Source: Zhongshania sp.
Lineage (GTDB): Bacteria > Pseudomonadota > Gammaproteobacteria > Pseudomonadales > Spongiibacteraceae
Direction of reading: 5' to 3'
DNA length: 64,000 nucleotides
Assembly: GCA_018066965.1 (NCBI GenBank)
Contig: JAGPVP010000044.1
Span: 1 to 64,000 of the forward strand
The position numbers and the translations under genes are program-made. Below are positions 1 through 64,000 of this stretch, one piece after another. Below the pieces are notes generated by a model. That model did no database searches and was not told the DNA's origin. It was given only the letters and a program-made list of their open reading frames with translations. Within the stretch, counting starts at the first letter, position 1. Each line of letters opens with the position of its first letter.

Positions 1-2883
1 ACCGCCGGACGTGGCGCCGCCAACATGGGCGAGAATAACACCAAAAAAGCGATCACCAATGTAGAAGGCAAATATGGCGTTACGATTTACTGCCTCTTCT
101 GCGATAAGGCGTCCACCCGCACCGTATGATTTTATTTTGTGGTCGCCAGTACCCGTTTTGCCACCGACTTGAATTGGCTTGCCGCTAGCATCAAGAAATA
201 AACCTTTTAAGCGCCTCGCGGTGCCATTTTCTACAACGCCGGCCAAGGCATTGCGCACAGTTTGGCTAATCTCACTTGATAAGACTCGCTCACCGACAGG
301 TGGCGCACGTTCAAACACGGTTTCATAAGGCGTACCTTCGGCAAATTGCATACGGTCAATTTGTCGGAACGGCACTCTCACACCATCATTAACCAATATC
401 CCCATTAGCTCGGCCAAGGCCAAAGGCCGATCAGCGGACGCACCCAAAGCGGTAGCGTAAGAAGCGACTAAACTGCCAAAGGGATAAGCCATGCGCTTCC
501 ATTGATGATGTATCGCAACAAAGGCATCACGCTCTAAAAGAATACGGATGCTGCGATCCTGCGCGCGTTGTTTGCGCGATTTGGTCAACCAAGAATAAGC
601 GTCTTGACGCACCGCAGCACTCGCCTCAACTATGGCGCTGTGAGAGGTATTGTCGTTTTCCAATAAGTATCTAACCAACCACAATTCAAGCGGATGCACG
701 CGTGAAAGATACGCACGGTCATTGCTGTCAAAGCGCTCTGGGTCATACTGCTTATACAATTTATCGACATCGGCTTTGGCGAGTTCAACAGGACTCAAAC
801 GCATAGCCAAAAATGTATTCAGGGCCGCCACATCAGCCTCTGGCCGAACCGAGCGGAACGCCATGGCTAAGCGACCAGGAAACGGCTTGGAACGACTAGC
901 AAGGCGCTCCATTATGCTCTGCGCATCCAACTGCTTGTATTGATTGTAAAACTGATTGAGATAAATATTACCTTCAAGATCGGCAAAGCGATAAAGATAA
1001 TCCTGTCGGCGCGGTTCACCACGGTCGAGTAGAACTTCACGAGCGCCTGGAATTTCCATGGTGTAGTAGCGCGCAACGTCACGCATCATTCGCACGAACA
1101 CCAAATTCACTGAGCGATATAACGCGTCGGCAACCGTCAGCGTGCGCGAGTTATCTAATTTGTCGAAATTACCGAATTTATGCATGCCGCCGCCGGTGAA
1201 AAAAGACTCACTGGGATTAGCGGAGTAAGTTCGCTGCATTGCGGCATTCAGCAAGGCCATTAATTCAATTTTGGGATTAGCTATTAATTGATCTAAGGTC
1301 CAGCGGCGCAGAGGATCTTCAGCGACCTTGCGAGCAAACAATAAATCCGTTGACGAAAGCTCGCGATACTTGAAATACACCTTCTCGATAATATCAAGAT
1401 AGGAAATCAGCGTTCGTAATTTAGCGGTGGAACCCAGGTCTAATTTAGAACCGGTATTCATATCAAACGGCATATTCAAGTTGTCAGTTTGAACACGCAG
1501 CACATTGCCACTGGGGGTGCGCTCATAGAGCAGCACGCTGTAACTTAAGGCACTTAGCTGACCTTCCCGCAACAAACGATCTCCAAGCAGACCGGAACCC
1601 TTTGCGTACTCAAAATTGGTTGCTTGTTTTAGCAAGCTCTCAACCTTGGCTTGGGTTTCCCCTGCAATGGTGGTATTCACTTTTAGGTCTAATCGATCCA
1701 AGGTGTAAAGACTATTCACCCCTAGGCGCGTCAATAACTCATTGCGCACATTATTAATTGCCTTTCTTTCGACAAAACTTGCTGGCGGTAAGGTTTCACG
1801 CCCCACAAACGTAAGCGCTTGTGACATGGCCGCATCTCGTAAGGCATCGCCAAAAATGCCGTTTTTCGCCAACACACGCAGATATGATGTGGTCAACTGG
1901 TCGAGCGCATCACGCCCCTCCAGCAAATAATATGATGGCCGGCGTTGCGATAACAATAAGCTCAAAGCTGCCTTGTATACCCTCGCCTTTTCATTAATAC
2001 CAACGACGTCATTTGGTGAGTTCAAAACATAGTTGGCATAGTTAAAATCGATGCCATACCACTGTTTTAAGCCATCACCAACGCCGTGAATCTCACCGTA
2101 GCCGGCACGGCCGGAAAGTGGCGTTGAGTTCAAATAGTCAAGGACGATGGTCTTTCTGGCGTCGCGGCTGCTCTTGTCTGAGTGGTAATACCGAACACTG
2201 GCAGAGATAAGCTGGCGCAGTTTTTCTTTGTGATCGGACGTAAGCCCACGGGGAGAATAGCGATACTTTTCCATTTGGGTCGCAAGGGTACTTCCGCCTG
2301 GCCCAGACTCGCCGGGATGAAGTAAACGCAGGAAAGCCGCCTGTGTCAGCCGATCCCACTCCACCACGGGGTTTTTGGTGGGGCTTTTTTCAACCAGCAA
2401 TTCGCGGTTCTCGATAAACAACAGCGACTTTAATAACAGCTGTGGAATTTCTGCATAGCTGCGATAGTAATTTTGCGGTTCGCGGGCCGAAAAAAGCGCC
2501 GCACCGCTGTCGCCAACAATAGTGAGTCCGGTCTGTGGCGGGGTTTGATACGGCGGGTTTCCACCCCAGCGACTATATTGCATTAACGGCTCAGAGAAGC
2601 GTGACTGCTTACTGATTACAAAACCATTTTGCTGCAGGCGACCGCTAAAGTCGGATAAGCGCGTATAGCCGTTCTGGATGTTGTAGGGGCCGTGACTAGG
2701 AAAGGCAATCGAGTCAGACGGGCCATCCTTGATCTTATAGTCGAGACTGGCCCCAAATTTTGTGAAGTAATGAGACTGGAAATAAGACGTATTATATTCA
2801 AACGCCACCAGCCCAATTAACGCCACAAAAATTAGTAAGACTGTTAATAAAAAGTACTTTTTAACGCGCTTCCAAGTAATCAC
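1..2883 (-). CDS. Class A penicillin-binding protein, partial (C-terminus beyond left edge)
   Basis: Peptidoglycan glycosyltransferase/transpeptidase acting at the outer face of the inner membrane; 961 codons are visible and the 3' end lies outside the window. A short basic N-terminus (ITWKRVKKY) is followed by one membrane segment at about residues 9-25. The GT51 domain follows, with ENREL near residue 158 and GGSTLATQ about 40 residues later. The transpeptidase domain has STAK near 484, SVN near 590 and KTGTG near 909. The start is GTG at 2883, the only start-like codon after an in-frame TAG upstream; its ribosome site is weak. Oddity: the first GT51 motif reads ENREL where EDxxF is usual, so the catalytic Glu is kept but its neighbours differ. 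It stands alone. Class A identity is firm; the exact paralogue (1A, 1B or 1C) is not. Confidence 0.88.
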   Translation of the reverse strand, partial: MITWKRVKKYFLLTVLLIFVALIGLVAFEYNTSYFQSHYFTKFGASLDYKIKDGPSDSIAFPSHGPYNIQNGYTRLSDFSGRLQQNGFVISKQSRFSEPLMQYSRWGGNPPYQTPPQTGLTIVGDSGAALFSAREPQNYYRSYAEIPQLLLKSLLFIENRELLVEKSPTKNPVVEWDRLTQAAFLRLLHPGESGPGGSTLATQMEKYRYSPRGLTSDHKEKLRQLISASVRYYHSDKSSRDARKTIVLDYLNSTPLSGRAGYGEIHGVGDGLKQWYGIDFNYANYVLNSPNDVVGINEKARVYKAALSLLLSQRRPSYYLLEGRDALDQLTTSYLRVLAKNGIFGDALRDAAMSQALTFVGRETLPPASFVERKAINNVRNELLTRLGVNSLYTLDRLDLKVNTTIAGETQAKVESLLKQATNFEYAKGSGLLGDRLLREGQLSALSYSVLLYERTPSGNVLRVQTDNLNMPFDMNTGSKLDLGSTAKLRTLISYLDIIEKVYFKYRELSSTDLLFARKVAEDPLRRWTLDQLIANPKIELMALLNAAMQRTYSANPSESFFTGGGMHKFGNFDKLDNSRTLTVADALYRSVNLVFVRMMRDVARYYTMEIPGAREVLLDRGEPRRQDYLYRFADLEGNIYLNQFYNQYKQLDAQSIMERLASRSKPFPGRLAMAFRSVRPEADVAALNTFLAMRLSPVELAKADVDKLYKQYDPERFDSNDRAYLSRVHPLELWLVRYLLENDNTSHSAIVEASAAVRQDAYSWLTKSRKQRAQDRSIRILLERDAFVAIHHQWKRMAYPFGSLVASYATALGASADRPLALAELMGILVNDGVRVPFRQIDRMQFAEGTPYETVFERAPPVGERVLSSEISQTVRNALAGVVENGTARRLKGLFLDASGKPIQVGGKTGTGDHKIKSYGAGGRLIAEEAVNRNAIFAFYIGDRFFGVILAHVGGATSGG

Positions 2884-3091
2884 AATAGTAAAGCTAAACC
2901 CCGTCGAATACCGCGAACCACTATAACGCAGTTAATGATTCAAGTGCCAAAAACGACCACATTTTACGCCGCAATTTGGAGCAGCAGCATAATCTAGGTG
3001 CAAGATATTCGATAGAGCTGGCGCGACTATATTTATTATCCTTAAACTCGCCTAAAACCGCAGCCCATATGTCGCCGAGGACCGCAATCAA

Positions 3092-3796
3092 CTATTTAGC
3101 CAACAAAGCCTGCTGTTCCTGATAATCGTTCTCGATAGCCTCATCAAGGCTTTTCAACAAGCCCGCACGCATTTTCAATTTCGTTGCCAAATGCGCCGCC
3201 ATATTCAGACCAGCCAAACGCTGCGCTTCGCTCTGAGCTGCTGCCATTAATTCATCTGCGGCCACTATTTTGTCTAGCAAACCACCGGTCACCGCCTCCG
3301 CTGGTGAGAACATTCTTGCGGTACCGACTGCGCTCTGGAAATACGATGGGACTAGCCGTGCACGCGGTAGTTCAACACCAAAATGATGCATTGTCATTCC
3401 GATTTGCACTTCATTCAAACCAAGCTGAAAAGGCCCATCCACCCCAATCCGAACGTCACACGCCATTAGTAAAAAACAGCCTTGCGCAATGGCATGGCCA
3501 GTACAAACGCCCAGCACCGGTGTCGGAAACGCAAGGAGACGCCTACACAGGGTAGACCCGGCCTTCACCATTTCGACACCCGCCGCCGCATCCGTCTGAA
3601 AAACCTTTAAATCAAAACCCGCAGAAAAAATACCGGGCTGGCCAACAATCATCACCACAGCCTGATCTTGCTCAGCGCGATCAAGTGCGGCGTCGATGGC
3701 CGCAATGTGGTCGGGAGACATGGCATTGACCTTGCCATTACGCATACTAATCGTCGCTATTTTTCCGTCTAGCTGGTAATCCACTAAATCACTCAT
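3092..3796 (-). CDS. Enoyl-CoA hydratase/isomerase (crotonase) family protein
   Basis: A 234-residue crotonase-fold protein. The oxyanion-hole region GQPGIFSAGFDLKVF lies near residues 52-66, and the second signature CTGHAIAQGCFLLMACDVRIG near 98-118. It probably hydrates, isomerises or hydrolyses an acyl-CoA in the cytosol. The usual catalytic glutamates are not obvious at the position after the second signature (NEVQIGM is the likely equivalent), so the reaction is left open. ATG at 3796 is preceded by a good GAGG ribosome site. It ends about 200 bases before the PBP start and follows the glycosylase gene on the same strand, with about 57 bases between them. No pathway context is visible. 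Confidence 0.85.
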   Translation of the reverse strand: MSDLVDYQLDGKIATISMRNGKVNAMSPDHIAAIDAALDRAEQDQAVVMIVGQPGIFSAGFDLKVFQTDAAAGVEMVKAGSTLCRRLLAFPTPVLGVCTGHAIAQGCFLLMACDVRIGVDGPFQLGLNEVQIGMTMHHFGVELPRARLVPSYFQSAVGTARMFSPAEAVTGGLLDKIVAADELMAAAQSEAQRLAGLNMAAHLATKLKMRAGLLKSLDEAIENDYQEQQALLAK

Positions 3797-3853
3797 ACTT
3801 ACCTCGTCTTATTGCTAAAAACATTATTGCTTACACGTGCCCAAAAGGCCTAT

Positions 3854-4855
3854 TTAGAACCCATCATCTGATTGCATAGCCCATAAGTGCGCGGCTACCA
3901 AAGCCCGCCACGGTGACAACTGGGCCAACCATTGCTCGGTTTCGTCCGCCGATATTTTTTGCTCTCGACCCAGCAGAGTTTGCAAACTTCGTCTTACGGC
4001 GACATCGCCGTGAAGCGAGCCATCTAAATAGCCAAAGCCTCGCAGCAGAGCGTAATTTACCGTCCACGGACCTATGCCGCGAATACTGAGCAATGAAGTA
4101 CGAATGACTTCTGCAGACGCTGCATTTACTCGCGCGCCGCTGTCAGGTGGCGGTAAATCTAAGGTTTGATTTTGTATCGCCGACGCCAGTGCGATTAAAC
4201 AGCTCGCTTTGCCAAGCGACAAGCCCACACTGCGAAGCTGATCTACATTCGCACTCGCGACTGCCGCGATATTTGGATGACAAAGAAGTCCGCTGGAATG
4301 GGGTATACCTAGTAATTGAATAAACCGACGCCGGATTGATACCGCCGCACTCACGCTAATCTGTTGACCCGTTACCGCCCAGCAAAGTGCCTCGAAGGGG
4401 TTTACTGAGAGCGGGACACGCAAGCCTTTATTCCTGCCAACAAGACCCGCTAGCTCTTTGTGGCCGGCGATGTGTTTTTCAAAATTATCTAGATCTTGAT
4501 GCAAACCAAGTATGTGACCACTGAGAAACGCTAAACGCGACAGCCATAATTTATGACACGCCGCACTCAGCTCACCCTCTTCCGTATCGACGCTTAGTAT
4601 TACGTGTGCTGTGTTAGTGGGCAGGGTATTAGCGGAAAACCGAATACACAGGCAGGCGGGTAATCCATCCCACAACAAGGCTTTGTCCACACCCTGTTCA
4701 AAAGCAGTGTCTGACAACCCCTTAGCTGCGGTATAAACCCGTTCAGAAACTGCTTCCGCGTCGCGGCCATGAAAGGCCAATACGTCAGCAACGCAGAAGT
4801 CAGATGGCAGGGTTAAATCTATACTTAGCGTTACCCAAGATCGCTTGGCCGGCAT
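3854..4855 (-). CDS. alkA: DNA-3-methyladenine glycosylase II (AlkA-like)
   Basis: Base-excision repair glycosylase that removes alkylated purines. A 333-residue protein with an N-terminal AlkA_N-like half and a C-terminal HhH-GPD domain. The hairpin motif IRGIGPWTVNYALLRG lies near residues 258-273, followed by HGDVAVRR near 285, which carries the catalytic aspartate. GQQISVSAA is the conserved opening of the glycosylase core. The reading frame begins at ATG 4855 with AGGAG about ten bases upstream. No Ada-type methyl-receiver domain is fused to it. Family assignment is firm; the alkA symbol rests on domain layout, and a generic HhH-GPD glycosylase is the alternative. Confidence 0.82.
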   Translation of the reverse strand: MPAKRSWVTLSIDLTLPSDFCVADVLAFHGRDAEAVSERVYTAAKGLSDTAFEQGVDKALLWDGLPACLCIRFSANTLPTNTAHVILSVDTEEGELSAACHKLWLSRLAFLSGHILGLHQDLDNFEKHIAGHKELAGLVGRNKGLRVPLSVNPFEALCWAVTGQQISVSAAVSIRRRFIQLLGIPHSSGLLCHPNIAAVASANVDQLRSVGLSLGKASCLIALASAIQNQTLDLPPPDSGARVNAASAEVIRTSLLSIRGIGPWTVNYALLRGFGYLDGSLHGDVAVRRSLQTLLGREQKISADETEQWLAQLSPWRALVAAHLWAMQSDDGF

Positions 4856-4943
4856 CGTCTATACGCTCCTGAAGATATCGCTTGTATTAAATACCGGATA
4901 ATACAGTGATCGCTAAGCTAACACCTGCCAAGGATTAGACTAA

Positions 4944-6134
4944 CTACAAAAAGCGCTTGCGGTACTCGGCAAACTGCTGCTTTAAGCCCTCTTCCGTTAA
5001 GCCAAATTGCTCCAAGGTATATTCATGGCTGGGGCGACTATCGCGACGATTATCCTCTTGGTGCTTTTCCATTGCCGCACGCGCGGTATCAGTCAGGTCC
5101 ATGCCGATAAAATCATACACTTTTTTAACCGACGACAACGGATCAGCAACGGTATCTTTGTACCATACATCTAAAAATGCCTGCGGCTGCTCGTCTCTGG
5201 TTTTCAGGGTGTGCAAGGTGCCGCGTGCGTATTTGGCCGCCCATTGTTCGCCCACCACTTTGCCGTCGACATTATCGCTGCACATAATCCACAGGTTGTA
5301 ATTCATACTCGCCGCAGAGGGAATGGTTTGTAGTGGATCGCGGTGAGTCTGCACAATTTTGGCGTCAGGAAACTCATTCAATAAGGTTTTAATATGATGA
5401 ATATGATGCGGCGTTTTTAATAACCAGCGCTCCGCGACTTGGCCGCTGCGTTTTTTCTGCCACTGCAAACACTGCAACAAACGCTTTAGATAATGATAGG
5501 CCGGTGCATTGTCATTCTCATCATTCCACTTACCGTAACTAGGCACATTGCAGAAGGCATCTGGCACGGTGCTGTAAAAGCTGTGCTCGAGAAGCAATAT
5601 ATCTTCGTCTGCAGCGACCGGGTCCATGGGATGAATTGCGGCTAATTCTGGATTAGCCGCTAGCATGCCAGCCACCTCCGCCTCCGCCGACGTAATACGA
5701 GCGTCCTTACCGCTAAAATCCCAATCTAATTCTGGCGCAGGGTTGCGCACTTCATACCAGAGCGGCGCATAAAAACGGGTATCTGCGGCGAGTATACGGT
5801 GGAAAAAAGTGGAACCTGTGCGCTGCAATCCAATGATTACTACTGGCGAGTTTATCTCTTCGTCCAAAATTTCTGGGTGTTTGTCTATCCACGCCTCTAC
5901 CCGCAAACGATTCATAAGAATATTTAAAATCCGCTGGTACTGGCCAAAGCGCCCGCCGGGGTTTAAATCAGCTTCCTCGTTAAGCGCTTGAACAAGGACA
6001 TTTAACGGCTCACGAAAAGACGCGTCACCAAAGTCCTGTAAACCCGTGGCATCCATCGCCGCCGCCAATAGCGTTTCAACGCATAAATCAACCTCAGGAA
6101 TGGCAAACTCTTGGCTCTGCTCTTCTGTGCTCAA
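4944..6134 (-). CDS. Sulfotransferase family protein
   Basis: A PAPS-type sulfotransferase of about 396 residues. The 5'-phosphosulfate loop GLQRTGSTFFHRIL lies near residues 100-113, and the 3'-phosphate site THRDPLQTIPSAASM near 263-277. The start is TTG at 6134: AAGGAG sits eight bases upstream and no better in-frame start exists. It lies 15 bases downstream of the DUF1214 gene, so the two are probably co-transcribed. Substrate is unknown. In related bacteria, sulfotransferases of this type often sit among lipid, steroid or xenobiotic genes (general family knowledge), which fits the catabolic setting but does not fix the role. Confidence 0.85.
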   Translation of the reverse strand: MSTEEQSQEFAIPEVDLCVETLLAAAMDATGLQDFGDASFREPLNVLVQALNEEADLNPGGRFGQYQRILNILMNRLRVEAWIDKHPEILDEEINSPVVIIGLQRTGSTFFHRILAADTRFYAPLWYEVRNPAPELDWDFSGKDARITSAEAEVAGMLAANPELAAIHPMDPVAADEDILLLEHSFYSTVPDAFCNVPSYGKWNDENDNAPAYHYLKRLLQCLQWQKKRSGQVAERWLLKTPHHIHHIKTLLNEFPDAKIVQTHRDPLQTIPSAASMNYNLWIMCSDNVDGKVVGEQWAAKYARGTLHTLKTRDEQPQAFLDVWYKDTVADPLSSVKKVYDFIGMDLTDTARAAMEKHQEDNRRDSRPSHEYTLEQFGLTEEGLKQQFAEYRKRFL

Positions 6135-6149
6135 AATTCGATCTCCTTA

Positions 6150-7271
6150 TTATTCTGTTAACGCTTTGGCTACATCAGCCAACTTCACGACCTTGCAGCG
6201 CGGATGCACAATACGGTCAGCGCCGATCCAACGAAATGCCATAGTGCCTTCTTTGTGGCCGGTAGTATCAAGCCAATTTTTACAGGCTGGGTCTTGCGCG
6301 GAAACGACAATGCTTACACCACCATCTGCGCGATAATGCGCTGTGTGCTTGTTTACGTGAACCTGCACATAGCGATATTCCAAGGACTCCATCCAGTAAT
6401 TATTTAGCTGGAAATTCCAGTTATCACAGTGCGGTATATCGTCTACTTCAATCAACAGCGCTTCGTCATCGGCTAAGTTAAAGTAGCTGTGGTAATAATA
6501 AATATTGGGATCACCGCCCAGCTTTTGACAATATTCCTGATCAGCCGGTGGCAAGGTATTGGGGTGTTCTTTAAAGCCTTTTGCCCAATCAGCAAACAAG
6601 GTCGCCGTACCTTTAACAAAGGCGGCGGTATTAGCTAAATCAACTTTTAACTTGTCGCCCCTTAAAGCGGCAGGTTTTACATTACCCGCATCTAGGCGGG
6701 CAATTTTTAAGTCTGCAAATATTTCGGTATTTCTATCTAAGTAAGTCTCACGGACTAAAACGGCGATGGTGTCATCGGTAATTTTTAGCCAGTTTCCTGA
6801 GTGTGGTGTCTGCGACAGAATCACATCAATAGTGCCGTCTGGATTCACCTCTAAACCGCTATGAGTATCCAGCGCCCCCACCGAACGCATATTGCCGTCT
6901 TCTTCTTCGTAGCCACCGGCAATCGCGATAAACCCTAGGTAAGCAACGGTGCCGCGAGTACCGCTGATACGATAGCTATGTTTACCGTTGATTTCGGCGC
7001 GCAAATAATAATTATCGGGATTATCTGCACCGATTTTTGCGGTCTCATGTGAGGGGCGATAAAAGCTGGGGAAATCGCGATCGCTGCACTCCATAAACAT
7101 ATCGAGTGCAATGCGCGTTAAACGAGTGAGGTAGCGCCAGCCCTCGGCGCGACTCAAGTCATCAGAGGGCGCCTCTGGACGAATAATTTGCTGACCGGCG
7201 GCCTTAAGCTCATCACAAAATGCCTCCCAAGCGTCAATATCAACGACGGGGGTCTGGGTATCTGCTGCCAT
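6150..7271 (-). CDS. DUF1214 domain-containing protein
   Basis: A 373-residue protein with the features of the DUF1214 family in its C-terminal half (WNFQLNNYWMESLEYRY, then WLDTTGHKEGTMAFRW). The family has no settled function; members are often near oxygenase or sulfotransferase genes. I start it at ATG 7271 (MAADTQT) because AGGAGGA stands just upstream. A longer reading from 7328 would have no ribosome site and a poor N-terminus. It is the first gene of a two-gene unit with the sulfotransferase. No signal peptide or membrane segment is seen. Confidence 0.75.
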   Translation of the reverse strand: MAADTQTPVVDIDAWEAFCDELKAAGQQIIRPEAPSDDLSRAEGWRYLTRLTRIALDMFMECSDRDFPSFYRPSHETAKIGADNPDNYYLRAEINGKHSYRISGTRGTVAYLGFIAIAGGYEEEDGNMRSVGALDTHSGLEVNPDGTIDVILSQTPHSGNWLKITDDTIAVLVRETYLDRNTEIFADLKIARLDAGNVKPAALRGDKLKVDLANTAAFVKGTATLFADWAKGFKEHPNTLPPADQEYCQKLGGDPNIYYYHSYFNLADDEALLIEVDDIPHCDNWNFQLNNYWMESLEYRYVQVHVNKHTAHYRADGGVSIVVSAQDPACKNWLDTTGHKEGTMAFRWIGADRIVHPRCKVVKLADVAKALTE

Positions 7272-7371
7272 TGTGATCCTCCTATTATTCTCAGTATTCT
7301 GACAGTAATAGAAACGAGCCAGCATCACCCAGATAGATGACGCCAGTTCTTAGGAGAAAATCCTTACATAC

Positions 7372-8073
7372 CTACCAATCAAAGGTCGTTGCGCTGCCGT
7401 CACGCACCGCGTGTTGCCATGCTAGGCCATCAACCAGCTCACCGTCCTCATTAAGGGCCGGATAAGCTAGGCCGCTTTCTCGACAGTATTCACTGAGCTT
7501 TGGCTGCGCCCATTCAAACAATGTTCGATGGTAAGCCTGATCGTCGAGGCGACGCTCAGAGTACAAGCCCGCCAACTGCCGTTGACGCTCGGCTTCAGCC
7601 AAAATAATGCCCGCGGCCACCGACACATTAAACGACTGCACCATACCGCGCATGGGAATAGTGATGTGCATATCGGCCAATTCACAGCCCGCCGCGCTCA
7701 CACCCAGCTTTTCTGCACCCAGTAAAATAACCGTAGGACGAGTGTAGTCTGCCTCCCGAAAATCCACGGAATCATCCGCCAAATGAGTAGCCAGTACTTG
7801 ATAGCCCTTGGCCTTCAATGGCCTTAGCGCTGCGCTTACATCAGGCTGACGCTGCACTGATACCCAGCTGTGCGATCCCATCGCGGTACCTTTAAATGCC
7901 TTGTAATCCTTATCCGGCATCGCGCAATACATCGTGCCAATACCCGCCGCATCAGCGGTGCGAACAATCGCCGAAAGATTTCGCACTTTGTGAACATTGT
8001 CGGTCACAATAGTTAGATCTGGCTGGCGGCACTCAAGTACCTGACGCAGGCGTTGAAAGCGTGCTGCTGTCAT
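7372..8073 (-). CDS. trmH: tRNA (guanosine(18)-2'-O)-methyltransferase TrmH
   Basis: SPOUT-class methyltransferase that 2'-O-methylates G18 in the tRNA D-loop using SAM. A 233-residue protein with all three SPOUT motifs: NLSAIVRTADAAG near residue 32, LLGAEKLGVS near 117, and IPMRGMVQSFNVSVAAGI near 138-155, the last forming the trefoil knot. ATG 8073 has GAGG about eight bases upstream. The C-terminal extension with YHRTLFEWAQP is as in E. coli TrmH. It is a stand-alone housekeeping gene. Confidence 0.92.
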   Translation of the reverse strand: MTAARFQRLRQVLECRQPDLTIVTDNVHKVRNLSAIVRTADAAGIGTMYCAMPDKDYKAFKGTAMGSHSWVSVQRQPDVSAALRPLKAKGYQVLATHLADDSVDFREADYTRPTVILLGAEKLGVSAAGCELADMHITIPMRGMVQSFNVSVAAGIILAEAERQRQLAGLYSERRLDDQAYHRTLFEWAQPKLSEYCRESGLAYPALNEDGELVDGLAWQHAVRDGSATTFDW

Positions 8074-8092
8074 GCAGGTGGCCTCTACAAAT

Positions 8093-8148
8093 AAAAAAGC
8101 CGTCTAGTTTACTGCAGACATGCGCTCAGACAAAACCTAGACCACGGT
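8093..8148 (-). terminator. Leftward terminator after the hotdog thioesterase gene
   Basis: On the minus strand, an imperfect stem pairs CCGT..CTAG with CTAGACGG around a long loop, followed by a run of six T and then ATTT. It lies directly after the thioesterase stop and before the trmH start. The stem is interrupted, so confidence is moderate. Confidence 0.45.
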
Positions 8149-8149
8149 C

Positions 8150-8572
8150 TTAAACAGCGTCGATTACCGCCATGGTCAGACGCGATACGCATACCGTTTT
8201 ATCCGCGTCATCGGCGATACGAATTTCCCATACCTGGGTGCGACGCCCCACATGAACCGCCCGCGCCACCCCTGTTACCAAACCTGAGCGAACAGAGCGA
8301 ATATGATTGGCATTAATATCTAAACCTACACAGGCCATACCAACATCGCAGGCCAAATTTGCCGCAAAGCTGCCTAAGCTCTCAGCCAGCACCACTGAGG
8401 CACCGCCATGTAAAATTCCCATGGGTTGATGGGTACGCTTATCTACCGGCATGGTGCCAACCACATAATCCGGGCCAATTTCAGTAATCAACAAGCCCAA
8501 GGTATCGCCGATGGTATTTTTCATCATGGCATTTGCTTGGCTTAAATCGAAGCTTTGTTTCCAGATTGTCAT
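8150..8572 (-). CDS. Hotdog-fold acyl-CoA thioesterase (PaaI/YdiI type)
   Basis: A 140-residue single hotdog domain. PMGILHGGASVVLAES carries the HGG motif and the catalytic acidic residue typical of the YdiI/PaaI group, which hydrolyse aromatic or short acyl-CoA thioesters. I start at ATG 8572 (MTIWKQSF), which matches the usual YdiI N-terminus and has GAGAAA upstream. The reading from 8605 adds 11 residues (MSHTLHARNCA) without support. It may return CoA from dead-end thioesters in this acyl-CoA-rich genome; the substrate cannot be read from sequence. Confidence 0.85.
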   Translation of the reverse strand: MTIWKQSFDLSQANAMMKNTIGDTLGLLITEIGPDYVVGTMPVDKRTHQPMGILHGGASVVLAESLGSFAANLACDVGMACVGLDINANHIRSVRSGLVTGVARAVHVGRRTQVWEIRIADDADKTVCVSRLTMAVIDAV

Positions 8573-8726
8573 GGCGCAATTTCTCGCATGTAGAGTGTGT
8601 GACATAGTGTTAAATAGACCAGCGCTGAAGCTTACCTAGCTCAGTAAAAAGATCCACTGGAAATTAAAGTTTACTCTGCTAACATGGAGGGATAATAGCT
8701 ACTTATAACATCAGAGGAAATCCCCC

Positions 8727-9875
8727 ATGTCTGCGATCCCAAGAACCGTCTACGAAGAAGAACATGAGCTGTTTCGCAGCTCGGTAAGAAAATTTCTAGA
8801 AACCGAAGCCGCGCCCTACCACGCTCAGTGGGAAAAAGACGGTCAGGTGGATCGCGCTTTATGGTTAAAAGCCGGCGAGCAAGGCTTTCTCTCTCCCAGC
8901 GTTAAAGAAGAATACGGCGGTGTCGGGGTAGATTTTCGCTATAACGCGATTGTTGACGAAGAATGCGGTCGCTCTGGCTTTACCGGCATTGGCTGGGGTT
9001 TGCACTCAGATATCGCCGTACCTTACGTAGAACGCTACGGCAGCGAAGAGCAAAAGCAAAAGTATTTACCCAAGTGCGTGTCTGGTGAAATCGTGATGGC
9101 CATTGCCATGACTGAACCCGCCGCCGGTTCAGATCTGCAGGGCATCAAAACCACCGCTGTTAAAGATGGCGACGACTATATTATTAACGGCTCCAAAACC
9201 TTTATTACCAATGGCCAACACGCCGACTTAGTGATTGTGGTTGCCAAAACCGACCCCGCTGCCGGTGCAAAAGGTATCAGCCTGTTTTTGATGGAAGCTG
9301 GCACCCCCGGTTTCGACAAAGGCAAAAACCTTGAAAAAATAGGCTTAAAAGCGCAGGACACCTCTGAGCTATTCTTCCAAGACGTTCGTCTCTCCAAAGA
9401 TCAGCTGCTGGGCGAAGAAGGCATGGGCTTCATCTACATGATGCAAGACCTTCCCCAAGAGCGCTTAAACGTCTCCATTATTGCCATTGCCAACGCTGAA
9501 TCCATTCTTGAGCAAACCGTTGCCTATGTAAAAGAACGCAACGCCTTTGGTAAAGCCATCGCCACCTTCCAAAACACCCAATTTAAATTGGCTGAGCTGG
9601 AAACCCAAGTGAGCGTGGCACGCGTCTTTTTAGATCGCTGCCTAGAGCTGCATGTAGAGCATAAGTTTGATTCGGTGATGGCCGCCAAAGCCAAATTGAT
9701 GACCACCGACCTGCAGTGCAAAGTCATCGACGAATGCCTGCAGTTACACGGCGGCTACGGCTTTATGTGGGAATACCCTGTTGCGCGTGCGTTTGCAGAC
9801 TCACGCGTACAGCGCATTTATGCGGGAACTAATGAGGTGATGAAATTGATTATCGGCCGCGATTTACTTAAGTAA
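8727..9875 (+). CDS. Acyl-CoA dehydrogenase
   Basis: FAD-dependent alpha,beta-dehydrogenase of acyl-CoA thioesters; 382 residues, the full family length. MTEPAAGSDLQGIKT is the flavin and substrate signature near residue 129. The C-terminal GGYGFMWEYPVARAFADSR and IYAGTNEVMK carry the catalytic Glu region (near residue 371). It closely resembles the second acyl-CoA dehydrogenase in the window (59650-60807); both begin with an EEHE(I/L)FR segment. ATG 8727 follows AGGAAA. It is monocistronic and closed by a strong terminator. Chain length or branching preference cannot be told. Confidence 0.9.
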   Translation: MSAIPRTVYEEEHELFRSSVRKFLETEAAPYHAQWEKDGQVDRALWLKAGEQGFLSPSVKEEYGGVGVDFRYNAIVDEECGRSGFTGIGWGLHSDIAVPYVERYGSEEQKQKYLPKCVSGEIVMAIAMTEPAAGSDLQGIKTTAVKDGDDYIINGSKTFITNGQHADLVIVVAKTDPAAGAKGISLFLMEAGTPGFDKGKNLEKIGLKAQDTSELFFQDVRLSKDQLLGEEGMGFIYMMQDLPQERLNVSIIAIANAESILEQTVAYVKERNAFGKAIATFQNTQFKLAELETQVSVARVFLDRCLELHVEHKFDSVMAAKAKLMTTDLQCKVIDECLQLHGGYGFMWEYPVARAFADSRVQRIYAGTNEVMKLIIGRDLLK

Positions 9876-9892
9876 AGACTGAGCAAAACAAC

Positions 9893-9916
9893 AAGGGGCT
9901 GCGGCCCCTTTTTTCG
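9893..9916 (+). terminator. Rho-independent terminator after the acyl-CoA dehydrogenase gene
   Basis: AAGGGGC pairs with GCCCCTT around a TGCG tetraloop and is followed by TTTTC. It lies 17 bases after the stop codon. Confidence 0.85.
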
Positions 9917-10082
9917 TTAATGCATATTTGAAACGTAAATTTACTTCATTGCTGGCCAAGTAATAGCAGTGGCCGTCAATCGCCGCTAGTAGCAGACTTA
10001 CAGGAAATAAAAGCCACTGAGGCTCTTGTGGGATGTCACTAATTTGAGATTGAAAGCTGTGACCACGAATGACGCCACTGAC

Positions 10083-10667
10083 CTAACTTGAAGGCATAAC
10101 CCAATCAAACTCCATTTGCCGCGCCGTGCGGGTTGCCAATTGAATGCTATGCAAGCGCGCCACCAAGTACAGGCTCATATCGATACTGGCAGAAATTCCG
10201 CCCGAGCTAACAATTGCGCCACTGTCTACCCAGCGGGTTTCTTCGCACACCTGCAGACTTGGAAAGCACCGCCGAAGATCAGAAACATCCTCCCAGTGGG
10301 TAGTCACTTTTTGATCACTAACAACACCGGCAGCGGCTAACAAGAAAATTCCAGTACACACCGATGCAACTAGGCTGGCCTGAGCCGCTTGCTCGCTTAT
10401 CCAAGACAGCACCTCGCTCTTGGTCATTTCTTGATCATGTACCCCGCCAACGACTATGAGCACATCGACTTGGGGATGGTTTGCAAAATAGTAACTGGGC
10501 AAAACCGTAAAGCCGCCGCGGGCACGCACCGGACCATCATTTTCTGACACTAAAAAAGCATTGAAAGGCTGATCAGCACTCATTCTAGACGCCGTCGAGA
10601 ACACCTCAAAAGGGCCAGCAAAATCCAAAACCTCGGCATTGTCATAAAGATAGATGCCAATATTCAT
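10083..10667 (-). CDS. DJ-1/PfpI family protein
   Basis: A 194-residue class I glutamine-amidotransferase-like domain. The nucleophile elbow ASVCTGIFLLAAAG places the reactive Cys at residue 104, and the helper Glu lies in the N-terminal segment EVLDFAGPFEVF. There is no fused AraC-type HTH, so it is an enzyme-like member (isonitrile hydratase or general DJ-1 type) rather than a regulator. ATG 10667 has GGAG upstream. The glutathione-transferase-like gene lies just upstream on the same strand and may be co-transcribed. The exact reaction is unknown. Confidence 0.83.
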   Translation of the reverse strand: MNIGIYLYDNAEVLDFAGPFEVFSTASRMSADQPFNAFLVSENDGPVRARGGFTVLPSYYFANHPQVDVLIVVGGVHDQEMTKSEVLSWISEQAAQASLVASVCTGIFLLAAAGVVSDQKVTTHWEDVSDLRRCFPSLQVCEETRWVDSGAIVSSGGISASIDMSLYLVARLHSIQLATRTARQMEFDWVMPSS

Positions 10668-10690
10668 CGCTCCACCCCTCTATTGCGCTG

Positions 10691-11398
10691 TTAACTCTGA
10701 CTGTAATACCGCTCGTGAATATTTCGGCAATAACCATGAAGATTTTCATAGCGCCTGGCAATGGCGTTAAAGTCATTTACCACATCCGCCAAAATGAACT
10801 GCGCCAAAAACCCAAACACACAAGCGTCCAGCACACTCGGGGTCTCATTCATGAAGTAAGTTTTACTGTCCAACAAAATCGAAAGGCTGTCTAAGGTATA
10901 CATAAATATTTGCTGAATTTCAGGTTCAGAATGCCGGCCCAAGCCCTGCTTAAAAATCGCCGAGCGGACATTTCGACGCACCAACGCCGCTACCAAGCGA
11001 TTCATAGGAAACGGCAATGAGCCGAAAAATGCCTGCTTGGTCAACGACCAAGTTTGATCACTGATCCAGCGTGAATACAGCAAACACCAATAAAAATTCT
11101 CATCCAGCGATTTGGCAATTAAATATGCTTGAGCACGCTGCTCAGGGCTCAAATCCGAACTCATGGTGACGCCCGGTTTGGCATTCAGATAATCGAGAAT
11201 AAATGCCGAGTCTGAAATGGTTTTACCCTCTTCGACGATATACGGCAGCTTGCCCTTTGGCGCGGTACGCAAATTGGATGTGGTCGATGTTCGCTCAAAC
11301 TCTAAACCTGCCATTCGCAGGTACACATCAATTTTCAATACGAAGGGACTGGCATCTACCAAACCAAATGCTTCACCAAATCCATATAAGGTAATCAT
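10691..11398 (-). CDS. Glutathione S-transferase family protein (Tom37/failed-axon-like)
   Basis: A GST-fold protein of 235 residues. Its N-terminal thioredoxin-like half contains KGKLPYIVEEGKTISDSAFILDYL, the gamma-Glu binding region with the conserved Asp-Ser. The helical C-terminal half resembles the metaxin/failed-axon-connections group (SILLDSKTYFMNETPSVLDACVFGFLAQ). I choose ATG 11398 (MITLYGFG) because AGGAGG is six bases upstream; the reading from 11419 lacks a ribosome site. No catalytic Ser/Tyr/Cys is evident at the usual N-terminal site, so it may not be a classic conjugating GST. Confidence 0.8.
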   Translation of the reverse strand: MITLYGFGEAFGLVDASPFVLKIDVYLRMAGLEFERTSTTSNLRTAPKGKLPYIVEEGKTISDSAFILDYLNAKPGVTMSSDLSPEQRAQAYLIAKSLDENFYWCLLYSRWISDQTWSLTKQAFFGSLPFPMNRLVAALVRRNVRSAIFKQGLGRHSEPEIQQIFMYTLDSLSILLDSKTYFMNETPSVLDACVFGFLAQFILADVVNDFNAIARRYENLHGYCRNIHERYYSQS

Positions 11399-11442
11399 GA
11401 CGCCTCCTTGGCTAATCACCCAATCTAACTAAACTTTTACGA

Positions 11443-11880
11443 TCAAGGCCCGTTTAACATAATCCGCGTTGCCAACTGAATTTCTCGTAAAAATCCGGTT
11501 AACGCCGCTATTAAAAAACACATCGCAAAAACAAATAATGATGCCACCGCCACACTGCTATTCCAGCCCATGACGGCGCTTAAAAACAGCATCGCAATCA
11601 CCACACACACTAGCAAGGCACTGGTGGTACTAAAACCTATGGCGCGATGCACCACCCGCGCGCGGCGGGTGAGCATGGCTAATTCATCCCGAATCACCAT
11701 GCTGCGCTCTTCACTTACCGTCTCTAGCCGATGATGCAGATTACGGCTGCGATCAATAATCCTCGCTAAACGATTAGTAAGTACATTTAAAATGCCGCCA
11801 ATACCCGCCAGCAAGAATACCGGTGCAACCGCTTGCTGGATAGCATGGGTAATGGTGACAACTTCTATATCAACTGCCAT
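11443..11880 (-). CDS. DUF2721 family membrane protein
   Basis: A 145-residue inner-membrane protein. One hydrophobic segment lies near residues 16-34 (VAPVFLLAGIGGILNVLTN). A charged cytosolic stretch (RLARIIDRSRNLHHRLETV) follows, then two closely spaced membrane segments near residues 80-130. The order and the NRLARIIDR motif fit DUF2721. Function is unknown. ATG 11880 follows AAGGAA. It lies between the GST gene and the Rieske gene on the same strand with short gaps, so an operon is possible. Confidence 0.8.
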   Translation of the reverse strand: MAVDIEVVTITHAIQQAVAPVFLLAGIGGILNVLTNRLARIIDRSRNLHHRLETVSEERSMVIRDELAMLTRRARVVHRAIGFSTTSALLVCVVIAMLFLSAVMGWNSSVAVASLFVFAMCFLIAALTGFLREIQLATRIMLNGP

Positions 11881-11912
11881 TTTGTTCCTTAAGTCGCTGC
11901 TTAAAATACTGC

Positions 11913-12278
11913 TTATAAATAAACAAAAACTTGTTCGCCTTCACACTCTACCTTAAAGGTTTTAAGTGCCTGCGGCGGCTTGCCCAACGCGATCAATTTA
12001 TGGGTCCAACCCGGCATTGGCATACCAATAAAGGCATTCGTCCAATCGATATTCTCACCAGTCAACAAGTTAAAACTTGAGCCGTGAAAAGGACAGGTCA
12101 CTGCGCCATCGCACACCTTGCCCTTGGCCAGTGGCAAACCCCAATGCGGGCAGCGATTCTCTACCGCGCAGACTTGCCCATTAACCCGAGTCAGCAATAC
12201 TTTATTGCCGTTGATAGTTTTACTCAATAAGGTGTCGTTTTGAATATCATCGAGATTTGCTGCAAAGATCTTATCCAT
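11913..12278 (-). CDS. Rieske [2Fe-2S] domain protein
   Basis: A 121-residue soluble Rieske domain. The cluster ligands are Cys43-x-His45 (CPHWG) and Cys62-x2-His65 (CPFHG). It could be a small electron carrier for an oxygenase or a NirD-like redox protein. No oxygenase lies beside it, and the Rieske ferredoxin of the cmt-like operon (29749-30111) is a different protein. ATG 12278 has GGGG about six bases upstream. Confidence 0.85.
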   Translation of the reverse strand: MDKIFAANLDDIQNDTLLSKTINGNKVLLTRVNGQVCAVENRCPHWGLPLAKGKVCDGAVTCPFHGSSFNLLTGENIDWTNAFIGMPMPGWTHKLIALGKPPQALKTFKVECEGEQVFVYL

Positions 12279-12325
12279 AATTGCCCCAGTAATTTTCTCG
12301 TTATATATCGTGTTTACTTACACTC

Positions 12326-12805
12326 TCATCCGCTTTGTGAAGACAGCAAGGGCAGCGAGGTTTTACTCACTGGCGACTTCATCACAAAGCTTGAGTGTAC
12401 GCCGGTAACGCCGTCTATTCGAGTGATCTTATTGAGTAACAGCGCCTGAAAACCATCCATATCGGCAACAATCACTTTCAGCAAATAATCCGCCGACTGC
12501 CCCGTGATTAAATGGCACTCCAAGACCTCTGGATAGTCACCTATATGACGCTCAAAATTTTCAAAGCGCTCCGGCGTGTGCCTGTCCATGCTAATTTGAA
12601 TAAACGCCATTAAATTCAAACCCAGCGCGCGGGCATTGAGTAAAGCGCGATAAGCCCCGATCAGCCCTGCTTCCTCCAATCGCCTCACCCGCCGTAAACA
12701 CGGCGATGGCGACAGACCAATGCGGTCTGCCAAGTCTTGGTTACTTAAGCGACCATCGTCCTGTAGGGCTTCTAGAATTCGTCTATCATAGCCGTCTAAG
12801 TTCAT
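12326..12805 (-). CDS. Lrp/AsnC family transcriptional regulator
   Basis: A 159-residue feast/famine regulator. An N-terminal winged HTH (LDGYDRRILEALQDDGRLSNQDLADRIG, then SPSPCLRRVRRLEEAG) is followed by a RAM/AsnC ligand-binding domain ending in TGVHSSFVM. It is transcribed divergently from leuA across about 300 bases, which suggests, without proving, that it senses an amino acid and acts on that region. ATG 12805 has only a weak ribosome site. Confidence 0.88.
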   Translation of the reverse strand: MNLDGYDRRILEALQDDGRLSNQDLADRIGLSPSPCLRRVRRLEEAGLIGAYRALLNARALGLNLMAFIQISMDRHTPERFENFERHIGDYPEVLECHLITGQSADYLLKVIVADMDGFQALLLNKITRIDGVTGVHSSFVMKSPVSKTSLPLLSSQSG

Positions 12806-13112
12806 TTAAATTTCAACCATGCAGATATTAAAGGCATAATATGCCATTAAATATAAATTATAAGCAATAAAAAACCATATAAAGCCAAATTTAAGCCAAA
12901 CTTCGCAATCTTATGCCAGCCCCACCCGCCTATACTGGGAACCGTGGAGTTACCGCTCCACTACCTTTGTCGAAACGACCGCAACACCCCGCGATCAGGA
13001 CGCACAAAAGCAGCAACTTTTATAAAAAGGGACACACAGACACACGGTAAAACGCCCGGCACCCCGGGCCCTACCCTCAACCACACAATTAAAGACTAAG
13101 GAAAATCAGATC
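12806..13112 (+). promoter_or_regulatory. leuA 5' leader and divergent promoter region
   Basis: A 307-base intergenic stretch between the Lrp-type gene (leftward) and leuA (rightward). A TATACT hexamer at 12931-12936 is a possible -10 without a good -35. Right after it, GTGGAG (12944-12949) pairs with CTCCAC (12956-12961) around six bases. A second GC-rich hairpin pairs GCCCGG (13054-13059) with CCGGGC (13064-13069). An open 45-codon frame starts at ATG 12913 but shows no leucine run. The leader looks structured; control by attenuation is only a guess. Confidence 0.35.
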
Positions 13113-14804
13113 ATGGGCGAGTTCAACCACAGTAAATATCGGCCCACGCCGGTCATCGCCATCCCAGACCGTCAGTGGCCCAACAACGCTATCGAGCAAA
13201 CACCGCAGTGGTGCTCAGTCGATTTACGCGACGGCAATCAGGCTTTGGTTGAGCCCATGAACGTGCAGCAAAAACTGCGGATGTGGGACCTATTAGTCAA
13301 ACTCGGCTTCACCCAAATTGAAGTGGGTTTTCCCGCCGCCTCACAGCCGGACTTCGACTTTGTTCGCGAACTGATTAACGGCAATCGCATTCCCGACAAC
13401 GTCACCATTCAAGTGCTGACCCAGGCCCGTGAGGAATTGATTGCCCGCAGCTATGAATCACTGAAAGGCGCGAAAAATGCCATTGTGCACGTATACAACT
13501 CCACCAGCCCAGTACAGCGCGAACGGGTGTTCGGCCTAGACAAACAAGGCATTGTCGACATTGCCGTGCAAGGCGCTAAATGGGTGAAAGAGTACGCAGC
13601 TCGTCAGCCAGAAACCAACTGGTCTTTCCAATATTCACCAGAGAGTTTTAGCAGCACCGAAATTGAGTTTGCAGTAGAAATTAGCGACGCCGTCATTGCC
13701 GAATGGCGCGACAGCGGCAACCCCATCATTATTAATCTGCCCGCAACCGTAGAGTGCGCTAGCCCCAATGTATTTGCAGACCAAGTAGAGTGGTTCTGCC
13801 GTAATACTCGCTACCGCAAAGACATCACCGTGTCTGTGCATACCCACAATGATCGCGGCTGCGGTGTCGCCGCTGGCGAACTGGCGGTAATGGCAGGCGC
13901 AGATCGGGTTGAAGGTACCTTGCTGGGTAATGGCGAACGCACCGGCAATATGGACATTGTCACCATGGCGATGAATCTTTACAGCCAAGGCGTAGACCCC
14001 GGTCTGAATCTGGCAGATATGGATGAAATCATTGCCGTGGTAGAACACTGCACCGCCATTCCACTGCACCCTCGTCACCCTTACGCAGGCGAACTGGTCT
14101 TTACGGCGTTTTCGGGCAGTCACCAAGACGCTATTCGGAAATGCTTGAGCAAGCAGCAGGATGATGAGCACTGGCAGGTCGCCTATCTGCCGATTGACCC
14201 CGCTGATTTGGGACGCAGCTACGAGGCGGTTATTCGCATCAATAGCCAGTCCGGTAAAGGCGGCGTTAGCTGGGTATTAGAAAACGACTACGGCCTACAA
14301 CTGCCGCGCTGGCTGCAAATAGATGCCAGCCGCATGGTGCAAGCACGGGCGGAAGAAATTTCTGGCGAGGTCACGTCGGCGCAAATATGGGAGCTGTTCG
14401 ACGCCCATTATCTGCAGGCAAACCAGCATATTCGTATTCAGAATTTTTCAGTCAGTCAGGATAATTCTGAAAATGGTGGTCAAGACGTACTTAGCCTGAG
14501 CTTTAAAGACCAACATGGCAGCACCACACTAAACGGTCATGGCGACGGCGCCATTAGCGCCCTGGTCGATGCATGGCAAAACGAATATGGCGACAAGATT
14601 GAAATACTGGACTACCGCGAACACGCGCTAGGTACAGGTACAGACTCACAGGCTATCGCCTACGTGCACCTGTCAATCAACAACCAACGTTATATTGGCA
14701 TCGCCAAACATCGCGACGTTATCTCGGCATCACTGCAAGCGGTGCTAAATGCCTCGGCGCAAGCGGCTGCGAGTAATGTTGAAGCAGAGCGAATAGCAAG
14801 CTAA
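13113..14804 (+). CDS. leuA: 2-isopropylmalate synthase
   Basis: First committed step of leucine synthesis: condenses acetyl-CoA with 2-oxoisovalerate. A 563-residue long-form LeuA. The DRE-TIM metallolyase barrel opens with SVDLRDGNQAL (R-D-x-N-Q, catalytic and metal site), and VHTHNDRGCGVAAGELAVMAGADRVEGTLLGNGERTGN carries the H-x-H metal ligands. The C-terminal regulatory (leucine-binding) domain spans about residues 440-550. ATG 13113 has AAGGA about ten bases upstream. A strong terminator follows. It stands apart from leuBCD. Confidence 0.95.
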   Translation: MGEFNHSKYRPTPVIAIPDRQWPNNAIEQTPQWCSVDLRDGNQALVEPMNVQQKLRMWDLLVKLGFTQIEVGFPAASQPDFDFVRELINGNRIPDNVTIQVLTQAREELIARSYESLKGAKNAIVHVYNSTSPVQRERVFGLDKQGIVDIAVQGAKWVKEYAARQPETNWSFQYSPESFSSTEIEFAVEISDAVIAEWRDSGNPIIINLPATVECASPNVFADQVEWFCRNTRYRKDITVSVHTHNDRGCGVAAGELAVMAGADRVEGTLLGNGERTGNMDIVTMAMNLYSQGVDPGLNLADMDEIIAVVEHCTAIPLHPRHPYAGELVFTAFSGSHQDAIRKCLSKQQDDEHWQVAYLPIDPADLGRSYEAVIRINSQSGKGGVSWVLENDYGLQLPRWLQIDASRMVQARAEEISGEVTSAQIWELFDAHYLQANQHIRIQNFSVSQDNSENGGQDVLSLSFKDQHGSTTLNGHGDGAISALVDAWQNEYGDKIEILDYREHALGTGTDSQAIAYVHLSINNQRYIGIAKHRDVISASLQAVLNASAQAAASNVEAERIAS

Positions 14805-14815
14805 TTGCTAACCAC

Positions 14816-14857
14816 AAAAAAGGCCGCGCTGACGTGATTCAGCGCGGCCTTTTTTTC
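14816..14857 (+). terminator. Rho-independent terminator after leuA
   Basis: GGCCGCGCTGA pairs with TCAGCGCGGCC around CGTGAT and is flanked by A and T runs (seven T after the stem), so it could work in both directions. It starts 11 bases after the leuA stop. Confidence 0.92.
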
Positions 14858-15065
14858 GTTCAAAACTCTTGATGTAGTCAACTATTTTAATACTTACACA
14901 GCGCCCTCTTTTTTGGGTACTGACTAATATGGCCGACTAGTTTTATTCTGCCCACGCTCTCTACTGGTGTGGCACTCCTTCCATTTGTGCTTTTTACAGT
15001 ACGATTTACTCACACCAAAGCAACAAGAACACCCAGCTCGCACAGACATAACACCCCACACAACA

Positions 15066-15105
15066 TTGACATTTCCGCCACTTAATATACTGTATATACA
15101 TACAG
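15066..15105 (+). promoter_or_regulatory. LexA (SOS) box and promoter of the imuA-imuB-dnaE2 operon
   Basis: CTGTATATACATACAG at 15090-15105 matches the gammaproteobacterial LexA consensus CTG-N10-CAG. A consensus TTGACA lies at 15066-15071, so LexA would cover the -10 region. It stands 32 bases before the imuA ATG. Confidence 0.9.
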
Positions 15106-15137
15106 CAATATTCTGCTGGCCAATTTTTAGCGGTACC

Positions 15138-15950
15138 ATGAAAAATCACTCCCTTAAGCAATTACTCGATGAGCGCAAGCTCTGGCGAGGCCAGCAACTC
15201 CGCCCTAGGGCGGCGGCAGGAGATCGCATTTGCACGGGGTTTAGCGCCTTAGATACGGCCCTACACGCCGGTGGTTGGCCCGCTAGCGGCTCGACCGAGC
15301 TGTTGGGGGAGTATGGTATTGGTGAGCTATGGCTGCTGATGCCCGCCTTGCGGGAACATCTTTCCGATCGCGCTATGGCGTGGTTAAACCCACCATATTT
15401 ACCCTATGCTCCAGCCTTGGCTGAACAGGGGCTGCCGGCAAATAAACTATTATTAGTAAGGCCTAAAACCTTAGCTGATCAGCTCTGGGCCACTGAAGAA
15501 TTGTTGCGCAGCGGAGCCTATGCCGCCGTTTTAAGCTGGTTTAGCAAGGCCAATCTCAATGATCGGCAATTGCGGCGCCTGCATATTGCCGCGCAGGAAG
15601 GCCACTGCTGGCATATTCATTTTCGCCCCGCCGACCTCGTCCAGCAAATATCCCCAGCACCGCTACGCCTTAAATTAAGTGCCGCAAACCAAGCCCTGCA
15701 GATTCATATTATTAAGCAGCAAGGTGGCCATGCCGGACAACAGATACGACTGGAACGTCCCAGCGCGCTGTATTTGCAGCAAACCGCCGCCACCAGCTGG
15801 CCGGTATATAGTGCCCAGCAAGAGCCACAAATCCAGCGCCAAACCCTACGTAAAATTAGCCTGCTAGCCAAAACCAATAGCTCGGCGATATTTGCATCGC
15901 AAGACGACGTCAGTCACACCATAGCCAGTGGCAAAGAGCAGTCGCACTAA
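15138..15950 (+). CDS. imuA: SOS translesion-synthesis accessory protein ImuA
   Basis: RecA-like protein (270 residues) that works with ImuB and DnaE2 in damage-induced mutagenesis. CTGFSALDTALHAGGWPASGSTELLGEYGIGELWLLMP is the RecA/SulA-type core opening; the Walker A motif is degenerate (GEYGIGEL), as usual in this family. I place the start at ATG 15138 (MKNHSLKQLL). The frame is open back to 14967, but that start would lie upstream of the LexA box. The stop overlaps the imuB ATG by one base (TAATG), indicating coupled translation. Confidence 0.9.
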   Translation: MKNHSLKQLLDERKLWRGQQLRPRAAAGDRICTGFSALDTALHAGGWPASGSTELLGEYGIGELWLLMPALREHLSDRAMAWLNPPYLPYAPALAEQGLPANKLLLVRPKTLADQLWATEELLRSGAYAAVLSWFSKANLNDRQLRRLHIAAQEGHCWHIHFRPADLVQQISPAPLRLKLSAANQALQIHIIKQQGGHAGQQIRLERPSALYLQQTAATSWPVYSAQQEPQIQRQTLRKISLLAKTNSSAIFASQDDVSHTIASGKEQSH

Positions 15951-17449
15951 TGTTATGGCTATGCCTTAGGCTTCCGGCGCTGCCATTAGAGGCCATCAGT
16001 GAAAACCATTCGGCGACCACGCTGGCGCTAATACATAACAACATCATCGTGATGGCGAATAGCGCAGCTCAGCAAGCGGGGATCGCAGCGGGTATGTCGG
16101 TGGCTACCGCGATGAGCTTATGCAGCACCCTTGAGCTTCGTTCTCGCGACTTACAGCGTGAGCAACAGCATTTACAAAATATTGCGCTGTGGGCTTATCG
16201 TTTTAGCGGCGATGTCTGCCTTTGCCCACCCAATGCGGTATTGCTGGAACTCAGCGCTTCGCTGCGTTTATTTAAAAATTTAGCGCGCTTGTATCATAAA
16301 TTTATTAGTGCCTTTCGTCGCCGTGGGCTTAGCGTAAAACTGGGTATTGCCCACACGCCATTGGCCGCAGAATTACTCAGCCACCAGCATCTAAACCCCG
16401 TCAATTTAGTCAATGCGGCCGGCCAACTACAACAAGCCGTCTTACAAGATGCGCTGCGTGCCCTATCTATTCGACTATTGCCTCTAGCCCCAAAAAACCT
16501 GAGAACATTACAGGAAATGGGTATGCACACCCTCGGCCATATCCAAGCCCTGCCCCGCTCTGCCCTTGAGCGTCGTTTCGGTAAGGACATTGCCACTGTA
16601 CTTGCCAAACTGCAGGGTGAACAAACTGATATTCGTCCTAAATTTAGCCCCCCAGAGACCTTTAACAGCCAGCGCCATTTTGATGGTGGCCTACATAGCA
16701 AGCAGCAATTACGCTTTCCCATCTCGGCCCTACTCAGCGAACTAGAACATTATCTTCGCCTGCGGCAATGCTTAAATCGTAATTTAGAATGGGAATGTCA
16801 TTACCTAGACGGCAACAGAGAAGTGTGGTCTTTAGACCTGAGTCATCGCCACTTTGACCGTCGCAGTCTTATAGATCTAGTCATGCTGCGCCTAGAAAAT
16901 TTAAGCTTACAAGGTGCGGTAGAAACCTTAAGTCTGTACTGCGAAAAATTTATTAGTAATGAGCAGCACAACGAACAGTTATTCGATATTGCCAGTAACA
17001 GTAAGCAGCAGGAAAAAGCCGCTCAGGTTTTAGATAAGCTTAGACTTAGATTAGGCCCACACCGCTGCCATCAATTTAATTTACAAGATGCTCATCTGCC
17101 CGAACTAAATTGGGTGCTCCGTGACGCTCATAAGCCAAGCCATAAGAAACCGAGTTTAAACTCTACCGCGCAATCTGCAGAGCCAAACTCGGCAATGCTA
17201 AAAGCCAATAATTTACTGCGGCCAAATTGGCTATGCCACCCGCCTGAAGCCATTAGCGAGACCGCCGAAGGTCTATTTTGGCAAGGCGAATTACATTTAC
17301 TACAAGGTCCAGAACGCTTTGATGGCCAATGGTGGCAACAGCGCCAAACCCGCGACTACTATATTGCCCGTCATCAGCACGGGGCGCTGTGCTGGGTGTT
17401 TAAAGATTGCCTGAGCCGGCGCTGGTATTTACACGGCTTTTTCGGGTAG
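15950..17449 (+). CDS. imuB: Catalytically inactive Y-family polymerase-like protein ImuB
   Basis: Bridging subunit of the mutasome; in this family it binds the sliding clamp and links ImuA with DnaE2. A 499-residue Y-family fold. The N-terminus MLWLCLRLPALPLEA replaces the DxDxFFAxVE active site of true Y polymerases, and no acidic pair follows NAVLLELSASLRLF, so it should not polymerise. A little-finger-like domain and a long C-terminal tail follow. It begins on the imuA stop and ends four bases before dnaE2, forming one tight operon under LexA. Confidence 0.92.
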   Translation: MLWLCLRLPALPLEAISENHSATTLALIHNNIIVMANSAAQQAGIAAGMSVATAMSLCSTLELRSRDLQREQQHLQNIALWAYRFSGDVCLCPPNAVLLELSASLRLFKNLARLYHKFISAFRRRGLSVKLGIAHTPLAAELLSHQHLNPVNLVNAAGQLQQAVLQDALRALSIRLLPLAPKNLRTLQEMGMHTLGHIQALPRSALERRFGKDIATVLAKLQGEQTDIRPKFSPPETFNSQRHFDGGLHSKQQLRFPISALLSELEHYLRLRQCLNRNLEWECHYLDGNREVWSLDLSHRHFDRRSLIDLVMLRLENLSLQGAVETLSLYCEKFISNEQHNEQLFDIASNSKQQEKAAQVLDKLRLRLGPHRCHQFNLQDAHLPELNWVLRDAHKPSHKKPSLNSTAQSAEPNSAMLKANNLLRPNWLCHPPEAISETAEGLFWQGELHLLQGPERFDGQWWQQRQTRDYYIARHQHGALCWVFKDCLSRRWYLHGFFG

Positions 17450-17453
17450 CGTC

Positions 17454-20400
17454 ATGCCTAAGACAATGCCTACAACAGCGTCTTACGCCGAGCTTCACTG
17501 TCTAAGTAATTTCAGTTTTTTGCGCGGCGCATCCCATCCTCAAGAACTGGTCGCTACCGCTGCCGAGCTGGGCTATAACGCCATTGCGATTACCGACGAG
17601 TGCTCGCTGTCTGGCATTGTGCGCGCCTACCGCGCGAGCAAAGAGCATGGCATTAAATTAATTTGCGGCGCTGAATTTATTCTCGACGAAGGCATTCATC
17701 TAGTCTTGCTTGCGCCAGTCAGACAAGCGTATACCGAGCTGTGCTCACTGATCAGTCGCGCCCGCCTGCACAGCAGCAAGGGCAACTACCAATTAAATTT
17801 AGGCGACTTACGTCGCTATAGTCAGCACTGTTTTGCGATTTGGATTAACCCCGACAAAACCGAAAATCACGCGATGGAATTAAAACAGTATTTTGCCGAT
17901 CGACTGTGGTTAGGTATTAGCTTTCACGGCCAACAACAGGCCGAGCCTTACTATTTTAAACGCTACCACATAGCACGTCGCCACAGCATAAATATGGTTG
18001 CCTGCGGCAATGTGCATATGCACTGTCGCCAACGCAAGCCATTACAGGATGTTCTCAGCGCCATTCGACTTAACACCTCCGTTCATGCCCTTGGCAGCCA
18101 AATACAGGCCAATAGCGAGCGCTACCTTAAACCGCTGCCACTATTACAGCGGGACTACCCCGCCAACTTGCTCAAGGAAAGCGTCGCCATTGCCGAGCGC
18201 TGCACGTTTAATTTGGCTGAGCTGCGCTATCAGTATCCTAATGAAGTTGTACCCAAAAATAAAAATGCCAGTGAATTTCTCCGAGACATCACTCTGCACG
18301 GCGCTCAGCGACGCTGGCCAAAAGCCGTTCCAGAACTGGTTAAAAGCTTACTCGACAAAGAACTGGCACTGATTGCCGAACTAAAATACGAGCATTATTT
18401 TTTAACGGTTTACGATATTGTCCAGTTCGCCCGCAATCAAGGCATTCTCTGCCAAGGCCGAGGCTCAGCCGCCAATTCTGCGGTGTGTTACTGCCTATTT
18501 ATTACCGAGGTTGACCCATCGCGGGGGCAATTATTATTCGAGCGCTTTATTTCCCGTGAGCGCGACGAGCCACCAGATATCGATGTCGATTTTGAGCACG
18601 AACGCCGCGAAGAAGTGATTCAATATATTTATAAAAAATACGGCCGCCAGCACGCCGCCCTCGCCGCGACTATTATTAGTTATCGGCGCCGCAGTGCGGT
18701 GCGCGATGTTGGTAAAGCCCTAGGTTTGGACGATTATTTACTGCAAAAGCTATCACGCAATATGGCCTGGTGGGACGACAAAGGCACCTTCATTCAGCGT
18801 TTAAAAGAAACGCAATTCGACACCGACAGCATTCCTATTCAGCAATTTATGAGCCTGCTGACTGAGATTCGTGGTTTTCCCCGCCACTTGTCTCAGCACG
18901 TCGGCGGCTTTGTAATTACCCGCGACCCCATCGCCAGCTTGGTGCCGATAGAAAATGCCGCCATGCCCGAGCGCACCATTATTCAATGGGACAAGGAAGA
19001 CCTAGAAGCGCTGGGCATGATGAAAATTGATGTACTGGCTTTGGGTATGCTCAGCGCCCTGCGAAAAAGTCTTGGCTATATCAACGCTGCTGGCAGTCAT
19101 ATTCAGCACCTCAGCGAAATTCCTGCCGAAGACCCCGCCACCTATCAAATGCTATGCAAGGCTGACAGCGTGGGTGTCTTCCAAGTTGAGTCCCGCGCCC
19201 AAATGAGCATGCTGCCCCGCCTGCAACCTCGCACGTTTTACGATTTAGTTATTCAAATTGCGATTGTTAGGCCCGGCCCAATTCAAGGCGGCATGGTGCA
19301 TCCGTTTTTACAACGGCGGCAGGGTTTAGAAAAAGCCGAGTATGAAAATGACGCCATTGCCCGAGTATTAAAACGGACTCTGGGTGTACCAGTTTTTCAA
19401 GAACAGGTTATTCAGCTTGCCATGGTTGCCGCTGGCTTTAGTGGTGGTGAAGCCGACCAATTGCGACGAGCGATGGCGAGCTGGGGCAAAAATGGTGATT
19501 TAATTAGATTTCGAGACAAATTAGTCAACGGCATGCGGGAGCGCGGCTATAGCGAAGACTTTGCCGAGCGCCTGTTTAGCCAAATGAAGGGCTTTGGCGC
19601 CTACGGCTTTCCCGAATCCCACTCCGCCAGTTTTGCCCTACTGGCCTATGCCTCGGCGTGGTTTAAATGCCACTACCCCGCCGCGTTTTATTGCGGCTTA
19701 TTGAATAGTCAGCCCATGGGCTTTTACTCACCGTCACAACTTATACAAGATGCCAAGCGTCACAACATTGAGGTGCGGCCCATCTGCATTAATCACAGTA
19801 GCTGGGATCATTGTTTAGAGAATGACGTTGAAAGCGACACCAACACACCCGCGCTGCGCTTAGGACTGCGTTTGATCAAAGGCTTTACCAAAAGCTGCGC
19901 AGAACAACTTTGTCATATCCGGCAAGACGCGCTATTCCACAGCATTGACAACTTTTGTAGCCGGCTCAGTATTGCCGCGCAATATCGGCAACAACTGGTA
20001 CAGGCTGATGCCTTCCACTGTTTCAATTTGCACCGCTACCAAAGTCTGTGGGAAATCAGTGCATGGCAAGCCCCCTCTCCTTTAGGCAATCTACATCCAG
20101 CGCAAGCCGAGGCCATTCAACTCGCCCCGCCCATAGAAACCGAGGAAGTACTTAGTGACTATCGTCACACTGGACTCAGCTTACGCCGCCACCCCATGGC
20201 CTTGCTGCGCAGCCATAAAGTCTTAAAAAATTGTGTTAGCGCAGAAGGCTTAAAAGAAATTAATGACGGCCGGTTTATTCGTCTTTGCGGTGTAGTCAGC
20301 TGCCGTCAGCGACCGGGCAGCGCCTCCGGCGTGATGTTTGTCACCCTAGAAGACGAGACCGGCAATAGCAATATTATTGTCTGGCCAGCAGTACAAGAGC

Positions 20401-20564
20401 GCTGCCAAAAAGCCTTATTGCAAGGCCGCATTCTTATGATTAAAGGTAGTGTACAAAAAGCCGCCGCGGGCCATGCTGCCCCAGTAATTCATGTCGTGGC
20501 CTTTAGTATTGAAAGCCAAGACCACCTAATGAGTATTGACACCACATCCCATGACTTTCATTAA
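17454..20564 (+). CDS. dnaE2: Error-prone DNA polymerase III alpha subunit DnaE2
   Basis: Error-prone C-family polymerase (1036 residues) for translesion synthesis. PHP domain at the N-terminus ([21 protein letters not shown]), palm with the catalytic aspartates in [13 protein letters not shown] near residues 375-379, finger region with [25 protein letters not shown] near 720-745, and a C-terminal OB fold ([25 protein letters not shown]). The length fits DnaE2 rather than the about 1160 residues of DnaE1. It is the last gene of the SOS cassette. No clear terminator was seen after it. Confidence 0.95.
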   Translation: [1036 protein letters not shown]

Positions 20565-20756
20565 CACCCGCCTCAGTCCCTCTTAAAGATAACAGCTTAA
20601 AACGATAATAATTTAGCAAGTTCGCTTTGCTTATTCGACGCATAGCTAAACCGAATTTTAGTTAACTCAACAAACAAGCATTAATACACTGAATCTAGTC
20701 TTCCTGTTAAAATAGGCGATACTACATAGTGTAATTGATATTTTGAGGCTGTCGGT

Positions 20757-21374
20757 TTGACCCAGAAACCCGTAAAAGTAAGAACGCCGCAAGCAGAGCG
20801 CACCGCCACTATGCGCCAGCGACTCTCTGAGGCTGCATTTGAAGTGATTAAAGAAGTGGGCTATGCCAATTTCCGTACATCTGCGGTTTCAAAAGCCGCC
20901 GGTGTTTCTCAGGGTGCACAGCTCCATCACTTCCCGACCAAAGACTCGCTCACCACCGCCGCAATGGAATACGCCTACGAGCGTGCCCATGGCAATTTTT
21001 TAAAAAATATCAGTGGGTTTTCTGCTAGCGACGATCCTTTAGATGCGGTAATTCAAGACGCCGAAGATTTTTTTATGTCAGACCATTTTATGGTCGCATT
21101 AGATATATTAATGGCCGGCGGCAAGAACACCGAACTCAGAGATGAGCAAGTCCGACTTGCGGTGGCAAGCCGCGCGTCTGTTGAAGAAAGCTGGGTAAAA
21201 AAACTAATTGAACTGGGCTGGCAAAAAGACGACGCTGAAATGATTCTCAGCATGACTTTTTGTCTAGTTAGGGGCTTCGCCATCAAACTGCTGATTAGCC
21301 ACAGCCTCAGTGATTTATCGCCGATGATGACGCAATGGAAAAGTATGGTCGCACTACTTAAGGCGAACCACTAA
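20757..21374 (+). CDS. TetR/AcrR family transcriptional regulator
   Basis: A 205-residue regulator. The N-terminal HTH (MRQRLSEAAFEVIKEVGYANFRTSAVSKAAGVSQGAQLHHFPTKDSL) is typical TetR; the C-terminal half is a helical ligand-binding domain. The start is TTG 20757 with GAGG about seven bases upstream; the next ATG (20811) would clip the lead-in to the HTH and lacks a ribosome site. It is convergent with the acyl-CoA synthetase gene and 190 bases after dnaE2, so its targets are unclear; the neighbouring catabolic operon is a candidate. Confidence 0.88.
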   Translation: MTQKPVKVRTPQAERTATMRQRLSEAAFEVIKEVGYANFRTSAVSKAAGVSQGAQLHHFPTKDSLTTAAMEYAYERAHGNFLKNISGFSASDDPLDAVIQDAEDFFMSDHFMVALDILMAGGKNTELRDEQVRLAVASRASVEESWVKKLIELGWQKDDAEMILSMTFCLVRGFAIKLLISHSLSDLSPMMTQWKSMVALLKANH

Positions 21375-21403
21375 ATAATAATTCTGCTTTGTTGATTCAA
21401 TCC

Positions 21404-21444
21404 AAATCGCCCCTGCTGATGCACTCAACAGGGGCGATTTTGTT
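21404..21444. terminator. Terminator between the convergent TetR and prpE-like genes
   Basis: AAATCGCCCCTG (21404-21415) pairs with CAGGGGCGATTT (21429-21440) around 13 bases, followed on the plus strand by TTGTTT. It serves the TetR gene best; in the leftward direction the T run is poor. Confidence 0.8.
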
Positions 21445-23303
21445 TAGACGCTAACGCCTGTTAGCAAAGGCCGTATTTCTTCTAAAATAGCCGGATCATC
21501 AATCGTTGCCGGTACTTTAACATCTTCGCCATTGGCTATTTTTTGCAGAGTGGCGCGCAAGATTTTACCGGATCGAGTTTTAGGTAAACGTTTAACTACC
21601 CGCGCCTGCTTAAAAAATGCCACCGGCCCAATATGTTCTCGGACCAGCGCAACGACCTCTTGAATAATAGTTTCTTCGCTGCGCTCCACACCAGCATTGA
21701 GAACCAATAAGCCGATAGGAATCTGCCCCTTCATATCGTCGTTAATACCGAACACCGCGCACTCAGCCACGTCTTTGTGAGCGCTAAGTACCTCTTCCAT
21801 CTGCCCTGTAGATAAACGATGCCCCGCCACGTTTATCACATCATCGGTGCGGCTCATGATGTGGACATAGTCTTCGCTGTCGATAAAACCCGCATCGCCG
21901 GCGTTGTAGTAACCGGGGTACTCAGAAAGGTATTTATCGATAAAGCCCTGGTCGTTATTCCACAAGCTTGGCAAGGTGCCCGGCGGTAAAGGTAGGCGCA
22001 CCGCTAAGGCGCCCATTGTACCGGCGCCCACCGTATGCCCCGCTTCATCTAGCACGACCACATCGAAACCCGGCACGGCCTTACCAGATGATCCGTACTT
22101 AACCGGAAACAAACCTAAGCCCGCGCAGTTTGCCACCGCAGGCCAACCCAATTCTGTTTGCCACCAGTGATCTATCACCGGAATATCTAATTGGCGCTCA
22201 GCCCACTGAATGGTATCGGGGTCTGCCCGCTCGCCGGCCAAAAACAATTGCTGCAAGCTAGAAAGATCAAAGTCCTTGGGGCCAAGTCCATTAGGGTCTT
22301 GCTGTTTAATAGCACGAATTGCCGTCGGCGCGGTGAACATGGCCTTCACTTTATGACGTTCGATTAAGCGCCAATATGACAAAGCGTCCGGTGTACCGAC
22401 CGGCTTGCCTTCAAACATAATTGCCGTCGCGCCACGAATAAGCGGGCCATAAACAATATAGGAATGCCCTACCACCCAACCAATATCAGAGGCCGCCCAG
22501 AACACATCACCGGGATTGATGCCGTAGATATTCTCTAAGCTCCAATTCATTGCCACCATGTGGCCGCCGTTGTCGCGAATAACGCCTTTTGGATTACCCG
22601 TCGTGCCAGAGGTATAAATAATGTACAGCGGATCGGTAGCTGATAGCGGCACACACTCGACAGCCTGACCACCGGCCTCGGTTTCTACCCAGTCTAAATC
22701 GCGGCCTTCTTGCATTGCGGCAAGCAATTGCGGACGCTGCAAAATTACACATTTGCGTGGCTTGTTTTGCGCCCGCTCTATCGCTTCGTCTAACAATGGC
22801 TTATAGGCCACCAAACGGCCAGGCTCTATGCCGCAGGATGCCGAAATCACGACCTTGGGTTTGCAGTCATCAATACGTGACGCTAATTCCGCCGCCGCAA
22901 AACCACCAAACACCACCGAGTGAACTGCGCCGATACGCGCACAGGCCTGCATCGCAATAGCAGCTTCTGGCACCATGGGCATATATATTACAACCCTATC
23001 GCCTTTCTCAACGCCCATAGAACGCAGGGCGCCAGCAAAGCGCGACACCCGATCAAGTAGCGCTTTATAAGACCAGTGCTCTACCGTGTCAGTAACGGGA
23101 CTATCGTAAATAATCGCGGTCTGTTCGCCTCGGCCAGCGGCCACGTGACGATCCAAACTATTAAAGCAGGTGTTGCATACACCGTCGCTGAACCAGCTAT
23201 ACAGGGGAGCTTTACTGTCATCTAAGGTAATCTCAGGTTTGCTAAACCAGTCTATGCCGTCAGCAGCCTTTGCCCACAGGCCAATATTCTCATCGTGATT
23301 CAT
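21444..23303 (-). CDS. prpE: Propionyl/short-chain acyl-CoA synthetase (PrpE/ACSS3 type)
   Basis: AMP-forming acyl-CoA synthetase, 619 residues. ACAS_N-like start (SWFSDGVCNTCFNSLDRHV), P-loop YTSGTTGNPKGV near residue 231, and the C-terminal acetylation-site lysine in LPKTRSGKILR. Closest by feature to propionyl-CoA synthetases, which also accept isobutyrate-type acids. Position matters: it is the last gene of the meta-cleavage operon, where the ring-fission hydrolase releases a short acid (isobutyrate from p-cumate, propionate from an ethyl side chain). That is the likely substrate. ATG 23303 follows GGGAG. Confidence 0.85.
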   Translation of the reverse strand: MNHDENIGLWAKAADGIDWFSKPEITLDDSKAPLYSWFSDGVCNTCFNSLDRHVAAGRGEQTAIIYDSPVTDTVEHWSYKALLDRVSRFAGALRSMGVEKGDRVVIYMPMVPEAAIAMQACARIGAVHSVVFGGFAAAELASRIDDCKPKVVISASCGIEPGRLVAYKPLLDEAIERAQNKPRKCVILQRPQLLAAMQEGRDLDWVETEAGGQAVECVPLSATDPLYIIYTSGTTGNPKGVIRDNGGHMVAMNWSLENIYGINPGDVFWAASDIGWVVGHSYIVYGPLIRGATAIMFEGKPVGTPDALSYWRLIERHKVKAMFTAPTAIRAIKQQDPNGLGPKDFDLSSLQQLFLAGERADPDTIQWAERQLDIPVIDHWWQTELGWPAVANCAGLGLFPVKYGSSGKAVPGFDVVVLDEAGHTVGAGTMGALAVRLPLPPGTLPSLWNNDQGFIDKYLSEYPGYYNAGDAGFIDSEDYVHIMSRTDDVINVAGHRLSTGQMEEVLSAHKDVAECAVFGINDDMKGQIPIGLLVLNAGVERSEETIIQEVVALVREHIGPVAFFKQARVVKRLPKTRSGKILRATLQKIANGEDVKVPATIDDPAILEEIRPLLTGVSV

Positions 23304-23339
23304 TATTATCTCCCAGCCGAGTATCCGCCAATCTAAACA

Positions 23340-24119
23340 CTATATGAAATCAAGTGCCAATGAACCAATCCCAGAAATATCCAACGACATTTTATCTCCG
23401 GGTTTTACGTACTCTAATGGCACCAAAGAGCCCGATAAAATAATGTCGCCTTTACTTAAGCTGATACCGTATTCACCAAGGGTATTAGCCAGCCACGCCA
23501 CGCAGGTAAGCGGATTGCCCAAAGCTTCTGCGCCGGTGCCAAAACTTAGCTTTTCACCATTTTTCCACACCTGCATTTCACAATTAATTAAATCCACTTT
23601 TTTGGGATCAATCGCGGCGGCAGAGTTAACGGCGAAATAACCGCAGGAGGCATTGTCTGCCACAGTGTCTTGGATTTTAATCTTCCAATCAGCAATACGA
23701 GAATCAACAATTTCAAAACACGGCATCACCGCTTCTGTTGCTGCCAATACGTCCGCCTCGGTAACTCCCGGCCCTTTAAGGTCACTACTCAGCAGGAAGG
23801 CGATTTCACCTTCGGCGCGTGGTGCAATCATATCGCTTAAAGACAACTCACCGTCGCAGACCATTTTGTCGGTCAGAAAACCAAAATCGGGCTGCCGCAC
23901 ATTGAGCATAGATTGCACAGCGTTACTTGTAACACCGATTTTCTTGCCAATGAGTTTCTCGCCATCGGCCTCGCGCATCGCCAACATATTCAACGATATG
24001 CGATAGGCGTCATCAATACTGATATCAGGATACCGCGTGGTCAAAGGCGATACCGCCTTAACATCGCGTAGTGAACGATATAACTCGGTACTAATATCCT
24101 GCAGTTGCTGCTGATTCAT
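23340..24119 (-). CDS. 2-keto-4-pentenoate hydratase (CmtF/MhpD type)
   Basis: Hydrates 2-hydroxypenta-2,4-dienoate-type products of meta-cleavage to 4-hydroxy-2-oxo acids. A 259-residue fumarylacetoacetase-fold protein. EGEIAFLL with the metal-binding Glu residues lies near residue 103, and the LGNPLTCVAWLANTLGEYGISLSKGDIILSGS block near 200-231 is characteristic. It lies between the dioxygenase beta subunit gene and prpE in the operon. The family role is firm; the exact side chain is inferred from the operon. Confidence 0.88.
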   Translation of the reverse strand: MNQQQLQDISTELYRSLRDVKAVSPLTTRYPDISIDDAYRISLNMLAMREADGEKLIGKKIGVTSNAVQSMLNVRQPDFGFLTDKMVCDGELSLSDMIAPRAEGEIAFLLSSDLKGPGVTEADVLAATEAVMPCFEIVDSRIADWKIKIQDTVADNASCGYFAVNSAAAIDPKKVDLINCEMQVWKNGEKLSFGTGAEALGNPLTCVAWLANTLGEYGISLSKGDIILSGSLVPLEYVKPGDKMSLDISGIGSLALDFI

Positions 24120-24152
24120 ACTTGCTATTCCAATGCATGTTTATAAAACGAC

Positions 24153-24665
24153 TTACAAAATAATACTGATCTTAGCCTGTGGCCTTAAGCCATCTAAGGC
24201 GAGCGAACAGGTTTTTTTACAGATCTTTAATTGACCATCAAGGTCCACCAGTTCGTATAAATAGCAGCCCATAAACATATCCGTGCTGCCATTTTTAGAC
24301 CGGTAAATAACAAATGACGCGCTCACAGATATTCGGCCATTTTCAAGACTGTCATTAACAATAATATTGCTAACCACGTGCTGAACTTTTGAACGTGGAA
24401 ACTCTGCATGACAGGTTTTTTTCTCTAGCCGAGTTACCCGTTCATTCATCCGGCCACGGTTATCTGCAATGTAGTAAAGGTGCTTGGTAGGGTCCGCTTC
24501 GGCTGCGGGTACATCCGTCGGCGGCACATAGTAGCTGGCATCTTCTGTATACAGCGCCAACCAATCTTGCAGACGCCAATCATCCAAACTCTTTGCTTCT
24601 TCATTGAGCAACTTTTGGATACGGAAGTATTGAAACATTTCTTGCAAATCAGACTCGCTAGCCAT
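24153..24665 (-). CDS. Aromatic-ring-hydroxylating dioxygenase, beta subunit
   Basis: Small, non-catalytic subunit (170 residues, NTF2-like/SnoaL fold) of a Rieske dioxygenase, with the family motif IADNRGRMNERVTRLEKKTCHAEFPRSKVQHVVSNI near residues 66-101. It follows the alpha subunit by three bases and starts at ATG 24665 with GGAG upstream. It should form an alpha3beta3 hexamer with the neighbouring alpha subunit. By operon content it corresponds to CmtAc. Confidence 0.9.
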   Translation of the reverse strand: MASESDLQEMFQYFRIQKLLNEEAKSLDDWRLQDWLALYTEDASYYVPPTDVPAAEADPTKHLYYIADNRGRMNERVTRLEKKTCHAEFPRSKVQHVVSNIIVNDSLENGRISVSASFVIYRSKNGSTDMFMGCYLYELVDLDGQLKICKKTCSLALDGLRPQAKISIIL

Positions 24666-24668
24666 CGC

Positions 24669-25928
24669 TTACTTCTCCTCTAATTCGCTGATACGACGAT
24701 TCCACTCACGCCAGAATGCGCGCATCTGTAACTCGTCATCAAATGAGGGAACTGCCGCTTTCATACCCTTAGAAATATCATTCCACGGTGCATTGGCGGC
24801 GGACTTAAATCCGTTCTGGCATTGCTCTAAAGCCTCGACATCGTCTGGCGTAGCAAAACCACCGGGGCCTATAAATTCAAGGAAGTTAGATAGGCGATAT
24901 TCGCGTCGCCAATCACTTTCACCTACCACGCCCATTGCAAAGCCATTGACCATCATTGAGTTTGGTGAGGTTGGGTAAAATGTGCGTACCGTAATCGCCA
25001 TAATGTCGTTGACGACCAAGTTCGGGAAAATGATCATATTGCGGTTTTTAGTTGCGATCTTCTCAGCGGTTTCGGCACCAACACGCCCCACCAACTCATC
25101 GTAAACCTGATCTATTTCTTTCTTACCGTCTTCTCCCCACATAGGTATCCACTGCGCTACCGGACGCCCCCACGGCGCGCTGTATTCGATAACAGCGTGT
25201 CCATTCCCTAGATCATAGCCTTTGCCGGCAAGGCGAGTCGCCGTTAAACCGCCATTGGTATTCATTAAATAATCTAGGTAGGTAGCGTGAGTGGATTCTG
25301 CGTGATAGCCATCAACACTGTTTTCAACCAATAACTTCCAATTGGCTTGAATAGAGTATTCTTGAGTACCACCAATAATTTCCATGCCCTCAGAAGACTG
25401 CGCGGCAACTACATCCAAATATTCTTTGGAGCCAGCCAAGTAATCTTCAAGGGGCTCTACGTCTTTATTAAAGCAAATAAAGTAAAACCCAGCGTACTGT
25501 TCCATTCTTGGCACGGGACGCAGATTAGAATCTTCGCTTTCTTTAAAGTCTTTGCTATAGGAATTTTCGCCAGAAAGGTGGGCTAGCTCGCCGGTATTTT
25601 TAAATACCCAGCCGTGGTACATACACTGAAAGGTTTTGGCCTTGCCGCGCTTCTCTCTACACACGGTAGAGCCGCGATGAGGACACACATTAAACAAGGC
25701 GCGAATCACATTGTCGCGACCGCGAACAAATAGAATATTCTGATCTGCCACCGTGCGCGCCACAAATGCACTGGCTTCCTTCAGTTCTGATTCATGACCC
25801 AAGTACAACCAGCAATTTTGAAATATTAAATCGCGTTCTTTCTCGAACACTTCCTGACTGGTAAACGTTTCACGCGCAACTTTAAAGCGCCCGCCGTCCC
25901 GATCATCGATAATATAAGGAGTTTCCAC
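24669..25928 (-). CDS. Aromatic-ring-hydroxylating dioxygenase, alpha subunit
   Basis: Catalytic subunit that cis-dihydroxylates the ring. Rieske ligands are in CPHRG and CMYHG (Cys82, His84, Cys102, His105 from my start). The mononuclear iron site is DGYHAESTH (His209, His214), with a later Asp. I start at GTG 25928 because GAGG lies eight bases upstream; a GTG at 25937 is possible. The operon also encodes the ferredoxin, cis-diol dehydrogenase, extradiol dioxygenase and a class II aldolase-family protein, which points to a benzoate-like substrate attacked at C2-C3 (p-cumate type, CmtAb). Substrate assignment is inference. Confidence 0.9.
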
Positions 25929-25973
25929 GTCAACCACCTCACGCTTTTGGATTTAAGGAATTAATTTTTATTT

Positions 25974-26753
25974 TCACACTACAAAATGATATAGCTCTAA
26001 CTCAGCGTCATCATCATCCACAATGCCACCGTTTAAATTGTTAACAGATCCTACCAGCGTTTCACTGACCCTATCTGTTTCTGGATCACCGGCGGTTAAA
26101 TAACGCCACATACGCTCGAACACACCAATCTTGACCTGCCGGTCACGGATTTCGTCGTCAGACAACACGCCTGCCTCAGGTATAAAGTTGGCGCTGCGCA
26201 CGCTTAACTCTAGCCGCGCCGAATCTTCTAAAAACCACGCATAAGACACCGCTTCTTCTATCGACTCGCCTACCACTACCGAACCGTTACCCCGCATGAC
26301 CAAGGCCGTTGCCGAGCCCATCATATCCGCGAGGGATTGCGCACGATCATCGTCACGCAACAATCTAGGATCAGCCCATAGCGGTATATTGTTTTCAAAA
26401 TACGCACTCAAGCCATGCCGACAAGTCGGTGTTAAACCTTGCGTAGATAGCGCCATTACCGCCGGCGACATAATGCGACACACGGCTTTAATTTCTGGGC
26501 GACGCTGGTAAATCGCTTGATGAATTCTCACCTCGCCCAGCACGCCATCGGGCAAAGGCCCCCTTACCGAAACTGAGGTATTCGTTTCTCCCGCGGCAAT
26601 GGTGCCCATCGGCTGGGGAGCGCACACCAAAAACTGCTCGTCATCCACTCTTACACTGCAGTGACCAAAGGCGTGTACCAATCCAGCGCGACCCAATGCT
26701 CTGGCCCCCATACGCAGCTTGATGTGTTGCGTGTTTATTGCTGTTTGCGTCAT
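25974..26753 (-). CDS. Class II aldolase/adducin family protein, probable ring-fission-product decarboxylase (CmtD-like)
   Basis: About 259 residues of the class II aldolase/adducin fold, with metal-site segments HAFGHCSVRVDD, EVRIHQAIYQRRPEI and NGSVVVGESIEEAVSYAWFLEDSARLE. In the p-cumate pathway of Pseudomonas putida F1, a member of this family (CmtD) decarboxylates the ring-fission product that still carries the ring carboxylate. Its place inside a full meta-cleavage operon makes that role likely here. ATG 26753 is preferred (GGAA upstream) over GTG 26762. The alternative is a sugar-type aldolase unrelated to the pathway. Confidence 0.75.
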   Translation of the reverse strand: MTQTAINTQHIKLRMGARALGRAGLVHAFGHCSVRVDDEQFLVCAPQPMGTIAAGETNTSVSVRGPLPDGVLGEVRIHQAIYQRRPEIKAVCRIMSPAVMALSTQGLTPTCRHGLSAYFENNIPLWADPRLLRDDDRAQSLADMMGSATALVMRGNGSVVVGESIEEAVSYAWFLEDSARLELSVRSANFIPEAGVLSDDEIRDRQVKIGVFERMWRYLTAGDPETDRVSETLVGSVNNLNGGIVDDDDAELELYHFVV

Positions 26754-26834
26754 GTTTTCCACGTGTCAGTTATTTATTATTTACTCGCGTGACTCGTCTA
26801 ATCCCAGCCTTAAGCTAAGCCGCGAAACTTATTC

Positions 26835-27878
26835 TCAGCCCGTCGCGCTTACAGCCTCAGCGGCAGCATTTTCCTTGGCCATTGTTAAGGCCAAATCTTC
26901 AATCATATCTTCTTGGCCGCCAACCGTGCCGCGACGCCCTAGTTCAACAAGAATATCTCTTGCTGACACGCCATAGCGCTGCTCTGCGCGTTTTGCAAAA
27001 AGCAGAAACGAGCTATATACACCCGCATAACCAAGAGTGAGCGCGTCACGATCAATACGTATTGGGCTATCCATCATGGGTACGACGAGGTCCTCAGCTA
27101 CATCCATGATTTTGTATAAATCTATGCCGGTTTTCATGCCCATACGATGTAAAACCGCGACCAACACTTCTAGCGGGGTATTGCCTGCCCCAGCCCCAAG
27201 TCCAGCCACAGAGCCGTCAATCCGCGCAGCGCCCGCGTTAATGGCGGCAACCGAGTTAGCCACGCCCATCGCAAGATTGTGATGACCGTGAAAACCAATC
27301 TCGACGTTATCTGGCAGGCCATTTCTAAGCGTAGATATTTTCTCGGTGACTTCGTCTGGCAACATAAAACCCGCCGAGTCTGTGCAGTAAAGACAGTTAG
27401 CGCCGTAGCTCACCATTAGCTTTGCTTGTTCTAATAAGGCGCCTGCAGAAATCATATGCGCCATCATCAAAAAGCCAACAGTGTCTAAACCCAGCTTTGC
27501 TGAGTAGGCGATATGTTGCTGAGACACGTCAGCTTCTGTGCAATGAGTTGCGACTCTTAAGGTGCTTACGCCACAGGCCTGCGCCATGCGAATGTGGTCA
27601 ACCGTACCAATTCCCGGCAATAGCAGGGCCGACACTTTTGCCTGTGTCATTTTGGGGATAACCGCATTGAGATATTCTTCGTCGCTGTGCGCCGGAAAAC
27701 CATAGTTAACCGACGCGCCACCCAAGCCGTCACCGTGAGTGACTTCTATTAGCGGCATACCCGCAGCGTCTAATGCCGTTGATACCGCAACCATTTGCTC
27801 AATGGAAATCTGATGGCGTTTTGAATGCATGCCATCACGCAGGCTCATGTCATGCAATTTCACAAATTTATTTGTCAT
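26835..27878 (-). CDS. 4-hydroxy-2-oxovalerate aldolase (DmpG/MhpE/CmtG type)
   Basis: Pyruvate-forming aldolase, 347 residues, DRE-TIM barrel. [13 protein letters not shown] carries the R-D catalytic pair, [17 protein letters not shown] has the H-x-H metal ligands, and the C-terminal DmpG communication domain ([28 protein letters not shown]) binds the dehydrogenase partner. That partner is the next gene upstream, as is usual for this channelling pair. ATG 27878 has AAGG eight bases upstream; a GTG at 27887 is less likely. Products are pyruvate and acetaldehyde (or a homologue). Confidence 0.92.
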
Positions 27879-27927
27879 ACTCTGCACCTTTCACTGGTCG
27901 GCTATTACAAGGTAGCGGCGTAAATTA

Positions 27928-28830
27928 TTAGGCCGTAATAGCACTCGCTTCCGCGAGCTTTTGGGCAATCATTTCTGCTGTGCGCAATGCTGCCGCCGTC
28001 ATGATATCGAGGTTGCCAGCATACTTAGGCAAATAATCACCCAGCCCCTCAACTTCCATATACATAGAGACGCGCTGGCCATCAAATACCGGCCCATTCA
28101 CCAAGCGATAGCCCGGCACATAGCGCTGAACTTCACTTACCATTTCATGCACCGATGCGGTAATGGCGGCTTGATCAGCCTCGCCTTCAACCAAGCAGTG
28201 AATGGTGTCGCGCATAATGAGTGGCGGCTCAGCAGGGTTAATCACGATGATCGCCTTACCCTGTTTCGCACCGCCTACCTTCTCCACCGCGCTAGCGGTA
28301 GTACGGGTAAATTCATCAATATTGGCGCGAGTACCCGGACCAATTGAACGCGAAGATACCGTCGCAATAATTTCTCCGTAACTAACCGCTTGCACCCGCG
28401 ATACCGCCGCCACCATCGGAATAGTCGCTTGACCACCGCAAGTGACCATATTGACGTTTTGAATATTGCCTTGGCTCAAGGCGTTTAAATTAACGGGAGG
28501 AATACAATAAGGACCAATTGCCGCAGGTGTGAGATCGATCATCGTCACCCCAAGCTCATTTAGCTTGCGACTATTTTCAGCGTGAACATAGGCAGAGGTC
28601 GCATCGAAGGCGAGAGTAATACCATCTGCTTTAATAAATGGCAGCACGCCATCCACGCCCTCTGCACTGACTTTAATGCCCATTTCTGCAGCGCGTTTTA
28701 GACCGTCGGACTCGGGGTCTATACCCACCATCCACACCGGCTCAACCCACTCGGAACGCAGCATTTTTATCAACAAATCAGTACCGATATTACCGGGACC
28801 AATAATGACTGCTTTCAGCTTCTTATTCAT
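27928..28830 (-). CDS. Acetaldehyde dehydrogenase (acetylating) (DmpF/MhpF/CmtH type)
   Basis: Converts the aldolase product (acetaldehyde or propanal) to an acyl-CoA using NAD+ and CoA. A 300-residue protein with an N-terminal Rossmann motif ([17 protein letters not shown]) and the catalytic Cys in [21 protein letters not shown] near residue 132. It is encoded just ahead of its aldolase partner. ATG 28830 follows AGGTG. Assignment is firm from motif and context. Confidence 0.92.
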
Positions 28831-28872
28831 ATTTCACCTATGATTAATCCTAGAATATTGAGAGATCAATAT

Positions 28873-29706
28873 TTAAAGAATCAAAAAACTTTTTACTAAG
28901 TTCGAAAATTCAGCCGGCTTTTCAACTTGAGTCCAATGCCCGCATTCACCGTATATATGTATCTGTGAATTTTTTATTAGGCGATGTGCTTTGATGGAGT
29001 TTTCCATTGGCACGATGACATCTTCTCGGCCATGAACCATCAAGGCCTTATGCTGAATTTGTGCGATTTCGTCTTCAGGTATACCCAAGCCGTCCAGCTT
29101 TTCTTGCATGGGTTCTGGGAATAACTTCTCGTAAGCTTCTTGGTAGCCGGGGCGAATACTAGCTTCATAGCGCGACTTGATAATTTCTTCGCTGACCAGA
29201 TCTTGTCTATACGCAAAAATAGACATTAGGCTGCGCATTGCGTCTACCGAGGGTTTATAACCCCACACTTCACGCAGGCCATCGGTTATTTCAAAATGAA
29301 TACCCGCAGCGCCCATCATTACGAATCGGTCAACACGCTCGCCGTGGCGTGCGGCCATGGCAAGACTAATTGCACCACCAAAGGAGTTACCCACAAAATG
29401 CGCTTTATCAACCTTAATCGCGTCCATGAACTGGCACATAAACCGCAACCAGTTATCTAAATTGTATTCAAAGCCGTCTGGGTTGTCGGTATAGCCAAAA
29501 CCAATAACATCCGGTGCAATCACGTGAAAATCATTTTCTAAAGCTGGAATAAGCAAACGCCAATTAGCGTAAGCCGTTACACCTGGGCCTGAACCGTGTA
29601 ATAAAATCACGGTGGGATTACTGCGGTCACCCGACTCTAAATAGTTCGCTTCGTAGCCGTCTGCCAATTCAACTCGTTTGCCCATTTCCGGATTCTGCGT
29701 ACTCAC
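28873..29706 (-). CDS. Meta-cleavage product hydrolase (alpha/beta fold; CmtE/BphD type)
   Basis: C-C bond hydrolase that splits 2-hydroxy-6-oxo-dienoates into 2-hydroxypentadienoate and a short acid. A 277-residue alpha/beta hydrolase: oxyanion motif HGSGPGVTAYANW, nucleophile elbow GNSFGG with Ser108, acid in VHGREDVIVP, and His in GECGHWTQVEKP. The HGSGPG motif is characteristic of MCP hydrolases. The start is GTG 29706 with GGGGTGA upstream. If the substrate is p-cumate-derived, the acid released is isobutyrate, which the PrpE-like enzyme could activate. Confidence 0.9.
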   Translation of the reverse strand: MSTQNPEMGKRVELADGYEANYLESGDRSNPTVILLHGSGPGVTAYANWRLLIPALENDFHVIAPDVIGFGYTDNPDGFEYNLDNWLRFMCQFMDAIKVDKAHFVGNSFGGAISLAMAARHGERVDRFVMMGAAGIHFEITDGLREVWGYKPSVDAMRSLMSIFAYRQDLVSEEIIKSRYEASIRPGYQEAYEKLFPEPMQEKLDGLGIPEDEIAQIQHKALMVHGREDVIVPMENSIKAHRLIKNSQIHIYGECGHWTQVEKPAEFSNLVKSFLIL

Positions 29707-29748
29707 ATATCACCCCACTGTTATGAATTAGCTAAATTTAATTTTCTA

Positions 29749-30111
29749 TTAATCTGGTTTTTGAAACCGCTTAACACGCGGATTAATGTAGAGATCTCCG
29801 TCGATCAGCTGTGTTTCAAAGCATCTTAGTGGCACCCGACACGGCATAGTCAATGCTGCCCCTGTGCGCACATCAAATGTGCCGTTATGCCAAGCGCATT
29901 CAAGAATATGGCCGCTCAATTCGCCTTCGTCATAAAACGATGCCGCGCCATGAGTGCAGCGATCTACCGCCACAAAAAATTCGCCTTCCACATTAAAAAT
30001 AGCGAGGTCCATCCCACCGGGATGCTTTGCGGTGCCTATTTCGCCAACCGGCACTTCGTCTGCTTTGCAGAGAAAGGCCCAGTCATCGCTACTTGCAATT
30101 ACGTCGTTCAT
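29749..30111 (-). CDS. Rieske-type ferredoxin component of the ring-hydroxylating dioxygenase
   Basis: A 120-residue Rieske ferredoxin that passes electrons from a reductase to the dioxygenase. Ligands are Cys52/His54 (RCTHG) and Cys72/His75 (CAWHN). ATG 30111 is chosen (MNDVIASSDDW, GGAAGG upstream) over GTG 30123. It sits between the hydrolase and cis-diol dehydrogenase genes. No reductase gene is in this operon; the XylA-like reductase at 45422-46489 is the nearest candidate. Confidence 0.9.
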   Translation of the reverse strand: MNDVIASSDDWAFLCKADEVPVGEIGTAKHPGGMDLAIFNVEGEFFVAVDRCTHGAASFYDEGELSGHILECAWHNGTFDVRTGAALTMPCRVPLRCFETQLIDGDLYINPRVKRFQKPD

Positions 30112-30134
30112 TATTCCTTCCACACTCGTATTAT

Positions 30135-30908
30135 TTACAGCATCGTACTGCCGCCGTTAACACTAATAACCTGACCGGTTACAAATGCGGCTGCATCGCT
30201 TGCTAAATACGCCACCATAGACGCAACTTCTTCGACTTTTGCGGCGCGGCCGACGGGAATTACGCTAAGTAATTTCTCCGCTGTTTGCGGGTCGCGCTCG
30301 ACAAAATCTTTGAGCGCAGCAGTTTGTACCGCGCAAGGAGCTACCGTGTTGACAGTAATATTGTCAGCAGCAAATTCTCTTGCCAAACCTGTAGTCATAC
30401 CGTGAACACCGCCTTTGGCGGCGTTATAGGCTGCATGCGCCCACAAGCCATTGCGCACAGAATCTGCACCAATATTGATGACCCGACCAAAACCCTGTTC
30501 CTTCATTTTGGGTAGCACACACCAACTACACCAAAGGGCAGTCCACAGGTTTCTGTCTACCGTTTGCATCAGGGTTTCTGGCGTGTGTTCAAGAAAGGGA
30601 CGAATAATTCCGCCGCCCGCGTTATTCACCAGAATATCTACCCGCTGATATGTCGTCAGGGCAAAATCTAACAGCGCTTCTGCACCGGCCTGCGCCGACA
30701 AATCGGTGGCATAAGCCGATACCGTATAGTTAAGCGCGCTCATTTCAGCACTTAGGTCTGATAATTTCTCTTGCGATAAATCGCTGAGCACTACCGCCAC
30801 ACCGGTATCCGCAAGTGCGATGGCAATGGCCTTACCGATATCACTGCAAGCACCAGTTACAATGGCGACCTTGCTGGCCGTAATGTCTTTCATATCACTC
30901 ATTAACAT
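30135..30908 (-). CDS. SDR oxidoreductase, probable cis-dihydrodiol dehydrogenase (CmtB-like)
   Basis: A 257-residue short-chain dehydrogenase: nucleotide motif TGACSDIG, NNAGG, catalytic Tyr/Lys in YNAAK, and C-terminal GQVISVNGG. In the operon it should oxidise the cis-dihydrodiol to the catechol. The start is uncertain: ATGs at 30908 and 30902 overlap the upstream dioxygenase gene, while ATG 30893 (MKDITASKVAIVTG) just clears it and gives the usual SDR N-terminus. The overlap indicates translational coupling. Confidence 0.87.
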   Translation of the reverse strand: MLMSDMKDITASKVAIVTGACSDIGKAIAIALADTGVAVVLSDLSQEKLSDLSAEMSALNYTVSAYATDLSAQAGAEALLDFALTTYQRVDILVNNAGGGIIRPFLEHTPETLMQTVDRNLWTALWCSWCVLPKMKEQGFGRVINIGADSVRNGLWAHAAYNAAKGGVHGMTTGLAREFAADNITVNTVAPCAVQTAALKDFVERDPQTAEKLLSVIPVGRAAKVEEVASMVAYLASDAAAFVTGQVISVNGGSTML

Positions 30909-31821
30909 CTGGCCCCGCTATTTCACCGCGCTTACAAAATTCGGGCTTTGGCATGCCACCCCACAAATCCATGGTTTGCGCGCTGTTTTCTAACATACGC
31001 GCCTCACGTGGATCTTCTTCTGGGAACTCTTCCATGCCAAAACTGAATTCGGCAGTCATACCATCTGGATCTAAGAAATAAAGAAACACACTGCCAGATG
31101 GCATGTGACGACCGGGGCCGAAAACAATATCCACCCCCGCATTAGTTAATCTATTTCTAGCACGGCCCACATCATCAATTTCACTGACCATAAAGTTAAC
31201 GTGGTGCAAACCTGGGGTGTCGCTTTTCACCATCGCAAAGCTATGATGAAAGGGATTGGGGTAGCAACGTGCCCATACTGCTTTATCGACAACAAAGTCT
31301 GACGGCAGCAAACCGAAATCCTTGTTCATTACCGCCCACGCCTCATCTAGCTTGTCGGTACGGATAACGACATGACCCAAACGTTGAATTTTTGCCAATG
31401 ATTGATCCAGCGCTTGCGGTGGCTCAATCATGTTGTCGATGTACTCGAATGTAACACCTGTGACTGGCTCGAATACTCGGAAGCCCCGAGCAATATTCAA
31501 GAATCCAATTTCTGTAGCAGGGATATCCCAGCACTCATAAGCCCGCGACTGAAAGTGCGCTTTCGCCAAATCTAAGTCCGCCGAGGACGCGACCTGAAAA
31601 CAGACTCTACGCAGCCCCGCCGTTTCGCTCTGATAAAGCACCAGACTCATCGCATACTGATCACAGCGCAAACCGACCTTCTCACCCTGCTGCTCTACAT
31701 GTACATTTAAGCCGAGTAATCCGCTATAAAAGCCAATTGATTTTGTTATATCCCTTACATTTAACGCCACATACGCAAGGCGCTTATACATAAAGGGAAG
31801 GCTTTGTAATGGGGTGCTCAT
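30895..31821 (-). CDS. Extradiol ring-cleavage dioxygenase (VOC superfamily; CmtC-like)
   Basis: Fe(II) extradiol dioxygenase, 308 residues, with two VOC modules. The iron ligands in the second module are His150 (GHVVIRTD), His206 or His207 (LHHVNF) and Glu258 (TAEFS). It would cleave the catechol made by the dioxygenase and dehydrogenase (2,3-dihydroxy-p-cumate type). It is the first gene of the 11-gene leftward operon. ATG 31821 has a GGG ribosome site. Assignment to extradiol cleavage is firm; the ring substituents are inferred. Confidence 0.9.
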   Translation of the reverse strand: MSTPLQSLPFMYKRLAYVALNVRDITKSIGFYSGLLGLNVHVEQQGEKVGLRCDQYAMSLVLYQSETAGLRRVCFQVASSADLDLAKAHFQSRAYECWDIPATEIGFLNIARGFRVFEPVTGVTFEYIDNMIEPPQALDQSLAKIQRLGHVVIRTDKLDEAWAVMNKDFGLLPSDFVVDKAVWARCYPNPFHHSFAMVKSDTPGLHHVNFMVSEIDDVGRARNRLTNAGVDIVFGPGRHMPSGSVFLYFLDPDGMTAEFSFGMEEFPEEDPREARMLENSAQTMDLWGGMPKPEFCKRGEIAGPDVNE

Positions 31822-32129
31822 AATTCTGCCCTGCTCGTTTTCTTATCGTTAAGGTCCGAGAAGCGTTTCGATAGCAATATGTGATGCATCATTGCGCATG
31901 TATATCTCGGGCCAATAAACAAACCGTGTAAACGCATCGTAAGTTAAATAAAGAGTGGGGTCAACGGTAACTAACAAATATTATGTCGCTTTAAATAGGC
32001 CCGAATTATCGTGTAGTTTTAGACGTATTTACGGCTAAGAATGTAGCACACTTTACGCATGCTACATAATCGAGAAAGGCTCTCTTAAACAAGTTTGGAA
32101 CTGAAGTCACACAGTAAAAAATCTAGCGC
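31822..32129 (-). promoter_or_regulatory. Promoter/operator region of the meta-cleavage operon
   Basis: A 308-base gap with a plausible leftward sigma70 promoter: TTGACC (plus 31959-31964), 17 bases, TACGAT (plus 31936-31941). Two symmetric sites flank it. ATGTAGCA (32041-32048) faces TGCTACAT (32060-32067) across 11 bases upstream, and TGATGCATCA (31882-31891) lies downstream of the expected start. Either could bind a regulator. No cymR-like operator sequence or regulator gene is seen here. Confidence 0.45.
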
Positions 32130-32615
32130 TTAGCTTGCAGCTAATAAATTTGCCACGTCAACTAACTCGCTTGGCTTGCTATCAAAACCCATGGGGCTAA
32201 ACCAGCTACGCCCCGCCACGCTGTGTTGACGAGCATATTGCATTAGCAATACCGAAGATTCGCGTTTAAAGCCGTCACTCACATCGCATTGCGCCATCAA
32301 GCGCTCCAATGCAAAGGCCACCTTAGCAGTGTCATTTGCTGTCACCGCAGCGCGAAGGTCTATTAGCTTTTCATCGCTTAGCGACTCCGACTCAGCCAAG
32401 GCAAGCAAGCGCGTAGCACAAGCCATTAAATGGCGAGCGTTATAATCGACAAGCTCACGCTCACGACCATCCTGCGCCATCAGGGCCGCAATATGACCAA
32501 TCAATAACTGGCTTTGCTCCTGCGCCATAGACTCGCTAGCGGGAATCGCCGGTAAAATAATATCTGTCATCGCACGCATCATGGTACTTAAGCGCAACTG
32601 GGATGATGGATTCAT
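32130..32615 (-). CDS. Small partner protein of the adjacent phosphotransferase (DUF6285-like, tentative)
   Basis: A 161-residue, mostly helical, soluble protein without known catalytic motifs. I start at ATG 32615 (MNPSSQLRL), which has AGGAGG seven bases upstream and begins two bases after the phosphotransferase stop. The pairing of an APH-type kinase with a small helical protein recalls LvaA-LvaB of levulinate catabolism in Pseudomonas putida and the DUF6285 family beside acyl-CoA-linked phosphotransferases. I recall this from family layout and could not verify it. It may stabilise or position the kinase. Confidence 0.65.
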   Translation of the reverse strand: MNPSSQLRLSTMMRAMTDIILPAIPASESMAQEQSQLLIGHIAALMAQDGRERELVDYNARHLMACATRLLALAESESLSDEKLIDLRAAVTANDTAKVAFALERLMAQCDVSDGFKRESSVLLMQYARQHSVAGRSWFSPMGFDSKPSELVDVANLLAAS

Positions 32616-32616
32616 A

Positions 32617-33768
32617 TTATGCCTCCTCAAGTAAGCAGATAAGTTGATCCACAAAGGCATAGCCCGCCGCCGTTAACCAGCTCAACAATATATCTTGGTG
32701 GCTATGTTTATTGCCGGCGGTGCGCGCCGATGTCGCCAAACAGATCACAACGCATTTATAAACGCTTAGTACTTGATAAAAATGCAGTGCTTTTTGATCC
32801 ACCGCACGCCCCGTCATCTCGGTATACCGCGCGCACAATTCACTTAGCGGCATTAAGCCAGAGGCAAGCACCTCACCACTGCTGGTTTTGCCTTGATGAC
32901 AGGCAATCCAGCCAAGGTCTTCGTGATAGTCGCCAATATGGGCAAGCTCCCAATCGAGAATGGTGGTGATCTTTTGGCTTTGTTCATCGAACAGGTAATT
33001 ACCGGTTCGATAATCCGCATGCACAATCACTAGCTCTGAGGTCTCTGGCAGATTGTCGCGCATCCAGCGCTCCGCCAAACCCATAATCGGCACGCCTTCA
33101 ATAGCGTCGTCTTGCCATGCACTGGCCCACCAATTCAACTGCCATCTCGCCGCCTGAAACCTGTCCTGATCCGGGGTCTGAAATACCTGACCATCATCAA
33201 AGTCAGGACTTATCTCGTGCATTATCTGCAGGTATTTCAAAAACTCCTTCGACAAACCTTCGCGAAAGGGCTCGCTGATTAGCGTGCCCAAGCCCGAGAC
33301 ATTACCCGCGTTATCGCTGGGCTTCGTCACACCACCGATGAAGCCAGTGATCAAGGCGGGCCGCCCCAAACGCTCCCCCGTTAAATCTGCCCACAGCACC
33401 GGTGGCACAGGTAATTTGTCTGCCACCGCACGCATCACGCCAAACTCTTTAGCGCGATCAGTTACCACCGCACTTTCCAATGGGTCCATACGGAGCACGC
33501 ATTTTCTAACAAAGGTATCGTCGGAATAGAGATCGAAGACAAACTGCTCCTTCGAGGCCCCGCCACCCATCCGCTTAAAGCCTTCAAGTTGGGGGGCAAC
33601 AACGCCCTCTTCCGCTAAAAATCCCAGCAGGATTGGCGCCATTTGCTCTGGGCTTCGTGGCTCATATACACCCTTTTCTCTCGCGCTAAAATTATTCTGC
33701 AACATGGCTTGGATACTGGGTTCAATATCCACCCCCGATGCTAGCGCCGCCGCTACACTTGACTTCAT
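32617..33768 (-). CDS. Phosphotransferase family protein (APH/choline-kinase fold)
   Basis: A 383-residue kinase-fold protein. VIVHADYRTGNYLF has the catalytic Asp (Brenner motif HxDxxxxN) and DWELAHIGDYHEDLGW the Mg-binding Asp. Members linked to acyl-CoA metabolism (ACAD10, LvaA) phosphorylate hydroxyacyl-CoAs before phosphate elimination, which would suit this setting, but the substrate is unknown. ATG 33768 (MKSSVAA) has GGTGA six bases upstream; the GTG at 33780 is less likely. It is tightly placed between the CrtC-like gene and the small partner gene. Confidence 0.85.
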   Translation of the reverse strand: MKSSVAAALASGVDIEPSIQAMLQNNFSAREKGVYEPRSPEQMAPILLGFLAEEGVVAPQLEGFKRMGGGASKEQFVFDLYSDDTFVRKCVLRMDPLESAVVTDRAKEFGVMRAVADKLPVPPVLWADLTGERLGRPALITGFIGGVTKPSDNAGNVSGLGTLISEPFREGLSKEFLKYLQIMHEISPDFDDGQVFQTPDQDRFQAARWQLNWWASAWQDDAIEGVPIMGLAERWMRDNLPETSELVIVHADYRTGNYLFDEQSQKITTILDWELAHIGDYHEDLGWIACHQGKTSSGEVLASGLMPLSELCARYTEMTGRAVDQKALHFYQVLSVYKCVVICLATSARTAGNKHSHQDILLSWLTAAGYAFVDQLICLLEEA

Positions 33769-33780
33769 TTTTGTCACCAC

Positions 33781-34710
33781 CTATTTATTATTTACGTATT
33801 CGATAAGGCTGTTCATCCACAGCACTTCGCAACAACCACCGCCTTTCACGCCGTCGATATGCGCAACAATGGGTGATTCAAACAAGGTAATCATCGGGTC
33901 TGGGCAAAGCGGGAAGGTTGCGTAGGCAACGCCTTGAAAGGTAGTCGTTCGGCCAGCAGAATCGTAAATAGTGGCGTGCACGGTGCGAGTTTTTAAATCG
34001 TCATTTATTTCTAAATCAATATCGACATCAACCACCTGTGCAATGTGTTGGTCTTTGTCTACAAAGCCGCGAATCAGGGTTTTACCCATCGACTCTAACT
34101 TCCAAAAATGGACACCCAGCTCTGGCCCAGCTTGAGCATGAACCCATTTCCAATGCTGGTTCAAACCCCAGTCACGAACACCCCAAGAGTGGTCGCGCTG
34201 CGCATAGCCTTGCAAGGCTATTTCACGACCGCCCACTTTAACGTAGCCAGACACCAAACCATGCTGCTCAAAGCGGTCATGCGCTATCCACTGCGGGCAA
34301 CCGTCTTTATGGCTGCTGTAAGCGTAAGCCGGCTGGGTGGCAGTGAAATTATATTCAATATCGAATAGCTCAGATTTGTAGCTGATCGAGGCGGTTTCTA
34401 ATAACTCACCCAGACGGAAATGCAGATTCTTAACCCGCCAATCAAAGAAGTCGGCATCCGGCGACATCGCAATGCCGTCAAATTTTTCCAGTAACGGCTC
34501 TGGCCCTATACCGGGGCCATAAAGCGTGACCGCGCTACCCGCAAGGCCTTCGCCATTAATCCAAGTATAAATAAACCCGCCAATTTGCTCTTCGGGGATT
34601 TGAATCATATACGCCATCGACTCGCGGGCCAGCGGCCCTGTTCCGAGTTTATGGCGATTATCGTGTATGGGGTCTAAAGCGCGAATATCGGTGGTTAGCG
34701 TTCTTGTCAT
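33781..34710 (-). CDS. CrtC/AttH-like hydratase-fold protein (DUF7064/DUF7065 type, tentative)
   Basis: A 309-residue soluble protein rich in beta strands. The motif GYAQRDHSWGVRDWG near residues 167-181 resembles the central signature of the lipocalin-like CrtC/AttH group (carotenoid 1,2-hydratases and relatives). The first half resembles the DUF7064/DUF7065 pair seen beside phosphotransferases. No function is assigned. It is the first gene of the three-gene leftward unit with the kinase and its small partner; ATG 34710 has AAAGG upstream. Confidence 0.65.
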   Translation of the reverse strand: MTRTLTTDIRALDPIHDNRHKLGTGPLARESMAYMIQIPEEQIGGFIYTWINGEGLAGSAVTLYGPGIGPEPLLEKFDGIAMSPDADFFDWRVKNLHFRLGELLETASISYKSELFDIEYNFTATQPAYAYSSHKDGCPQWIAHDRFEQHGLVSGYVKVGGREIALQGYAQRDHSWGVRDWGLNQHWKWVHAQAGPELGVHFWKLESMGKTLIRGFVDKDQHIAQVVDVDIDLEINDDLKTRTVHATIYDSAGRTTTFQGVAYATFPLCPDPMITLFESPIVAHIDGVKGGGCCEVLWMNSLIEYVNNK

Positions 34711-35083
34711 TAGCCTTTCCCTAAATCAATTATTCTGATCACATCGTCGACGACGATGACTTAGGTCCAGAATACCAACAGGAGAATTAACAACAATGGA
34801 CTGATTTCAGCTAAGCAAGATTGGCATGCACAGCCCGCCCAAAGGAACGAGCTTACACATTTATTTTAATAATCTGATTTATTGAACAGCAGCATTACCC
34901 CACCCCCCGCACCGGGCGACGAGTGGGCTACCCCTCGGAGGCCGCGCCTTTTCGGCCGAAATGAAACTGAGCTTGTTAGACGGAAGCTCACACATAGGCC
35001 TAATGTGGACTTCCCGACCATAACTAGTCATCAAGTGTGCAAAATCAACTCAACACTTTGTTCAAACAAGGTGTGCGCTTGCG
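34711..35083. other. Intergenic region with a possible degenerate attC half-site
   Basis: A 373-base stretch with no convincing gene; the 72-codon open frame at 34882 has no ribosome site and no family features. On the minus strand GTCTAAC (plus 34975-34981) fits the integron inverse core RYYYAAC exactly and is followed by AAGC, then a GC-rich imperfect palindrome around TTTCGGCCGAAA. No matching GTTRRRY core was found at the far end, so this may be a decayed attC of the membrane-protein cassette. Confidence 0.4.
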
Positions 35084-35706
35084 TCACGAACTCTTCTTGA
35101 GCGCCTCTGGATCTTCGCGAACAACACTGATCAAGCAGAGCGCCAGAAGCAAGGTCGCGAAAACACCCGATCCCCCAGCAACGCCGGAGGGTAGAAACGC
35201 GTCACGCCCAAACACAATCAAAATCGCATTGGCGAACATAGCAACAACGCCAACCAGCGCAGTCAAGCCTCCCAATGCCTTGGCACCCCCAGCCATCTTT
35301 GCAAGACCAAAAATGAGTGCAGCAAAGCCTAGCAAGAGCTTTGCTGCGTAATAGATCATAAAGGACAAGGCTACGACGCCCCCCGCCAAAGGACCAAGTG
35401 CCTCTAGCTGACTCGCCGCTTCACGAAATGGCCCGAACAAAGTAAGACCAATACTAACTTGCACAACGTTGAGTACCGCACTGAAGGCAATGGCAGACCA
35501 TCCCACATGATAGCTTTTAGCCTGCACCATCGCGGCGCCGGCAAACGCCGTTAGAATGGTGAAAAAAAAACCTCCAGCCCCCATAATAATTGCCGTGGAA
35601 CGCTAAGCTGAGCGAGGTGAAGAACGGTATAAAATACCTGCGTAGCTGCCAGCGCCAACAGCAAATATGATGTGATTTGAACAGTTCGCTTATTAGTAAA
35701 TTCCAT
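35084..35706 (-). pseudogene. Membrane protein gene split by a frameshift at a nine-T run
   Basis: Two overlapping frames make one protein. The first starts at ATG 35706 with AAGGG upstream (MEFTNKRTVQITSYLLLALAATQ) and has a membrane segment, but it stops after LEVFFSPF. The second, ending at 35084, continues with FFTILTAFAGAAMVQAK and three or four more hydrophobic segments. They join smoothly if the run of nine T (plus 35562-35570) were ten. It may be a sequencing error, a true mutation, or slippage-controlled expression. The protein is unknown and would be an integral inner-membrane protein of about 207 residues. Confidence 0.65.
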
Positions 35707-35748
35707 GCTTGCACCCTTTGGTATTTCTATTTATGACACTTTTTCATA

Positions 35749-35874
35749 GTCCGACGGCGCTAGCTTACCTCAACTTCAACACAGTGCATTTGAACTTCTT
35801 AGCAGACGGAAGGTGGTACAACTCATCAAATTCCGCTTTTGGCCGGAACGGTTTTTGATAGCTTTGTTACATGC
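35749..35874 (-). repeat. Candidate attC site of the toxin-antitoxin cassette (weak)
   Basis: On the minus strand it begins GCATGTAACAAAG, the inverse of the GTTACATGC found at the other end of the toxin-antitoxin segment (36492-36500). It ends near GTCGGAC, one change from the GTTRRRY core. Internal pairing exists (TTCCG/CGGAA; TTCAA/TTGAA) but is patchy. Position and end symmetry are the best support. Confidence 0.35.
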
Positions 35875-35887
35875 CACTTGCTAAACC

Positions 35888-35918
35888 TTGATACACATTG
35901 TAATACATTGCTATACAA
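35888..35918 (+). promoter_or_regulatory. Promoter/operator of the relB-like gene
   Basis: TTGATA (35888-35893), 18 bases, TATACA (35912-35917). The inverted pair TTGTA (35898-35902) and TACAA (35914-35918) covers the -10, as expected for autoregulation by a RelB-type antitoxin. Confidence 0.55.
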
Positions 35919-35928
35919 AGGTGACATT

Positions 35929-36195
35929 ATGAAGACCGAAATGCTAAGTACACGCATAGACAGCAATACCAAGTTAGCCTTCACTAGCGTGTGCGAGGAC
36001 ATGGGCATTAGTCCCTCCCAATCTATAAAGCTATTTGCAAAGGCCGTAGTGAATTATGGCGGAATACCTTTTGAGCTCAAGGTTAAACAGCCTAACGAAC
36101 TTACCGCTGCGGCTATAGCCGAGCTTGAAACTGGCAAGGCCAGCACCGCTAAAGATGTTGAGGCGCTATTTACTGATTTAAACATCGGAAAGTAA
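35929..36195 (+). CDS. RelB/DinJ family antitoxin
   Basis: An 88-residue antitoxin. The N-terminal ribbon-helix-helix DNA-binding segment (MLSTRIDSNTKLAFTSVCEDMGISPSQSIKLFAKAVV) is followed by a C-terminal toxin-wrapping tail. I start at ATG 35929 because AAGGTGA stands just upstream; the longer frame from 35839 runs through the promoter. It precedes the toxin gene by three bases. The toxin is broken, so this is now an orphan antitoxin that may still repress its promoter or neutralise related toxins. Confidence 0.88.
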   Translation: MKTEMLSTRIDSNTKLAFTSVCEDMGISPSQSIKLFAKAVVNYGGIPFELKVKQPNELTAAAIAELETGKASTAKDVEALFTDLNIGK

Positions 36196-36198
36196 GTG

Positions 36199-36492
36199 AT
36201 GCTTGAACTTGAATATTCCACACAATTTAAAAAAGACTTTAAGAAAATAGCAAAATTGCCAATATCCGATATTGTTGAAGTTGGTCACGCGATAAAACAA
36301 TTACAGTTTGGTGAAACCTTACCTGAAAAATACGTCGACCACCCACTGTCTGGTGACTGGTGACTGGTGACTGGTGACTGAAAGAATTATCGGGATTGTC
36401 ACATTAAACCAGATCTAGTTTTAATTTATAAAATTGATTCCAGCTCTTTAAAGCTTGCAAGAATTGGAAGGCATAGCGAACTGTTCCGATAG
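36199..36492 (+). pseudogene. YafQ/RelE-type toxin, interrupted by a heptanucleotide repeat and stop codons
   Basis: The frame opens MLELEYSTQFKKDFKKIAK and is stopped by TGA at 36361 after 54 codons. The same frame continues after the damage with KNYRDCHIKPDLVLIYKID and ends LARIGRHSELFR, the expected C-terminus of a YafQ-type mRNA interferase (catalytic His region). The damage is four tandem copies of GGTGACT (36352-36379) where the family has one GDW, plus a TGA in place of the Trp codon. Without the 21 extra bases the product would be 90 residues, the family length. Confidence 0.85.
36352..36379 (+). repeat. Four tandem copies of GGTGACT inside the toxin gene
   Basis: A perfect 7-base unit repeated four times. 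The three extra units add 21 bases, so the frame downstream is kept, but the repeat brings a TGA into frame. Short repeats like this can change number by slipped-strand replication. Confidence 0.95.
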
Positions 36493-36493
36493 C

Positions 36494-36628
36494 ATGTAAC
36501 GCCCGGCACAAGGGCAGACAAAATGGAGCGAACTTTTGTGCAAGAATGAGCAAAGCGAGTGCACAAAAAGACGCGTATTTTTGACTGTCCCAGCGACCAA
36601 CGGGAGCGATTGCTGCCGTTTGTTATGT
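36494..36628 (-). repeat. Integron attC recombination site
   Basis: Read on the minus strand it runs from ACATAAC to GTTACAT, about 135 bases, and folds as an attC should. CGGCA (36504-36508) pairs with TGCCG (36614-36618). GGGCAGACAAAA (36512-36523) pairs with TTTTTGACTGTCCC (36578-36591) with an unpaired extra base. TTTTGTGCA (36534-36542) pairs exactly with TGCACAAAA (36560-36568). Size and layout resemble the long attC sites of chromosomal integrons. It lies 14 bases after the stop of the 76-residue gene, as in a normal cassette. Confidence 0.8.
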
Positions 36629-36641
36629 TTTACTAAAAACT

Positions 36642-36872
36642 TCATTCTTTCCTCCGCTTCTTAGCGTATTTGTACAACCACCAAGAAAATATTCCTGAGA
36701 CTAAGAATAGACCAATAGACATATACCTATGCCAATCACCAAAACAAACGATCCCATTATTGGTGGTAATACATTCTTGAAACCACAATCTGAGCGCAAC
36801 TCCAGCCATACAAATTGTAATCAACCAGGGGATCATTCGTTCGAGTTTGGACGCCTGCAAATCTCCGTTCAT
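36642..36872 (-). CDS. Small two-helix membrane protein in an integron cassette
   Basis: A 76-residue hypothetical protein with two membrane segments (about residues 14-30 and 51-67), a short loop with two cysteines (ECITTNNGIVCFGDWHRY) and a basic C-terminus (YAKKRRKE). No family is recognised. It lies directly upstream of the attC at 36494-36628 in the same orientation, so gene plus attC form one cassette whose 5' core may be the GTTATAAC at 36921-36928. The ribosome site is weak, as is common in cassettes. Confidence 0.6.
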   Translation of the reverse strand: MNGDLQASKLERMIPWLITICMAGVALRLWFQECITTNNGIVCFGDWHRYMSIGLFLVSGIFSWWLYKYAKKRRKE

Positions 36873-37459
36873 GCTTTAGCCTGAATTAACTGCGATAGCC
36901 ATAATCTCACAAAAACAGTTGTTATAACGACTCAGGCCATATATCACTTTGGCCCCCTTGTCACGGAAGTGGCTTTTATGTTGATTGAAAAACTTCAGGG
37001 AATTCAATGATATAGCGACATCACTATTAGCGAGTGCCGGTCAAACGAAGACTACTTCCCTTTATTTCTGCCAAACATTCCTTTCCCCTGATCATATCGC
37101 GTTTTTTATAAATTTCAATGAGTTAACTAATTCGTCAGGTAGATAGTGGGAATGGCTCTACTGTTCACGAAGATTTATCGCGTGAAGCCAGCGAATATAC
37201 GAGATATTTATGCACTGGCTTTTGCACCAAGATAGCCGTATTGATGATGGCGATAAGCGATTTACTTAAATGGTTTAAATTGTGATCAGAACTTCAGCGA
37301 CTGACCACTAACCTGACCACTCACGCATATCAATAATGAAAAGGTGGTCAAGCTCAAGGTAATGCGCTCGCCGGAAACGACAACACAAGACCTATAGTCA
37401 TCATTTTGACCAATATATGATTCAAATGCTTGACCAATTTATGAGTGACTCAACCTTAG
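36873..37459. other. Gene-poor stretch of 587 bases
   Basis: No supported gene. GTTATAAC at 36921-36928 could be the recombination core at the start of the 76-residue cassette. TGACCACT occurs twice near 37300-37320. A 27-codon frame at 37152 (MALLFTKIYRV) has no support. The stretch separates the cassette remnant from the antiporter gene. Confidence 0.4.
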
Positions 37460-38431
37460 CTAGCTCATGACCGTGACTAGTAACCACGCGTTGTATATCA
37501 CAAATGAAATCAACAGAATTCCGCCTTTAAGTCGATTAAGCTGCGTCGCTTTGCTTAAACCAAAGGTCATCACTAATAACCCAACAGTCATCAGCATCAT
37601 TGCTGCCCAGTCGCGGCTGATAATGTCGGCAGGAAATGAACTCATTGGGTTTATTACACCAGCAATGCCGATGACAGCCAGCAGATTGAACATATTGGAA
37701 CCCACCACATTGCCAATGGCGATATCGTGCTCACCGCGACGAACGGCAATGATCGACGCCGCTAGCTCGGGGAGTGAGGTGCCAAAGGCCACAATGGTCA
37801 GGCCAATAATTAAATCACTTACTCCAAGTGCGTGAGCTACGGTAACTGCACCCCATACTAAAATACGTGAACTGATGATCAGTGCGACTAAGCCCATCAC
37901 CAGCCAAAACAGCGCTTTTTTTATCGGCATCGCTTGCGCGATTAGCAACTCATCCGTTTCAGTTTCTAAGTTGTCGCCTCGGGTGCGCAGCGCCACAAAT
38001 ATTGTCCAGCTAACAAGCCCAATAAACCCCGCTAGCAACAAAAATGATTCAAAGCGAGTGAGTGCGCCATCCCACAATATAAAGCCGACTAAGCCACCAA
38101 TGAGTGTCAGTAGTGGCAGTTCTTTGCGCACGATATTTGAGTGAACGCTGATCGGCGATATTAATGCGGTAATACCGAGAATCAGGCCAATATTAACTAT
38201 GTTTGACCCAATCGCATTGCCCAGCGCGAGGTCTGGGTTGCCGTCGAACGACGCCATTGCCGAAACCACCATCTCGGGCGCCGATGTACCAAAGCCGACA
38301 ACTACCATACCAATCAGTAAGCTCGGCATACCTAGATGTTTCGCAGTAGCGGCGGCGCCTTCAACAAAGCGGTCCGCGCTCCAAATTAACAGCACGAATC
38401 CACCAAGAATGGCCATTAGTGCAAGTGTCAT
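37460..38431 (-). CDS. Calcium/sodium antiporter (CaCA family, YrbG-like)
   Basis: Inner-membrane cation exchanger, 323 residues, about ten membrane segments, with the two inverted alpha-repeats typical of the family: GFGTSAPEMVVSAMAS with GNAIGSNIVNIGLILG in the first half, and AFGTSLPELAASIIAV with GNVVGSNMFNLLAVIG in the second. The acidic residue in each (APEM, LPEL) binds the ion. Start ATG 38431 has only a weak GGTAG upstream. No operon partner is seen. The ion pair is assigned by family. Confidence 0.92.
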   Translation of the reverse strand: MTLALMAILGGFVLLIWSADRFVEGAAATAKHLGMPSLLIGMVVVGFGTSAPEMVVSAMASFDGNPDLALGNAIGSNIVNIGLILGITALISPISVHSNIVRKELPLLTLIGGLVGFILWDGALTRFESFLLLAGFIGLVSWTIFVALRTRGDNLETETDELLIAQAMPIKKALFWLVMGLVALIISSRILVWGAVTVAHALGVSDLIIGLTIVAFGTSLPELAASIIAVRRGEHDIAIGNVVGSNMFNLLAVIGIAGVINPMSSFPADIISRDWAAMMLMTVGLLVMTFGLSKATQLNRLKGGILLISFVIYNAWLLVTVMS

Positions 38432-38651
38432 GTCTTTGTACTACCTATGAATGAATACGGTTAAGTTAATTGGTGTGGCTGTGCAGGCGGGAAGCTAAAG
38501 TATGCCTGCTTAGACGCGCCGGCAGCATCTCATGCAGATTGAGTTGAAATCCATCTAAATTAAAAACTTTATTCAAGCTCGATTATCGCTTCAAAATTTT
38601 AATTAGCGCGAATATGCCGCGCGGAATTTACCTACGCGGCATGCAAAGCGA

Positions 38652-41168
38652 TTAAGGAATATGCGCCAAGGATTCTCTCACTTCTGCGGCGCTTGGCCTG
38701 AGTTGTTTAAGACCTTTTTGCTCCCGCCATACACCCAGAAAATACAGGATTGGCGAGGCAATAAAGATTGACGAGCTGGTGCCAACAATAATGCCGAATA
38801 ACATGGGCTTGGCAAAGCTCGACACTGCATCACCACCCGCCACTGCCATCGGCAGTATCGCCAGTAAGGTGGTTGCCGATGTAAAAAGCGTTCGCGTTAG
38901 TGTCGAGGAAATACTGTCGTTTAGAACGCATATCAGCGGAGCATTCGGATCAGCGCGCAGCCCTTCACGCACACGGTCAAACACAACCACTTTGTCGTTT
39001 ATGGAATAGCCAATCAGGGCGAGCAGCGCCGCCACGGCGGTTAAATTGAACTCCAGTCCCGTTAAGGCAAAAAAGCCAATGGTTTTGGTGATGTCTAAAC
39101 CAATGGTGACGATGGCCGCGGTGGCGAAATGCGATTCGTATCTAATCCACAAATACACCAGCATGCCAGCGGCGGCCAATAGCACGGCAAGTATAGAGGC
39201 GTCGGCAAAACCGCCACTAATTTTAGGGCCTACCATATCCACGCGTGGAAACGTCGCAGCAGGATCTTCGCTGAGGATGGCCGCTTTTAGCGCATCTATC
39301 TCGTTGGCATTTAATTGCTTATCGCTATTGTTTGCGGGTAGCCGCACCAGAAACTCGCCTGCATCGCCAAACTCTTGAATCGTTGCGCGATCAAAGTCAT
39401 TGCTTAGCAGATTGCTGCGTAAACCCTGCACAGAGAGATGCTCCGCTTTCACATTCACCAAGGTTCCGCCAGTGAAGTCGACGCCATAATTTAGGCCTGC
39501 GCCAAAAAACAGCGCCACCGAGCCCAGCGACAATATCGCAGACAGCGCCAAGCCCATAAATCGCCCGCCTAGGAAGTTAGTATTGCGCTTGCTAAGCCGG
39601 TCCAGCATGGCAAAGCCAGAGAAAGACAGCACATCTCCTTGCCGCTTACGCATATGCCATTTAATTAATAGGCGAGTCACCGCGATAGACGTAAACATTG
39701 ATGTCACTAAGCCAATGGCAATTGTCACCGCAAAGCCGCGAACAGGGCCATTGCCGAACATAAATAACAGACTCACCGCGATAAGGGTGGTGACGTTGGC
39801 GTCGACAATCGTTGCGTAGGCTTTATCAAAACCGGCGTTGATGGCGGCCATAGCGCGCTTGCCGCGTGCCGATTCCTCGCGGATGCGCTCGTTAATTAGA
39901 ATATTGGCATCAACGGCCATGCCGACGGTGAGAATAATACCGGCGATACCAGGCAGAGTAAGGGTTGCGTTTAGCAGGCTTAATATGCCGAAGATCAGGC
40001 CAATGTTAATGGTCAAGCTAGAGCAGGCAATTAGCCCCCAGCCTCGGTAGATGACTGTCATAAATAGTAAGACCAACGCAGCACCGAATACGCCGGTAAA
40101 CAAACCCATTTGAATCGCATCGCTGCCAAGGTCTGGGCCAACCGTTCGCTCTTCAATGACTGACAAGGGTGCTGGCAAAGCGCCTGCGCGAAGCAGCAGA
40201 GCAAGATCACTCGCTTCACTGGATGTAAAATTGCCCGTTATTTCACCGCGACCGCCACCAATAACGCCTTGTATTACCGGTGCTGTAATCACCTTGTTAT
40301 CAAGAACAATTGCCAGCGGCCTACCGATGTTTTTGCGGGTCATTTCGCCAAAGAGTTTGGCGCCGACATGGTCGAGTGCAAAGGTGACTATTGGCTCGCC
40401 GGTGTTTTGATGAAAGCCTAAACTCGCGTCGCTAATATGCTCACCTTTCATGGCGACTTGTTTTTCTAAGGTATAGGCTTGCTGGTCTTGACTGCTTAGC
40501 ACGGTCATTGTCGGCATTGTGCTTTGCGGGCGCGCTACCCAGTGAAATGACATTTGTGCCGTCGTGCCCAGCAGTTGCCGAATATAGCTAGGGTCACTAA
40601 CACCGGGCATTTGAATCAGTACGCCATCATCTCCTTGCCGGCTAATACTAGGTTCAACCAAACCAGTTTCATTGAGCCGCCGCCGAACCACTTCGAGGCT
40701 GCGGTCTAAGGCGTCTTTGCTTATTTGCGCAATATATTCTTCCGTCAGTGTGATACTCAGGGTGCTTTCTTGCCCCGCGACTTTAAACATTCTCACCCCT
40801 TCTGGGGTTCTATTATGCTCGGTGGCCAGCGCCTTGGCCTTTTCCAAGTTTGCAGCATTGCGTAGGTTTACTTGCCAGTGTGTGCTCTCGGTCTGCGGCT
40901 TTGCATAGGCGATTTTGTTCTCTTGCAGCTGCGACAATAGCTGCTCCGCTGCGCGCTCCACCGCAGCGTTAATGAGTGGTGTGGTATCCGCGCTCATAAG
41001 CAGGTGTGAGCCGCCCTGCAAGTCTAAGCCCAGTTTTAAGGTGTTGTGCGTAAACCACGCCGGTAAGTTTTGCTGCGCCTTGGTATTTAAAAAGTTTGGG
41101 GCCGCGCTGCCCAAACCAAGCAGTATGAGCAGTAGATAAACCACCACCCGTGTATTAAAGAACTGCAT
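38652..41168 (-). CDS. secDF: Fused protein translocase subunit SecDF
   Basis: Proton-driven Sec accessory protein, 838 residues, with SecD and SecF in one chain. SecD half: N-terminal helix, the DLQGG motif of the P1 domain near residue 54, then GMAVDANILINERIREE. SecF half: GLNYGVDFTGGTLVNV near residue 560, and GYSINDKVVVFDRVREG. Twelve membrane segments are expected. I start at ATG 41168 (MQFFNTRVV), with AAAGGA upstream, not at 41210. Gammaproteobacteria usually have separate secD and secF beside yajC; no yajC or tgt is here, so this is likely an extra copy. A small membrane-anchored protein gene precedes it by 55 bases. Confidence 0.92.
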   Translation of the reverse strand: MQFFNTRVVVYLLLILLGLGSAAPNFLNTKAQQNLPAWFTHNTLKLGLDLQGGSHLLMSADTTPLINAAVERAAEQLLSQLQENKIAYAKPQTESTHWQVNLRNAANLEKAKALATEHNRTPEGVRMFKVAGQESTLSITLTEEYIAQISKDALDRSLEVVRRRLNETGLVEPSISRQGDDGVLIQMPGVSDPSYIRQLLGTTAQMSFHWVARPQSTMPTMTVLSSQDQQAYTLEKQVAMKGEHISDASLGFHQNTGEPIVTFALDHVGAKLFGEMTRKNIGRPLAIVLDNKVITAPVIQGVIGGGRGEITGNFTSSEASDLALLLRAGALPAPLSVIEERTVGPDLGSDAIQMGLFTGVFGAALVLLFMTVIYRGWGLIACSSLTINIGLIFGILSLLNATLTLPGIAGIILTVGMAVDANILINERIREESARGKRAMAAINAGFDKAYATIVDANVTTLIAVSLLFMFGNGPVRGFAVTIAIGLVTSMFTSIAVTRLLIKWHMRKRQGDVLSFSGFAMLDRLSKRNTNFLGGRFMGLALSAILSLGSVALFFGAGLNYGVDFTGGTLVNVKAEHLSVQGLRSNLLSNDFDRATIQEFGDAGEFLVRLPANNSDKQLNANEIDALKAAILSEDPAATFPRVDMVGPKISGGFADASILAVLLAAAGMLVYLWIRYESHFATAAIVTIGLDITKTIGFFALTGLEFNLTAVAALLALIGYSINDKVVVFDRVREGLRADPNAPLICVLNDSISSTLTRTLFTSATTLLAILPMAVAGGDAVSSFAKPMLFGIIVGTSSSIFIASPILYFLGVWREQKGLKQLRPSAAEVRESLAHIP

Positions 41169-41223
41169 AAATAATCCTTTCAAATTAATGAAATAAAAAT
41201 CGAAGTACAAAAATTGAGGAGGA

Positions 41224-41595
41224 TTATTTAAACGGGGGGGCGCGCAGCTGTGGTCGTAGATGGACTAGCGTTTGTAGTGCGGGAGCCCAACTACGTGCTA
41301 ATTGTAGCAGGCCAACAAAACGCCAATTAAGTTTGAGATTGAGGAAGCCGTTCGATAATGGGGTATAGAGGCGCTGATCACTCTCATCACGTTCAAGTAC
41401 CAGAGCCGAACCACTAGCACTTGAAAAAACGAAGACTTGAGCCGAATCGGCCCTATTAAAACTTTTGTCTGTATCTAACTCACCTGCCTGTAAATTAACC
41501 CCTGCGGCTAACATACCGATAAATGCAAATAGCCAAGCACGCAGGGAAGAAGCCGAGTGCTTGTGCAATTTTATCTTAATAGGTGGGCTAAACAT
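41224..41595 (-). CDS. Hypothetical exported or membrane-anchored protein upstream of secDF
   Basis: A 123-residue protein with a basic start and a hydrophobic stretch (LRAWLFAFIGMLAAGVNLQAGE) that looks like a signal peptide or anchor, with possible cleavage after LQA. The rest has no known domain. It is followed 55 bases later by secDF on the same strand, so it may be co-transcribed and could be a client or partner of this SecDF. ATG 41595 has AGG eight bases upstream. It could be a chance frame, but length and N-terminus argue against that. Confidence 0.5.
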   Translation of the reverse strand: MFSPPIKIKLHKHSASSLRAWLFAFIGMLAAGVNLQAGELDTDKSFNRADSAQVFVFSSASGSALVLERDESDQRLYTPLSNGFLNLKLNWRFVGLLQLARSWAPALQTLVHLRPQLRAPPFK

Positions 41596-41692
41596 GATGC
41601 CTAAATACAGTATCTAGAGTTAGCGGATTATTGGGGCGAATCATTCTTTAATCAAGCGCAGTTTCTAGCTATAAATTACCGAGCCTTAAATT

Positions 41693-42445
41693 TCACATTC
41701 GCGGTGAGTCAAGAATAGCTAACAATGAGGTGCGGCTGTGAACGCGAAACTTACGATAAATACGCTTTAAGTGATTTTCTATGGTGTATTCAGACAGCTC
41801 TAGCGCCGCCGCTATTTGTTTATTACCGTGCCCACTGCGAACTCCATCCACAACCTGACGCTCTCTGGCGGTAAGCATGCCATCTGAAAATGCTGGATCA
41901 TGTGCTTTTGACTGCACTGCGACGACGGCCTGATCAATATGCATTTGACGTCGTACTAACTGGCCAATGTAATCATTTGAAGACTGCTGGAGTAAATCCT
42001 CGAGGTCTGCAGATACTTGATTTGCCGTGATATGTACCCCGCGAACACAACTCTGGCGCATTACTCCGGCAATCATATGCAGGCCCGGCGCAATACAATG
42101 GGTGGCTGCTACGATCTCTTGATAGCCAATTAAATCCATATACTGCCAGTAAGGCTCACAGCGTCGCTGCTGGTCAGAGACCTCTAACTCCCGACGCTCC
42201 AATATTCTCGCCCTTGTGCCAGAGTTCTCATCGTCACAATCATTGATGTTGCGCAGAAAAGGATCATAAGACCACAAATGACTGCTGTACTCGCTGTGCA
42301 CGCGCTTTGACATACCGTGGTTATACAAAAAACTAACCGCACGCTGAGCGGGATTGGTGTCATACAAAAACACACAAAGATTACTCACCTTTGAGCGTGC
42401 TAAGACCTCTGATGCTAATCTACGAACCTCTGAGCCTAGCTCCAT
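41693..42445 (-). CDS. LuxR-family transcriptional regulator
   Basis: A 250-residue protein. The N-terminal 170 residues form a sensor domain that is not a typical autoinducer domain, and the C-terminal GerE-type HTH is LTARERQVVDGVRSGHGNKQIAAALELSEYTIENHLKRIYRKF. It is clearly related over its whole length to the regulator at 57351-58130 (both have LYD-N-x-Q-x-(A/P)-(V/I)-SFL-N-G near residue 25 and a DP-L motif after it). ATG 42445 follows AGGAGG; the GTG at 42463 is less likely. It is next to the alcohol and aldehyde dehydrogenase genes, which may be its targets. Confidence 0.88.
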   Translation of the reverse strand: MELGSEVRRLASEVLARSKVSNLCVFLYDTNPAQRAVSFLYNHGMSKRVHSEYSSHLWSYDPFLRNINDCDDENSGTRARILERRELEVSDQQRRCEPYWQYMDLIGYQEIVAATHCIAPGLHMIAGVMRQSCVRGVHITANQVSADLEDLLQQSSNDYIGQLVRRQMHIDQAVVAVQSKAHDPAFSDGMLTARERQVVDGVRSGHGNKQIAAALELSEYTIENHLKRIYRKFRVHSRTSLLAILDSPRM

Positions 42446-42561
42446 GTCACCTCCTGAACGCACTCACCACCGGTAATACACGCACATACTTTATTTATTG
42501 TGCTGGTGAATAATCGCGAGAATGAATCTGAAAACCTTCTTATATTTATATGTACTTAAAC

Positions 42562-42598
42562 AAAAAAGGCGCTATGCAGTAAACACTCCATAGCGCCC
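42562..42598 (-). terminator. Leftward terminator after the alcohol dehydrogenase gene
   Basis: GGCGCTATG (42568-42576) pairs with CATAGCGCC (42589-42597), and on the minus strand the stem is followed by six T. It lies about 36 bases after the dehydrogenase stop. Confidence 0.88.
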
Positions 42599-42633
42599 AA
42601 TCGCGAATTCCTTGTCGCGACTCTACAAGACCA

Positions 42634-43737
42634 TTAAATCTTCAATACCGCCTTAATGCAGCTACCGCTGTGCTGTGCTGATACCGCTGCATTGATGTCG
42701 TTAAAATCGAAGGTTTGGCATAGCTTATCGAAGGGGAATTTACCTTCCATAAACAGATCAACCATGACCGGAATGAATTCAGACGGGATCGCATCGCCTT
42801 CACAAATTCCTTTAATTTGTACACCACACAGCAGCATATTCAAAACACCAAACTCTAAATTTGGTTTATCTGGTTTTGGTACGCCGACCAGACCAATAGT
42901 GCCCGCCGCCGCCATCGCATTATATACGGCGGTGATCGCAGACTGCAGCGCAGTGGTATCCAAGGCGTAATCAATGCCATTCGGGCTTATTTCACGCAGC
43001 TTTTCCGTTACGTCTTCGCCATTCATTGGATCGATAACGTGAGTTGCACCTAGCGACAGCGCTAATTCACGACGATTCGCGTGTGGCTCAATGACTACAA
43101 TCGGATTACAACCTTGTACTACCGCACCAAGTACGGCACTCAAACCCACTGCACCGCCACCAATAACAGCCACAGCGGAACCCGCTTCGCAGGCAAATGA
43201 GCGCATCATGGTGCCCGCACCGGTTTGAATACCGCAGCCCAAGGGCCCAAGCAGCTCAAGCGGCGCGTCGTTGCGAACTTTAACGACATTATTTTCGTAA
43301 GCAATCGCGTAGTTTGCAAAAGAAGACTGCCCAAAAAAGTGACCAGAAACCCGCTCACCATCTTTGCTTAATGCACTACTGCCGTCAGCACGCATCCCGA
43401 CCATATTCAGCGGTGCAAAGCTTTGGCAATAATTGATGTGTTGATGACCGCAGGGCTTACACTGCTCACAATACGTGTAGGACAATACAACGTGGTCACC
43501 CGGCTTTACCGACGTCACTTTGCTGCCGACTTTTTCGACCACACCAGAGCCTTCATGGCCAAGTACGGCGGGCAACTGCGTTGGCAGCTCTTGGTCTCGC
43601 GCAGCAATATCGGTATGACATACACCTACGCCGACAATGCGAACTAAGACTTCGTTATCACGGGGATCTTCTAATTCAATCTCTTCAATTGCAAAGTCAG
43701 CGCCAGATTCACGGGTCACGGCAGCAGTAATTTTCAT
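42634..43737 (-). CDS. Zinc-dependent benzyl/aryl-alcohol dehydrogenase (XylB type)
   Basis: NAD-dependent MDR alcohol dehydrogenase, 367 residues. Catalytic zinc: Cys40 (VCHTD) and His61-Glu62 (GHEGSG). Structural zinc: Cys90, 93, 96 and 104. Rossmann motif GGGAVGLSAV. The segment FFGQSSFANYAIAYENNVVKV followed by LLGPLGCGIQTGAGTM matches the XylB/aryl-alcohol group closely. Together with the aldehyde dehydrogenase upstream it would take a benzylic or allylic alcohol to the acid. Cumic or perillyl alcohol are candidates, by inference from the cmt-like operon. The start is ATG 43737; the gene lies downstream of the aldehyde dehydrogenase on the same strand. Confidence 0.88.
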   Translation of the reverse strand: MKITAAVTRESGADFAIEEIELEDPRDNEVLVRIVGVGVCHTDIAARDQELPTQLPAVLGHEGSGVVEKVGSKVTSVKPGDHVVLSYTYCEQCKPCGHQHINYCQSFAPLNMVGMRADGSSALSKDGERVSGHFFGQSSFANYAIAYENNVVKVRNDAPLELLGPLGCGIQTGAGTMMRSFACEAGSAVAVIGGGAVGLSAVLGAVVQGCNPIVVIEPHANRRELALSLGATHVIDPMNGEDVTEKLREISPNGIDYALDTTALQSAITAVYNAMAAAGTIGLVGVPKPDKPNLEFGVLNMLLCGVQIKGICEGDAIPSEFIPVMVDLFMEGKFPFDKLCQTFDFNDINAAVSAQHSGSCIKAVLKI

Positions 43738-43851
43738 ATTTTTGTCCTGATAATATTTGCGTTAAATGCTCGGCATTCCGCGCAGGATTTTATTATTTAC
43801 TTCCTGCAGAGCTTGCGCCGCAGGAAGTAACACTTAGAGGGGTTTTAAAAC

Positions 43852-45321
43852 CTAGTCTAACAATGCGCAAACAGACTTTGATTCGGTGTACATCAATACA
43901 CCTTCGTCACCCACTTCGCGACCAACACCTGATTCTTTAAAGCCACCAAACGGCATAGCAGCGTCGACAACAAAGTAGGTATTCAACCAGATAGTGCCAG
44001 CATGAATGCCCGCTGCCATTTTATGGCAGGTATTCATGTCTTTGCTGTAGATATTAGCCCCCAGACCAAAACGCGTTTTATTCGCCAATGAAATAGCTTC
44101 GTCCATGTCTTTAAATTTAGTCGCTGCCAATACGGGTCCAAAAATCTCTTCATTGAATACGCGCGATTCAGACGTCGCATTCGACAAAATAGTTGGCTCG
44201 ATAAAGTAACCTTCGCTAGGCAAGGTTCTGCCAGCTGAGATTGCCTCTGCGCCCTCTTGTTGGCCGATATCGATGTAGCTTTGGATACGCTCTTGCTGCT
44301 TTTGATTGATAACGGGACCAATCATGGTTGTTGGATCTTGGCCGTGACCGATAGGCAGCGCCTTAGCAACTTCTGCAATCCCTGCAATGACCGTGTCGTA
44401 AATAGATTCGTGGCACAGTAGACGTGAACCAGCAAAACAGGTTTGCCCAGAGTTAAAGAAGATCGCCATTGCCGCATCGGGAATAGCACGCTCTAGATCG
44501 GCATCTGGCATGATGATGGTTGGTGACTTACCGCCGAGCTCTAAACTTACTCGGCGCATATCATTCGCCGCGGTGCGCATAATGTGTTTACCAACCGGCG
44601 TAGAGCCAGTGAAGGCAATTTTGTCGACACCGGGATGAGTAATCAGCGCCTCGCCCGCTTCTTGGCCATTACCGGTAACGATGTTGAGCACGCCCGGTGG
44701 CACACCGGCTTCTAACATCAGTTCGCCCAGACGCAATGCAGTCAAGGAGGTCACTTCAGATGGCTTTAACACCATGGTGCAGCCCGCTGCCAATGCAGAG
44801 GCTATTTTCCAAGATGCCATTGCTAATGGATAGTTCCAAGGCACAATCGCGCCGACGACACCAATGGGCTGACGCAATGTGTAGGCATGATATTGGCGAC
44901 CATCGCCAGATACCGGCAGGGTTTTACCGTAAATTTTAGTACACCAGCCCGCCATGTAACGGAACACTTCAACAGAAGAAGGGATATCTACCATCATTGC
45001 TAAATGCTTGGGCTTGCCGTTGTCTAAGCTCTCTAATAGCGCCAGCTCTTCAGCGTGCTCTTCGATGGTTTGAGCAACGCGCTCTAATAATTTGCTGCGA
45101 TCTATAGGGCGCATTTTGGCCCAGCCCGGAGATTCAAAGGCCGCGCGAGCCGCTTTAACTGCAGCATCAACTTCTTCTGCACCACCGGCAGCAATATTAG
45201 CAAAGGAACGGCCCGTCGCCGGGTTAATGACTTCTAGGGTTTGACCACTTTGTGCAAACTTCCAATCTGAACCAATCAGCATTTTGCCTGAAGGAATCAC
45301 TGCATCTTCAATAGTATTCAT
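43852..45321 (-). CDS. NAD(P)-dependent aldehyde dehydrogenase
   Basis: A 489-residue ALDH-superfamily enzyme. Cofactor motif FTGSTPVGKHI, general base Glu in LELGGKSP, and catalytic Cys in NSGQTCFAGSR near residue 300. C-terminal PFGGFKESGVGRE is normal. With the neighbouring alcohol dehydrogenase it forms an alcohol to aldehyde to acid pair, as in XylB/XylC or CymB/CymC. Between the two genes a 9-base inverted repeat (43799-43807 with 43820-43828) may shape mRNA processing. ATG 45321 follows AGGAA. Confidence 0.88.
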   Translation of the reverse strand: MNTIEDAVIPSGKMLIGSDWKFAQSGQTLEVINPATGRSFANIAAGGAEEVDAAVKAARAAFESPGWAKMRPIDRSKLLERVAQTIEEHAEELALLESLDNGKPKHLAMMVDIPSSVEVFRYMAGWCTKIYGKTLPVSGDGRQYHAYTLRQPIGVVGAIVPWNYPLAMASWKIASALAAGCTMVLKPSEVTSLTALRLGELMLEAGVPPGVLNIVTGNGQEAGEALITHPGVDKIAFTGSTPVGKHIMRTAANDMRRVSLELGGKSPTIIMPDADLERAIPDAAMAIFFNSGQTCFAGSRLLCHESIYDTVIAGIAEVAKALPIGHGQDPTTMIGPVINQKQQERIQSYIDIGQQEGAEAISAGRTLPSEGYFIEPTILSNATSESRVFNEEIFGPVLAATKFKDMDEAISLANKTRFGLGANIYSKDMNTCHKMAAGIHAGTIWLNTYFVVDAAMPFGGFKESGVGREVGDEGVLMYTESKSVCALLD

Positions 45322-45421
45322 AATCCGTTCCTGTTCTTATTTAATGAGTTATTAAAACTATAAATAGCTTAGGCTGAGTGCTTACCAGTATTAAGCGATC
45401 AGCGCCAAGCCGCACCTAACT

Positions 45422-46489
45422 TTAGTTTTGTCGCGAAAGACCGTGGCTTGCATCCAAAAACTTATCAGCATGAATATTCTCTGGGGTAATACCCAGCTTT
45501 AATACCGTGTCTGTCACGGCATCGATCATTGGCGGCGGCCCACACAAGTAAACTTGCGTTTCATTAGACAAATACTGAGCGGCAACTTGCTCGATAGCCA
45601 TGTTCACAAACCCAGTGTGGCCGGTCCAGCCGCTGTCCTCTGGCTCATTTGACAGTACCGGCACAAACGTAAACGCGCCGTCCCATTTAGCGGCAATTTC
45701 CTCAATACGCTCTAAACAGTACAAGTCTTCTTGGGTACGAGCCCCAAAAAGCATAATGCACGGGCGACCCAAGGGCGATTTAGCCGCCTGTTCGAGTAAA
45801 CTTACAATAGGCGCCAAACCACTACCACCACCCACACAAATAATGGGGGCCTTGCCATCGCGCAACCAGAAGTTACCCGAGGGCCCATGGACTTTCACGT
45901 TCTTACTGTCGAGCTTCCCGTCAAACAACATGCCCGTAAACTCACCGCCTGGCACTTGTCGAATAAATAGCTCAATTTCTCGGCAACCGTCTTCAGCTGG
46001 TGGCAAGGCGAAAGAATAAGAGCGTGCGGCAAGGCCTTCATCGACCTCTAATTGCACATATTGACCCGCATCAAACCAAATTGGCCTATCCAGCAAAATG
46101 GTCACTTTCTTAGTGTCGTGGGTGAGATTTTCAGTCTTAATGATCTTGCCGTCATAATCTTCCGGCGGGTGCAGCTGCTTTAACTCGAAATTTGGAATAT
46201 TGAGGGTGACATCGCTTTTCAGTGCACTTTGACACGTTAATATAATGCCGCTCTGCAATTCATCGGCTTCCAAAACATACGCAAAATCAGTTAATTCTTT
46301 GATTTTACCTTCGGCCAACTTGCACTTGCAGCTACCGCAGGTCCCAACCGTGCAGCTGTGCGGCATGGCATAGCCATGGGAAAGCCCCGCTTCTAGCACT
46401 GATTGGCCAGGCTTTACCTCGAAGCTCACGCCTGCCGGTAATATTGTGACCGTCCTAGGGGAGGGTTTTAGAAAATCAAAAAGTGCCAC
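45422..46489 (-). CDS. 2Fe-2S ferredoxin/FAD-NAD reductase (XylA/CymA-reductase type)
   Basis: Electron-transfer component of an oxygenase, 355 residues. The N-terminal plant-type ferredoxin has Cys46, Cys51, Cys54 and Cys86 as cluster ligands. It is followed by an FNR module with the flavin motif RSYSFALPP and the NAD motif GGGSGLAPIVSLLEQA, ending in CGPPPMIDA. Such chains serve alkylbenzene methyl-hydroxylases (XylA, CymAb), phenol hydroxylases or Rieske dioxygenases. No hydroxylase subunit lies beside it. It could feed the cmt-like dioxygenase through its Rieske ferredoxin. The start is GTG 46489 with AGGAG upstream. Confidence 0.88.
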   Translation of the reverse strand: MALFDFLKPSPRTVTILPAGVSFEVKPGQSVLEAGLSHGYAMPHSCTVGTCGSCKCKLAEGKIKELTDFAYVLEADELQSGIILTCQSALKSDVTLNIPNFELKQLHPPEDYDGKIIKTENLTHDTKKVTILLDRPIWFDAGQYVQLEVDEGLAARSYSFALPPAEDGCREIELFIRQVPGGEFTGMLFDGKLDSKNVKVHGPSGNFWLRDGKAPIICVGGGSGLAPIVSLLEQAAKSPLGRPCIMLFGARTQEDLYCLERIEEIAAKWDGAFTFVPVLSNEPEDSGWTGHTGFVNMAIEQVAAQYLSNETQVYLCGPPPMIDAVTDTVLKLGITPENIHADKFLDASHGLSRQN

Positions 46490-46844
46490 ACCTTACTCCT
46501 GACCATCAGCGCAAAAATAAGCCACTACTGATCTGCTCATTAATAATTAGGTTTATAGGGTTAATATAAGTAAGCATACTTTTTATGTCAACACGAACTG
46601 ACGTAAATTCAATATAGACCAACACAGCCACCCTGCAGCGAAATTACCCTTCTTAATAAAGTAGCGGTATGTTGTAACGCCCCGTCAAAATGCACTTTGG
46701 CGAGTTGCCAGCCAACATATATTTATGCATACTATAAGCTAGCGTATAAAATTCAAACCAAGACAATTCGGGCATTACAATTCAGCGCCACGGCATTCCT
46801 CATCAATGCTAAGCCCTTGTAATACGCGCAACCTAGGACCCAGT
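46490..46844. promoter_or_regulatory. Divergent promoter region with symmetric sites
   Basis: Lies between the leftward reductase gene and the rightward MDR gene. AAGTA-AGCA-TACTT is symmetric at 46568-46581. A second AT-rich block with GCATACTAT lies near 46733-46741. Similar GCATA-containing blocks occur upstream of the marR, acetoacetyl-CoA synthetase and HMGS-like genes, so a shared regulator is possible. No firm -35/-10 pair was picked. Confidence 0.35.
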
Positions 46845-47858
46845 ATGAGCCAACTGATCAACTCGCAGGTTTTATTAAACTCACGCCCTAAGGGTATACC
46901 TCAGGCTGAGAATTTCACCATCGCCACCAGTCCTGTCGTTGCGCCGCAAGATGGCGAAGTGCTGATACGCAACCGCTACCTTTCAGTAGAGCCAGCCATG
47001 CGGGGCTGGATCTGTGACGCCGGCAACTATTCAGAGCCCGTCGGCATCAATACTGTCATGCGCTCGCTTGCGGTTGGCGAAATCGTCGAATCTAAAGACC
47101 CTGCCTATAAAGTCGGTCAGCATGTGTTGGGTATGTTTGGTTGGCAAGACTACGCCACCATGCCCGCATCAGCCATAGACCGTGTTATCGACACCAGCAA
47201 ATTACCCATGTCTACCGCACTCGGCATTTTGGGCATTAACGGCTTGGCGGCTTACTTTGCATTACTTGAGGTTGGCCTACCCAAGGCTGGCGACACCGTA
47301 CTGGTGTCCACCGCAGCCGGCTCGGTAGGTTCCTGTGTTGCGCAAATTGCCAAAATTAAGGGCTGCAAAACCATTGGCATTACTAGCAGCCCCGAAAAGG
47401 TTGAGCTTTGTATTAATGAGTTTGGCTACGACAAGGCCGTCAATTACAACTCGCCCAGCTTTGCCGAAGATCTCGCCAGCGCCTGCACCGACGGCGTAGA
47501 CGTGTATTTTGACAACACCTCCGGCCGCATCAGCGATGCCGCCTTAACACTGCTCAATCAACGCGCACGTGTCGTTATTTGCGGCACCGCATCTATATCT
47601 CAATGGGACCCGATCCCACACGGCCCGCGCGTCGAACGCCACATGCTCGTCAAGCGTGCACGCATGGAAGGTTTCGTTATTTTCGATTACGCGGACCGCT
47701 ATCACGAAGGTGTCAGTCAACTTAGCGAGTGGATACTCGAAGGCCGACTACACTACAGAGAAGAAATTAAACACGGCATCGAAGAAGCCCCAGATTCAAT
47801 TGCCGCACTGTATCGTGGCGACAACCTTGGCAAACGCCTTATTAAATTAGCTGACTAA
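46845..47858 (+). CDS. NADP-dependent MDR oxidoreductase (CurA/PTGR1 type)
   Basis: Zinc-free medium-chain reductase, 337 residues, that reduces enone or enoyl double bonds with NADPH. LSVEPAMRGW near the N-terminus, VSTAAGSVGSCVAQIAKIKGCKTIGI as the nucleotide motif, and YFDNTSGRISDAAL are characteristic of the leukotriene B4 dehydrogenase/CurA group. I start at ATG 46845 (MSQLINSQ), with AGGA upstream. It leads a rightward set with the dienoyl-CoA reductase-like, crotonase and acyl-CoA ligase genes, all closely spaced. The substrate is probably an unsaturated terpenoid or acyl intermediate (inference). Confidence 0.87.
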   Translation: MSQLINSQVLLNSRPKGIPQAENFTIATSPVVAPQDGEVLIRNRYLSVEPAMRGWICDAGNYSEPVGINTVMRSLAVGEIVESKDPAYKVGQHVLGMFGWQDYATMPASAIDRVIDTSKLPMSTALGILGINGLAAYFALLEVGLPKAGDTVLVSTAAGSVGSCVAQIAKIKGCKTIGITSSPEKVELCINEFGYDKAVNYNSPSFAEDLASACTDGVDVYFDNTSGRISDAALTLLNQRARVVICGTASISQWDPIPHGPRVERHMLVKRARMEGFVIFDYADRYHEGVSQLSEWILEGRLHYREEIKHGIEEAPDSIAALYRGDNLGKRLIKLAD

Positions 47859-47887
47859 TAGCATCGTCAACACAGAGAGATAACATC

Positions 47888-48769
47888 ATGTTTAAAGACT
47901 CAACACTAGCTAGCAAACGCGTACTCATCACTGGCGGCGGCACTGGCCTCGGCAAAGAAATCGCGAAAGGTCTTTTAAGCTACGGCGCAGAAGTCTATAT
48001 CTGTGGTCGCCGAGAATCTGTATTACAAGAGACCGTCGCTGAGCTTTCAAAAATTGGCTCAGGCAAAATTCAATACCGCGTCACCGATATTCGCGATCCC
48101 GATGCAATTGAAGCAATGGTTGCCTCTATTTGGGAAGAAGGCCCGCTAACCGGCCTGATCAACAATGCCGCCGCCAACTTTATTTCCCCCACCAAAGATC
48201 TATCGCCACGCGGCTATCAAGCCATTCGCTCTACCGTTATGGACGGCGCGTTTTACACCGTACTCGCTATTGGTAAGCGCTGGATAAAAGAAGGCATTAA
48301 AGGCTCTATCGTTAGCAACTTGGTAACTTGGGTTTGGACTGGCTCAGCCTATGTTGTACCGTCAGCCATGGCCAAAACCGCCATAGACTCAATGACTAAA
48401 TCACTCGCTGTTGAATGGGGACGCTACGGCATTCGCGTTAACGCCGTTGCACCCGGCCCATTCCCAACCGAAGGCGCATGGGACAAACTCAACCCCACCG
48501 GCACATCAACCGGCGCCACTGACGCAAGCACTGTACCGATGGGCCGCTACGGCGAAATGCAAGAACTCGCCAACCTGATGACCTTCTTACAAGCTGACGG
48601 CTGTGACTACATCACCGGCCAAACCATTGGTATCGACGGCGGCCACCATCTTGCCGCACCGAGCACCTTCGCAAGCTTAGGCAGCTGGTCCGACGAAGAT
48701 TGGTCGTCCGTTCGCGACTCAATTAAGTCCTCCGCTGAAAAAGAAAAATCTCAGCGTAGCGTTGGTTAA
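47888..48769 (+). CDS. SDR oxidoreductase, 2,4-dienoyl-CoA reductase (DECR1-like)
   Basis: A 293-residue short-chain reductase. TGGGTGLGKEIAKG binds the nucleotide. The active-site region PSAMAKTAIDSMTKSLAVEWGRYGIRVN has the Lys but no YxxxK tyrosine, exactly as in mitochondrial 2,4-dienoyl-CoA reductase. EGAWDKLNPTG also matches that group, whose substrate loop has KGAFSRLDPTG. It probably reduces 2,4-dienoyl-CoA esters with NADPH, which is needed for unsaturated or branched chains. ATG 47888 has GAGAGA upstream; it lies 29 bases after the MDR gene. Confidence 0.85.
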   Translation: MFKDSTLASKRVLITGGGTGLGKEIAKGLLSYGAEVYICGRRESVLQETVAELSKIGSGKIQYRVTDIRDPDAIEAMVASIWEEGPLTGLINNAAANFISPTKDLSPRGYQAIRSTVMDGAFYTVLAIGKRWIKEGIKGSIVSNLVTWVWTGSAYVVPSAMAKTAIDSMTKSLAVEWGRYGIRVNAVAPGPFPTEGAWDKLNPTGTSTGATDASTVPMGRYGEMQELANLMTFLQADGCDYITGQTIGIDGGHHLAAPSTFASLGSWSDEDWSSVRDSIKSSAEKEKSQRSVG

Positions 48770-48803
48770 GTAAGCTACACGCCTTTATTTGGAGAAAAAA
48801 ATA

Positions 48804-49592
48804 ATGGAACTGGAATCCTTTTTATTTGAGATTCGCAATAACGTCGGGCACATCACTTTAAATCAGCCAGACCGCGGCAATCCGTTTGACGCAAGGTTCT
48901 GCCGAGAGTTTAAAGAAATTGCTAACGAGTGCGACGAGAACCCAGAAGTTCGCGCCGTACTCATTAACTCAAATGGACCGTATTTCAGTGTTGGCGGCGA
49001 TCTCAAAACCTTTCTTGGTAATCGCGATGGATTACCAAGATTTATTAAGTCTGCCACCAGCGACCTCCACTCGGGTGTATCGCGCCTAGCTCGTGGTGAT
49101 GCACCGGTAATACTGGCCTGCGACACGCTTGCTGCTGGCGGTGCAGTCGCACTCGTTGCCGCAGCAGATTATGCTCTACTAAGCGAAAAGGCGAGCGTTT
49201 ACGCCGCATTTAGCGGTATCGGCTTTTCTTGCGACAGCGGCTCCTCGTATTTTATGCCGCGCCGCGTGGGGCAGCGCAAAGCTTTTGACTTCTATCTTAG
49301 AAATCAAAAATGGTCTGCGGAACAATGCTTGGAATACGGCCTAGCTAGCGAGATCATTCCAAGCGCGCAACTCGCCGAACACGCACTTGCACTGGCAGAA
49401 GAACTGGCACAAGGCCCAACCTATACATATGGGCAAATTAAAAACTTATTCCACTCCAGCCAAGAAAACACCCTAGAGGCACAGCTCGAGCAGGAAGCCC
49501 GCGCCCTCGCTGACTGCACCCGACGCGACGACACCTGGAATGCTGTCAACTCCGTTGCAAAAAAACAAAAACCCATTTTTAATTACAAATAA
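48804..49592 (+). CDS. Enoyl-CoA hydratase/isomerase family protein
   Basis: A 262-residue crotonase. GPYFSVGGDLKTF is the first oxyanion-hole segment and CDTLAAGGAVALVAAADYALL the second; the loop after it (GIGFSCDSGSSYFMPRRVG) holds the position of one catalytic acid. It most resembles the hydratase/isomerase branch. ATG 48804 (MELESFLF) follows GGAG; TTG 48789 is not needed. It is co-oriented and closely spaced with the dienoyl-CoA reductase-like and acyl-CoA ligase genes, forming a short beta-oxidation module. Confidence 0.87.
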   Translation: MELESFLFEIRNNVGHITLNQPDRGNPFDARFCREFKEIANECDENPEVRAVLINSNGPYFSVGGDLKTFLGNRDGLPRFIKSATSDLHSGVSRLARGDAPVILACDTLAAGGAVALVAAADYALLSEKASVYAAFSGIGFSCDSGSSYFMPRRVGQRKAFDFYLRNQKWSAEQCLEYGLASEIIPSAQLAEHALALAEELAQGPTYTYGQIKNLFHSSQENTLEAQLEQEARALADCTRRDDTWNAVNSVAKKQKPIFNYK

Positions 49593-49612
49593 ATAACAAG
49601 AGACCGAATACC

Positions 49613-51181
49613 ATGTGGCCCTATCCCGAGATTAAAAACGTTGCGGATATCGTTCGTTACAACGCTAAAAATTATAGCGACAAACCCGGCACCATATTTT
49701 GCGATCACACGCTAAGCTGGGCAGACATTGACGAGCTATCAAACCGCATGGCCAATGGCCTTCGTGCAGAGAACGTTGACGCAAAAGATCGCGTACTCTA
49801 TTTTGCGGGCAACGCAGACGATTACTTTTTAACTATCTATGCGTCAGCAAAAATTGGCGCTGCGTTCATTCCGCTAAACTGGCGCCTGAGCGTTCCTGAA
49901 ATTGCAGCCATCGTTGAAGATAGCGCGCCCAAAATAGCCCTGGTAGACCTAATCTACAAAGACACTTGGGACGAAGTTCAAAGCAAGCTCCCGCAAGCTA
50001 TCAAAACGATTTACATTGATCCTGCCAAAAAGACCAATAACCCATTTTGGCAATGGGCATCAAATTTTGAAAACACTGACCCGAACTATGTTTGCGAAGG
50101 TGACAGCACGGCGTGGCAAATTTACACTTCGGGCACCACCGGCGCGCCCAAAGGTGTAGAGCTAACCCACGCAGGTATAATGAATATGCGCCTGTGTGAG
50201 CATTTCGAGCCCGCCTACACCTGGGGAGAAACTGATCGCTACTTATTTTGCGTCCCCAGCTTTCACCTTCTCGGACTCGGGCTGTCCATGCAGGCCATGT
50301 ACAACGGCGCCTGCGTCTTAATAGCGCCGCAATTTGACCCCGAAAAAGTTCTGACACTTATAAATACCCACAAACCAACACTAATGGGCTTGGCGCCAGT
50401 AATGATCCAATTCTTACTGGATCACCCCAACGCGGCTACCACTGACTTCAGTGGAATACGCGAGATTCTATATGCCGGTTCGCCCATTTCCAAAGGGCTA
50501 CTCAAGCGTGCAATCGAAGCCATTCCCTGCAAATTCATGCAGTTTTACGGCGCGACCGAGTCTGGCGGTGCCATTACCCTGCTACGACCAGACGACCACG
50601 ATTTAGACAATGACAGTATTTTAACGTCCTGCGGTAAGCCGCTTCCGTTAATTGATATGAAAATTATCGATGCCGAAGGTAATTCACTGCCCGCCAATGC
50701 TCCTGGAGAAATGGTGATTCGCGCGCCATCCATTACTAAAGGCTATTGGAATAAGCCCGAAGCATGGAAGGACGTGTACGAAAATGGCTGGTATAAAACC
50801 GGCGACGTTGGCTACTACGATGATAACGGCTACTTTTATTTGATCGACCGAGCTAAAGACATGATCGTCAGTGGTGGCGAAAATATCTATTGCTCGGAAG
50901 TCGAAAACTGCCTATCGCTGCACGGCGCCGTTGCTGCTGCTGCCATCATTGGTGTACCCAGCGAAAAATGGGGTGAGGAAGTAAAAGCATTCATCATGTT
51001 AAAGCCTGGGCAATCCACCACTGATGCAGAACTAATTGCACATTGTAAAGCCAACCTAGCCGGCTACAAATGTCCAAAGAGTATTGAGTTTGTCAGCGAC
51101 TTCCCTCGCACTGGTGCCGGCAAAGTCTCTAAAAAAGATCTCCGCGCACCCTATTGGGAAGGCCAAGGACGTTCCGTGTAA
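49613..51181 (+). CDS. AMP-dependent acyl-CoA ligase (long-chain or cyclic acid)
   Basis: Adenylate-forming ligase, 522 residues. P-loop IYTSGTTGAPKGVELTH near residue 169, FYGATESGG, YKTGDVGYYDDNGYFYLIDRAKDMIVSGGENIY, and the C-terminal catalytic Lys in GAGKVSKKDLR. It activates a carboxylic acid to its CoA thioester, presumably the entry step for the neighbouring beta-oxidation and ring-opening enzymes. A cyclohexane- or cyclohexene-carboxylate substrate would fit BadH and BadI downstream, but this is inference. ATG 49613 follows AAGAGA. It closes this operon, with a strong terminator after it. Confidence 0.9.
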   Translation: MWPYPEIKNVADIVRYNAKNYSDKPGTIFCDHTLSWADIDELSNRMANGLRAENVDAKDRVLYFAGNADDYFLTIYASAKIGAAFIPLNWRLSVPEIAAIVEDSAPKIALVDLIYKDTWDEVQSKLPQAIKTIYIDPAKKTNNPFWQWASNFENTDPNYVCEGDSTAWQIYTSGTTGAPKGVELTHAGIMNMRLCEHFEPAYTWGETDRYLFCVPSFHLLGLGLSMQAMYNGACVLIAPQFDPEKVLTLINTHKPTLMGLAPVMIQFLLDHPNAATTDFSGIREILYAGSPISKGLLKRAIEAIPCKFMQFYGATESGGAITLLRPDDHDLDNDSILTSCGKPLPLIDMKIIDAEGNSLPANAPGEMVIRAPSITKGYWNKPEAWKDVYENGWYKTGDVGYYDDNGYFYLIDRAKDMIVSGGENIYCSEVENCLSLHGAVAAAAIIGVPSEKWGEEVKAFIMLKPGQSTTDAELIAHCKANLAGYKCPKSIEFVSDFPRTGAGKVSKKDLRAPYWEGQGRSV

Positions 51182-51200
51182 GCAAAATATTTAGGCAAAA

Positions 51201-51228
51201 AAATGCCCGCAAAGTGCGGGCATTTTAC
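51201..51228 (+). terminator. Rho-independent terminator after the acyl-CoA ligase gene
   Basis: AAATGCCCGC (51201-51210) pairs with GCGGGCATTT (51216-51225) around AAAGT, with A and T runs on both sides. Confidence 0.88.
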
Positions 51229-51262
51229 TTTCTATAAGATCGCGCTCTATCAAGCTAAAACT

Positions 51263-51769
51263 CTAACCTATCTTACCCTTCATCTTGTCTAAATTTTTAT
51301 TCAATTTTCTTAACATCTCAACGCAGCTACGAACCTCTTCTACGGATATACCTTGAAGCATATCTTCGTTCGCCTGAACTGTTAGCACACGCATTTCTTT
51401 AATAACACGGCGACCTTCTGGCGTAAGATGTATACGTTTAATCCGGCGATCATTTGCATCAGCTCGGCGCTCAACCATACCCACATCTTGTAAGCGGTCA
51501 ATCAAACCACCCAAGGTAACCTTACCCAAACCCATCTCATCAGCCAGATCAGACTGAGGCACACCATCACGACGCGACAGATAAGCCATTGCCCACGCCT
51601 GCGAGCGAGTAACCCTTAGCGGTTTAAACAAGTCATCAATGACGATACGACGAAGCCGAGCGGCGTCATGAATAATAAACCCCAAACGCAAAACCAAATC
51701 TTCCTCAGACTCGAGAAAGTCATTTGATAGTGCAGCGTCATACCCTAGCGACTTCCCTTTTGCAGCCAT
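51263..51769 (-). CDS. MarR family transcriptional regulator
   Basis: A 168-residue winged-helix regulator: RSQAWAMAYLSRRDGVPQSDLADEMGLGKVTLGGLIDRLQDVGMVERRADANDRRIKRIHLTPEG is the full MarR wing motif. I start at ATG 51769 (MAAKGKSL), with GAGG seven bases upstream; ATG 51781 would place its own first codons on that site. It is convergent with the ligase operon and divergent from the acetoacetyl-CoA synthetase operon, so it is placed to control both sets in response to an acyl-CoA or aromatic ligand (inference). Confidence 0.9.
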   Translation of the reverse strand: MAAKGKSLGYDAALSNDFLESEEDLVLRLGFIIHDAARLRRIVIDDLFKPLRVTRSQAWAMAYLSRRDGVPQSDLADEMGLGKVTLGGLIDRLQDVGMVERRADANDRRIKRIHLTPEGRRVIKEMRVLTVQANEDMLQGISVEEVRSCVEMLRKLNKNLDKMKGKIG

Positions 51770-51951
51770 CACCGACCTCATATCGTGTATATATCAAAAT
51801 ATTAACTATAACTATGCTAATCATACACTATATAGACATAGCACAAATAAGATTAATGAATCTGTAATATTACAATACGGCAGGCACCCATTATCGCCAA
51901 TACCTGCCGCGCTAGAAGCCACCTACTAACGCAGAGACACCTAACGAAATT

Positions 51952-51977
51952 AAAAAAAAGGCCGCTATAAAGCGGCC
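51952..51977 (-). terminator. Leftward terminator with no upstream gene
   Basis: GGCCGCT (51960-51966) pairs with AGCGGCC (51971-51977) around ATAA. On the minus strand it is followed by eight T. The next minus-strand gene is downstream (marR), and none lies before it, so it must end a non-coding transcript or insulate the marR promoter. Confidence 0.8.
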
Positions 51978-52060
51978 AAAGATACACTCACCTGGAAGTA
52001 AGTAATTTTAGAGGAGCAACTACAATTGAGTAAAATTTTATATTCAATAGCCACAACCCG
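51952..52060 (-). ncRNA. Candidate small RNA ending at the orphan terminator
   Basis: Inferred only from the leftward terminator and the lack of a minus-strand gene before it. Read on the minus strand, the region just before the stem has an unpaired CTCCTC, the complement of a ribosome-binding site, and AT-rich possible -10 sequences (TATAAA near plus 52040). No Rfam family is recognised and the 5' end is a guess. Confidence 0.25.
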
Positions 52061-52258
52061 AAAGCATCAGTATTAGCTCATGCTTGCACAATACTAGTAA
52101 TAAAGCAAACTATACGCTAGGTTATGTAACATTTGGAAATCTAAGCGTTGATTAGCGCCATTAACACCGGCGAGGTCTCGCCTATGGACGAACTTAGATA
52201 GCTAGCTTACAATATGCTTAATATCTAAGCATAGCAAGACCATATTAGGATCCAATTT

Positions 52259-54214
52259 ATGACGACTGCCGCCTCCGCCCAAGCACTTTGGTCACCATCC
52301 AAAGAAGACATTGAACTCGCGAACTTGAGCACCTTTGCCAAAGGCTTAGAATCTACACATAACATTAGCTTTAAATCAGACTTCCGCGCACTACACCAAT
52401 GGTCTATTCAAAATCCAGACGCCTTCTGGACCGAATGCCTCACTGCATTTGGCCTAGTGTATGACGGCGATATCAATCCAGCCCGAATCACTACCGATCA
52501 AGCGCCATTTGCCCGCTGGTTCCCTCAGTTAAATCTCAACTATGCAGAAAACATGTTGCGTTGGCCCGGCCACTGGACCGCATTGATTGAAGCCGGCGAA
52601 GAAGGCGAAGGCCGCCACTGGAGCTTTTCAGAATTGCGCTGCCGAGTGTCCCAACACCAACGCGCGCTGCGCGAACTAGGCGTCAGTGCCGGCGATTGCG
52701 TCGCCGGCGTTTTACCCAATATTGGCGAAGCCGTTGCCATCATGCTCGCCGCTGCCAGCATTGGCGCCAGCTGGGCGTCAGTCTCTCCTGATTTTGGTAT
52801 TGCCGCCGCCTTAGACCGCCTCGGGCAGGTTCAGCCCAGTGTTTTATACTCAGTCGCGGAATATCGCTTTAACGGCAAAACTTACAATGTTGCAAACAAC
52901 ATCAGCAAAATAGCCGCTGACTTACCAAGCCTAAAACGTTTCGTAAAAATCGGCGGTGGCTGGCCCGAAGACAGCGCTGGCATAGCTCTAGAAGATGCCC
53001 TGCCAGCCGACAACACCCAGCAACCTGACTTTGTTAGACTGCCCTTTCACCATCCGCTATTTGTACTGTTCACCTCCGGCACCACCGGCGCGCCCAAGTG
53101 CATTGTGCACGGTCATGGCGGCACACTGATCCAACTTACCAAAGAGCACCAACTGCACTGTGACATCAGCGCCCAGCAGCGGGTTATCTTCCCGTCGACG
53201 CTTGGCTGGATGATGTGGAACTGGAGCATTACCGCATTGGCAAGTGGTGCTACTGTTATTCTTTATGATGGCTCAGTCATCGCGCCGGATGAGCTGTCTA
53301 TTTTCCGTCTATCCGAGCAGCTACGCGTCAACACCCTAGGTTTACCCAGCGCGTTTATTGAACGCTGCGGACAAAAGCAAATAGATGTAAAAGCTCAGGT
53401 ACCACTCAAAGATTTAAAATTAATTTTTGCTGGTGGTTCGGTGCTCTCCCCTGAAGGCTTTGAATACGTATACGAGCACATTTCACCAAAAGTACACCTC
53501 ACTACCGGCTCTGGTGGTACAGATATCGTCTCGTGTTTTATGCTGGGCAATAAATGGCAATCGGTTTACGCTGGCGAAATGCAAGGCCCAGCCCTAGGTA
53601 TGGATGTACAAATTTTTAATGAAGACGGTAAGCAGGTTATTGGTGAACGCGGCGAACTGGTCTGCTGCGCGCCTGCGCCCAGCATGCCAGTACGCTTCGC
53701 CAACGACCCTGGCAATAAGCGCTTTACCAAGTCTTACTTTGCCGGCTTCCCAGATGTGTGGACTCACGGCGACTTTGCGGAAGAAACTATTAATGGCGGC
53801 TTTGTTATTCATGGCCGCTCAGATTCCGTTCTTAATCCCGGCGGCGTCCGCATTGGCACCGCAGAAATTTATCGCCAAGTTCAAAAAATTGAGAGTATTG
53901 AAAATTGCGTGGTCGCAGGGCAGCAATACGACAATGACGTGCGCGTTGTATTATTCGTGGTCTTAGCCGAAGGTCAAAACCTGAGCGACGAATTATGCGC
54001 TGAAATACGCCAGCTACTTCGCGAAAATGCCTCACCGCGTCACGTACCGAAATTTATCATTGCCGTAAACGATATACCCAAAACACGCAGCGGCAAAAAT
54101 GCTGAAACCGCCGTATCTGCACTTATCAATGGCCGCGAGCCATCGCAGGTACATGCATTAGCAAACCCAGAGTCTCTAGATAACTTCCGCAATAGACCTG
54201 AGCTAGCCAAATAA
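52259..54214 (+). CDS. aacS: Acetoacetyl-CoA synthetase
   Basis: Adenylate-forming ligase, 651 residues, with the long N-terminus of acetoacetate-CoA ligases (ALWSPSKEDIELANLSTFAKGLE, then FWTECLTAFGL). P-loop FTSGTTGAPKCIVHGHGG near residue 275, LTTGSGGTDIVSCFMLG, and the C-terminal IPKTRSGKNAETAV lysine. It would activate acetoacetate, or a related 3-keto acid, from the catabolic end-products. ATG 52259 has AGGA about ten bases upstream; an 8-base inverted repeat lies 26 bases before the start. It is followed by the CoA-transferase gene 17 bases later. Confidence 0.88.
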   Translation: MTTAASAQALWSPSKEDIELANLSTFAKGLESTHNISFKSDFRALHQWSIQNPDAFWTECLTAFGLVYDGDINPARITTDQAPFARWFPQLNLNYAENMLRWPGHWTALIEAGEEGEGRHWSFSELRCRVSQHQRALRELGVSAGDCVAGVLPNIGEAVAIMLAAASIGASWASVSPDFGIAAALDRLGQVQPSVLYSVAEYRFNGKTYNVANNISKIAADLPSLKRFVKIGGGWPEDSAGIALEDALPADNTQQPDFVRLPFHHPLFVLFTSGTTGAPKCIVHGHGGTLIQLTKEHQLHCDISAQQRVIFPSTLGWMMWNWSITALASGATVILYDGSVIAPDELSIFRLSEQLRVNTLGLPSAFIERCGQKQIDVKAQVPLKDLKLIFAGGSVLSPEGFEYVYEHISPKVHLTTGSGGTDIVSCFMLGNKWQSVYAGEMQGPALGMDVQIFNEDGKQVIGERGELVCCAPAPSMPVRFANDPGNKRFTKSYFAGFPDVWTHGDFAEETINGGFVIHGRSDSVLNPGGVRIGTAEIYRQVQKIESIENCVVAGQQYDNDVRVVLFVVLAEGQNLSDELCAEIRQLLRENASPRHVPKFIIAVNDIPKTRSGKNAETAVSALINGREPSQVHALANPESLDNFRNRPELAK

Positions 54215-54231
54215 TTTAAGGCGTAAAAAAA

Positions 54232-55473
54232 ATGAGCACTGTATCTGGAATTGAACAACTTATTGCCCACTTTAAACCTGGCGACACCGTTTTTATTCCA
54301 GGCAGCGCTGGCGAACCCAGCGAGCTAACGGAAATACTAGTAAACCAAGCTGAGCTAGCACCTGGCGTCACATTTATTACTAGCTTTGTACCGGGCATTA
54401 ATACGCGCAATCTCTGCAATGCTGAGACTGATCGAAAAATGGCGGTGTTTTTTATGCAAGGCCAATTTCGTAGTGATTACGAAAAAGGTGCCATAAAATT
54501 TCGCCCCATAAGCTTTAAACAAATACAGCAGTATTTAACTGCGGACAGCACCCGCATCGACTGGATTGTTGCGCAAGTAGCCGCGCCTATCGACGGCCAA
54601 TGCTCACTTGGACCACATGCCGAGTTTCTACCGAGCCTACTCGCACGAGACTGTAAAGTTCTCGGGGTTATTAACGCCAATACACCAAACGTTCCGAGTG
54701 CACCCAGTATTCCTCTTGAGCGTTTCACTGCAACCGCGACATCCAGCGCCGCTTTAGAAAGCTATGACGCTGGTAGCAGTAATGAAATTTCCGAAGCCAT
54801 CGCCAAACATATCGCCGCACTTATCCCCAACGGCGCTACGCTGCAAATCGGTCTAGGTAAAATACCCTCGCAGTTGCTAGCCGCTTTGAGCGAACACCGC
54901 GAGCTTGGCTTTCACACCGGCATGCTCTCTGATTCAGTATTGCCAATGGCAAGCAACGGTTCATTGCGCAAAGAAAATGCATTAACAACCGCAGTATTTG
55001 TCGGCTCCGAAAATTTATACCAGCAATTACCCACCCTAAATTCACTCAATATTGCCGGCGCGGAATTCACCCACGATCCCGCAGTCTTGGTCAATATACC
55101 TAAGTTGCACTCCATTAATTCCGCATTAGAAGTCGATATATTGGGCCAAGTAAATGCTGAAACGCTAAACAACAAATATGTTAGCGCGCCAGGTGGATTA
55201 CCCGACTTTGCAGCGGCAGCAAGCCGCCAGCAAGACGGTCTGTCGATTGTTGCCCTACCCTCGACCGACCCCAGCGGTAAACACTCACGTATTACTGCCA
55301 AATTCCGCAGTGGCACGCCGGTTAGTGTTCCGCAGTTTGATGTTGACTACGTGGTAACGGAGTTCGGCGCGGCGTATTTACGCGGCGCCACGCCAAGCGA
55401 ACGGCATGAACGCATCATTGCCATCGCTCACCCAGACCACCGCGAGCAACTAAAAACAAACGCCGCTGGATGA
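54232..55473 (+). CDS. Acetyl-CoA hydrolase/transferase family protein
   Basis: A 413-residue class I CoA-transferase of the Cat1/4-hydroxybutyrate CoA-transferase type. The catalytic Glu is in NSALEVDILGQVNAE (near residue 300), and the C-terminal FDVDYVVTEFGAAYLRG block is conserved. It either moves CoA between acids or hydrolyses a thioester. It is in an operon with the acetoacetyl-CoA synthetase gene (17-base gap). Ring-opening ketoacyl-CoA products downstream of BadI-like chemistry are possible substrates, but this is not shown by sequence. Confidence 0.87.
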   Translation: MSTVSGIEQLIAHFKPGDTVFIPGSAGEPSELTEILVNQAELAPGVTFITSFVPGINTRNLCNAETDRKMAVFFMQGQFRSDYEKGAIKFRPISFKQIQQYLTADSTRIDWIVAQVAAPIDGQCSLGPHAEFLPSLLARDCKVLGVINANTPNVPSAPSIPLERFTATATSSAALESYDAGSSNEISEAIAKHIAALIPNGATLQIGLGKIPSQLLAALSEHRELGFHTGMLSDSVLPMASNGSLRKENALTTAVFVGSENLYQQLPTLNSLNIAGAEFTHDPAVLVNIPKLHSINSALEVDILGQVNAETLNNKYVSAPGGLPDFAAAASRQQDGLSIVALPSTDPSGKHSRITAKFRSGTPVSVPQFDVDYVVTEFGAAYLRGATPSERHERIIAIAHPDHREQLKTNAAG

Positions 55474-55634
55474 ACTATGTAAACGCCGGCACAAGTCAAG
55501 ATAAGTGTTTGCATATTGTAATCATGCGAACAGTTAATGTAGTATAGATATCATTACAGTTTACAGTCTGGGCGCGTCTTCCTTAAACAGGTCTTGCCCT
55601 CTTAATCGTTCATAGAGTAGGAGTTTATCAACAC

Positions 55635-56399
55635 ATGAAAGGCTTAAATGGGAAAGTTGCAATTGTCACCGGTGGTGGCAGCGGTATTGGTGAAGCAATA
55701 GTTTTACGCCTAGCCGAAGAAGGCTGCAAAGTCGCATTATTCGACATCAATGGCGCAGCGGCAGAGCAAGTTGCCGCCAAAGCCAGCTCAGCGGGCAGCG
55801 TCACTCCCTTCATTGCCGACATCACCAATATGGATGCCGTCGAAGCTGCAGTGGCGCAAGTTGAAGAAACACTAGGTCCAGTCTGGATGCTGGTTAACAA
55901 CGCGGGCTGGGATCAAGTGCTTCCTTTCCTTAAAACCACGCCGGAATTGTGGCAAAAAATTATCAACCTAAACCTTTACGGCCCAATTCATATGCATGCG
56001 GCAGTATGTAAACGTATGGCTGCCCGCAACGCTGGTCGTGTTATCAATGTTGCCTCTGATGCTGGCCGCGTTGGCACAAGCCATGAAGCCGTATACTCAG
56101 CCTGTAAAGGCGGCACTATCGCATTCGGTAAATCTATTGCCCGCGAATTAGCCCGTAACAATGTTTTAGTTAACTCTGTTTGCCCTGGCCCCACTGACAC
56201 CCCTGCAATGGCAGCCGTGGCAGGTACAGGTGAAGAAGCACAAAAATGGAAAGAGTCTATGGCTAGAGGCATTCCATTGCGTCGCATGGGCCAAGCAGAT
56301 GACTACGCAGGCATTATTGCGTTTCTCGGCAGCGACGACGCTGACTACATCACCGGACAGACAATTTCTGTTTCCGGCGGACTAACAATGCACGGCTAA
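55635..56399 (+). CDS. badH: SDR dehydrogenase, probable 2-hydroxycyclohexanecarboxyl-CoA dehydrogenase (BadH-like)
   Basis: A 254-residue SDR with TGGGSGIG, NNAG and a YSACK active site. Its overall layout (MKGLNGKVAIVTGGGSGIG, DQVLPFLKTTPELWQKIINLNLYGPI) and its position directly ahead of a BadI-like gene match BadH of Rhodopseudomonas palustris. BadH oxidises 2-hydroxycyclohexanecarboxyl-CoA to the 2-keto compound with NAD+. ATG 55635 follows TAGGAG. General SDRs look alike, so the assignment leans on the neighbour. Confidence 0.8.
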   Translation: MKGLNGKVAIVTGGGSGIGEAIVLRLAEEGCKVALFDINGAAAEQVAAKASSAGSVTPFIADITNMDAVEAAVAQVEETLGPVWMLVNNAGWDQVLPFLKTTPELWQKIINLNLYGPIHMHAAVCKRMAARNAGRVINVASDAGRVGTSHEAVYSACKGGTIAFGKSIARELARNNVLVNSVCPGPTDTPAMAAVAGTGEEAQKWKESMARGIPLRRMGQADDYAGIIAFLGSDDADYITGQTISVSGGLTMHG

Positions 56400-56436
56400 T
56401 CCCCGTTCAAATACCGTTTTAAAGAGGTTAATTACT

Positions 56437-57225
56437 ATGTTTGCAACCACACCTTATGAAGACATTACTTACGAAAACCGCAATGGCGCAGCGTGGATCA
56501 CCATCAACCGCCCCAAGGTTTACAACGCGTTTCGCGGCAAAACAATTGAAGAGCTTATTCATGCATTTTTGACCGCTGCTAGCGACAAAAGCGTAGGTGT
56601 AGTGGTATTAACTGGCTCCGGCGACAAAGCGTTCTGTACTGGCGGTGATCAATCTAATCACGACGGCGACTACGATGGTCGTGGCGTTGTGGGTCTGCCC
56701 ATTGACGAACTGCAATCTGCAATTCGCGATATTCCAAAACCAGTCATTGCTGCTGTAAATGGTTTTGCAATTGGTGGCGGACACGTACTTGCCACTATCT
56801 GCGACATGACGATTGCTGCCGACACCGCAAAAATGGGCCAAGTAGGACCTAAAGTGGGTTCGGTTGACGCTGGCTGGGGCACTGCATATTTGGCTCGTAT
56901 CGTGGGCGAGAAGAAAGCACGCGAAATTTGGTATATGTGTAAGCGTTACACTGCACAAGAAATGATGGATATGGGCTTGGTAAACAAGGTTGTTCCCGCT
57001 GCCGAGCTAGTAGCTGAAGTGACGAGCTGGTGTGACACCATTATGGAGCATAGCCCGACTGCAATGGCGCTGGCTAAGCGTTCATTCAACTGCGATTCAG
57101 AATCTATTCGCGGTATCAGCATGATGGGCCTAAACGCCGTTAAAATGTACTACGATACTGAAGAGTCGCAAGAAGGCGTAAATGCGTTTAACGAAAAACG
57201 TAAGCCTAACTTCCGTCAATTCTGA
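56437..57225 (+). CDS. badI: 2-ketocyclohexanecarboxyl-CoA hydrolase (BadI-like)
   Basis: A 262-residue crotonase-fold ring-opening hydrolase. The stretches NRPKVYNAFRGKTIEELI, FCTGGDQSNHDGDYDGRG, GQVGPKVGSVDAGWGTAYLAR and KKAREIWYMCKRYTAQEM follow BadI of R. palustris nearly residue for residue and separate it from MenB and ordinary enoyl-CoA hydratases. The reaction is 2-ketocyclohexanecarboxyl-CoA plus water to pimelyl-CoA; with an isopropenyl side chain the product would be 3-isopropenylpimelyl-CoA. ATG 56437 has AGAGG upstream. It forms a pair with badH. Confidence 0.87.
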   Translation: MFATTPYEDITYENRNGAAWITINRPKVYNAFRGKTIEELIHAFLTAASDKSVGVVVLTGSGDKAFCTGGDQSNHDGDYDGRGVVGLPIDELQSAIRDIPKPVIAAVNGFAIGGGHVLATICDMTIAADTAKMGQVGPKVGSVDAGWGTAYLARIVGEKKAREIWYMCKRYTAQEMMDMGLVNKVVPAAELVAEVTSWCDTIMEHSPTAMALAKRSFNCDSESIRGISMMGLNAVKMYYDTEESQEGVNAFNEKRKPNFRQF

Positions 57226-57350
57226 TTGACCAAGCAGCCGTGCAACAATGCACGGCTGCTACCTCATCAAAATTAAATATTAAGAAGGTCCCTCGGCAAA
57301 GTGCCAGAAAAGCTAAAACACTCCAGATAAAACTATAAATGGGGTAGTAA

Positions 57351-58130
57351 ATGAATAGCTATAACACCCAATTTAACAGCACAGACAAGCAATTTTCCCA
57401 CGATATAATGCGGCTAAGCCAAGCCAGCCATATCGCGCTACTCCTTTACGACCGCAACACCCCGCAGCAACCTATTAGTTTTTTATTTAATGATGGCATC
57501 TCTGAGCTGCTAGCAGACAACTATACAAAACGTGTTTGCCAGCATGATCCGCTACTCCCTCACGCAGGCACACCGAACAGCGATGCCATACGTCGCACCG
57601 AAATTACGACTAGAAAAAAATCGGTTCAACTCACAGATGCCACGTACTCCGACACTTTATATCAAGACGTTCTCGCCCATGCCGGCTATAAGGAAACAGC
57701 GGCATTTAGCCACCGCGTTAGCAGTAACTTACATTTAGTGGTCGGTTTATTACTCTCTAACAAAGCTCGTAATGGCCGCCATTTGCAGCTAGATGCCGCC
57801 AGCCAACTTACCGAAGAATGGCTCAGCGTTTGCGCAGACAATCTCATTGATTCATCCATTCGCCACCACCTTTATCACAACAGCACTAAGCTTCCACAGC
57901 CCCAAAATGGGTTCAATGAAACGGCAATAAACCGAGGTGATTTTGGCTTAAGTCAGCGCGAAGCCGATGTGGTTGGCGAGCTAATCAAAGGCAAGAGCAA
58001 TAAGCAGATCAGCGCCGCTTTAACGTTGTCTGAATACACGGTTGAAAATTATTTACGAAAGATTTACAAAAAATTTAATGTCCATAGTCGCACAGAGTTA
58101 ATCGCGGTATTGGCGCATACCGCCAGATAA
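57351..58130 (+). CDS. LuxR-family transcriptional regulator, paralogue of 41693-42445
   Basis: A 259-residue regulator with a C-terminal GerE HTH (LSQREADVVGELIKGKSNKQISAALTLSEYTVENYLRKIYKKFNVHSRTELIAVL). Its N-terminal sensor half shares the LLLYDRNTPQQPISFLFNDG and HDPLL pattern with the other LuxR protein in the window. No autoinducer synthase gene is seen. It lies just after badI and may control the ring-opening operon. ATG 57351 has GGGG six bases upstream. Confidence 0.88.
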   Translation: MNSYNTQFNSTDKQFSHDIMRLSQASHIALLLYDRNTPQQPISFLFNDGISELLADNYTKRVCQHDPLLPHAGTPNSDAIRRTEITTRKKSVQLTDATYSDTLYQDVLAHAGYKETAAFSHRVSSNLHLVVGLLLSNKARNGRHLQLDAASQLTEEWLSVCADNLIDSSIRHHLYHNSTKLPQPQNGFNETAINRGDFGLSQREADVVGELIKGKSNKQISAALTLSEYTVENYLRKIYKKFNVHSRTELIAVLAHTAR

Positions 58131-58233
58131 ACCCGTAAGTGCCGACAGCTAGGGGGAACATCACGCTGCCAGCGACTTAAGGAACATGAATCGCCAATGC
58201 TTTTTTCAGCATGGGCGAACTCATTGCTCGACC

Positions 58234-59379
58234 TTAAAAACTATTCAAAGAATCCAAGTCGTCAATCGCATGAGTCATCCGACTAATAAATTCTAAAGAG
58301 GTATCTCTAGGCTGCATGTCTGGCACATCAGGATTTGGGCTTAATACTGGCGTCCACCACGCCAAAGCACCAAACAGCTGCTGGCGATACTGGGTCCATG
58401 CCTCGTCAAACGGCGTCTCTGGGCCGCCATTGGCTTTTAGCTCTGCCAAGTAATGGATAATCAAATCTTTTTCCCATGCTCGGCGGTCAGCAGTCGCTAA
58501 GCCAGTAGAAAGTGCATAGGCAATATCACGACTCCAATGCCCAACACACATACACTGCCAATCACTCAAGCCCATATGATTATCGGCGGTGATATACCAG
58601 TTTTTTAAATGTACATCTGAGTGAACAAGAGTGTGCGGAAGCTGCGCATGACGCGCTACGCTTTGCAGGGTCGCGGGCCATACTTTATCTGCCTGCTTAA
58701 ATAAGCGCTCTGGAATCACCTCCCTCGCCTCTTTAAACCCGATATCTGCCTGCGGCCCAAACCCTGCTTCATTAGCAGTAATAGTGAAGAAATCTTCCCA
58801 GGTATTCAGGTAGGACAACTCACCTTTAAATGCGTCACTTTCGTAATATTTGCCATGTAGTTTTGCGAGTAAGGAAACCTGCTCAAGCGCCATTTTCTCT
58901 GTGACCACGGTACGGTGATCACAGAAGGTAACGTCATTACTCATATCTTCCAGCATAACAATGGAATTCAATGTTTCTGGATTAAAGTTTGAGAACAAGC
59001 CCTTTGGTGCCTCTAAATCTAACTGTGAGCGAATGATGTTATAAAAATTCACCTCGCCCTCAATCGCGCCATTCATACCCAGCAAACAGCGGCTTGCCAG
59101 GGTAAAGGTGGATTTACAAAACACACTCTCTGGTAGGCCAGAATCCGCTTTATTGTATTCGAGAAATATTCTGCGGCGGCTCGAGGTACCCTCGTCTTCA
59201 TCGCCTAAACGCCAATTGCTTACCTTTGTACCTGGCTGCTTCTTGCAGAGCACATCTGTGAACCACTCATTACTGAGTAATTCGTAGGCCATCGGAATTT
59301 GGTCCGCGCTGGTCACAACGCTGCGCGCTGCACTCTCTGCATCAAAACGGGATTTTATTTCTTCAAATGATAATTTCAT
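58234..59379 (-). CDS. Phosphotransferase (ecdysteroid-kinase/CHK-like)
   Basis: A 381-residue kinase-fold protein. LVHSDVHLKNWYI contains the catalytic Asp and Asn (HSDxxxxN) and LSDWQCMCVGHWSRDIAYAL the metal-binding Asp. It differs from the APH gene at 32617-33768 and fits the CHK/EcKinase-like branch. Substrate unknown; it may phosphorylate an alcohol or hydroxyacyl-CoA in the catabolic route. I use ATG 59379 (MKLSFEEIK), with AGGTG nine bases upstream, rather than GTG 59391. An acyl-CoA dehydrogenase gene lies upstream on the same strand. Confidence 0.82.
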   Translation of the reverse strand: MKLSFEEIKSRFDAESAARSVVTSADQIPMAYELLSNEWFTDVLCKKQPGTKVSNWRLGDEDEGTSSRRRIFLEYNKADSGLPESVFCKSTFTLASRCLLGMNGAIEGEVNFYNIIRSQLDLEAPKGLFSNFNPETLNSIVMLEDMSNDVTFCDHRTVVTEKMALEQVSLLAKLHGKYYESDAFKGELSYLNTWEDFFTITANEAGFGPQADIGFKEAREVIPERLFKQADKVWPATLQSVARHAQLPHTLVHSDVHLKNWYITADNHMGLSDWQCMCVGHWSRDIAYALSTGLATADRRAWEKDLIIHYLAELKANGGPETPFDEAWTQYRQQLFGALAWWTPVLSPNPDVPDMQPRDTSLEFISRMTHAIDDLDSLNSF

Positions 59380-59601
59380 TGCACTGAACACCTGCGTAAT
59401 TATATTTAGTCGATAAGCGTTACAGAGATACTAACAAGCATTGACCATACACTCGATAGACGGATTCCCGTCTATTCGGCAACATCAAGTCAAAAATGCA
59501 ATATAAAGTGGAATGGAAATAAAAGCATAGCGACATAAAGCAATCCCCGCCATTTAAACAACGGAGTACACTTTATTAGTGGGTAGGTATATTTCATAGA
59601 G

Positions 59602-59639
59602 CACAAACTCAGCGAGTAGATATACCCGCTGAGTTTGTG
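59602..59639. repeat. Strong 13-base hairpin between two leftward genes
   Basis: CACAAACTCAGCG (59602-59614) pairs exactly with CGCTGAGTTTGTG (59627-59639). It stands 11 bases after the acyl-CoA dehydrogenase stop (leftward) and lacks a T run on either strand, so it is a stem for mRNA 3'-end protection or a weak terminator. Confidence 0.7.
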
Positions 59640-59649
59640 GCTTACCGCA

Positions 59650-60807
59650 TTATATTTTCTTGTATTTTTTGAAAATATCTTTAGCGATGATGGTCTTCAT
59701 AACCTCTATAGATCCGCCCGCTATTTTCACAATACGCGCATCGGCATAAGCTCGGCATATTGGGTATTCCCACATATAGCCCCAACCACCAAATAGCTGT
59801 AGACATTCATCAACTGCTTTGCAGTGAAGATTGCTCAGCTGCATTTTAGCGATCGCCGCCGTTACGGAGTCCAATTTACCTTCCATAAACAACTCGATGC
59901 ATTTATCGGTAAATACACGACCCACAACAGCCTCAGCTTTAAGCTCAGCCAGTTTAAATTGAGTGTTTTGGAAATCTGCAATGGTTTGACCAAAGGCTTC
60001 GCGCTGAGATACGTATTCAGCGGTCCACTCAATAACCGTTTCGGTTACTGTTGCACTACGGATAGTTTGCGCCAATCGCTCTTGGGCCAATTGGTGCATC
60101 ATGATCTTGAAGCCCTTACCCTCTTCGCCCAACATATTGGTTGCTGGAATACGGACATCTTGGAAGAATAACTCAGAGGTATCCTGTGCCTTCATGCCCA
60201 ATTTATCGAGGTTTTGACCGCGTATAAAGCCGTCTCTATCACCTTCAACAATAAACAGCGTTACGCCATTAGCGCCCGCTTCTTGGTCCGTTTTCGTGGC
60301 CAAAACCAAGATGTCACACATCTGACCATTTGAGATAAATACTTTTTGGCCATTGATAACGTAGTCGTCACCGTCTTTTACCGCTTTGGTACGAATGTTT
60401 TTAAGATCGCTGCCCGCATGGGGCTCGGTCATACCCAAGGAGCCTATCCATTCACCAGATACCATCTTGGGAAGAATACGTTTCTTTTGTTCTTCGGTGC
60501 CGAACTTGTGGATATACGTCGCGACAAGATCCGCGTGAATTAAGAAACCGGGGCCGGAATAACCTGAGCGGAACAGCTCTTCGAACACGATAGCGTCGTA
60601 GAGGTAGTCAGCGCCATAACCGCCGTATTCTTCAGGAATCGTGCAGCACAAAATGCCCGCTTCACCGGCCTTAAGCCACAGCTCACGCGGAACAATACCG
60701 TCCTTTTCCCACTGTTCATGATAGGGAGCTATTTCCTTCTCGATAAACTTCTTTACCGACTCACGGAAAATCTCATGTTCTTCGCTAAAAAGTGTTCTTT
60801 CAATCAT
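59650..60807 (-). CDS. Acyl-CoA dehydrogenase
   Basis: FAD-dependent acyl-CoA dehydrogenase, 385 residues. MTEPHAGSDLKNIRT is the flavin/substrate signature near residue 128, TQFKLAELKAEA and GGWGYMWEYPICRAYADARI are standard, and GGSIEVMK near the C-terminus holds the catalytic Glu equivalent. It is similar in layout to the enzyme at 8727-9875. Near the badH-badI pair it could play the role of a cyclohexanecarboxyl-CoA or branched acyl-CoA dehydrogenase. ATG 60807 follows GGTGG. It lies downstream of the FadB-like gene on the same strand. Confidence 0.9.
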   Translation of the reverse strand: MIERTLFSEEHEIFRESVKKFIEKEIAPYHEQWEKDGIVPRELWLKAGEAGILCCTIPEEYGGYGADYLYDAIVFEELFRSGYSGPGFLIHADLVATYIHKFGTEEQKKRILPKMVSGEWIGSLGMTEPHAGSDLKNIRTKAVKDGDDYVINGQKVFISNGQMCDILVLATKTDQEAGANGVTLFIVEGDRDGFIRGQNLDKLGMKAQDTSELFFQDVRIPATNMLGEEGKGFKIMMHQLAQERLAQTIRSATVTETVIEWTAEYVSQREAFGQTIADFQNTQFKLAELKAEAVVGRVFTDKCIELFMEGKLDSVTAAIAKMQLSNLHCKAVDECLQLFGGWGYMWEYPICRAYADARIVKIAGGSIEVMKTIIAKDIFKKYKKI

Positions 60808-60910
60808 TAGGCACCACCATTTATTACTTAATACTTAAACACAAAATACGCTTGGTCACAATATTCATAAAACTCATTGCGCCAGCCCTTGTAAACCTAA
60901 TGCCGCCTAA

Positions 60911-62641
60911 CTATTTAGTTATAGCGACTGCGCAATAACCGCGCTCATCCTTTAAACGCCACTGCACTGTGGCAACGGCCGTTTGCAACTCGTCATTTAA
61001 TAATTCGGGATCTATCTCGTTTCGCTGCAACATCGCGAGTAACGACAGCGGCCCACCTGTCCACTTCGGATAGTTCAGCGCATAAATTGCGAGCAAATCC
61101 ACACCTTCGATAGCATCAACATTGCTTGCTAGCGAATCAGTGAACCTCGCCTCTAAAGAATTCAACGCCGCCAAGGCAACGACTACCAACATATTCAAAC
61201 CGTGGCCGCGATCTTCCACGCCAGTGCTACTGGTGTGGCTATCAACGTCAATTCCCATCGCCGTTAAGGCAGCATCCAACTCCACCGAGCTCGCCGCCCG
61301 ACTGAGCTGCTCTGCATTTAAGCCAGACTTGCTAACATAAGCAGACAATGCAGACGCCATGGTTCGCAAAGAACCGCTCTCACCATCAACAACTACCGCA
61401 GAGATGCCCAGCGTCGCCAATAGGCTAACAGCTGCCGCCTTAGCCTTATCAGCAGCAGGGCCGACTAGCTCAACAAATTCTGATAGCTCGCCGCAAAAAT
61501 GAATTTCTGCACCACCGCCAACAGTAAATTCGTCCTTGGCCACATCCCGCAAAATGACTGTTTTATCTGCAAACCCTGTTATCTGATCAGAAACGACTAA
61601 GTCTGCCGCTGCCTCATCGACTAAGGCAACGCGCTTTTGAAGACGAGTAGGCGCAGATACCGCCGACTGCCAAGCAACTGATGCTGGCAATTCACCTGCC
61701 ACGCCCAATCTACGCTTAGCGTGTTTTGATGCGGCTGTTTTATTCAAGAAGCAGCTGGTCACCATATTCGAAGCGATGGGATCACTCATCAGATCAACAA
61801 AGATGTCCCACTCAACATCGCTACCTGCATCAATATCCAGCAAGAACCCTTCTTTAACGCAACTTACTATCGCACCAACCGCTGGATATAAATCTGCGCG
61901 CTGCTTATTCCAAGCTGTTAACGCCAACATTTCATGCTCAGCACCTAGCGCCTCTACAAAAGCACGGTCTTCTGCCGATACCGCAAACTCAGGCTTATCC
62001 CACTTCGCACCCGCGGCCATATTAGCAGCGAGGTCTTGCGCGCGAGCCACCAGAGAATCCGCGTCACTCAACTCATCAACCAATCCCAATTCGAATGCTT
62101 TAACGGGGCTAATCGCGCCGCCGTCCAGTAACATTTTTATCGATTCTTTAATCCCGATATATCTTGGTAAACGCTGGGTGCCACCAGCACCCGGCAACAA
62201 GCCTAGTAAAATTTCTGGCAAGCCTAAGATAGGTGCAGTGGACTCAACACACACTCGCGCATGGCAGGCCATGGCAATTTCAAGCCCGCCGCCTAGCGCC
62301 AAGCCATTCACAGCTGCAACAACCGGCACCGGTAAACGCTCTAAACGCCGAAACAAAGAACCCAAATAGCTATAACGCTCACGCATTTCGGTTTTCGTTG
62401 CACTGAAACGCATGGTGCCGAAATCCTGAATCATCGCCAAATCTGCACCGGCAACGAAGGCATTTTTTCCAGAGGTGATCACCAACCCTTTGATCTTGCC
62501 ATCGCTTGCGTCAACGGTATCAATCAAGCTACTAAGATCTGCCATCATCGCTTCAGAGAAAACGTTAAAGGGCCGCCCCGGCATATCCAATGTTGCCAGG
62601 GCGATACCGCGACTGTCGATCTCAAGCTGTATGTTTTCCAT
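60911..62641 (-). CDS. FadB/FadJ-like protein with an active-looking crotonase half and a degenerate HAD half
   Basis: A 576-residue protein. Residues 1-190 form a good enoyl-CoA hydratase domain (NAFVAGADLAMIQDF; AAVNGLALGGGLEIAMACHARV; LPEILLGLLPGAGGTQRLPR, with the catalytic Glu pair region). The remainder aligns in position with the 3-hydroxyacyl-CoA dehydrogenase half of FadJ but lacks a GxGxMG nucleotide motif. It keeps only a dehydrogenase-like C-terminus (EGVDLLAIYALNYPKWTGGPLSLL). It is shorter than FadB (about 715). It probably hydrates an enoyl-CoA but may not oxidise. ATG 62641 has a weak ribosome site. Confidence 0.8.
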   Translation of the reverse strand: MENIQLEIDSRGIALATLDMPGRPFNVFSEAMMADLSSLIDTVDASDGKIKGLVITSGKNAFVAGADLAMIQDFGTMRFSATKTEMRERYSYLGSLFRRLERLPVPVVAAVNGLALGGGLEIAMACHARVCVESTAPILGLPEILLGLLPGAGGTQRLPRYIGIKESIKMLLDGGAISPVKAFELGLVDELSDADSLVARAQDLAANMAAGAKWDKPEFAVSAEDRAFVEALGAEHEMLALTAWNKQRADLYPAVGAIVSCVKEGFLLDIDAGSDVEWDIFVDLMSDPIASNMVTSCFLNKTAASKHAKRRLGVAGELPASVAWQSAVSAPTRLQKRVALVDEAAADLVVSDQITGFADKTVILRDVAKDEFTVGGGAEIHFCGELSEFVELVGPAADKAKAAAVSLLATLGISAVVVDGESGSLRTMASALSAYVSKSGLNAEQLSRAASSVELDAALTAMGIDVDSHTSSTGVEDRGHGLNMLVVVALAALNSLEARFTDSLASNVDAIEGVDLLAIYALNYPKWTGGPLSLLAMLQRNEIDPELLNDELQTAVATVQWRLKDERGYCAVAITK

Positions 62642-62840
62642 CCGATCAAAGCTACCTATATATCAAAATAAAAAATTCGTATAAATCCTATTTTTTACCT
62701 GCCCACCTGCATTTCGAACAAGTTTTATACAGCTGCAAAAAAGGCCTATCAATTAGAACGTAAGTATACATACATGTTTGCAACAGTAAAGTACGCATGC
62801 TATCCTTTTATCAAAATCACTAGGCAAAATACGTACATAT

Positions 62841-64000
62841 ATGAACGGAATAACGGTAGCTGGTACATATCTTCCCCAAGCCCGTATAGCGCGCTCAGAA
62901 ATCGCCAAAGCACACGCTTGGGCAATCAGCGCCTTAAAAGGTAAATCCAAGGGTCAGCGCAGCGCAGCAGCATGGGATGAAGACGCAATTACTATGGCGG
63001 TGGAATCTTCACGCGGCCTACTAAATAGCGGCGTGCAAATAGATCAATGTGTGTTTGCCTCTACATCACACCCTTTTGTTGATCGCAGCTCCGCCACCAT
63101 CGCCGCGGCGGCATTAGGCCTGCCAAATGATGTCATTACCACGGACGCCGCCACCAGCCGTCGCGCCGCCACCAGCGCACTCATTCAAGCATTGCGCAGT
63201 AACGGAAATACCCTGCTCCTCAGTGGCGAAAAACGTATTGCCAGACCGGGTAGCTGGGCAGAAATTGTTTGGGGTGACGCGGGCGCCGCCGTATTAGTTT
63301 CAGATGCAGCACCGCAGGCCACCTGCATTGGTTGGCAGAGCCGTAACGAAGACAGTCCCGATTTTTATACCGCTACTGGCTTCCACCCTTATCAAGGCGA
63401 AGAACGCTGGATAAAGGAACAACTAGTTAGTGGTATTGCCGCACCAACGATTCGTGCTGCAATCGACAAAGCGGGCCTGAAAGCTGCCGACATTACCTGG
63501 GCGGTATTACCAGACCCTTCACCGGCCTGTGAAAAAACCTTAGCCAAAGAGCTGGGTTTAAGCGCCACCCTGCTCACCCAAGAAATTGTCGCCAATGCTG
63601 GCGACCTAGGTAGTGCTCACCCGATTTTTGGTTTAGCACTTGCGCTAGAGCGCGCCAAAGTCGGTGACACCATTTTGATTGCCAGCTTTGGCAATGGCTG
63701 CGATGCCTTGGTCTTTAAGGTTGAATCCTTGGCCACAAAATCATCTAGTACAGACGCACAATTACAAGGTGGTAGCGCAGGCAGCTATATGCCGTTTATT
63801 AATTCACGCGGCTTATTCGACATCGACTGCGGCCCACGCGCCGAGCGCATAGATAAAACCTCATTCAGCGTACATGCACGCTATCAGCGCGACATCACTA
63901 GCTTTACCGGCGGAAAAATTACTGACGGCGGCGCGGTCCAGTTTCCGAAAAGCCCCGTTGCACTGGATCAAGCGGCGACAACACCCGCGCAATATATCGA
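62841..64000 (+). CDS. HMG-CoA synthase/KAS III-like thiolase-fold protein, partial (right edge)
   Basis: 386 codons visible; the 3' end lies beyond the window. ITVAGTYLPQARIARSEIA, CVFASTSHPFVDRSSATIAAAALGLPNDV and VANAGDLGSAHPIFGLALALERAKVGDTILIASFGNGCDALVFKV are those of HMG-CoA-synthase-like/KAS III condensing enzymes; the His and Asn positions are plausible in the last block. At the usual nucleophile site the sequence reads TTDAATSRRAATSAL, with no Cys. The tail (TSFSVHARYQRDITSFTGGKITDGGAVQFP) suggests an OB-fold or a C-terminal extension beginning. The ATG start has no good ribosome site. Divergent from the FadB-like gene across about 200 bases. Confidence 0.75.
   Translation, partial: MNGITVAGTYLPQARIARSEIAKAHAWAISALKGKSKGQRSAAAWDEDAITMAVESSRGLLNSGVQIDQCVFASTSHPFVDRSSATIAAAALGLPNDVITTDAATSRRAATSALIQALRSNGNTLLLSGEKRIARPGSWAEIVWGDAGAAVLVSDAAPQATCIGWQSRNEDSPDFYTATGFHPYQGEERWIKEQLVSGIAAPTIRAAIDKAGLKAADITWAVLPDPSPACEKTLAKELGLSATLLTQEIVANAGDLGSAHPIFGLALALERAKVGDTILIASFGNGCDALVFKVESLATKSSSTDAQLQGGSAGSYMPFINSRGLFDIDCGPRAERIDKTSFSVHARYQRDITSFTGGKITDGGAVQFPKSPVALDQAATTPAQYI

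Follow-up and report, generated by a model that had tools for sequence, protein, structure and literature searches.

A CmtAb-type operon of Zhongshania with a terminal acyl-CoA synthetase, probably for p-cumate or a similar 4-alkylbenzoate

What compound would the long leftward gene cluster of this Zhongshania contig degrade, and how closely does it follow the p-cumate pathways already described? We analyzed a stretch of 64,000 nucleotides (the window) from an assembly assigned to Zhongshania (Spongiibacteraceae), a cold-marine, oil-responsive genus for which one study, in the excerpt available, covers alkanes and some monoaromatic dioxygenase genes and does not name cymene or cumate (PMC8478444). 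Our preferred reading, to which we give odds of roughly three in four, is that the cluster is an operon for the breakdown of p-cumate (4-isopropylbenzoate), the acid that arises from the plant scent compound p-cymene, or of a closely similar 4-alkylbenzoate. p-Cumate itself is the likely substrate, and other 4-alkylbenzoates are possible ones. The operon is a reshuffled version of the known p-cumate pathway, and it would place a p-cymene/p-cumate-type route in this genus.

An eleven-gene operon conserved in Spongiibacteraceae

The window contains eleven minus-strand open reading frames at exactly 21444-31821, with intergenic gaps of -14 to +72 bp (Table 1). Profile searches found the expected domain in each of them, and the eleven leftward genes proposed in the sequence-only reading were thus borne out. 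The gene order is C B Ad E H G D Ab Ac F SYN, and the identical gene set and order occur at seven other Spongiibacteraceae loci (L011, L012, L014, L015, L144, L146 and L147). For comparison, the cmt locus of Paraburkholderia xenovorans LB400 was pinpointed using the cmtAb primers and a cymAb primer given in the excerpt of PMC5224996; its order is Aa Ab Ac C B Ad D CymR E F H G. The earlier expectation that the order would differ from that of the Pseudomonas cmt operon therefore held against LB400, the comparison with P. putida F1 being drawn from the literature. All enzyme classes of the LB400 and F1 cym/cmt systems except the reductase are present in the Zhongshania operon. A TetR regulator lies beside it, and its putative operator may be of the CymR type. 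Unlike LB400, the Zhongshania operon has a CumD-type hydrolase, a synthetase inside the operon, and no CmtAa.

These differences affect how the operon should be named. It had been described as a complete cmt operon, and the other enzyme classes are indeed there, but the ferredoxin reductase CmtAa is absent from the operon and its nearest homologue in the genome (37% identical to LB400 CmtAa) is on another contig (G000:C94:25504-26694), so we do not call the operon complete. Because the hydrolase is of the CumD type and not the CmtE type, we refer to a CmtAb-type variant rather than to a cmt operon in the LB400 sense.

Table 1. Features of the window, in order of position
Feature	Position	Strand	Evidence
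TetR regulator, CymR-like, convergent to operon	20757..21374	+	PF00440; 31% to LB400 CymR
Terminator-like hairpin between operon and tetR, 12-bp stem, loop 13	21404..21440		read by eye
Short-chain acyl-CoA synthetase, PrpE-like, AMP-binding	21444..23303	-	5gxd 890 bits; PrpE models below cut-off
CmtF-like 2-hydroxypenta-2,4-dienoate hydratase	23340..24119	-	37% to LB400 CmtF; TIGR03220 357 bits, below cut-off 409
CmtAc-like dioxygenase beta subunit	24153..24665	-	46% to LB400 CmtAc; PF00866
CmtAb-like dioxygenase alpha subunit	24669..25937	-	61% to LB400 CmtAb; clade 100/100; Rieske and iron-ligand motifs retained
CmtD-like class II aldolase-family decarboxylase	25974..26762	-	PF00596; 58% to LB400 CmtD; clade 99/96
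CmtG-like 4-hydroxy-2-oxovalerate aldolase	26835..27887	-	TIGR03217 537 bits (cut-off 286); 52% to LB400 CmtG
CmtH-like acylating acetaldehyde dehydrogenase	27928..28830	-	TIGR03215 464 bits (cut-off 282); 58% to LB400 CmtH
C-C hydrolase, CumD type	28873..29706	-	CumD 1iun 323 bits; 27% to LB400 CmtE
CmtAd-like Rieske ferredoxin	29749..30123	-	36% to LB400 CmtAd; PF00355
CmtB-like cis-dihydrodiol dehydrogenase (SDR)	30135..30908	-	54% to LB400 CmtB; PF13561
CmtC-like type I extradiol dioxygenase (2,3-dihydroxy-p-cumate 3,4-dioxygenase role)	30895..31821	-	PF00903 74 bits; 40% to LB400 CmtC
Conserved operator-like block over -10 of TTGACC-17-TACGAT promoter-like site	31916..31946	-	alignment of upstream regions
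176-aa protein, no Pfam match, third gene of DUF7064-APH module	32130..32660	-	conserved neighbour of APH
APH-family kinase, candidate tertiary-alcohol kinase	32617..33780	-	PF01636; 9fsg (25-hydroxy steroid kinase) E 3.4e-10
DUF7064/7065 protein, candidate phosphate-eliminating lyase	33781..34710	-	PF23212; VIA Z 24.5 to 25-phosphosteroid lyase
Alcohol dehydrogenase, aldehyde dehydrogenase, CymAb-like reductase (possible upper pathway)	42634..46489	-	reductase 46% to LB400 CymAb; families

Kinship of the ring dioxygenase and the class II protein

The alpha subunit falls in a clade of 25 rows together with CmtAb of LB400, a demonstrated p-cumate degrader, and the LB400 BenA, BphA and AndAc-like rows fall outside it. 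The placement of this subunit had been set beforehand as a possible refutation of the p-cumate reading; it groups with CmtAb at 100/100, apart from the benzoate and biphenyl oxygenases. The tree omits 62 of the 91 loci examined, at which no alpha subunit aligned over 300 residues, and its outgroups are 11 of the 19 LB400 oxygenase matches, with ethylbenzene dioxygenase not among the rows. In the class II tree, for which all 93 rows were kept, the CmtD-like protein lies in a clade of 24 rows that contains all 22 alpha-linked rows and LB400 CmtD. Grouping with sugar aldolases had been the second possible refutation, and it did not occur: FucA and AraD are far from the CmtD-like protein.

What the sequences show is which genes are present, how they are related, and that their order and the upstream block are conserved; the substrate, the individual reactions, the regulation and the synthetase role are inferred from this, and for p-cumate would run as follows. 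The dioxygenase, made up of the alpha and beta subunits, the ferredoxin and a reductase from outside the operon, would add hydroxyls at ring C2-C3, and the CmtB-like SDR would rearomatize the ring. The extradiol enzyme would then open it, and the CmtD-like protein would strip the ring carboxylate after ring opening. The CumD-like hydrolase would release a short branched acid (isobutyrate if the substrate is p-cumate), leaving a remainder that the hydratase, aldolase and aldehyde dehydrogenase would convert to pyruvate and acetyl-CoA. The terminal synthetase would turn the released acid into a CoA ester for valine-type catabolism, and the CymR-like TetR repressor would act on an operator overlapping the promoter.

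The hydrolase and the choice of substrate

Among solved structures, CumD is the best relative of the hydrolase; the substrate named for it (2-hydroxy-6-oxo-7-methylocta-2,4-dienoate) is shared with CmtE. The match covers residues 5-274 and includes the nucleophile motif (GNSFGG, vs GNAFGG in the solved chain, which we take to be a mutant at the nucleophile position). LB400 CmtE scores 57 bits with CumD, vs 323 bits for the operon hydrolase, which by sequence is CumD-like and no CmtE orthologue. Hydrolases of the CumD type were found in 20 of the 25 members of the alpha clade and the CmtE type in four. The wider CmtAb clade is not defined by a CmtE-type hydrolase; in this sample the CumD type is the commoner form, and the LB400 CmtE type is one branch. 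CumD belongs to the cumene pathway, which, unlike the one proposed here, is not known to involve a ring carboxylate or a CmtD step. A literature search for p-cumate together with CumD returned no match. An HsaD-type hydrolase acting on a bulky side chain, as suggested by NCBIfam, was ruled out, as HsaD entries scored about 123 bits.

The same chemistry could instead be directed at another 4-substituted benzoate (p-toluate, 4-ethylbenzoate, or 4-isobutyl- or 4-isopropenylbenzoate), in which case the synthetase would receive acetate, propionate, isovalerate or methacrylate. CumD-type hydrolases may also accept methyl or ethyl ketones, which keeps p-toluate and 4-ethylbenzoate among the candidates, and the synthetase is nearest to propionate ligases. 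The low identities of CmtC, CmtF and CmtAd (only 36-40% to LB400) and of the hydrolase (27%) count against our preferred reading, as does the lack of CmtAa in the operon, and the gene set of L008, a plasmid cluster related to this one, suggests a different side chain: a CmtAb-type alpha subunit (60%), an amidohydrolase, no class II aldolase found, and upstream genes for a carboxyl-transferase, a biotin-carboxylase, an enoyl-CoA hydratase and an acyl-CoA dehydrogenase. Against this, the best relative of the hydrolase is an isopropyl-ketone hydrolase, the operator-like block appears CymR-like, and CymAa-like genes occur at 8 of 15 CmtAb-type loci vs 2 of 65 controls, the controls including L049 and L072 although their D protein falls in the CmtAb-linked clade. 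We consider another 4-substituted benzoate unlikely.

The class II aldolase gene had been regarded as the key clue to the substrate. Its kinship with CmtD stood, and the specificity of the family for p-cumate did not: according to the excerpt of PMC6362003, DhbB of the 2,3-dihydroxybenzoate pathway is also a class II aldolase and acts on a 3,4-cleaved carboxylated product, and a CmtAb-type alpha subunit was not seen in the fetched stretch of 65 of the 80 class II loci. Here the argument is carried by the tree and not by family membership. A 2,3-dihydroxybenzoate route fed by phthalate, salicylate or benzoate and using a decarboxylase of the DhbB type would fit the class II protein taken alone, but we judge it very improbable, as the D protein lies inside the CmtAb-linked clade, the alpha subunit groups with CmtAb, and no hydroxymuconic semialdehyde dehydrogenase was found among the eleven genes. 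A pathway of the biphenyl or ethylbenzene type, including an unrelated sugar-type aldolase, would agree with the generic family matches; it was ruled out for practical purposes by the position of alpha outside BphA (in a tree without ethylbenzene dioxygenase rows) and the distance of D from FucA and AraD.

The terminal synthetase

A propionyl-type synthetase for isobutyrate or propionate had been proposed. The enzyme does resemble propionate ligases, but it misses the cut-offs of the PrpE NCBIfam equivalog models (TIGR02316, 664 of 827 bits; NF007815, 709 of 955), and isobutyrate, propionate and methacrylate are therefore all possible substrates. It has Ala before Gly-Glu, like 5gxd and 2p2b (the latter presumably the V386A mutant of acetyl-CoA synthetase), and 2p2f has Val there; a literature search on this Acs residue found nothing. 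Valine-type genes on C93 include one that scores 337 bits (cut-off 274) for the 3-hydroxyisobutyryl-CoA hydrolase subfamily and one for a 3-hydroxyisobutyrate dehydrogenase (422 bits, cut-off 292). No CoA-acylating methylmalonate-semialdehyde dehydrogenase scored over cut-off in the same genome or in seven relatives; its place might be taken by an acylating dehydrogenase of SauS-like type that is encoded in the C93 cluster.

CymE of P. putida F1 is an acetyl-CoA synthetase described as having an unknown role in the excerpts of PMC5224996 and PMC4097962. Likened by description only, it too is a protein of the acetyl-CoA-synthetase type associated with p-cymene/p-cumate genes; it sits in the upper cym operon of F1, whereas the synthetase here is inside a CmtAb-type operon. 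The terminal synthetase suggests CoA activation of the released acid as a candidate role for CymE, and would give the unexplained synthetase partner of the p-cumate pathway a testable function. For this activation, CmtAb-type pathways seem to have taken on synthetases of at least three types. A close CmtAb (E < 1e-120) was found in 1 of 398 Pseudomonas genomes, and the synthetase linked to it is MbcS-like, under that model's cut-off, and not CymE. Sphingomonad CmtAb-type clusters, such as that on a Sphingopyxis macrogoltabida plasmid (L004), have the alpha subunit (57%), a CumD-type hydrolase, CmtD and TetR in common with the operon, but their genes are distributed over divergent transcription units. 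In L004 there is a PrpE-like synthetase as well (58%), and no ferredoxin match was obtained; in L034 and L056 the synthetases belong to other families.

The regulator and the upstream block

The operator-like block, found by alignment, is conserved in all eight Spongiibacteraceae upstream regions compared and appears to resemble the CymR operator. With a matrix made from Spongiibacteraceae only, the published CymR operator came out as the top site (16.6 bits) in a 20.6-kb stretch of LB400, and 0 of 200 shuffles of that stretch reached this score; one set of 50 shuffles of L012 gave 16.9 bits, above the LB400 site. No site over 13 bits was found in L142, L004 or L007. With two mismatches allowed, the operator core had 12 sites in the genome vs 9 for a reversed control, and we therefore count only the exact site at the operon. 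No inverted repeat of at least 8 common to the compared upstream regions was found. The promoter-like site (31964-31936) is of a kind that shuffles also yield (16 found vs 20.2 expected), and the loop of the terminator-like hairpin is outside the limits of the terminator scan. The tetR neighbour is retained at L011, L015, L146 and L147. A 728-aa gene near tetR in L153, considered as a TonB receptor, was rejected and is a molybdopterin oxidoreductase.

Possible upper pathway genes

In L014, L015 and L144 the operon is directly adjoined by CymAa-like hydroxylase genes, and L014 has a FadL/TodX-type porin there as well. The CymAa homologue nearest to these operon-adjacent genes is cut at a contig end. 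The CymAb-like block of the window, at which no copy of the operator was found, was rejected as proof of an upper pathway for the operon: Z. aliphaticivorans has this block (98-100% identical) plus a second, operator-bearing block beside its operon. The block may serve another purpose, perhaps the DUF7064 module, near which its genes lie in L187 and L188.

A candidate module for tertiary alcohols

The DUF7064-kinase pair upstream accompanies the operon at seven of the eight Spongiibacteraceae loci compared. The fold of the DUF7064 protein matches 25-phosphosteroid lyase over 277 residues (rmsd 3.0, 14% identity), and since AttH (Z 23.6) and pericyclases (Z 22-23) have the same fold, a lyase function stays a candidate. 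For the kinase, 3ats (Rv3168) and 9o56 score higher in phmmer than 9fsg; its structural model is poor (pLDDT 45), and its fold matches served only for reading entry titles. The pair thus recalls the 25-hydroxysteroid kinase and 25-phosphosteroid lyase of Sterolibacterium denitrificans, the kinase by sequence and the lyase by fold. It differs in that the Zhongshania host has oxygenases and that the kinase and lyase genes are adjacent; in S. denitrificans, the surroundings of the kinase gene yielded no candidate for the lyase, according to the excerpt of PMC8449060.

We tentatively suggest, with more doubt than confidence, that the DUF7064, APH and 176-aa genes form a general module for ATP-dependent dehydration of tertiary alcohols in aerobes. 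The kinase would phosphorylate a tertiary p-menthane alcohol and the lyase would expel phosphate to give an alkene, which accompanying oxidation, CoA-ligase and beta-oxidation genes and the operon would degrade. If so, a steroid strategy known from a denitrifier would extend to monoterpenoids, and if the ring acid carried a 4-isopropenyl group, methacrylate would be the acid freed by the hydrolase, from which the synthetase would make methacrylyl-CoA directly. The arrangement may point to phosphorylation-based opening of tertiary alcohols beside terpene-type genes. The alcohols proposed for the module are p-cymen-8-ol, alpha-terpineol or 4-(2-hydroxy-2-propyl)benzoate. The 176-aa gene is retained beside APH in L011, L012, L015, L182, L187, L188 and L007.

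The operon and its kinship with the p-cumate pathway

We read the operon as a CmtAb-type pathway for 4-alkylbenzoates, with p-cumate as its most likely substrate. All eleven minus-strand genes that a sequence-only reading had placed at 21444-31821 were found at exactly those coordinates and carried the domains it had named, with intergenic spacings of -14 to +72 bp. That reading was right in substance. It was wrong to call the operon complete, since the ferredoxin reductase CmtAa is absent, and it leaned on the class II aldolase family as a clue, which alone is non-diagnostic. The kind of pathway is already known; its arrangement and its host are new.

Published work (PMC5224996) describes growth of Paraburkholderia xenovorans LB400 on p-cymene and on p-cumate, with cmtAb transcribed in either case. 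We recognized its cmt locus among 80 class II loci, taken from genome contigs as the best 80 of 254 relatives found, as it carries a cymAb primer and the two published primers for cmtAb. The alpha-subunit tree comprises 41 sequences, 11 of them LB400 outgroups. In it the window protein falls in a 25-row clade with LB400 CmtAb (support 100/100), and the BenA, biphenyl-type BphA and AndAc-like rows fall outside; long branches among the outgroups were flagged by the tree builder. Outgroup labels came from NCBIfam, with BenA above its cut-off and AndAc and GbcA below theirs, and BphA was assigned by length, replicon and an HcaE-like match. The Rieske and iron-ligand motifs of the window alpha subunit are intact. 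The class II tree, built from 93 proteins, puts the window protein in a CmtAb-linked clade, far from E. coli FucA and AraD. This 24-row clade (99/96) takes in each of the 22 class II proteins that are linked to a CmtAb-type alpha subunit; the other two are Nevskiaceae with no CmtAb-type alpha subunit in the stretches fetched. By these placements the alpha subunit groups apart from the biphenyl type, in a tree that holds no ethylbenzene dioxygenase, and the class II protein groups apart from the two sugar aldolases; neither outcome named beforehand as counting against the reading was seen.

Two further CmtAb-type clusters were seen: a second one in genome G010 (L145:147-18001), with CymAa, CymAb, two dehydrogenases and a reductase, and one on a Pseudosulfitobacter plasmid (L008:6201-28847), with an amidohydrolase and adjoining carboxyl-transferase and biotin-carboxylase genes. 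CmtD was looked for in both clusters and not found.

Comparison with LB400 and distribution

Identity between window and LB400 proteins is 61% for Ab, 58% for D and H, 54% for B, 52% for G and 46% for Ac, and lower for C (40%), F (37%), Ad (36%) and E (27%); the TetR protein is 31% identical to CymR. The gene order is C B Ad E H G D Ab Ac F SYN (the synthetase) in the window, whereas in LB400 it is Aa Ab Ac C B Ad D (CymR) E F H G. The nearest CmtAa homologue in the window's genome (37%) is on contig C94, close to another oxygenase. The hydrolases also differ: that of the window is of the CumD type (323 bits to 1iun), whereas LB400 CmtE scores 57 bits to CumD. Over the alpha clade, in stretches of unequal length, 20 rows have the CumD type and four the CmtE type, with none found in one; the four form a single branch (94/92, slightly below the tree tool's strong-support mark). 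Because both types are named for the same isopropyl-bearing ketone, an isopropyl substrate is supported, short of proof.

The assembly comprises 3.66 Mb in 127 contigs (84% complete), and the window spans the opening 64 kb of contig C113. The closest named loci, in Zhongshania marina ZX-21 and in Z. aliphaticivorans BC9_2A, encode alpha subunits that share 97% identity with that of the window. Distribution in the genus is patchy, since a close alpha subunit (E < 1e-200) was found in 7 of the 17 other genomes searched. Elsewhere in the window, one gene set (14967-20564) holds a UmuC/ImuB-type polymerase (PF00817) and a DNA polymerase III alpha subunit (PF07733), resembling imuAB-dnaE2 mutagenesis cassettes.

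The synthetase and the released acid

The best solved relative of the synthetase is 5gxd (890 bits), followed by acetyl-CoA synthetases from 435 bits down; the protein scores below the PrpE cut-offs. At the residue before Gly-Glu, which differs between 2p2b and 2p2f (Ala or Val), it has Ala, like 5gxd. This is the position of the propionate-favouring V386A change. Synthetases linked to the 25-row clade are PrpE-like in nine rows, MbcS-like in three and another AMP-binding protein (25-27%) in six, with none found in seven, LB400 among them; the two tested of the six (L034, L056) resemble 3-(methylthio)propionyl-CoA ligase, below its cut-off. AMP-binding genes occur at 11 of 15 CmtAb-type loci and at 6 of the 65 remaining class II loci. 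In Pseudomonas putida F1, the acetyl-CoA-synthetase-type protein CymE is associated with the p-cymene and p-cumate genes (PMC5224996, PMC4097962). We infer that the CmtAb-linked synthetases serve to activate the acid that the pathway releases. A valine-type cluster on contig C93 of the same genome could use isobutyryl-CoA; no methylmalonate-semialdehyde dehydrogenase reached its cut-off in this genome or the seven relatives searched. A SauS-like acylating dehydrogenase belongs to this valine-type cluster (L169:4500-10155).

A conserved operator-like block and the possible upper pathway

A 31-bp block overlapping the -10 of a promoter-like site lies upstream of the operon in all eight Spongiibacteraceae regions compared. 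With a matrix built from these eight sites, the best site in the LB400 stretch is the published CymR operator (16.6 bits), a score reached by none of 200 shuffles of that stretch (top 16.0). Because shuffles of locus L012 reached 16.9 bits, the score is modest when taken by itself, and it is the coincidence of place that carries the argument. Locus L013 has a 23-bit site; none above 13 bits was found in L142, L007 or the Sphingopyxis macrogoltabida plasmid L004.

Z. aliphaticivorans has a second copy of the 31-bp block (45.9 bits) between synthetase and tetR, with genes for a TonB receptor, a 120-aa protein, a CymAb-like reductase and aldehyde and alcohol dehydrogenases downstream. The matrix search found no copy at the window's CymAb-like block (42634-46489). 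CymAa-like hydroxylases adjoin the operon at loci L014, L015 and L144, and such genes occur at 8 of 15 CmtAb-type loci versus 2 of 65 controls. The nearest counterpart of those beside the operon in the window's genome, a CymAa homologue 70% identical to that of L144, is truncated where contig C33 begins.

A candidate kinase and lyase module beside the operon

Genes of the module beside the operon
Feature	Position	Remark
DUF7064 protein	33781-34710	directly upstream of operon
APH-family kinase	32617-33780	directly upstream of operon
DUF7064, APH kinase and 176-aa module	32130-34710	directly upstream of operon; candidate tertiary-alcohol kinase and lyase pair

The DUF7064 model (pLDDT 69) best matches 25-phosphosteroid lyase (Z 24.5, rmsd 3.0, 277 residues, 14% identity; Foldseek 8.9e-12), with AttH and same-fold pericyclases matching nearly as well. 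That lyase is also the top row of a sequence profile search, yet with E 0.06. The kinase matches 9fsg, entitled 25-hydroxy steroid kinase, at 3.4e-10 by sequence, with Rv3168 and 9o56 higher. As described in two reports, kinase and lyase of the steroid pathway dehydrate a tertiary alcohol in tandem (PMC8449060, PMC11061730), and the kinase hardly accepts small tertiary alcohols (PMC8449060), so a terpene kinase would need a different pocket. We tentatively suggest, with more doubt than confidence, that the module might carry out ATP-dependent dehydration of tertiary alcohols, kinase first and then lyase leaving an alkene, on substrates that may be of the p-menthane type.

All four DUF7064 genes found in the incomplete window genome adjoin an APH-type gene. 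Of eight Spongiibacteraceae loci, seven have the three-gene module along with the operon: three carry it upstream and four on the far side of tetR. A search of 54 kb of genome G011 did not find it. DUF7064 occurs at 4 of 15 CmtAb-type loci versus 0 of 65 controls (p = 0.0009), although three of the four are Spongiibacteraceae and so non-independent. In genomes G010, G014 and G015 the module is followed by ligase, hydratase and SDR genes like those that the window has at 47.9-51.2 kb, in the latter two by CymAb-like and dehydrogenase genes as well; given this shared succession, these look like one gene set.

The window stretch 46806-55473 holds genes for a double-bond reductase, SDR, enoyl-CoA hydratase, acyl-CoA ligase, MarR, acetoacetyl-CoA ligase and CoA-transferase, possibly for monoterpenoid catabolism; SDR, hydratase and ligase genes of these types come after the DUF7064 module at L182, L187 and L188. 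At 58234-60807, a kinase-like gene (APH-type by eye) lies beside an acyl-CoA dehydrogenase gene. The module's APH protein has a match to the kinase-dehydrogenase protein ACAD11, so this gene pair might act on hydroxyacyl-CoAs.
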